22,834 nt of DNA from an uncultured Oscillospiraceae bacterium (GTDB lineage Bacteria > Bacillota_A > Clostridia > Oscillospirales > Oscillospiraceae): assembly GCA_900754605.1 (NCBI GenBank), contig CAAEDK010000304.1, positions 1 through 22,834 on the forward strand, written 5' to 3'. Position 1 is the first letter of the stretch; every line of letters starts with the position of its first letter. Made by a program: the position numbers and the translations under genes. The notes under the pieces were generated by a model. That model was given only the letters and a program-made list of their open reading frames with translations, had not been told where the DNA came from and searched no databases. This document shows, in pieces, positions 1 to 22,834 of this stretch.

Positions 1-1358
<1,358 letters not shown>

Positions 1359-1379
1359 CTACAACTCCTTTTCCTTCCA

Positions 1380-1414
1380 CCCGCGCGGGCGCGGGCCCAT
1401 GTAAAACAGTACAT
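1380..1414 (-). promoter_or_regulatory. two small hairpins in the guaB leader
   Basis: The leader holds an ATGTA/TACAT hairpin with a 6-nt loop (1399-1414). It is followed by a GC-rich CCCGCG/CGCGGG hairpin with a 4-nt loop (1380-1395) that ends roughly a dozen nt upstream of the ribosome-binding site. There is no U-tract, so this is not an intrinsic terminator. A role in guaB expression is a guess. Confidence 0.35.
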
Positions 1415-1437
1415 CACATGATGAAGTATGATATTTT

Positions 1438-1467
1438 ATTCTACCCCGGCCATCTCCCCTTTGTCAA
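1438..1467 (-). promoter_or_regulatory. guaB promoter, TTGACA-18-TAGAAT
   Basis: On the minus strand a perfect -35 TTGACA (1467-1462) and -10 TAGAAT (1443-1438) are separated by 18 bp. The -35 box includes the TGA stop codon of the upstream thioesterase gene. The predicted transcript starts near 1431, leaving a leader of about 76 nt before the guaB ATG. Confidence 0.75.
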
Positions 1468-2207
1468 GGAAGCTCTTTGCTGAAAATCAGGGCCGCTTCA
1501 AAGCGGGATTTGCCGTCTTCGTCCATACCGCGGACAAAGCAGGTATCCCCCTCCTGTCCAGCCATCAGTCTCAGTTCCTCTCCAGGCCTGCACTCCGCCA
1601 GATAGCCGATCTGGAGCTGAGATAGAAAAATTCCCGTCTCCAGCTTCTCCATCTCCAGGGCATCACAGGCGAAGTCTGCATACCGGGTATTATTCACATG
1701 GCCATTGATGTCGGTATCACTGTAACGAGTACGGCGGCGGTCTGCCTCTCTCAGCGCATCAGGAAGGCGAAGTTTTGACAGTTTTCTGTCTTTACACAAC
1801 GCGCCTCCTCCGGTACCGTCCAGTTCCCGGATCGCGGACAGGCGCAGAAGCTGTCGGTCAGACTGCCGGGCCAGCACCCAGGCAGAAACACACTCTCCCA
1901 CTGGCTCCTGCCCCACATACAAGTCATAGTCCCGGTATAGGGTAGCCGCCCGGCCGCCCCGGTGCCAGGTGCGGATGGTCAGTTCCTCCTCCCACCGCAG
2001 AGGCCGTTCCAGATGGTACCACACCCGGGTGAGCATCCAGAACGCACCGTGTTCCCGGGTGATGACCTCGCGTGAGAAGCCGCCGTGCTCCGCAGCCTGA
2101 GTGGCTGCCTCCTGGAGGTGTCCCAGCAAGGCCGAGGCCTTACAGACCCCATTCCCATCCACATCCCGGGAATCGATAGGCAGGGTCATCTCATACCACA
2201 GACTCAT
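1464..2207 (-). CDS. acyl-ACP thioesterase (FatA/FatB-like, double hotdog)
   Basis: Predicted to hydrolyse acyl-ACP and release free fatty acid in the cytoplasm. It has 247 residues, the usual size of bacterial members of the plant FatA/FatB family. The first hotdog domain spans about 1-130 and carries the LQEAATQAAEHGG helix. The second begins near residue 155 with RYSDTDINGHVNNTRYADF, which contains the family's D-x-N-x-H-x-N catalytic signature (N168, H170). The start ATG at 2207 overlaps the TGA of the upstream gene as ATGA, and GGAGGG lies just before it. An in-frame start 42 nt further upstream would run into the upstream gene and is less likely. The pair is probably translationally coupled. 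Chain-length specificity cannot be read from the sequence. Confidence 0.88.
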   Translation of the reverse strand: MSLWYEMTLPIDSRDVDGNGVCKASALLGHLQEAATQAAEHGGFSREVITREHGAFWMLTRVWYHLERPLRWEEELTIRTWHRGGRAATLYRDYDLYVGQEPVGECVSAWVLARQSDRQLLRLSAIRELDGTGGGALCKDRKLSKLRLPDALREADRRRTRYSDTDINGHVNNTRYADFACDALEMEKLETGIFLSQLQIGYLAECRPGEELRLMAGQEGDTCFVRGMDEDGKSRFEAALIFSKELP

Positions 2208-2827
2208 GTACCCGCCCTCCCCCGGATCAACAGGCTGGTCTTGCAGCACAGGTCATCGATGTCGTCTGCGGTGGCAGCGGGTATGCGCATCTCTGCACCA
2301 CACTGGCCGCACACCAGATCCACTGAACTGTAATTCACCCGGAAGGTCCACACTTTAGATCCGCAGGCGCAGGAGACCCCTCCCCGGGCGGCGATGTCCC
2401 GCAGCTCGGACAGGATCTCCTCCATCACCATGGGGTCTAGGAGGGGGGGGCGCTCCTCCTCAGGGTCAGGTGCCTGGTCCAGCTTATCCACTGCCTGCTC
2501 CAGGCGGGCGGTAGCGGCATACACCGGCCCCTCCTCCCCTACATAGCAGCAGTCCAGGCCGGAAGCAGTACAGGAGAAGGCCAGGGCCCGCTCCCGCAGA
2601 AAGGCATGAGAGGGACAGGACACCAGATGCTCACGCCCACAGTAAACGCACGGGACGCTCAAACGCACTCGCTGCGGCATAAACTCCACCGACAGTTCCG
2701 ACTTGCCGCAGGGGCATTTGATATGGGCCGGTGCGGCGGCCAGGGCAAACACGTCCCGCTCCACGATCACCGACTGGCGGCAGCGGGGGCAGATATAGGA
2801 CAAAAATCTGGTTTTTTCTGTTGACAT
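2204..2827 (-). CDS. Cys-rich zinc-ribbon protein, unknown function
   Basis: I do not recognise a named family. The 207-residue protein has 16 cysteines, mostly in paired knuckles: C13-x2-C16, C38-x-C40, C60-x2-C63, C153-x-C155 and C173-x2-C176, plus CC at 93-94 and 194-195. This pattern suggests an N-terminal and a C-terminal zinc ribbon, with another knuckle pair at 60-63 left over, separated by an acidic, proline-rich linker (about 105-135). There is no signal peptide or membrane segment, so it should be cytoplasmic. Its stop overlaps the thioesterase start by 4 bp, so the two are probably co-translated. The ATG at 2827 is preceded by GGAGGAAAGAG. Metal binding is inferred from the cysteines; no reaction can be assigned. 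Confidence 0.8.
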   Translation of the reverse strand: MSTEKTRFLSYICPRCRQSVIVERDVFALAAAPAHIKCPCGKSELSVEFMPQRVRLSVPCVYCGREHLVSCPSHAFLRERALAFSCTASGLDCCYVGEEGPVYAATARLEQAVDKLDQAPDPEEERPPLLDPMVMEEILSELRDIAARGGVSCACGSKVWTFRVNYSSVDLVCGQCGAEMRIPAATADDIDDLCCKTSLLIRGRAGT

Positions 2828-2890
2828 AGGGTCTCTTTCCTCCGTCCTGGGCGTTCCGGCAGATTGGTTCCGGCCCGCGGGGTTTTCTTT

Positions 2891-2919
2891 ATTATACTCT
2901 CATTTTTCCCGGTTGAACA
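2891..2919 (-). promoter_or_regulatory. promoter of the zinc-ribbon/thioesterase pair
   Basis: On the minus strand a perfect -10 TATAAT (2896-2891) lies 17 bp from a weak -35 TGTTCA (2919-2914). It sits in the 184-bp divergent gap with the ATPase gene and gives a leader of about 55-60 nt. The -10 is convincing; the -35 is poor. Confidence 0.6.
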
Positions 2920-3011
2920 GTCCCGATGACCGGATTTTCCCATCTTGCCGCACCCCAACCCCCAACGGTGCATAGTCTGAGGCAGATTTGAAGGATTTGG
3001 AGGGTCCATTT

Positions 3012-4097
3012 ATGGCTGTATCCCACGAGATTCAATATTTTTTGGGGGCAAATTCCCCCTCTGGTTTTTATTCCTTGTACTCCGAACTTCTTCCCCCCGA
3101 GACGGCCAATGTCATCTACATCCTAAAGGGCGGACCTGGGTGCGGAAAATCTACCCTGATGCGCCGGGTAGCCCAGAGGGCCGCCCAGGCTGGTGAGACA
3201 GTGGAGTACATCCTCTGCTCCGGGGACCCGGACTCGCTGGATGCCGTGGTCCTCCCCCGCCTGGGTGCCGCTCTGGTGGACGGAACCGCACCCCATGTGG
3301 TGGAGCCCAAATACCCCGGGGCGGTGGAGCAGTACGTCAATCTGGGGGACTGCTATGACCGTTCAGGTCTGCGGGCCATTCGGAGCGAGATCTTGACGTG
3401 TATGGATGGCTACAAGGCACACTATCAGCGGGCCTACCGCTGTCTGGACGCTGCTTCCGAAATCCAGACCGATGTCCGCGCCATGCTGATTACCCCCGCT
3501 CTGGAGGAGAAGCTGGCTGCCCGCGCTCATGGGATCCTCTCCCGTGAGCTGAAGCCCAAGCACACTTCCTCCGCTGGCTGTGTAAAGCAGCGGTTCCTGG
3601 ACGCTATCTCCCACAAGGGATCCATTACCTTATTCCAAACGGCCTGCGCCCAGTGCACCCGGATCTACGAGCTGTCCGACAGCTATGGCCTGGCGCATCT
3701 GATGCTCACCCACCTGTTAGCAGGCGGGATCATGGGGGGCTATGACATGGTGGCCTGCCCGGATCCCATGGCCCCAGACCGGCTCTCTCACCTCCTGGTC
3801 CCGGAACTTGGCCTGGCCTTCCTCTCTGCATGCCCCGCCCAGCCCTTCCCAGGACACCCCAGCAGGAGGCTGCGTCTGGATGCTATGGTGGACCGGGAAC
3901 TGCTGCGCCGGTGCCGTGCCCGGCTCCGCTTCGCCAAAAAAGTCTCCTCTGCCCTCACCGGAGAAGCTGTTGAGTCTCTGGCTCAAGCCAAATCCATGCA
4001 CGATGGGCTGGAAGCTCTGTATAACCCCTATGTGGACTTCACCAGGGTACAGGAGATGGCGGACATCATCTCAGAGGAACTCCTTGCCATGACTTAA
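3012..4097 (+). CDS. PRK06851-type P-loop ATPase with internal duplication
   Basis: Cytoplasmic ATP-binding protein of 361 residues, resembling the uncharacterised PRK06851 family of spore-forming Firmicutes. Recalled family landmarks present are a Walker A at 40-48 (GGPGCGKST), CSGDPDSLDAVVLP, LVDGTAPHVVEPKYPGAVEQYVNLG, and a second half starting RFLDAISHKGS. Residues 9-95 and 194-280 look like two copies of the same fold: YFLGANSPSG against RFLDAISHKG, and DPDSLDAVVLPRLGAAL against DPMAPDRLSHLLVPELGLAF. The second copy has no intact P-loop. The ATG at 3012 has GGAGGG 7 nt upstream; an in-frame ATG at 2988 lies before that site and is rejected. Its function is unknown, and no partner gene is adjacent. 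Confidence 0.82.
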   Translation: MAVSHEIQYFLGANSPSGFYSLYSELLPPETANVIYILKGGPGCGKSTLMRRVAQRAAQAGETVEYILCSGDPDSLDAVVLPRLGAALVDGTAPHVVEPKYPGAVEQYVNLGDCYDRSGLRAIRSEILTCMDGYKAHYQRAYRCLDAASEIQTDVRAMLITPALEEKLAARAHGILSRELKPKHTSSAGCVKQRFLDAISHKGSITLFQTACAQCTRIYELSDSYGLAHLMLTHLLAGGIMGGYDMVACPDPMAPDRLSHLLVPELGLAFLSACPAQPFPGHPSRRLRLDAMVDRELLRRCRARLRFAKKVSSALTGEAVESLAQAKSMHDGLEALYNPYVDFTRVQEMADIISEELLAMT

Positions 4098-4114
4098 ACT
4101 TAATCGAAAATATT

Positions 4115-4151
4115 GGTGCGGCGGACACCTGCTCCAGGTATCCGCCGCACC
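4115..4151. terminator. bidirectional hairpin between convergent genes
   Basis: An 11-bp perfect stem, GGTGCGGCGGA (4115-4125) with TCCGCCGCACC (4141-4151), continues past one C/A mismatch into ACCTG/CAGGT around a 3-nt loop. It lies in the 72-bp gap between two convergent genes. The T-tract is modest on either strand, so it may also act as an RNA 3'-end stabiliser. Confidence 0.75.
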
Positions 4152-4169
4152 ACTGTTTCACAGTTTCTC

Positions 4170-5060
4170 TCATATCTTTCGGAAGGCTAAGTTCAAATCC
4201 ACATTCCCCTGGATCCCCGGTACCACTCCGGTGTGGGTGTACTGCCACATCTCAAAATCATAGAAAAAATCCGGCTTAGTATCGTACTCTGCCAGCCAGA
4301 ACTGAGAGGTGTCCAGCTGATCCAGCTGATAAAAGAGATAACCCAGCTCCTGATTAAAATAAACCATTGGTGTATATCCAGCTACGGAGATCAAATCACA
4401 AAAGGCGGTCGCACACTGGGTCACAGTATCTCCGTCCATTCCGTTGGTACGGGCCTCCGCCCCGTCAATAAACTCCCAGTCAAATGCCACTGGGTACTTG
4501 ATGGGATAACCCCGGATGGCAGACAGCACAAAATCGGCCTCCTCTTCTGCCTCCAGCACCGAGGTAGCCTGGGAAAAGAAGTACACTCCCACATCCAGTC
4601 CGGCAGCCAGGGCCCCGTCCATATTCTCCCGAAACCGCTCATCCATCTGGAGGGCTCCCTGGGAGTAACCCCGGTAACCCACCCGGATCATGGCAAACTC
4701 CACGCCGGAGTCGGCCACTGCCTGCCAGTCGATCTCCCCCTGATAAAAAGAGACATCGATCCCCTGCACGCCCCGTCGTCCGCCAGACTGGTACTGGAGC
4801 CACCCCTGGCTGTCCACTGAAAAGCGTTCCGGATCATATTGGTTCCGGTCCACACCCTCTAATACCAGAAGCTGCTGCTCTCGGTAGGTCAAATACTCCG
4901 GCTCCTTCTCACCAAGCAGCAGATACAGCACGACACCGGACACTGTCAGAGCCAGCAGGGACAGCACCAGCGCCGCCTTTCCGGTCCAACCGCCTCCGCT
5001 GCCTGCAGTCCGCTTTCCGGTCCCTCTTTTGCTTGTGGGAGCCGGACGAAGTCCTTCCAT
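4170..5060 (-). CDS. membrane-anchored GH25 muramidase (lysozyme)
   Basis: Predicted to cleave the MurNAc-GlcNAc bond of peptidoglycan outside the membrane. Counting from ATG 5060 (296 residues): a basic, Gly/Ser-rich cytoplasmic N-terminus, one transmembrane helix at about 28-49, a linker, then a GH25 catalytic domain from about 99 to the end. GIDVSFYQGEIDW gives the first catalytic Asp (D102), and FDWEF gives the D194/E196 pair. The hydrophobic helix has no signal-peptidase motif and reads as a type II anchor. There is no cell-wall-binding repeat. An upstream in-frame TTG at 5162 lies inside the -35 box of a good promoter, so it cannot be on that transcript. ATG 5060 has GATGGAGG 10 nt before it. 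The gene stands alone; a role in wall remodelling, possibly in sporulation, is inference. Confidence 0.9.
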   Translation of the reverse strand: MEGLRPAPTSKRGTGKRTAGSGGGWTGKAALVLSLLALTVSGVVLYLLLGEKEPEYLTYREQQLLVLEGVDRNQYDPERFSVDSQGWLQYQSGGRRGVQGIDVSFYQGEIDWQAVADSGVEFAMIRVGYRGYSQGALQMDERFRENMDGALAAGLDVGVYFFSQATSVLEAEEEADFVLSAIRGYPIKYPVAFDWEFIDGAEARTNGMDGDTVTQCATAFCDLISVAGYTPMVYFNQELGYLFYQLDQLDTSQFWLAEYDTKPDFFYDFEMWQYTHTGVVPGIQGNVDLNLAFRKI

Positions 5061-5133
5061 AGCACGCAAGCCTCCATCTCTGGCCGGAGCCAGTTTGCCG
5101 TTTTCCCCGGCCAGTTTCGCCAGAGTCTCCTTT

Positions 5134-5162
5134 ATTGTAACAGCATTTTCCGCAGGATGCAA
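5134..5162 (-). promoter_or_regulatory. promoter of the GH25 gene, TTGCAT-17-TACAAT
   Basis: On the minus strand -35 TTGCAT (5162-5157) and -10 TACAAT (5139-5134) are exactly 17 bp apart. Transcription would begin near 5127, with a leader of about 67 nt to ATG 5060. This promoter decides the start codon of the downstream gene. Confidence 0.7.
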
Positions 5163-5165
5163 GAC

Positions 5166-5490
5166 TTACAATGCCCAGCCCTTTCACCGGCACATTGTCA
5201 TTCCCATCCAATTCTATGTCCCAAGAAACCGTTAGAGGACTTGTTTCCAGGTCATCATCGCTTCCATTTTATAAACAGCTATGAGCCGCTTTATTTTGAT
5301 CTCACCGTGCTTCAGTATTTCAGCAATCGATGACTGCTCTGCACCCGTCACTGGCGCCTCCGGGCAAAGGCTCCTGCCAGACTGACTTCCCATCCAGATC
5401 CAGACGGCAGATCTCAGCGCAGGGGAAGCTCATTATAAACAGCAGGACAATTCGCACCTTTTCTCTATCTGGCCGCTAGGACGCAAATTT
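5166..5490. other. gene-poor intergenic stretch
   Basis: Between the divergent GH25 and nagB promoters lie about 330 bp without any supportable gene apart from the doubtful small ORF above. I see no tRNA, riboswitch core or repeat array in it. It may contain decayed coding sequence. Confidence 0.5.
5232..5393 (-). other. possible 53-codon small ORF, doubtful
   Basis: A short minus-strand reading frame starts at ATG 5393 and ends at TAA (5234-5232). Its C-terminal 35 residues look protein-like (IAEILKHGEIKIKRLIAVYK, then MEAMMTWKQVL) rather than random. There is no convincing ribosome-binding site and I recognise no family. It may be a decayed remnant of a longer gene. It is the only candidate in an otherwise gene-free stretch. 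Confidence 0.2.
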
Positions 5491-5491
5491 T

Positions 5492-5513
5492 CAGTGACAA
5501 TCCCCCGTCACTG
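5492..5513. promoter_or_regulatory. inverted-repeat operator in the nagB promoter
   Basis: CAGTGAC (5492-5498) and GTCACTG (5507-5513) form a perfect 7-bp inverted repeat with an 8-bp spacer. It covers most of the -35 box and nearly all the space to the -10. A dimeric repressor bound here would block RNA polymerase. The arms do not match the GntR-type NagR consensus I recall, so the regulator is unknown. Confidence 0.55.
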
Positions 5514-5522
5514 TGCTACAAT
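5494..5522 (+). promoter_or_regulatory. nagB promoter, GTGACA-17-TGnTACAAT
   Basis: The -35 GTGACA (5494-5499) and -10 TACAAT (5517-5522) are 17 bp apart, and the -10 has an extended TG motif (5514-5515). The transcript would start near 5529, leaving a leader of about 128 nt. Confidence 0.7.
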
Positions 5523-5571
5523 CAAAGCAGGATCGCGCCGGGACCTGAGCCCGTTTCCTGGACACCATTAT

Positions 5572-5601
5572 GATCGGTTCACTGGAACCCCACAACCGAT
5601 C
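5572..5601 (+). promoter_or_regulatory. alternative hairpins in the nagB leader
   Basis: GATCGGTT (5572-5579) can pair with AACCGATC (5594-5601). The overlapping GGTTC (5576-5580) can instead pair with GAACC (5585-5589). The two foldings exclude each other. No U-tract follows, so classical attenuation is not supported; the element may be chance. Confidence 0.3.
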
Positions 5602-5656
5602 TGCCTGAAACTCCCCCGCCCCCTGGCCGCGCTCCGCAGGAAAGGAGAATTGTTCC

Positions 5657-6382
5657 ATGAAAATCATCTCAGTGAAGGACTACCCGGCGCTCAGCCGCGC
5701 CGCCGCCAATATTATCGCCGCCCAGGTGATCCTCAAACCCCGCTGTGTGTTGGGTCTGGCCACCGGCTCCAGCCCTGTGGGCACCTATGAGGAACTGGTT
5801 CGCCGCTGTCAGGCAGGCGAACTGGACTTCTCCCAGGTTCACACCGTCAACTTGGACGAGTATGTGGGTCTGAACCGGGACCACGACCAGAGCTATGCCT
5901 ATTTCATGCGGGACAATCTGTTCGACCACATCAATCTGGATCTGTCCAATACCAACGTTCCCGACGGCATGGATCCTGATGGTGACGGAGCCTGTGCCCG
6001 CTATGACCAAATCATCCATGACCTGGGCGGCATCGATCTTCAGCTGCTGGGTCTGGGAGTAAACGGCCACATCGGCTTCAATGAACCCGCTGAGTCTTTC
6101 TCCCTGGGCACCCACCAAGTGGAACTCACCGACAGCACCCGACAGGCCAACCGCCGCTTCTTCTCCAGCCTGGAAGAGGTCCCCACCCACGCCCGGACTA
6201 TGGGCGTCCGGGACATCATGCAGGCCCGGAAGGTTCTGATGGTTGCTAACGGAGCCTCCAAAGCTCAGGCCATTCGGGACGCCTTCTTCGGCCCTGTGAC
6301 CCCTCACGTTCCCGCCTCTATTCTCCAGCTCCACGGCGACTTCACTCTGGTGGCAGATGAGGAGGCCCTTTCCCTCATCTGA
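5657..6382 (+). CDS. nagB: glucosamine-6-phosphate deaminase
   Basis: Converts glucosamine-6-phosphate to fructose-6-phosphate and ammonia, feeding amino-sugar carbon into glycolysis. At 241 residues it matches the short Firmicutes form, which lacks the C-terminal allosteric region of the 266-residue E. coli enzyme. Phosphate-binding LATGSSP is at 34-40 and NLDEY has the catalytic D67. LGLGVNGHIGFNEP carries H138 and E143, with N136 where E. coli has Asp141, as is usual in Firmicutes. ATG 5657 has AAAGGAG about 9 nt upstream. It stands alone without nagA, between its own promoter with operator and a strong terminator, so it is probably controlled separately by amino-sugar supply. Confidence 0.96.
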   Translation: MKIISVKDYPALSRAAANIIAAQVILKPRCVLGLATGSSPVGTYEELVRRCQAGELDFSQVHTVNLDEYVGLNRDHDQSYAYFMRDNLFDHINLDLSNTNVPDGMDPDGDGACARYDQIIHDLGGIDLQLLGLGVNGHIGFNEPAESFSLGTHQVELTDSTRQANRRFFSSLEEVPTHARTMGVRDIMQARKVLMVANGASKAQAIRDAFFGPVTPHVPASILQLHGDFTLVADEEALSLI

Positions 6383-6400
6383 CCCCATCTTTCCATCTAC

Positions 6401-6449
6401 TATAACGCCCCGGGGCAGTCCAACAGGACCGCTCCGGGGCGTTATTTTT
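6401..6449 (+). terminator. rho-independent terminator after nagB
   Basis: A long stem pairs ATAACGCCCCGGGGC (6401-6415) with GCTCCGGGGCGTTAT (6430-6444) with one interior mismatch, followed at once by a T-run to 6449. Confidence 0.9.
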
Positions 6450-6528
6450 TGCTGGACAGGCAGATTTCCCCATCTCCTGGCATACAGTATCCCTGCTGAT
6501 ACCATACAGTGAACGGGAGGTACGTGGG

Positions 6529-7710
6529 ATGGGGCGTCTTTGGGGAAAACAGCATATCCGGGATCTGTGTCTTGCCTTGGGGCTCTTGTGTGCTGCCCTG
6601 GCCCTGATCCTATGGCCCGGAGAGGCCATGTCCGCCATGAAGGATGGCCTCTCCCTCTGCGGCAACGTCATTCTGCCCTCCCTCTTCCCCTTCTTCGTGC
6701 TCTCTTCTCTGGTGGTGGAACTTGGAATGTCCCGCTGTCTGGGGCGGCTGTTTCAACCTGTAATGGCCCCCCTCTTCCGAGTAAATGGGGCCTGCGCCTC
6801 CGCTGTGGCTTTGGGCTTCATCGGAGGCTATCCGGTGGGGGCCCGTACCGCCATCGCCCTATACGAGAACGGACAGTGCTCCCGCACCGAGGCCGAGCGG
6901 CTGCTGGCCTTCTGCAACAACTCCGGTCCTGCCTTCATCCTGGGGGTAGTGGGAACCGGAGTATTCGGCAGCGGAGCGGCAGGCCTGCTGCTTTATCTGG
7001 CCCATGTAGCCGCCTCCCTGCTAGTGGGGGTACTGTTCCGCTTCTACCGCTACCAGGATCCACCTCGCCACAGCCGCCAGCCAGAGGCTCACTTTCAAGC
7101 CGCCCGGTTCTCTGCCGCCTTCACTCGGTCAGTCACCGGATCCCTGGCCTCCGCACTGAATATTTGCGCCTTCATCTTATTTTTCACTGTGACCATCCGG
7201 ATGCTTACCCTCTCCGGGCTGCTCACCGGCCTAGCCCGGCTCCTGGCCCGGCTGTGCGCTCCGCTGGGACTCTCCCTGGTGTGGGCGGAGAGGCTGCTCA
7301 CCGGGATCCTGGAGGTCTCCTCTGGGGTGTCATCTCTCACCGGCGGAGCTCTCTCCGGGCGGCTCTCTATGGCCGCTTTCATGCTGGGCTGGGCCGGACT
7401 GTCCGTCCACTGCCAGGTGCTGGCCTTTCTGGGGGACTCCGGCCTGTCCATGGGGACCTATCTGTGGGGCAAGCTGCTCCACGGCCTTTTCTCCGCCGCC
7501 CTGCTGGGTCTTCTGACCCGTCTGTTTCCTCTGGACGCCCCGGTATCTGCCTATCTGGCCGAGCAGACTGAAACGCTGGCCTCTCTGGACCTCCAGCAGG
7601 CCCTGACCATCTCCTCTGTCTCCGCCTGGTGCTTGTGGCTTCTCTTCCTCCTGCTGGCCGCCCATGGGATAAAAAAAAGCAGTGGAAAATCTCACGCCCA
7701 CGGGGTATAA
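6529..7710 (+). CDS. ylbJ: YlbJ-type sporulation integral membrane protein
   Basis: A polytopic membrane protein of 393 residues in the YlbJ/nucleoside-recognition (GATE) family; YlbJ is about 408 residues and is needed for sporulation in Bacillus. Hydrophobic segments fill most of the chain, starting with one at about 14-30. Signature stretches are LPSLFPFFVLSSLV (about 49-62), GGYPVGA (99-105) and FCNNSGPAF (128-136). The transported substrate, if any, is not known. ATG 6529 follows GGGAGG. The nagB terminator lies upstream, and a short Cys4 gene follows. In Bacillus ylbJ directly follows rsmD-coaD; here those genes are about 4 kb away on the other strand, which supports the assignment while showing a rearrangement. 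Confidence 0.85.
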   Translation: MGRLWGKQHIRDLCLALGLLCAALALILWPGEAMSAMKDGLSLCGNVILPSLFPFFVLSSLVVELGMSRCLGRLFQPVMAPLFRVNGACASAVALGFIGGYPVGARTAIALYENGQCSRTEAERLLAFCNNSGPAFILGVVGTGVFGSGAAGLLLYLAHVAASLLVGVLFRFYRYQDPPRHSRQPEAHFQAARFSAAFTRSVTGSLASALNICAFILFFTVTIRMLTLSGLLTGLARLLARLCAPLGLSLVWAERLLTGILEVSSGVSSLTGGALSGRLSMAAFMLGWAGLSVHCQVLAFLGDSGLSMGTYLWGKLLHGLFSAALLGLLTRLFPLDAPVSAYLAEQTETLASLDLQQALTISSVSAWCLWLLFLLLAAHGIKKSSGKSHAHGV

Positions 7711-7711
7711 T
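7683..7711 (+). promoter_or_regulatory. promoter overlapping the ylbJ stop codon
   Basis: A perfect -10 TATAAT (7706-7711) contains the TAA stop of ylbJ (7708-7710). A 4/6 -35 TGGAAA (7683-7688) lies 17 bp upstream. It would serve the small Cys4 gene. Confidence 0.5.
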
Positions 7712-7736
7712 AGGGAGAGCTTCCAACACCTGTGAC

Positions 7737-7755
7737 AAGGGAGGTGTCTCCGTTG
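7737..7755 (+). promoter_or_regulatory. ribosome-binding site deciding a TTG start
   Basis: AAGGGAGGTG (7737-7746) lies 6 nt before TTG (7753-7755). No ATG is suitably placed, so the small downstream gene most likely starts at this TTG. Confidence 0.7.
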
Positions 7756-7965
7756 GCCCTGTTTCAAAAGAAGATCGAGCCCCGTTGTGTCTACTGCGCC
7801 CGCAGCCGTCCCCTGGACGATGAGCAGGTGGTCTGTGACAAGAAAGGCGTCATGTCCGCCGGCTCTCACTGCCGGTCCTTTCGATATGATCCCCTCAAGC
7901 GCGTTCCGCCTCGTCCCGCCAAAGCGGATTTCAGCGCTTTGAAGGACGAAGATTTTCAAATTTGA
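7753..7965 (+). CDS. small Cys4 (zinc-ribbon-like) protein, unknown function
   Basis: A 70-residue basic protein beginning MALFQKKIEPRCVYC. Four cysteines (C12, C15, C28, C40) are spaced like a small treble-clef or zinc-ribbon site, followed by a basic, proline-rich stretch (YDPLKRVPPRPAKADF) and an acidic end. There is no signal or membrane segment. It has a strong ribosome site, an apparent promoter and a terminator immediately after, so it looks like a real, separately expressed gene. I have an impression that similar proteins are common in related gut Clostridia but cannot name a family. Metal binding is inferred. An upstream in-frame start at 7732 lies before the ribosome site and is rejected. 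Confidence 0.75.
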   Translation: MALFQKKIEPRCVYCARSRPLDDEQVVCDKKGVMSAGSHCRSFRYDPLKRVPPRPAKADFSALKDEDFQI

Positions 7966-7968
7966 CAC

Positions 7969-8010
7969 AACAAAAACAGCAGGCAGACGCCTGCTGTTTT
8001 TGTTGTTTTT
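7969..8010. terminator. bidirectional terminator between Cys4 gene and znuB
   Basis: A 16-bp perfect stem, AACAAAAACAGCAGGC (7969-7984) with its complement (7989-8004), has a 4-nt loop and is followed by a T-run on the plus strand. The A/T-rich base serves as a U-tract in both directions. It separates convergent transcripts. Confidence 0.9.
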
Positions 8011-8855
8011 TATTGCTTCTTACGGGCCAAGAAGGTGATCAGGAACCACACCGCCAGGTATAGTGTAATGGCCGCACCGGCGGAGGAACCCACATAGTAA
8101 GAGGTCATCAGCCCCGCGATTCCGGCCAGCACCGCCCCCAACAGAGAAACTAGATGGTACTGGAACATGGTTTTGGATACGTTCCGGGCCGCCGCCGCGG
8201 GCAGAACCAGCAGGGAGTTGATGACCAGCAATCCCACCCAGGTCATGGACACCGTCACCACCACAGCGATGGCGATGGAAAATACCGTCTCCTGCCAGAA
8301 TACCTTCACCCCCCGGCTGTCCGCCAGGGCGGGGTGGACTGCGGAGAGCATCAGCTGGTTGAAGGACAGCCCCCACAAAATCAGCACCACCAGTAGGATC
8401 CCCGCCAGCAGGGCGATCTTCTCCGGCTCCACGGAGAGGATGTCGCCGATGAGCAGGCTGTTGAACTTGGTAAAAGAGCGCCCGCCCAGCGTGGAAAGGA
8501 AGATGCCCAGGGCCACCGCTGTGGAGGAAAACACCCCGATCACTGTGTCACTGGCCAGGGCAGAGCGGCGGCGCACCAAATTGAACAGCAGGGCGAACAC
8601 TACCGCAAAGAGGACCGCCGCCCAGGTGGGCTCGTTGAAGCCGCAGATGGCCCCAATGGCCATACCGGTAAAGGCGGAGTGTCCCAAGGCATCGGAGAAA
8701 AAGGACATCCGGCTGTGAACCACCATGGTGGACAGCACGCCGAACAGGGGCGAGATGACCAGCACCGCCAGCAGCGCGTTTTTCATAAAGTACATGGATC
8801 CGGGCTGGGCCCAGTCAAATGGCAGCAGATCCACCAACGCATACCAAAGCTCCAT
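8010..8855 (-). CDS. znuB: zinc/manganese-type ABC transporter permease
   Basis: The membrane subunit of an ABC-3 family metal importer, 281 residues with about eight hydrophobic segments. Family features are SRMSFFSDALGHSAFTG (about 48-64), the coupling region that contacts the ATPase, and later DSRGVKVFW and TWVGLLVINSLLVLPAAAARNV. Its ATG (8855) shares one base with the TGA of the ATPase gene (TGATG), so translation is coupled. It is the last gene of the znuA-znuC-znuB operon. Zinc rather than manganese is suggested by the partner binding protein. Confidence 0.92.
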   Translation of the reverse strand: MELWYALVDLLPFDWAQPGSMYFMKNALLAVLVISPLFGVLSTMVVHSRMSFFSDALGHSAFTGMAIGAICGFNEPTWAAVLFAVVFALLFNLVRRRSALASDTVIGVFSSTAVALGIFLSTLGGRSFTKFNSLLIGDILSVEPEKIALLAGILLVVLILWGLSFNQLMLSAVHPALADSRGVKVFWQETVFSIAIAVVVTVSMTWVGLLVINSLLVLPAAAARNVSKTMFQYHLVSLLGAVLAGIAGLMTSYYVGSSAGAAITLYLAVWFLITFLARKKQ

Positions 8856-9658
8856 CAGTCCTCGCCTCCCTTCCCCATCCTTAGATGGAAGGTCTCATAA
8901 AACTCCGGCGAGGAGGTGACCTCCTCCGGCGTTCCCATGCGAAGCACCCGCTTGTTCAGCAGAATCACCTTGTCGGCAAACTGCCCCAGGGTGGCAAAAT
9001 CATGGGTAGACAGCAGGATGGACAGGTCATACTCCGTCCGCAGCTCGTCCAGCATCTCCAGCAGCTGGTGCTCTCCCTCGATGTCCACGCCGGACAGAGG
9101 CTCATCCAGGACCAGAATATGAGGTACTGGCTCCAGGGCCAGTGCCAGCAGCACCCTCTGGAGCTGCCCTCCGGACAGTCCCCCCATCGGCTTATCCAGC
9201 AGGTCGCCGCCATGGACCCGCTCCAGGCTGCGGCGGCAGCGCTCCCGGTACTTTCCGGGGATGGGCAGGCACACCGGCCATCGGGCGGTGGCGGCGGTAA
9301 AAAAGTCCAGCACCGACACCGGGTCCCCCCGGTCGAAGCTGGGGGACTGTGGCACATATCCAATGAGGGGCCGAGTCCCCCCCATGACCGTCCCATCAGC
9401 CAGCCGAATAGCAGGCCCACCCGCCGGAGCAAAGGTGATGCTCCCGGAGTAGGGCAGCTGGCCCAGGATGCTGCGGAATAGGGTGGACTTGCCTGCCCCG
9501 TTGGGGCCAATCAGAGCAGTGATCTCCCCGCAGTGGAGGTGGAAGGACACATCCTCCAGAATCTCCTCCCCCTGAATACGGACGTTCAGGCCCTCCAGCT
9601 TTAGACAGCAGGAGTCCCCGCACCCGCCGGACATCTTTCCGTGCTTGAGTTTTCTCAT
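8855..9658 (-). CDS. znuC: metal ABC transporter ATP-binding protein
   Basis: The cytoplasmic ATPase driving the metal importer, 267 residues. Walker A GPNGAGKST (51-59), Q-loop at Q104, signature LSGGQ (161-165), Walker B ILVLDEP (181-187) and switch H219 (STHD) are all intact. An N-terminal extension before the ABC fold carries GGCGDSCC with Cys13, Cys17 and Cys18, a possible metal site beyond the core fold. Its ATG overlaps the stop of the binding-protein gene as ATGA, and its own stop overlaps the permease start, so the three subunits are made together. Confidence 0.93.
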   Translation of the reverse strand: MRKLKHGKMSGGCGDSCCLKLEGLNVRIQGEEILEDVSFHLHCGEITALIGPNGAGKSTLFRSILGQLPYSGSITFAPAGGPAIRLADGTVMGGTRPLIGYVPQSPSFDRGDPVSVLDFFTAATARWPVCLPIPGKYRERCRRSLERVHGGDLLDKPMGGLSGGQLQRVLLALALEPVPHILVLDEPLSGVDIEGEHQLLEMLDELRTEYDLSILLSTHDFATLGQFADKVILLNKRVLRMGTPEEVTSSPEFYETFHLRMGKGGED

Positions 9659-10623
9659 CGAATCACTTCTTCCCCGGCAAATCCGTTTACCACGGCGGTC
9701 ACATTATCCGCCAGCACTGTATAGTAGTCGGACAGAGTCCCATCCTCCGGTCCGTCCATACACATGGACAGCTGGGCCACGGCGCACCCTGTCTCCCGGG
9801 CGATGGCCTGAGCAGTGGCGTCGGAGCCGTTGATTTCAGCAAAGATCACTGGCAGGCTATATTCCTTTACAAGTCCTGTGATCTCGTTGATTTCTTTGGC
9901 AGATGCCTCGCTTCCCTCCTCCTCCTCGATGGAGGCCAACAGGGGCAGGTCGAAGGCCTCGGCGAAATAGCGGAACCCGTCGTGGAAGGTGATCAGGCCG
10001 CCGATCTCAACCCCAGCAGCCTCCTCCGCCTCCCGGATCATATCCTGAAGAGCGGAGTCCCAGGTGTAGAGCAGAGCAGCCTGCCCCGCAGCGTTCTCCT
10101 CATACTCCTCCGCGTGCTCTGGGTCCGCCTGGGAGAGGCCGTCTCTGATGTTGCACACCATCCGCTCCATATTCTCCGGGTCCATCCAGTAGTGGGGATC
10201 GAAGTGGTCGTGGTCGTCCTCCTCCGCCCCGTCCTGGTGGACGTGGCCCTCGCTCTCCAGAAGGTCGATCCCGGCAGAACAGTCGATGACCGGGGCACTG
10301 GAGGCGGCCAGAGCGTCCTCCATAAACTCCTCCATACCAGCACCGTTCAGGGCCACCACGTCGGCCCCCTCCAGCTTCTTCATGTCCCCTACGGTAAGGG
10401 TATAATCGTGGAGGCAGGACACTGCCCCCGTCTCCAGCCGGAGGACGGAGACGCCCTCCACCCCATCTGCCACAGATCTGGCTGCCAGATAGACCGGATA
10501 GGTAGAGGCCAGCACAGTCAGGCGTGCCTCCTCCTCATCCGTTCCGCCGGACGCAGTGGAAGCGCAGCCCGGCAGCAACAGAGACATAAGGGTAAAAAGA
10601 GCCAATGCGGCGCGTTTCTTCAT
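9655..10623 (-). CDS. znuA: zinc-binding lipoprotein of ABC importer
   Basis: The extracytoplasmic metal-binding lipoprotein (cluster A-1/ZnuA family), 322 residues from ATG 10623. The signal ends at lipobox LPGC with lipidated C20. Probable metal ligands are H72 (CLHDYTL), H144 (FDPHYWMDP) and H214 (ITFHDGF), with a fourth acidic ligand near E263 (FAEINGSD). A His/Asp-rich loop at 127-144 is typical of zinc rather than manganese proteins. An in-frame upstream start at 10689 would place a non-signal extension before MKKR and is rejected; AAAGGAAA lies before ATG 10623. It heads the znu operon and has a clear promoter. No Zur-type repeat was identified, so zinc control is inferred. Confidence 0.93.
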   Translation of the reverse strand: MKKRAALALFTLMSLLLPGCASTASGGTDEEEARLTVLASTYPVYLAARSVADGVEGVSVLRLETGAVSCLHDYTLTVGDMKKLEGADVVALNGAGMEEFMEDALAASSAPVIDCSAGIDLLESEGHVHQDGAEEDDHDHFDPHYWMDPENMERMVCNIRDGLSQADPEHAEEYEENAAGQAALLYTWDSALQDMIREAEEAAGVEIGGLITFHDGFRYFAEAFDLPLLASIEEEEGSEASAKEINEITGLVKEYSLPVIFAEINGSDATAQAIARETGCAVAQLSMCMDGPEDGTLSDYYTVLADNVTAVVNGFAGEEVIR

Positions 10624-10759
10624 CGCTGTATTTCCTTTCTCCGGGGCCTGGTCCTCTGCGCATCCCCTCACCCACAGGGCCAGGAACAAGCAAAGACACC
10701 TCCGCCCGGAACCACAAAATTGGATCGTGCGTTCTTTGTTTAGGCTTCAGAACCTTAAT

Positions 10760-10788
10760 AGTATATCGTTTTTTCCCCTCAGTGTAAA
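10760..10788 (-). promoter_or_regulatory. znu operon promoter, TTTACA-17-TATACT
   Basis: On the minus strand -35 TTTACA (10788-10783) and -10 TATACT (10765-10760) are 17 bp apart. Transcription would begin near 10753, with a leader of about 130 nt to znuA. The leader has a CCTGG/CCAGG pairing but no riboswitch I can name. Confidence 0.75.
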
Positions 10789-10800
10789 GACAGAACAGCC

Positions 10801-10828
10801 AAAAAACGGCCGCAAAAGCGGCCGTTTT
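10801..10828. terminator. terminator of the vanW-to-coaD operon
   Basis: AAAACGGCCGC (10803-10813) pairs with GCGGCCGTTTT (10818-10828) around a 4-nt loop. On the minus strand the stem runs into TTTTTT. It separates the operon end at 10872 from the znu promoter. Confidence 0.88.
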
Positions 10829-10871
10829 GGATCTGTCCAACGGTTGGAGGTGTCGGAGGTATACCCTTCTC

Positions 10872-11402
10872 TCAGTCCTCGTCTGCCGCTGCGTCGTACA
10901 TGGGACGGGTGCTCCCACCGGCGGATGGCTGGATACCCAAGGCAGCGCTGGCTGCCGCACGGAAACGAGAACGGGACTTTTTGATCTCATCGTACGCTTC
11001 TGCCACCGCTTCTTCTGTGCGGCGCAGGGCGTCTTCGCAGTAGTCATTGGCAGAACGCTTCAGCTCTCGGCTGCGATCCTCTGCCTGCTGCATCAGTTCA
11101 TTGGCTCGCTGGCGGGCCTGGAGGAGGATACTCTCCTCGGCCAGCAGCTGTTTGGCCTTCTCCTCCGCCTGGCGGCGGATAGCATCCGCCTCCCGCTTGG
11201 CAGAGGCAATCATATCCGCCCGGCTGGCCATCAGCTTCTTAGCCTCGGACAGTTCCACCGGGAACTGTGCCCGGATATCATCGATCAGGTCCAGAGCACG
11301 GTCCCGCTCAATCATACATTTATCACTGGATAAAGGCACGTTCTTGGCCTCATCCACCATATCGAACAGCATATCCAGCAGTTCTTCCACACCGCTTGCC
11401 AT
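10872..11402 (-). CDS. coiled-coil protein downstream of coaD, unknown function
   Basis: A 176-residue protein with a long charged helix from about 50 to 140 rich in Ala, Glu, Arg and Gln (AKREADAIRRQAEEKAKQLL), predicted to form a coiled coil. The N-terminus (EELLDMLFDMVDEA) is a short helix. There is no membrane segment or signal. Such proteins are often labelled as ATP-synthase b/E-like subunits because of the coiled coil, but no other ATPase gene is present and I would not call it one. It starts 4 bp after the coaD stop, so it belongs to the operon and is its last gene. DivIVA-like scaffolding is another possibility; the function is unknown. Confidence 0.8.
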   Translation of the reverse strand: MASGVEELLDMLFDMVDEAKNVPLSSDKCMIERDRALDLIDDIRAQFPVELSEAKKLMASRADMIASAKREADAIRRQAEEKAKQLLAEESILLQARQRANELMQQAEDRSRELKRSANDYCEDALRRTEEAVAEAYDEIKKSRSRFRAAASAALGIQPSAGGSTRPMYDAAADED

Positions 11403-11405
11403 GGG

Positions 11406-11903
11406 TCAAACCTTCCCTTCCTGCAATTCTTTCATGCGCCGATTCACGTCCTCCACGATCTCCCGGGGAAGGAAATCCCCCAGATTGGCCCCGTACCGGG
11501 CCATCTCCTTGACGATAGTGGAGCTGAGATAGGTATATTTTTCGCTGGAGGCCAGGAACATGGTCTCCAAACCGGGGTTCAGCTTACGGTTAATGACCGC
11601 CATCTGGACCTCCTGCTCAAAGTCGGAGACGGCCCGCAGCCCCTTGACCACCACATGGGCCCGGCGCCGCTTGGCATAGGCAGCCAGCAGCCCGTCAGAG
11701 TAGTCTACCTCCACATTCGGGAACCGGGCCGTCGCCTTTTTCAGCAGTTCTACCCGCTCCTCCGGAGTAAACATCCCCTGTTTTTTGGAGTTGATCATCA
11801 CACAGACAATCAGCCGGTCAAAGCAGGCGGCCGCCCGCTTGATGATGTTCAGATGCCCCAGCGTCACTGGATCAAAGCTGCCGGGATAGATCGCAATTTT
11901 CAT
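11406..11903 (-). CDS. coaD: phosphopantetheine adenylyltransferase
   Basis: Transfers AMP from ATP to 4'-phosphopantetheine, the penultimate step of coenzyme A synthesis. At 165 residues it has the normal length. The nucleotidyltransferase motif GSFDPVTLGH at 8-17 includes the conserved His17, and the second motif YLSSTIVKE near 125-133 corresponds to the family's ISSTxVR. The start overlaps the rsmD stop as ATGA (11903/11900), so the two are coupled as in many Firmicutes. Confidence 0.97.
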   Translation of the reverse strand: MKIAIYPGSFDPVTLGHLNIIKRAAACFDRLIVCVMINSKKQGMFTPEERVELLKKATARFPNVEVDYSDGLLAAYAKRRRAHVVVKGLRAVSDFEQEVQMAVINRKLNPGLETMFLASSEKYTYLSSTIVKEMARYGANLGDFLPREIVEDVNRRMKELQEGKV

Positions 11904-12460
11904 CGGCGGTCCTCTCTTCCCAAGTGTCGGTATACGGTCAGCTTGATCTTTCCATACCGGTACTCTTTTCCCCGCTCGTAGGGGGCTGCCAAGGTGGGCA
12001 GTTCCTGCTCCAGGGGACTTTCGCAGACCATTATACCATGTTCCCGAAGAATGTCAAATGCGGATACGGTCTCAACCGCCTTTTCCAGCGCCCCGGTGAG
12101 GTAGGGCGGATCCAGGAAAATCACATCAAACTTCTCCCGGCAAGACATGAGAAAGGAGATGGAATCTGCCTGGACCACCTGGGCCTGCTGGGACAGTCCG
12201 GTCAGTTTCAGGTTCTCCCGTACCAGGGCCGCCGCATCACGCCGCTGATCCACAAAGGTACACCGGGCCGCTCCTCTGGACAGGGCCTCAATACCCAGCT
12301 GCCCCGTTCCCGCAAACAAATCCAGCACCTGCCGCCCGGGCAGTTCAAACTGGACGATATTGAACAGGGCCTCCTTCACCCGGTCTGTGGTGGGCCGGGT
12401 CTCCATCCCCTGCAGTTCCTTCAAACGCCGCCCGCGGGCGGTCCCTGAGATCACGCGCAT
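11900..12460 (-). CDS. rsmD: 16S rRNA (guanine-966-N2)-methyltransferase
   Basis: Methylates G966 (E. coli numbering) of 16S rRNA using S-adenosylmethionine. In 186 residues, the N-terminal MRVISGTARGRRL is characteristic, the SAM-binding loop is VLDLFAGTGQLGIEAL (45-60), and the N6/N2-methyltransferase motif DPPY is at 117-120. The ribosome site AGGAGGG is built from the end of a period-7 repeat that also contains the uvrC stop. It is followed by coaD with a 4-bp overlap. Confidence 0.95.
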   Translation of the reverse strand: MRVISGTARGRRLKELQGMETRPTTDRVKEALFNIVQFELPGRQVLDLFAGTGQLGIEALSRGAARCTFVDQRRDAAALVRENLKLTGLSQQAQVVQADSISFLMSCREKFDVIFLDPPYLTGALEKAVETVSAFDILREHGIMVCESPLEQELPTLAAPYERGKEYRYGKIKLTVYRHLGREDRR

Positions 12461-12472
12461 ATCTGCGTCCCT

Positions 12473-12500
12473 CCTAATTCCTAATTCCTAATTTCTAACT
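12473..12500 (-). repeat. period-7 tandem repeat between uvrC and rsmD
   Basis: On the minus strand AATTAGG occurs three times exactly (12493-12473), preceded by a degenerate fourth copy (12500-12494) inside the last uvrC codons. Because 7 is not a multiple of 3, the TAG in each copy falls in a different frame, so all three frames are closed. The last copy runs into the rsmD ribosome site. Confidence 0.85.
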
Positions 12501-14311
12501 TCCCGAAAATACTGAAAGACCGCCTGTGCGGTGTTCTTCGGAACCACCTGCTCCAGCTCCTCCAGTGTGGCCTCCCGGATGGCCTTGACACTTTTAAAGT
12601 GCTTGATCAGCTGGCTGCGGCGCTTCTCTCCCACCCCAGGAATCTTGTCCAGCACAGAGCCCTGGACCCGCCCCTTCCGCTGCTGCCGGTTGAACTCGAT
12701 GGCGAAGCGGTGGGTCTCCTCTTGGATCTGGCCGATGAGGGCAAACACCGCCGGGATGGCTTGGATCCCAATCTCCCGCCCATCAGGGGCAACCAGGGCC
12801 CGGGTCCGGTGGCGTTCATCCTTCACCATACCGAAGGCGGGGATGTCCAGCCCCATGGTCTCCAACACCCGGCAGGCCGCCCGCACATGGTTCTCGCCGC
12901 CGTCGATGAGGAGCAGGTCGGGCCGGGTATTGAACTTCTCGTCCCCGTCCAGATACCGGCGGAAGCGCCGGGTGAGCACCTGCTCCATGGAGGCGTAGTC
13001 GTCCGGCCCATCCAAATCTTTCAGCTTGAAGTGGCGATAATCTCGCTTCAGCGGGCGTCCATTCTCAAAAACCACCATAGAGGCTACGATATCGTCAGAT
13101 CCGGTGTTGGAGATGTCATAGGACTCCATCCGCCGGGGCGCCTCAGGCAGGCCCAGCATCCTCCCCAGTGCCTCCAGCAGCTTATTTTGCCGCTCTTCCC
13201 GGGTGGTGGCCCGCTCCACCTCCTCTGCTGCATTCTGGTTGGCCAGTCGGATCAGATCCATTTTCGCCCCCCTCTGGGGGGTGACCAACTCCACCCGGCT
13301 GCCCACCTGCTCAGACAGCATCCGGGTGAGGGGGACCTGGTCGGCCAGCTCGCAGGGCAGCAGGATCTGACGGGGCAGGCGGGTGCGGCCCCCGTAGTAC
13401 TCCCGCACCAGGGAGGACAGGATTTCCTCCTCGTCCTCCTCCACCGGGGTCTCCAGCAGCTCCATATCCTTGGCCGCCAGATCCCCGTCCACATAGTGAA
13501 GCACCACAAAGCAGCTCTTGGCCGCTCCCCGGAAAAAGCCGGTGACGTCGGTGTCCGCCAAGGAACCGGCCACCACTTTCTGCCGGGCCCCCAGCAGTTC
13601 GATGGCCCGGAGCCTGTCCCGCAGCTGGGCTGCCTGCTCAAACCGCAGCTCCTCCGCGGCCTGCTCCATCTCCGCAGTCAGGTCCGCTTTGACCTCCTTG
13701 AACCGCCCTTCCAGCAGGGAGACCGCTTGGCGGATGGCTTCCTCATGCTGCTCTTTCATCTCCGCAGAGCGGCAGTAACCATCACACTTTCCCATATGGA
13801 AGTTCAGGCAGGGGCGCTCCTTCCCAATGTCCCGGGGAAACTTCTTCCGGCAGGAGGGCAGGCGCAGGGCGGTGCGCAGAGCGTCCAGGATCCCCTGGGT
13901 GCTGTGGCGGCTTCCGTAGGGGCCGAAGTACCGGGCACCGTCCTCCGCCACCCGGCCCGCCAGGGAGAATTGGGGATACTCCTCCCCGCTCAGACGGATA
14001 TAGGGATAGCCCTTGTCGTCCTTCAATAGGATATTGTACCGGGGCTGGTGCCGCTTGATGAGGGAGTTTTCCAGGATCAGGGCCTCAAACTCACTGTCAG
14101 CAATGATGACGTCAAAGTGATCGATCTGAGACACCATGGCTCTGGTCTTTTCTGTGTGAGCAGCCAAATTGGCAAAATACTGGCTCACCCGATTCTTCAG
14201 AGCCTTGGCCTTGCCCACATAGATGACCTCGCTCTGGGCATTCTGCATGATGTATACCCCTGGCTTAAGAGGCAGGCTGTGGGCTTTTTCTTTCAATTCA
14301 TCAAAGGTCAT
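12488..14311 (-). CDS. uvrC: excinuclease ABC subunit C
   Basis: The dual-incision nuclease of nucleotide excision repair, acting with UvrA and UvrB on damaged DNA. At 607 residues it is full length. It has a GIY-YIG nuclease domain at about 14-95 (GVYIMQNAQSEVIYVGKAKA), a Cys cluster near 150-180, a UVR (UvrB-binding) motif at about 204-240, an RNase H-like 5'-nuclease domain (SYDISNTGSDDIVASMVVFE and LLLIDGGENH), and C-terminal helix-hairpin-helix motifs from about 560 (LDKIPGVGEKRRSQLIKHF). It lies 18 bp after vanW and 27 bp before rsmD, so it is part of the same transcript. Confidence 0.97.
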   Translation of the reverse strand: MTFDELKEKAHSLPLKPGVYIMQNAQSEVIYVGKAKALKNRVSQYFANLAAHTEKTRAMVSQIDHFDVIIADSEFEALILENSLIKRHQPRYNILLKDDKGYPYIRLSGEEYPQFSLAGRVAEDGARYFGPYGSRHSTQGILDALRTALRLPSCRKKFPRDIGKERPCLNFHMGKCDGYCRSAEMKEQHEEAIRQAVSLLEGRFKEVKADLTAEMEQAAEELRFEQAAQLRDRLRAIELLGARQKVVAGSLADTDVTGFFRGAAKSCFVVLHYVDGDLAAKDMELLETPVEEDEEEILSSLVREYYGGRTRLPRQILLPCELADQVPLTRMLSEQVGSRVELVTPQRGAKMDLIRLANQNAAEEVERATTREERQNKLLEALGRMLGLPEAPRRMESYDISNTGSDDIVASMVVFENGRPLKRDYRHFKLKDLDGPDDYASMEQVLTRRFRRYLDGDEKFNTRPDLLLIDGGENHVRAACRVLETMGLDIPAFGMVKDERHRTRALVAPDGREIGIQAIPAVFALIGQIQEETHRFAIEFNRQQRKGRVQGSVLDKIPGVGEKRRSQLIKHFKSVKAIREATLEELEQVVPKNTAQAVFQYFREVRN

Positions 14312-14329
14312 AGAGGCGCTGCATCCTCC

Positions 14330-15172
14330 TTACTCCGCATCCGGAAACGGGCCCTCCCCCTTCTCCAGCAGCGGGTTATACATCATGATGGCGTGATTCT
14401 CCGTCACAAGCTCGTCCCCCACCAACTCTCCAGTGGAGTCCAGCACCCGCCGGCGGATCACGTTGTGGCGGGTGTATCCGCCCCAGTACTCCCCCTGCAT
14501 CCGGTGCTCCGCCTGATAGATCTGATAGGTGTAGGGCTGGGGTCTGTCGGAGTACCACGCCCCCTCCAGATCCCGCTTTCCAACCTGGAGTGCCAGCCGG
14601 TAAGGGCGGTCCGTATCGTTACGGACCATCAGGTCCACATAGTTGTAGCAGCAGGTGGCCCCGCTCCCGAAGGGCTGGGTACGTCCGCTGTCCGGAAACA
14701 CGTCATAACCGTGGCGGTGCCGCTCCGTTACTGTGAGAGGGGTATGGAGGGTCATCCAGTAAATGAGATTCGCCAGCTGGCACAGCCCGCCCCCCACTGC
14801 AGAGGTCACCTGTCCATTTTTCAGCATCATCCCCTCCACATAACCTCTCCGACGGCTGGGATCGCCGATGCATTTCCAATAGGACAGGGTCTCTCCCGGC
14901 AGGAGGACCACTCCATCCAGCCGCTCCACCGCCAGACGCAGGTTATGCACCTTGTTCCGCTGCATCCACATATCCACGTCCTTCAGCTTTCGAAGCAGTG
15001 GAGTGCTGTGCCGGAAACAGAGGACCGGGCAGGGGAACTCCGGGCGGTGGCGGGCAAAGCGCACGCCCGAGGTGTGCCACCAGAGCCACCGCCGGGCACA
15101 GAAATACTGTTTCCCCAGCCTGAGACGCAGTTCGCCCCGCCGGGCAGGCTCTGACACAAACATCTGCTTCAT
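14330..15172 (-). CDS. VanW-family protein
   Basis: A 280-residue protein of the VanW family, named after a gene of unknown role in the vanB vancomycin-resistance cluster. The VanW core runs from about residue 75: LLPGETLSYWKCIGDPSRRR, GGGLCQLANLIYWM and HGYDVFPDSGRTQPFGSG are typical. There is no van gene nearby and no signal peptide, so this is a chromosomal housekeeping homologue and not evidence of glycopeptide resistance. ATG 15172 follows AAAGGAGGG by 8 nt. It is the first gene of the operon with uvrC, rsmD and coaD. Its biochemical function is unknown. Confidence 0.88.
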   Translation of the reverse strand: MKQMFVSEPARRGELRLRLGKQYFCARRWLWWHTSGVRFARHRPEFPCPVLCFRHSTPLLRKLKDVDMWMQRNKVHNLRLAVERLDGVVLLPGETLSYWKCIGDPSRRRGYVEGMMLKNGQVTSAVGGGLCQLANLIYWMTLHTPLTVTERHRHGYDVFPDSGRTQPFGSGATCCYNYVDLMVRNDTDRPYRLALQVGKRDLEGAWYSDRPQPYTYQIYQAEHRMQGEYWGGYTRHNVIRRRVLDSTGELVGDELVTENHAIMMYNPLLEKGEGPFPDAE

Positions 15173-15240
15173 CCGAATGTCCCTCCTTTGGAACGGAATG
15201 AGGAATTTTGAATGATCTGGATGAATCGAGGCCGCTGAAC

Positions 15241-15269
15241 ATACTCTGGTCTGTGCTTCTGTTGTTCAA
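15241..15269 (-). promoter_or_regulatory. possible promoter of the vanW-uvrC operon
   Basis: On the minus strand TTGAAC (15269-15264) and GAGTAT (15246-15241) are 17 bp apart, about 70 bp before vanW. The -10 is weak. Confidence 0.4.
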
Positions 15270-15290
15270 GATGTGCGCGTTTTGAATATC

Positions 15291-15319
15291 AAAAAAGGCG
15301 CCGCATGGCGGCGCCTTTT
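15291..15319. terminator. terminator after ptsH
   Basis: AAAAGGCGCCGC (15293-15304) pairs with GCGGCGCCTTTT (15308-15319) around a 3-nt loop, followed on the minus strand by TTTTTT. It ends the ptsH transcript. Confidence 0.88.
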
Positions 15320-15336
15320 CATTGTGCTTGGGAAAA

Positions 15337-15600
15337 TTACTCGGAAAAATCGGAGGAGATCATCTTGTACAGGGCCTCCACCGCTTCCTTTTCGTCGGGG
15401 CCGTCCGCAATCAGCTTGATGGGGGTGCCCTTCACGATGCCCAGGGACAGAACGCCCAGCAGGCTCTTCGCATTGACCTTCCGCTCGTCCTTCTCCACCC
15501 AGATCGCACTTTTGAACTCATTCGCCTTCTGGATAAAGAACGTGGCCGGTCTGGCATGCAGCCCAACCTGATTGTTCACGACCGCTTCCTGACTATACAT
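15337..15600 (-). CDS. ptsH: phosphocarrier protein HPr
   Basis: Carries phosphate from enzyme I to the sugar-specific PTS components and, when phosphorylated on Ser46 by HPr kinase, acts in carbon catabolite control. Starting at ATG 15600 (GGAGG 9 nt upstream) gives 87 residues and puts the active His exactly at 15 (NQVGLHARPA) and the regulatory serine exactly at 46 (NAKSLLGVLSLG). This confirms the start over the longer in-frame one at 15618. It is HPr rather than Crh because His15 is kept. It is monocistronic, without ptsI, with its own promoter and terminator. Confidence 0.94.
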   Translation of the reverse strand: MYSQEAVVNNQVGLHARPATFFIQKANEFKSAIWVEKDERKVNAKSLLGVLSLGIVKGTPIKLIADGPDEKEAVEALYKMISSDFSE

Positions 15601-15636
15601 ACAACCGTACCTCCGCACTCGTCATATTGTATTCTT

Positions 15637-15666
15637 AGCATAGCAGATAAATCCCGTCCTCGTCAA
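15637..15666 (-). promoter_or_regulatory. ptsH promoter, TTGACG-18-TATGCT
   Basis: On the minus strand -35 TTGACG (15666-15661) and -10 TATGCT (15642-15637) are 18 bp apart, with a TG extension before the -10. It gives a short leader before ATG 15600. The AT-rich sequence from 15667 to 15844 holds no further gene I can support. Confidence 0.72.
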
Positions 15667-15844
15667 TGACATTTTTCACAAATCTCTGTTTTTCGTTTGA
15701 AATTTATTACAGAGGAAATTGCATTTCGTCTTTTTGCATGATTTCATTTTCTCAAGAAGGAATTTTACAGTAAAAATGATGGCTTCTTCCTTTTGTCTAC
15801 TAATTCGAAACAAAACACGGGATTCTCTCCGGTCACATGGCAAT

Positions 15845-18211
15845 TTATTTCAGCTCTACCACCGTCACGCCGTCCTCTCCCTCACCGTAGCGGCCGGGGC
15901 GGAAGGATTTCACATAGCGGCTGCGCTTCAAATAGGCACGCACAGCATTGCGCACTGCGCCGGTGCCCTTGCCATGGATCACAGTCACCGTTTCCAGCTT
16001 GCCCAGCATGGCAGTGTCCAGAAAACTCTCCAGAGCGGCCACAGCCTCATCGGTCATCATGCCCCGCAGATCCACCTCTCGGGGGGCGGCGGTACGTAGG
16101 GTGCGCTCCGCCCGCTGGATGATCCGCCGGGTCTCTTTCTGGCTCTGGGTCTCCCCTTCCACCACCCGAACCTCGCTCTGCTTAGCGGAGATTTTCAAAA
16201 TCCCAGCCTGAAGCTGGAGGGTTCCGTCCTTATTCACCGACAAGACGGATGCTTTTGTACCCATAGACACAAGTTCCACCGTGTCCCCTACCTTGGCATC
16301 CCGGGTGGGAGGGGGTGCCTCCGGCTCCTGCACGGGGCCGCCGATGCCCCGCTCGGCCTCGTTGAGCAGGCGGCGGGCCTCCGCCCGGCCGTCGTTCACC
16401 TTCTGCCAGTCCAGATCCTTCCGCTTTTTAAGCTCCTTCAGCTCGGAGATGGCCAGGTCACTGGCCGCCCGGGCCTCCTGGATGATGGAGCGGGCCTCTG
16501 CCTGTGCCTTCTCCACCACCTTGGCCCGCTCGGCCTCCAGGCGCTCCCGGTACTCCCGGGCCTTGGCGGCAGACTGCTCCATCTCCAGCTTCAGTCGGCG
16601 GGCCTCGGTGCGCTCCCTCTCCATCTCCTGGCGCTGCTGATCCAACTTGGTGAGCACATCCTCAAAGCGTACGTTCTCCGCGTCCAGCCGGGCGGCGGCT
16701 TTTTCTATGATATACTCCGGCAGGCCCAGCCGGCGAGAGATGGCGAAGGCGTTGGATTTTCCTGGGATACCCAGGATCAGCCGGTAGGTTGGTGCCAAGG
16801 TCTCCACGTTGAACTCGCAGGAGGCGTTCTCCACCCCGTCGGTGGTCATGGCGTATACCTTTAATTCTGCATAGTGGGTGGTGGCGGCCACCAGGGCGCC
16901 GATCCCCCGGGCGGATTCAATGATGGCGGCGGCCAGGGCCGCGCCCTCCACCGGGTCGGTGCCCGCCCCCAGCTCGTCGAACAGGATTAGGGTCCTGTCG
17001 TCCGCCTCCTGCAAAATGCCCACGATGTTGGTCATGTGGGAGGAGAAGGTGGACAGGGACTGGGCGATGGACTGCTCATCCCCGATGTCGGCCAGCACCC
17101 GGTCAAAGATCCGCACCGTGGAGTCCGCCCCAGTGGGGATATGCAGGCCGCACTGAGCCATGAGGGTCAGCAGGCCGATGGTCTTTAAGGTCACCGTCTT
17201 TCCGCCGGTGTTGGGGCCGGTGATCATCAGGGTGTCGAACCGGTCCCCCAGCTCCAGGTCGTTGGCCACCGCCTTTTTCCGGTCCAGCAGGGGGTGCCGC
17301 GCCTTCCGCAGGCGTAAATACCGGTCGGACAGCCGGGGCTGGGCGGCCTCCATGTTCAGGGACAGCCGGCCCCGGGCGAAGATGGCATCCAGCCACACCA
17401 GCAGGTCATAGTCCTCCGCAATGTCCTCCTTGTGGGCGGCACACTGGGCGGACAGCTCCGCCAGGATACGCTCGATCTCCTTTTTCTCCTGGGCCATCAG
17501 CTCCCGCAGATCGTTGTTGGCCTTCACCACGCCCATAGGCTCGATGAAGAAGGTGGAGCCGGAGGAGGACACGTCGTGGACCAGGCCGGGGATGGCGTTT
17601 TTGAACTCCGACTTCACCGGCACCACATAGCGGTCGGAGCGGATGGTGATGATGGACTCCTGGAGGTACTTTGACTGGTTGGAGGAGAGGATCCGCTGCA
17701 AAATATCACGGACCTTGGCCTCCGTGGCCCGGATGTGGCGGCGGATGGAGGCCAGCTCGCTGCTGGCAGAGTCGGCCAGTTCGTCCTCCCCGATGATGGA
17801 GTTGGTGATGGTCTCCTCCAGGAAGCGGTTGGGGGTGAGGGCGCGGAACAGGTGGGAGATGGGGGTCTTTTCCTCCCCGGCCCCGTAGTCCTGGACGGTG
17901 CGGGCACACCGCAGCACGGCGGCCACCTCCAGCAGCTCCCGGGTGTTCAGGCTGCCCCCCATATCCGCCCGGTGGAGGCTGGCTCCCACGGGCTTGACGC
18001 CGGAGAAGCCGGGGCTCCCCCGCTTAATGAGCATCTCCACCGCGGCGGAGGTCTCCTCCTGGGCCCGCTGCACGTCGTCCGGGTCGGTCATGGGCCGCAG
18101 GGCCAGGCAGCGCTCCTTCCCCTCCTGGGTGGAGGCGCAGGCGGCCAGCTGCTCCAGCACCCGGGGCAGTTCCAGGGTGGCGATGGATTTTTCAAACAGG
18201 TCGGTCATCAT
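15845..18211 (-). CDS. mutS2: MutS2 DNA-binding ATPase with Smr domain
   Basis: A MutS homologue that acts outside mismatch repair, in control of recombination and, in Bacillus, in rescue of collided ribosomes. At 788 residues it is full length: a MutS core and lever region (about 1-320), an ATPase with Walker A TGPNTGGKT (about 331-339), FDELGAGTDP and TTHYAELK, a long charged coiled coil (about 510-620), a small beta domain (VGDTVELVSMGTKASVL), and a C-terminal Smr nuclease domain with VDLRG and IHGKGTGAVR. The mismatch-binding domain I of MutS is absent, as expected. It begins with two adjacent ATG codons, 18211 or 18208. It has its own promoter and no partner. Confidence 0.96.
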   Translation of the reverse strand: MMTDLFEKSIATLELPRVLEQLAACASTQEGKERCLALRPMTDPDDVQRAQEETSAAVEMLIKRGSPGFSGVKPVGASLHRADMGGSLNTRELLEVAAVLRCARTVQDYGAGEEKTPISHLFRALTPNRFLEETITNSIIGEDELADSASSELASIRRHIRATEAKVRDILQRILSSNQSKYLQESIITIRSDRYVVPVKSEFKNAIPGLVHDVSSSGSTFFIEPMGVVKANNDLRELMAQEKKEIERILAELSAQCAAHKEDIAEDYDLLVWLDAIFARGRLSLNMEAAQPRLSDRYLRLRKARHPLLDRKKAVANDLELGDRFDTLMITGPNTGGKTVTLKTIGLLTLMAQCGLHIPTGADSTVRIFDRVLADIGDEQSIAQSLSTFSSHMTNIVGILQEADDRTLILFDELGAGTDPVEGAALAAAIIESARGIGALVAATTHYAELKVYAMTTDGVENASCEFNVETLAPTYRLILGIPGKSNAFAISRRLGLPEYIIEKAAARLDAENVRFEDVLTKLDQQRQEMERERTEARRLKLEMEQSAAKAREYRERLEAERAKVVEKAQAEARSIIQEARAASDLAISELKELKKRKDLDWQKVNDGRAEARRLLNEAERGIGGPVQEPEAPPPTRDAKVGDTVELVSMGTKASVLSVNKDGTLQLQAGILKISAKQSEVRVVEGETQSQKETRRIIQRAERTLRTAAPREVDLRGMMTDEAVAALESFLDTAMLGKLETVTVIHGKGTGAVRNAVRAYLKRSRYVKSFRPGRYGEGEDGVTVVELK

Positions 18212-18244
18212 ACTTGTGTCTCCTGTCTTTGTTAGGCTGGCCCT

Positions 18245-18273
18245 ATTGTCTCACATTTCCGGCTTTTTTACAA
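18245..18273 (-). promoter_or_regulatory. mutS2 promoter, TTGTAA-17-GACAAT
   Basis: On the minus strand TTGTAA (18273-18268) and GACAAT (18250-18245) are 17 bp apart, about 35 bp before the start codon. Confidence 0.55.
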
Positions 18274-18321
18274 GAGGCGGAGCAAACGGGCCAAAGCGCG
18301 GGGCAAAGCCCCCAATACGCC

Positions 18322-18353
18322 GCACGGCGGACCGCTTTTGCGGTCCGCCGTGC
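18322..18353. repeat. perfect 14-bp-stem hairpin, possible dispersed repeat
   Basis: GCACGGCGGACCGC (18322-18335) pairs perfectly with GCGGTCCGCCGTGC (18340-18353) around TTTT. It sits after the minus-strand secreted-protein gene and before the mutS2 promoter. The T-run lies only on the plus-strand side, where no gene ends, so it fits poorly as a simple terminator for the minus-strand operon. The GC-rich flank at 18280-18321 may belong to the same element. Confidence 0.6.
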
Positions 18354-18369
18354 CTGTTTTTGGGGATGG

Positions 18370-18825
18370 TCAGCTGATCTGGCCGGAGGGGGTGCAGGAG
18401 AGGGAAAGACTAACAGGAATTGAACTATCACCCGAATGAGACAATCTTGCAGTCAGACGAGCTCGATTTCCAGAATCAGCAATCTGCTCACTGCCATAGG
18501 ACCAGCCGCTGTAAGTTACATGAGAACCGTCGGCACTGATCACCCAGGCATCCTCCCCATCATATCCAAAGGTCGCAGAGAGTGTTACTTCTGCAATTAC
18601 TTTACCATCTGATTTATAAGTTCTTTTTATATCAGCGCTCTTTGAATGGGCCAGCATCTGCGAATCGTGAATGATAAGCACCGTTTCAACTTGAATATTA
18701 CCGGAATCCATATAGAAAACCTGAACATTTTGTTTCATTTCAACTGCTGAAACAGGCAATATCGCACAGGATACCAATAAAAATGCACCCATCAGGGCAC
18801 TTATTTTCTTTTTCAAATTACTCAC
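18370..18825 (-). CDS. small secreted protein in PadR operon, unknown function
   Basis: A 151-residue exported protein from GTG 18825: basic start, hydrophobic segment, and a probable signal-peptidase cut after PVSA near residue 27. LVSC inside the signal could be read as a lipobox, but the hydrophobic stretch continues past it, so a normal secretion signal is more likely. The mature part is beta-rich (VQVFYMDSGNIQVETVLII, then VTLSATFGYDGEDAW) and ends SLSLSCTPSG. GTG is chosen because GGAGGAGG lies 9 nt before it and it overlaps the HAAS gene by 8 bp; the ATG at 18846 lies upstream of that site. It is the last gene of the PadR-HAAS operon. Base composition is more A+T-rich than mutS2. Confidence 0.78.
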   Translation of the reverse strand: MSNLKKKISALMGAFLLVSCAILPVSAVEMKQNVQVFYMDSGNIQVETVLIIHDSQMLAHSKSADIKRTYKSDGKVIAEVTLSATFGYDGEDAWVISADGSHVTYSGWSYGSEQIADSGNRARLTARLSHSGDSSIPVSLSLSCTPSGQIS

Positions 18826-19210
18826 TTGGCAGTTCCTCCTCCGCATAGATGACTAGGCGTTCTGTAACTTCAATTTGATGGCGGTGCGTCGCCAACCAGC
18901 CCACTGAGATACAAAGTGTCACAATTACTGCCGCAGCCACGCCCACCAGGATCCGTCTGCCCAGCTTTCTCCGCCTCTTCCGGCGTTCCAGCATCTCCGG
19001 ATCCAGTTCCTCCAGCAGGCACCGGGCCAGCTCCTCCGGTTCCCCCAGGAATCCGGCCACCTCGTCGGGCGTGGCATCGGGCTTGCCCTGAAGAAAATCG
19101 TCGGCCATCCGCCGGGCCTGGGCCAGAAACTGCTCCCGGTCTTTCCCGGGGCAGTCCAGACAGCGCTCCAGGGCGCGGAAGTAGTCCCCCATGGTGCTCC
19201 AGGTATTCAT
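18818..19210 (-). CDS. HAAS-domain (DUF1700-like) membrane protein
   Basis: A 130-residue protein. The N-terminal cytoplasmic HAAS domain (about 7-70) shows YFRALERCLDCPGKDREQFL and FLGEPEELARCLLEELD. A basic RRKRRRKLGRR precedes a single transmembrane helix at about 87-105, and a short tail lies outside. The HAAS fold is typically encoded next to PadR regulators and is thought to pass on an envelope signal. Its start overlaps the PadR stop as ATGA, and its end overlaps the secreted-protein gene. It is probably a membrane partner of the PadR regulator; direct contact is inference. Confidence 0.8.
   Translation of the reverse strand: MNTWSTMGDYFRALERCLDCPGKDREQFLAQARRMADDFLQGKPDATPDEVAGFLGEPEELARCLLEELDPEMLERRKRRRKLGRRILVGVAAAVIVTLCISVGWLATHRHQIEVTERLVIYAEEELPSE
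18823..18842 (-). promoter_or_regulatory. ribosome-binding site deciding a GTG start
   Basis: GGAGGAGG (18842-18835) lies inside the end of the HAAS gene, 9 nt before GTG (18825-18823). The HAAS stop TAA at 18820-18818 lies just past this start, giving an overlapping, coupled junction. Confidence 0.7.
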
Positions 19211-19584
19211 ACTTCCTTCCCCCTTTCCGGCAGGCCCAGGATCTGGTCCACTGTATCGGTATACTGCCGGTACTCCCGGATCAGGGCGGCCAGATACCCC
19301 TCCCCCTTTGGGGTGATGGCAAAGTAGAGCCGGACCCGGTTGTCCTCGCTGACCACCTTTCCCTGCTCCTCCACATAGCCAAAGTCCTGAAGGCGGTGGA
19401 TGGTCAGATAGAGGGTGTTGAAGGTGATGACCCCCTGGCTGAGCGCCTCGATCTCGTTCATCATCTCATAGGTGTACATGGACCGTCGGCGCAGGAGAAA
19501 CAGCACCAGCATCTCGGTCGTTGCCTTTTTTAAGGATTCCCGGAACCCCTCCGGGGTCCCGCTTCGTTTTGTGTTCTTTTCCAT
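19207..19584 (-). CDS. PadR-family transcriptional regulator
   Basis: A 125-residue winged-helix repressor. The PadR domain runs from about 18 to 105: TEMLVLFLLRRRSMYTYEMMNEIEA, TLYLTIHRLQDFGYVEE, then the wing VRLYFAITPKGEGYL and a short C-terminal helix for dimerisation (subgroup 2 size). PadR proteins usually repress their own operon and a divergent neighbour, and respond to envelope stress, antibiotics or phenolics. Here it heads an operon with HAAS and a secreted protein, and faces three plus-strand envelope genes across a palindromic promoter. The inducer is unknown. Confidence 0.92.
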   Translation of the reverse strand: MEKNTKRSGTPEGFRESLKKATTEMLVLFLLRRRSMYTYEMMNEIEALSQGVITFNTLYLTIHRLQDFGYVEEQGKVVSEDNRVRLYFAITPKGEGYLAALIREYRQYTDTVDQILGLPERGKEV

Positions 19585-19617
19585 AAAACCTCACATCATT
19601 CTTTTGAGCCAAATGTT

Positions 19618-19645
19618 ATTTTAAAACAAATCTTATATTTGTCAA
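19618..19645 (-). promoter_or_regulatory. padR operon promoter, TTGACA-16-TAAAAT
   Basis: On the minus strand perfect -35 TTGACA (19645-19640) and TAAAAT (19623-19618) are 16 bp apart. Its -35 is one arm of the shared inverted repeat. Confidence 0.65.
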
Positions 19646-19667
19646 TATATTTTTTATTGACAAATAT
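19635..19667. promoter_or_regulatory. perfect 12-bp inverted repeat joining two divergent promoters
   Basis: ATATTTGTCAAT (19635-19646) and ATTGACAAATAT (19656-19667) are exact reverse complements with a 9-bp T-rich spacer. Each arm contains the TTGACA -35 box of one of the divergent promoters. This is the natural place for the PadR dimer to bind and control both sides. Confidence 0.75.
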
Positions 19668-19684
19668 ATGTTTTTATATAATAT
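19657..19684 (+). promoter_or_regulatory. plus-strand envelope-gene promoter
   Basis: Perfect -35 TTGACA (19657-19662) with TAATAT (19679-19684) at a 16-bp spacing. A perfect TATAAT (19677-19682) is also present but would leave only 14 bp. It drives the secreted-protein, lipoprotein and anchored-protein genes. Confidence 0.6.
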
Positions 19685-19756
19685 TTTAAGTAAAGCAGAA
19701 CTAGTTCTGATTTGCAAACGAATACAGTATCAAAATTTAACACGGAAGGGGATTTT

Positions 19757-20544
19757 ATGATGAATTTCAACATTAAAAAAGGGTTGCTGGCCACTTCTTT
19801 ATCTGTAACCATGTTGCTAACACCCGCATTAGCTGTAGATTATTCCGAAAGCCTCCTTTCTTCCGTCAATGTGCCTGCGCTTCATCAATTAGAAACTCTT
19901 TCACAATACGAATATACAAATTTGCTTCAGTCGGCGAAAACTGATTTGGATGTTGCCCAGACATACGCATACCTCGATGTATCTACTGCATCCCCAGCTG
20001 CTGAAAAACTTGTTTTGGCCGCACGGGAAAATATCATTTTTCACAACTCTTGGTATGACAAAAATTTATGTACAGGTTCCGTGCTGACCGATCTCGAGGG
20101 AAATATTGTACGAGAACTACCAGCATTTCAAGATATTTTCCCTGCTGATTGGGAAATTCCACATGAAAACAAATCTGCATCTTTACCCCCCCCCTACAAT
20201 CTTCTTCTGTAACCCGCAATCCGGGAGACCTGAATCCTACCAGATATGAAGGTGTTGTCATACCATATGCAAACACCTCAACCACAAACTATGCAGAGGT
20301 TATTTGCAATGATACTGACGTAAAGACCGTTGGGCAATATGGAGAAAATATTCCTTGCAAAGTAAATCTTGCTATCGCAAATATGGTAGACGATACAGTT
20401 GCGTTTATCGAAAACGTTGATGAAGGGTATATTTTTTGGGTAGACGGAATCCGTGGATATGGATATGGAATGCGCGTTTCCACATATGACAAGGAGAATT
20501 TTGGTAAAAGGGGTGATTTTATAACTTTAGTTCCTGAGTATTGA
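19757..20544 (+). pseudogene. secreted protein gene broken or switched at a C9 run
   Basis: The frame opens at ATG 19757 (after GGAAGGGG) with a clear signal peptide: KK start, hydrophobic 9-22, cut after TPALA near 26. The mature part is helical, then reaches nine C (20186-20194) and stops at TAA 20210-20212 after 151 residues. In the -1 frame an uninterrupted reading continues from the run to TGA 20542-20544, about 117 more residues with normal protein character (ending RGDFITLVPEY). One extra C, or two fewer, would give a 262- or 261-residue protein. It may be phase-variable, ribosomally frameshifted, a true pseudogene or a sequencing error. I recognise no family. It is followed by the lipoprotein gene. 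Confidence 0.75.
20186..20194 (+). repeat. homopolymer run of nine C within a gene
   Basis: Nine consecutive C in an otherwise A+T-rich gene, placed exactly where the reading frame shifts by -1. Such runs are prone to slippage in replication, transcription and sequencing. Confidence 0.9.
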
Positions 20545-20607
20545 TCTTTCATATAATTATGTAATTATGATTTCAGCCTTCACCAGCATACTGAGTAGGA
20601 GAAATTT

Positions 20608-21789
20608 ATGTACAAAAACAAACCTGTGTTCCCCAGTCCTCTATTATTTGCAGCGATCCTGATGCTTTTTTTACCTGCCTGTTCCTTCTCTCCAGCGAAG
20701 TCTGAGCCTCCGCAAACAGACGAGTTTATTGTGGATTGGGACGGGAATCACATGGACCAAAGTCCAGAAGATCACTCTGAAATAACAGGTTATGGCGGCA
20801 CATTGCAATGTCCGGACGGAACCGATCTTCACTTCCCCTCGGATGAATCCGCTGAACTGCCGCCCATGTACACAGATTTTGCCGCCCGTTTTTCAGAAGA
20901 TGACATCCTGGTGAACACAGACCCACAGGGAAAGATCCTTCTGTCCGAAGATTTCGCCGGCTCCCGATATGTATGCTTTTCCATGGAGGCTCTGGAGACC
21001 GCAACAAGTATGCCCTATCCCGACATAGAAGATCATATCGTGTATGTCGATGTTTCTGAGCACTACATTGAAAACCTCCAGCCAGATACGATTTATATTC
21101 CGATTTCAAATTTGGGGAACTCCGTAACCTGTCAGAACAGTTCGGGCAATTATGACCCGTTTGAGATCCATCAAGCCGGGCAAATTCGTTTTTACTTCGC
21201 CAATCACAGCGACGAAGATATTGTGATCACAATTCACAAGCAAGGACTTTTTGGTATCTGGGGCGGAAAAGTTACAGTCAATGGAGAATCTGAGTTTGAA
21301 ATTCCTGCCCATGACAGCGTCGAGTTTGATACAAACGGCAGTAATATGGCAAAGGGGACCTACCGCTGTGAGGCTTCCAACAAAAACGGTTCTGATTTTG
21401 ACTATCTCTGTGCCCCAATGACCGGTGATACCGGTATCTCTGACGGGCAATTACTTCCCGCGCCACGTATGAGCGATGATGGTACTTTTACCGGCTCTAA
21501 ATTCACTCACACAGAGGTTTTGAATGACAGAAATGGCTCTACATTCAACTTCTATGTGAAAAACAACGGGAAAACAGATGTAGAAATCTCTATGAACGGA
21601 AAGCACAAAACAACGATCACCGCCGGTAAAGAAGGTCATATTTCGGAAACATTAGGTTTTTTAAATAAGAGCTATGAATGTGTGGCCAAGGCTGCTGTCG
21701 ATGGTGCGGAAATTGATATTGATTGGGCTGTCGCAGTAAGAGATGAAATCGAAGCTTTAAAGTTCGATGACGAAGATAAGGTAACATGA
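20608..21789 (+). CDS. lipoprotein with repeated beta-type modules, unknown function
   Basis: A 393-residue surface lipoprotein: basic start, hydrophobic helix 10-22, lipobox LPAC with lipidated C25, then a Ser/Pro/Asp-rich linker. Two related modules are visible, about 193-270 (RFYFANHSDEDIVITI then GTYRCEASNKNGSDFDYLCA) and about 314-380 (NFYVKNNGKTDVEISM then KSYECVAKAAVDGAEIDIDW). Both look like short beta sandwiches with a conserved Tyr-x-Cys. No catalytic motif was seen. ATG 20608 has TAGGAG 6 nt upstream. Its stop overlaps the next start as ATGA. It lies in the PadR-facing plus-strand operon; a sensing or adhesion role is only a guess. Confidence 0.82.
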   Translation: MYKNKPVFPSPLLFAAILMLFLPACSFSPAKSEPPQTDEFIVDWDGNHMDQSPEDHSEITGYGGTLQCPDGTDLHFPSDESAELPPMYTDFAARFSEDDILVNTDPQGKILLSEDFAGSRYVCFSMEALETATSMPYPDIEDHIVYVDVSEHYIENLQPDTIYIPISNLGNSVTCQNSSGNYDPFEIHQAGQIRFYFANHSDEDIVITIHKQGLFGIWGGKVTVNGESEFEIPAHDSVEFDTNGSNMAKGTYRCEASNKNGSDFDYLCAPMTGDTGISDGQLLPAPRMSDDGTFTGSKFTHTEVLNDRNGSTFNFYVKNNGKTDVEISMNGKHKTTITAGKEGHISETLGFLNKSYECVAKAAVDGAEIDIDWAVAVRDEIEALKFDDEDKVT

Positions 21790-22247
21790 AACAAAAGAGG
21801 CGCACTTTAATCATTCTCGGGATATTCATTCTTCTGATAGGACTGATATTCTGGCGCACGATTAGCATCAATACCTATCACAGAGGATTTAATATTCAGA
21901 TCGAAAATCAATCCACCACTACAATTCCATATATTGCATTTGGAGCATTGGATCCAGTTCATACATTTACAGATATAGCCCCTGGAAGTAACATCAATAC
22001 CCATGTAGATTCTATGGGCGGCGAAAGAGTCATTCTGTTTATCGAAAACGCGGATGGTTCAGAAGAAAAAATACCACTCATGTATGTTATGTCCCGTCGT
22101 GATGTTCATATCATAAAAATTCTTGCCACAGACGGTAAAACATCAGGAGAAACGGTACTTCAAATCAAAAGCCTAGATGGATCTCTTGTAGTACCGTGGT
22201 GGATAAGAAGACTATATGCATATCGTGTTACAGAAATCCCTTTATAG
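21786..22247 (+). CDS. membrane-anchored small protein, unknown function
   Basis: A 153-residue protein with basic KQKRR, one hydrophobic helix at about 7-24 and no clear cleavage site, so probably a type II anchored protein with the rest outside. The exposed part (GFNIQIENQSTTTIPYIAFG, DIAPGSNINTHVDS, RVILFIENADGSEE) looks like a beta sandwich and recalls the modules of the lipoprotein before it. Its ATG overlaps the lipoprotein stop (ATGA), so the two are co-translated. A+T-rich like its neighbours. No family recognised. Confidence 0.78.
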   Translation: MKQKRRTLIILGIFILLIGLIFWRTISINTYHRGFNIQIENQSTTTIPYIAFGALDPVHTFTDIAPGSNINTHVDSMGGERVILFIENADGSEEKIPLMYVMSRRDVHIIKILATDGKTSGETVLQIKSLDGSLVVPWWIRRLYAYRVTEIPL

Positions 22248-22298
22248 TATTTGGAAAATCCATCGATAGCAGGCCGCTCCATGACCTGTAAACAAACA

Positions 22299-22331
22299 CA
22301 TCGGACCGTCTCCCCCTGAGGCGGTCCGATG
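22299..22331 (+). terminator. hairpin after the envelope operon
   Basis: CATCGGACCG (22299-22308) pairs with CGGTCCGATG (22322-22331) around a 13-nt loop, followed by GTTTCTC. The T-run is short, so termination may be partial. Confidence 0.5.
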
Positions 22332-22451
22332 GTTTCTCCCGCGCCGCATGGAGGGAAAAAGCGAGAAACAGATCCGTCCCCTTGCCTTCCGCCCCGGGCT
22401 ATGGTAAAAATATCATGACAATCATGTATCAATATGAAAGAGGTGTCCTGC

Positions 22452-22718
22452 ATGAAGCTTCCTGCCAGAGTCCTGAATGGATTTGCATTTTTCTGGGGCG
22501 CACTGATGCTTGCCGCCTCCTGCGGAAGGGCGCTCAGCCTGCTGTACGGCCTGACATGGAACATTTCGCCTGCTCCTCTCCTTGTTGTATTCGCACTGTA
22601 CTGCGTCATCGCCATTCAGCGGGTCTCATTGGGTGCAAAGCGGTTTTTATTTGTTTCCGCCATCATCTTGTGCCTGCTGGAATTATATTCGCTTTTTGTG
22701 CAGGGTCCGATTCTATGA
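22452..22718 (+). CDS. small integral membrane protein, unknown function
   Basis: An 88-residue, very hydrophobic protein with about three transmembrane helices (roughly 8-26, 38-56 and 60-80) and short basic loops (GAKRF). ATG 22452 has AGAGGTG 6 nt upstream; the in-frame ATG at 22434 lies before this and is less likely. A strong terminator follows, and only a weak candidate promoter precedes it. I do not recognise a family. It is more GC-rich than the operon before it and may not belong to that module. Confidence 0.65.
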   Translation: MKLPARVLNGFAFFWGALMLAASCGRALSLLYGLTWNISPAPLLVVFALYCVIAIQRVSLGAKRFLFVSAIILCLLELYSLFVQGPIL

Positions 22719-22769
22719 CCTCTGAGAAAGACCCGCCGCAAACTCGTTTTTCAAACAGGAACGCAACGA

Positions 22770-22811
22770 AACATTGACCGGGAGCCACGCGGTTCCCGGT
22801 CAATGTTTTTC
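22770..22811 (+). terminator. strong rho-independent terminator
   Basis: A 17-bp stem with one G-T wobble, AACATTGACCGGGAGCC (22770-22786) with its partner at 22791-22807 around a 4-nt loop, runs into a T-tract. It ends the small membrane protein transcript. Confidence 0.92.
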
Positions 22812-22834
22812 TGTTTCCGCTGCGGGCTGAGATC

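Follow-up and report, generated by a model that had tools for sequence, protein, structure and literature searches.

Introduction

Contingency sites are known to include poly-G/C tracts within coding genes, as set out in the parts available to us of a study of Helicobacter canadensis (PMC2823697) and of a 2025 review (PMC11868660), and an extract of a further paper proposes such tracts as contingency sites in Akkermansia (PMC3048395). In the H. canadensis excerpt, 29 of 29 poly-G tracts varied in reads; 16 were placed for translational switching and 8 lay towards the 3' end. The review excerpt describes, for group A streptococci, a C8-to-C7 change in mga with reversion in animals; among Clostridia, this text names genes of C. 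difficile alone: two whose promoters are invertible, and CmrRST. Propionibacterium (Cutibacterium) acnes presents a different picture: in the portion of that study at hand, 54 polymorphic G/C tracts were found over 90 genomes and were attributed to slow, clade-wise accumulation rather than active modification, some of them perhaps to sequencing error (PMC4746626). Oscillospiraceae appeared in none of the titles among the literature matches listed, which is not proof of absence in print.

Here we analysed a stretch of 22,834 nucleotides from an uncultured Oscillospiraceae bacterium, probably of the gut (contig CAAEDK010000304.1; hereafter the window), which represents one consensus sequence. 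In it, a gene for an apparently exported protein is interrupted by nine C. The gene resembles those of H. canadensis, as excerpted, in having a tract of seven or more G/C at which a shift of frame changes the C-terminal part or cuts it off; there, however, variation was seen in reads, whereas the window tract lies mid-gene and is known from one consensus (PMC2823697). With mga it shares a short poly-C tract in a Bacillota gene, there with a one-base C8/C7 change, but the excerpted account of mga concerns a regulator with reversion in animals, and the window gene, of which one tract length is known, encodes an apparently exported protein (PMC11868660). The P. acnes tracts, as described in that portion, likewise are G/C tracts that lie in reading frames of a Gram-positive commensal and can break them by changing length; the difference is that here we have one tract and one sequence, with relatives compared as proteins (PMC4746626).

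Results

A run of nine C separates two reading frames

On the forward strand, an open reading frame (ORF) encoding an apparent N-terminal signal sequence (by eye) starts at ATG 19757 or 19760, with a ribosome-site-like stretch, AAGGGG (by eye), ahead of it, and ends at TAA 20210-20212. The nine C interrupt it at about 55% of the gene length, that is, mid-gene. After the run the frame reads TAC AAT CTT CTT CTG TAA, five codons and then the stop ending at 20212. The -1 frame stays open as far as TGA 20542-20544, over 116 codons if the codon spanning the run's end is included, or 117 residues when counted from inside the run. The three forward frames after the run hold 5, 17 and 115 residues before a stop. 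These readings bear out two points of the original prediction: that the ORF stops five codons past the run, and that the -1 frame remains open for a long way beyond it.

When first-order Markov sequences were generated from the downstream piece, a given frame stayed open for 116 codons in 1 of 5000, so an open frame of this length is not expected by chance. As in a contingency locus, a G/C tract of at least seven bases lies in frame with the gene, and of the frames behind the tract one leads to a full-length product and the others to truncated ones, as read from the frames of the window and from relatives, which are full length. The features of the locus are collected in Table 1.

Table 1 Features of the locus around the nine-C run (window positions).
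Feature	Position	Strand	Basis or remark
Gene behind padR, one hydrophobic segment (by eye)	18818..19210	-	Weak HAAS-like match PF22564, 17.9 bits, below cut-off 27
PadR-family regulator gene, divergent	19207..19584	-	Pfam PF03551, E 6.1e-12, 45.8 bits, cut-off 27
Perfect 14-base inverted repeat with 7-base centre, between padR and the broken gene	19634..19668	.	Holds -35-like hexamers of two divergent promoter-like sites
5' gene part: signal sequence and helical N-terminal domain, three Pro codons, five codons, stop	19757..20212	+	ORF reading; start of P0004, MMNFN, matches ATG 19757
Nine-C run	20186..20194	+	Exactly three codons (Pro) of the ORF; longest single-base run of the window
3' gene part in the -1 frame: C-terminal beta-rich domain, 115 residues past the straddling codon, then TGA	20195..20544	+	Homologous to the second half of 8/8 spanning clusters; beta strands in both models
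Next gene: putative lipoprotein, LPACS motif (by eye)	20608..21789	+	Sub-threshold Pfam/NCBIfam matches only
Third gene: one N-terminal hydrophobic segment (by eye), 4-base overlap with the second	21786..22247	+	No Pfam match; one sub-threshold NCBIfam match

Relatives carry the protein in a single frame

The read-through across the run, used as a query, found five homologous clusters. A profile search, which scored the best 7988 candidates by shared words, then listed seven clusters, three of them new; P0007, found by the read-through query, was absent from that list. A search with the N-terminal half added P0009, whose 103 aa stop short of the run. Of the nine clusters found, eight span the break site, and all eight are continuous in one frame with both halves homologous, P0012 being without most of the N-terminal half. 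The original prediction had joined the two frames into one protein and asked whether homologues would end at the window's stop, with no downstream domain; none of the eight does. Because all eight run through the site, the two frames are, judged by these alignments, halves of one protein, as had been predicted.

The nearest relative, P0004, is a protein of 261 aa and 98% identity that represents a cluster of 28 members (the representative was compared). The nine C and TA of the window correspond to Pro-Pro-Leu in P0004, whose coding stretch is therefore two bases shorter there. The window differs from P0004 at 4 of 142 residues before the run and 2 of 116 after it. The downstream half has thus not decayed, which makes the break recent, intermittent or technical. 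At the same site P0005, at 81% identity, has Ala-Pro-Leu, and in P0006-P0008 and P0010-P0012 the pair of prolines is absent. At the protein level, then, the tract is not retained in close relatives: at most the 98% relative P0004 could hold a shorter run. The DNA of relatives was sought in genome-contig scans, in viral-contig scans with alignments and with a pattern around the run, each without a match; tblastn with P0004 against plasmids and phages, and MutS2 against viral contigs, likewise gave none.

These comparisons bear on the proposal that the gene is a contingency locus, in which slipped-strand mispairing at the C run would toggle a full-length exported protein and the window would come from an off cell. 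Several observations favour such a switch. The downstream half has not decayed relative to P0004, the product of the broken gene looks exported, and nine C exceed the C7 threshold for candidate listing in H. canadensis given in the excerpt of that study (PMC2823697); the C8-to-C7 change in mga, as excerpted in the review, is a described case in a Bacillota gene (PMC11868660). Against it, the C run is not kept in P0005 and in more distant relatives, and the 85 candidates examined include no cluster formed by the truncated version, a weak negative since cluster membership hides single member sequences (P0009, whose 103 aa are identical to the start of P0004, does stand as its own cluster). The mid-gene position of the tract also runs counter to the bias in H. 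canadensis towards the first fifth, and towards the last fifth over the middle, as far as the excerpt reports it (PMC2823697). Taken with the run statistics given below, we regard such a switch as unlikely.

The run is rare for the gene and unremarkable for the window

We compared the C9 run with several chance expectations. In sequences with the composition of the gene, C9 or G9 arose in 3, 6 and 0 of 3000 simulations (orders 1, 2 and 3). Synonymous re-draws of the gene reached nine C in 0 of 5000 cases and seven or eight C in 168 of 5000, and elsewhere in the gene CCC is 1 of 11 proline codons. In the GC-rich window as a whole, C9 or G9 is unremarkable, occurring in 140, 49 and 80 of 200 simulations. 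When the 21 other window genes were re-drawn synonymously, it came up in 57 of 200. The window holds three matches to C8, two of them within the C9 run, against 5.55 expected, with at least three in 80 of 100 shuffles. Nine C are thus rare for this AT-rich gene yet common enough for a GC-rich window. The rarity within the gene is a point against a chance origin and could be explained by a selected tract, as a contingency switch would have it; against the switch stands the count of only one such tract in the 22.8 kb, with chance giving one in 49 to 140 of 200 window simulations. The phase variation proposed earlier thus has one point in its favour, the rarity of the run for the codons of the gene, but the run is not kept beyond, possibly, the 98% relative, the DNA compared showed a single tract length, truncated forms make up no cluster among the candidates, and the tract lies at about 55% of the gene.

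The window has four other runs of at least seven bases (A8, G8, C7 and T7), each within an ORF that stays open across it; the A8 is at 7671. The G8 at 2443-2450, which is C8 on the coding strand, lies within the open ORF 2204-2827, which had no Pfam match at E 1e-5.

The four intact ORFs bear on a further explanation, an assembly or base-calling error in the run, with the gene of the organism intact. Homopolymer length is described, in the section of the source available, as the commonest residual error of long-read-only assemblies (PMC8812927), and that relatives carry the protein whole supports an error of this kind; that four other runs of 7-8 bases in the same window sit in open ORFs, and that the nearest relative differs by two bases rather than one, argue against it. 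We see it as a possible but doubtful source of the break, and count it within the preferred reading given in the Discussion.

Folding near the run offers little to a programmed slip

Programmed -1 ribosomal frameshifting, or transcript slippage on the C9 run, would yield the full protein from the sequence as written. The open -1 frame starts directly after the run, as this requires, and the fold of the 126 nt of RNA downstream is somewhat stronger than in shuffles, 10 of 200 of which match it (z -1.91). Near the run, however, folding is ordinary (z -0.27, -0.57 and +1.39), and the relatives, being single-frame, need no slip. To our knowledge, programmed frameshift sites do not usually consist of a slippery run of C alone. 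A break accompanied by a stimulatory structure and kept in relatives was not found here, and the suggestion that a -1 ribosomal slip might restore the protein finds no local support, given ordinary folding near the run and relatives that do without a slip; we consider it very improbable.

The gene probably encodes a two-domain protein of an unnamed family

The product is presumably exported, given its signal sequence. Low-confidence models have a helical N-terminal part and a beta-rich C-terminal domain, and the full protein, of about 261 residues, would probably consist of the signal sequence, the helical domain, a variable linker and the beta-rich domain. The run falls within a stretch of low model confidence at about residues 122-155 (residues 1-36 and 95-105 are also low) and at the beginning of the poorly aligning part of the homologue alignment. 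Fold matches to the structure models were unspecific, also for a beta-sandwich reading of the C-terminal half. The conserved core of the consensus (TYAYLDVS, LAARENII and PAFQDIFPxDW) lies in the N-terminal half, and the broken copy would still make this half.

The two halves had no match in Pfam at E up to 1, and their best E in NCBIfam was 0.049, far below the cut-offs. For 9 aligned rows, the best E in Pfam was 0.04. The read-through had no match in PHROGs at E 0.01, and PDB sequences gave 0 matches at E up to 1. By these searches the family is one without a named domain in Pfam, NCBIfam, PHROGs or PDB, with eight spanning clusters found.

The broken gene stands in a row of genes for exported-looking proteins beside padR

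A PadR-family regulator gene is divergent from the broken gene, and the inverted repeat between the two is a possible, candidate PadR operator. Seven promoter-like sites were found in 19500-20700 against a shuffle mean of 3.8 (sd 2.0), so that single sites of this kind are weak evidence; the one terminator-like site in this interval lies inside padR. Downstream, the products of 20608-21789 and 21786-22247 have an exported or membrane-bound appearance (by eye). The setting that had been foreseen, a group of exported-protein genes beside a PadR-controlled promoter, agrees with what stands there: the broken gene is divergent from padR (PF03551) and lies in front of a putative lipoprotein gene and a gene for a protein with one N-terminal hydrophobic segment, both assigned by eye. 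The GC content of the three-gene row is 0.385-0.454, versus 0.598 for positions 1-18370.

The wider interval 18370-22247, beside mutS2, encodes several family-less proteins of exported or membrane-like appearance (by eye) on both sides of padR; its GC content is 0.385-0.454, except for padR and its neighbour, at 0.599. Elsewhere in the window, 2988-4094 encodes a protein of 369 aa with an N-terminal NPHP3_N match (PF24883, 31.0 bits, cut-off 24.8). UvrC, compared with a plasmid collection, matched 86 records, the best at 54.3% to one of Vescimonas fastidiosa (Oscillospiraceae); this points to a Clostridia host without proving it.

Discussion

We consider it likely that the locus encodes an exported protein of two domains, and that a length change of the C run, be it in the DNA or in the assembly, recently put the gene out of frame in this single sequence. 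That the change took place in the DNA of the bacterium is, to us, only slightly more probable than a change in the assembly, and we hold this placement tentatively. Since the relatives are whole and do not have the run in common, we propose a single copy that slipped or was mis-sequenced, and do not see an on/off switch as proven. The family would be one of ordinary exported proteins, in which the linker of the window's lineage acquired a C run; a slip in that run, in the cell or in the assembly, would then have moved the copy out of frame. The run itself may have arisen by chance and be prone to slippage, without being an evolved switch. Taken as written, the broken copy would lack the C-terminal domain, and its secreted product would be the N-terminal domain extended by a short foreign tail.

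A point against a single slip is the two-base difference from P0004, unless the lineage of the window had first gained a proline codon. Among the described systems, the slow tract drift of P. acnes, as reported in the portion of that study at hand, seems to us the comparison that fits the window case best (PMC4746626).

A more far-reaching idea is that the C run is a real slippage switch in an uncharacterised two-domain exported family of a gut Clostridia relative: it would yield either the whole protein or just the secreted N-terminal domain, ending in a short alternative tail, and would act on top of PadR control at the divergent promoter. We regard this as speculative and distinctly improbable.

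Variation of the tract in living populations, if it occurs, would make this a further homopolymer contingency locus, one from a lineage of commensal Clostridia. If it does not, the locus is a caution: a long C run with an open second frame behind it can be the look of one slipped or mis-assembled ordinary gene. An unannotated family, with eight spanning clusters and no named domain, could now be recognised whole.
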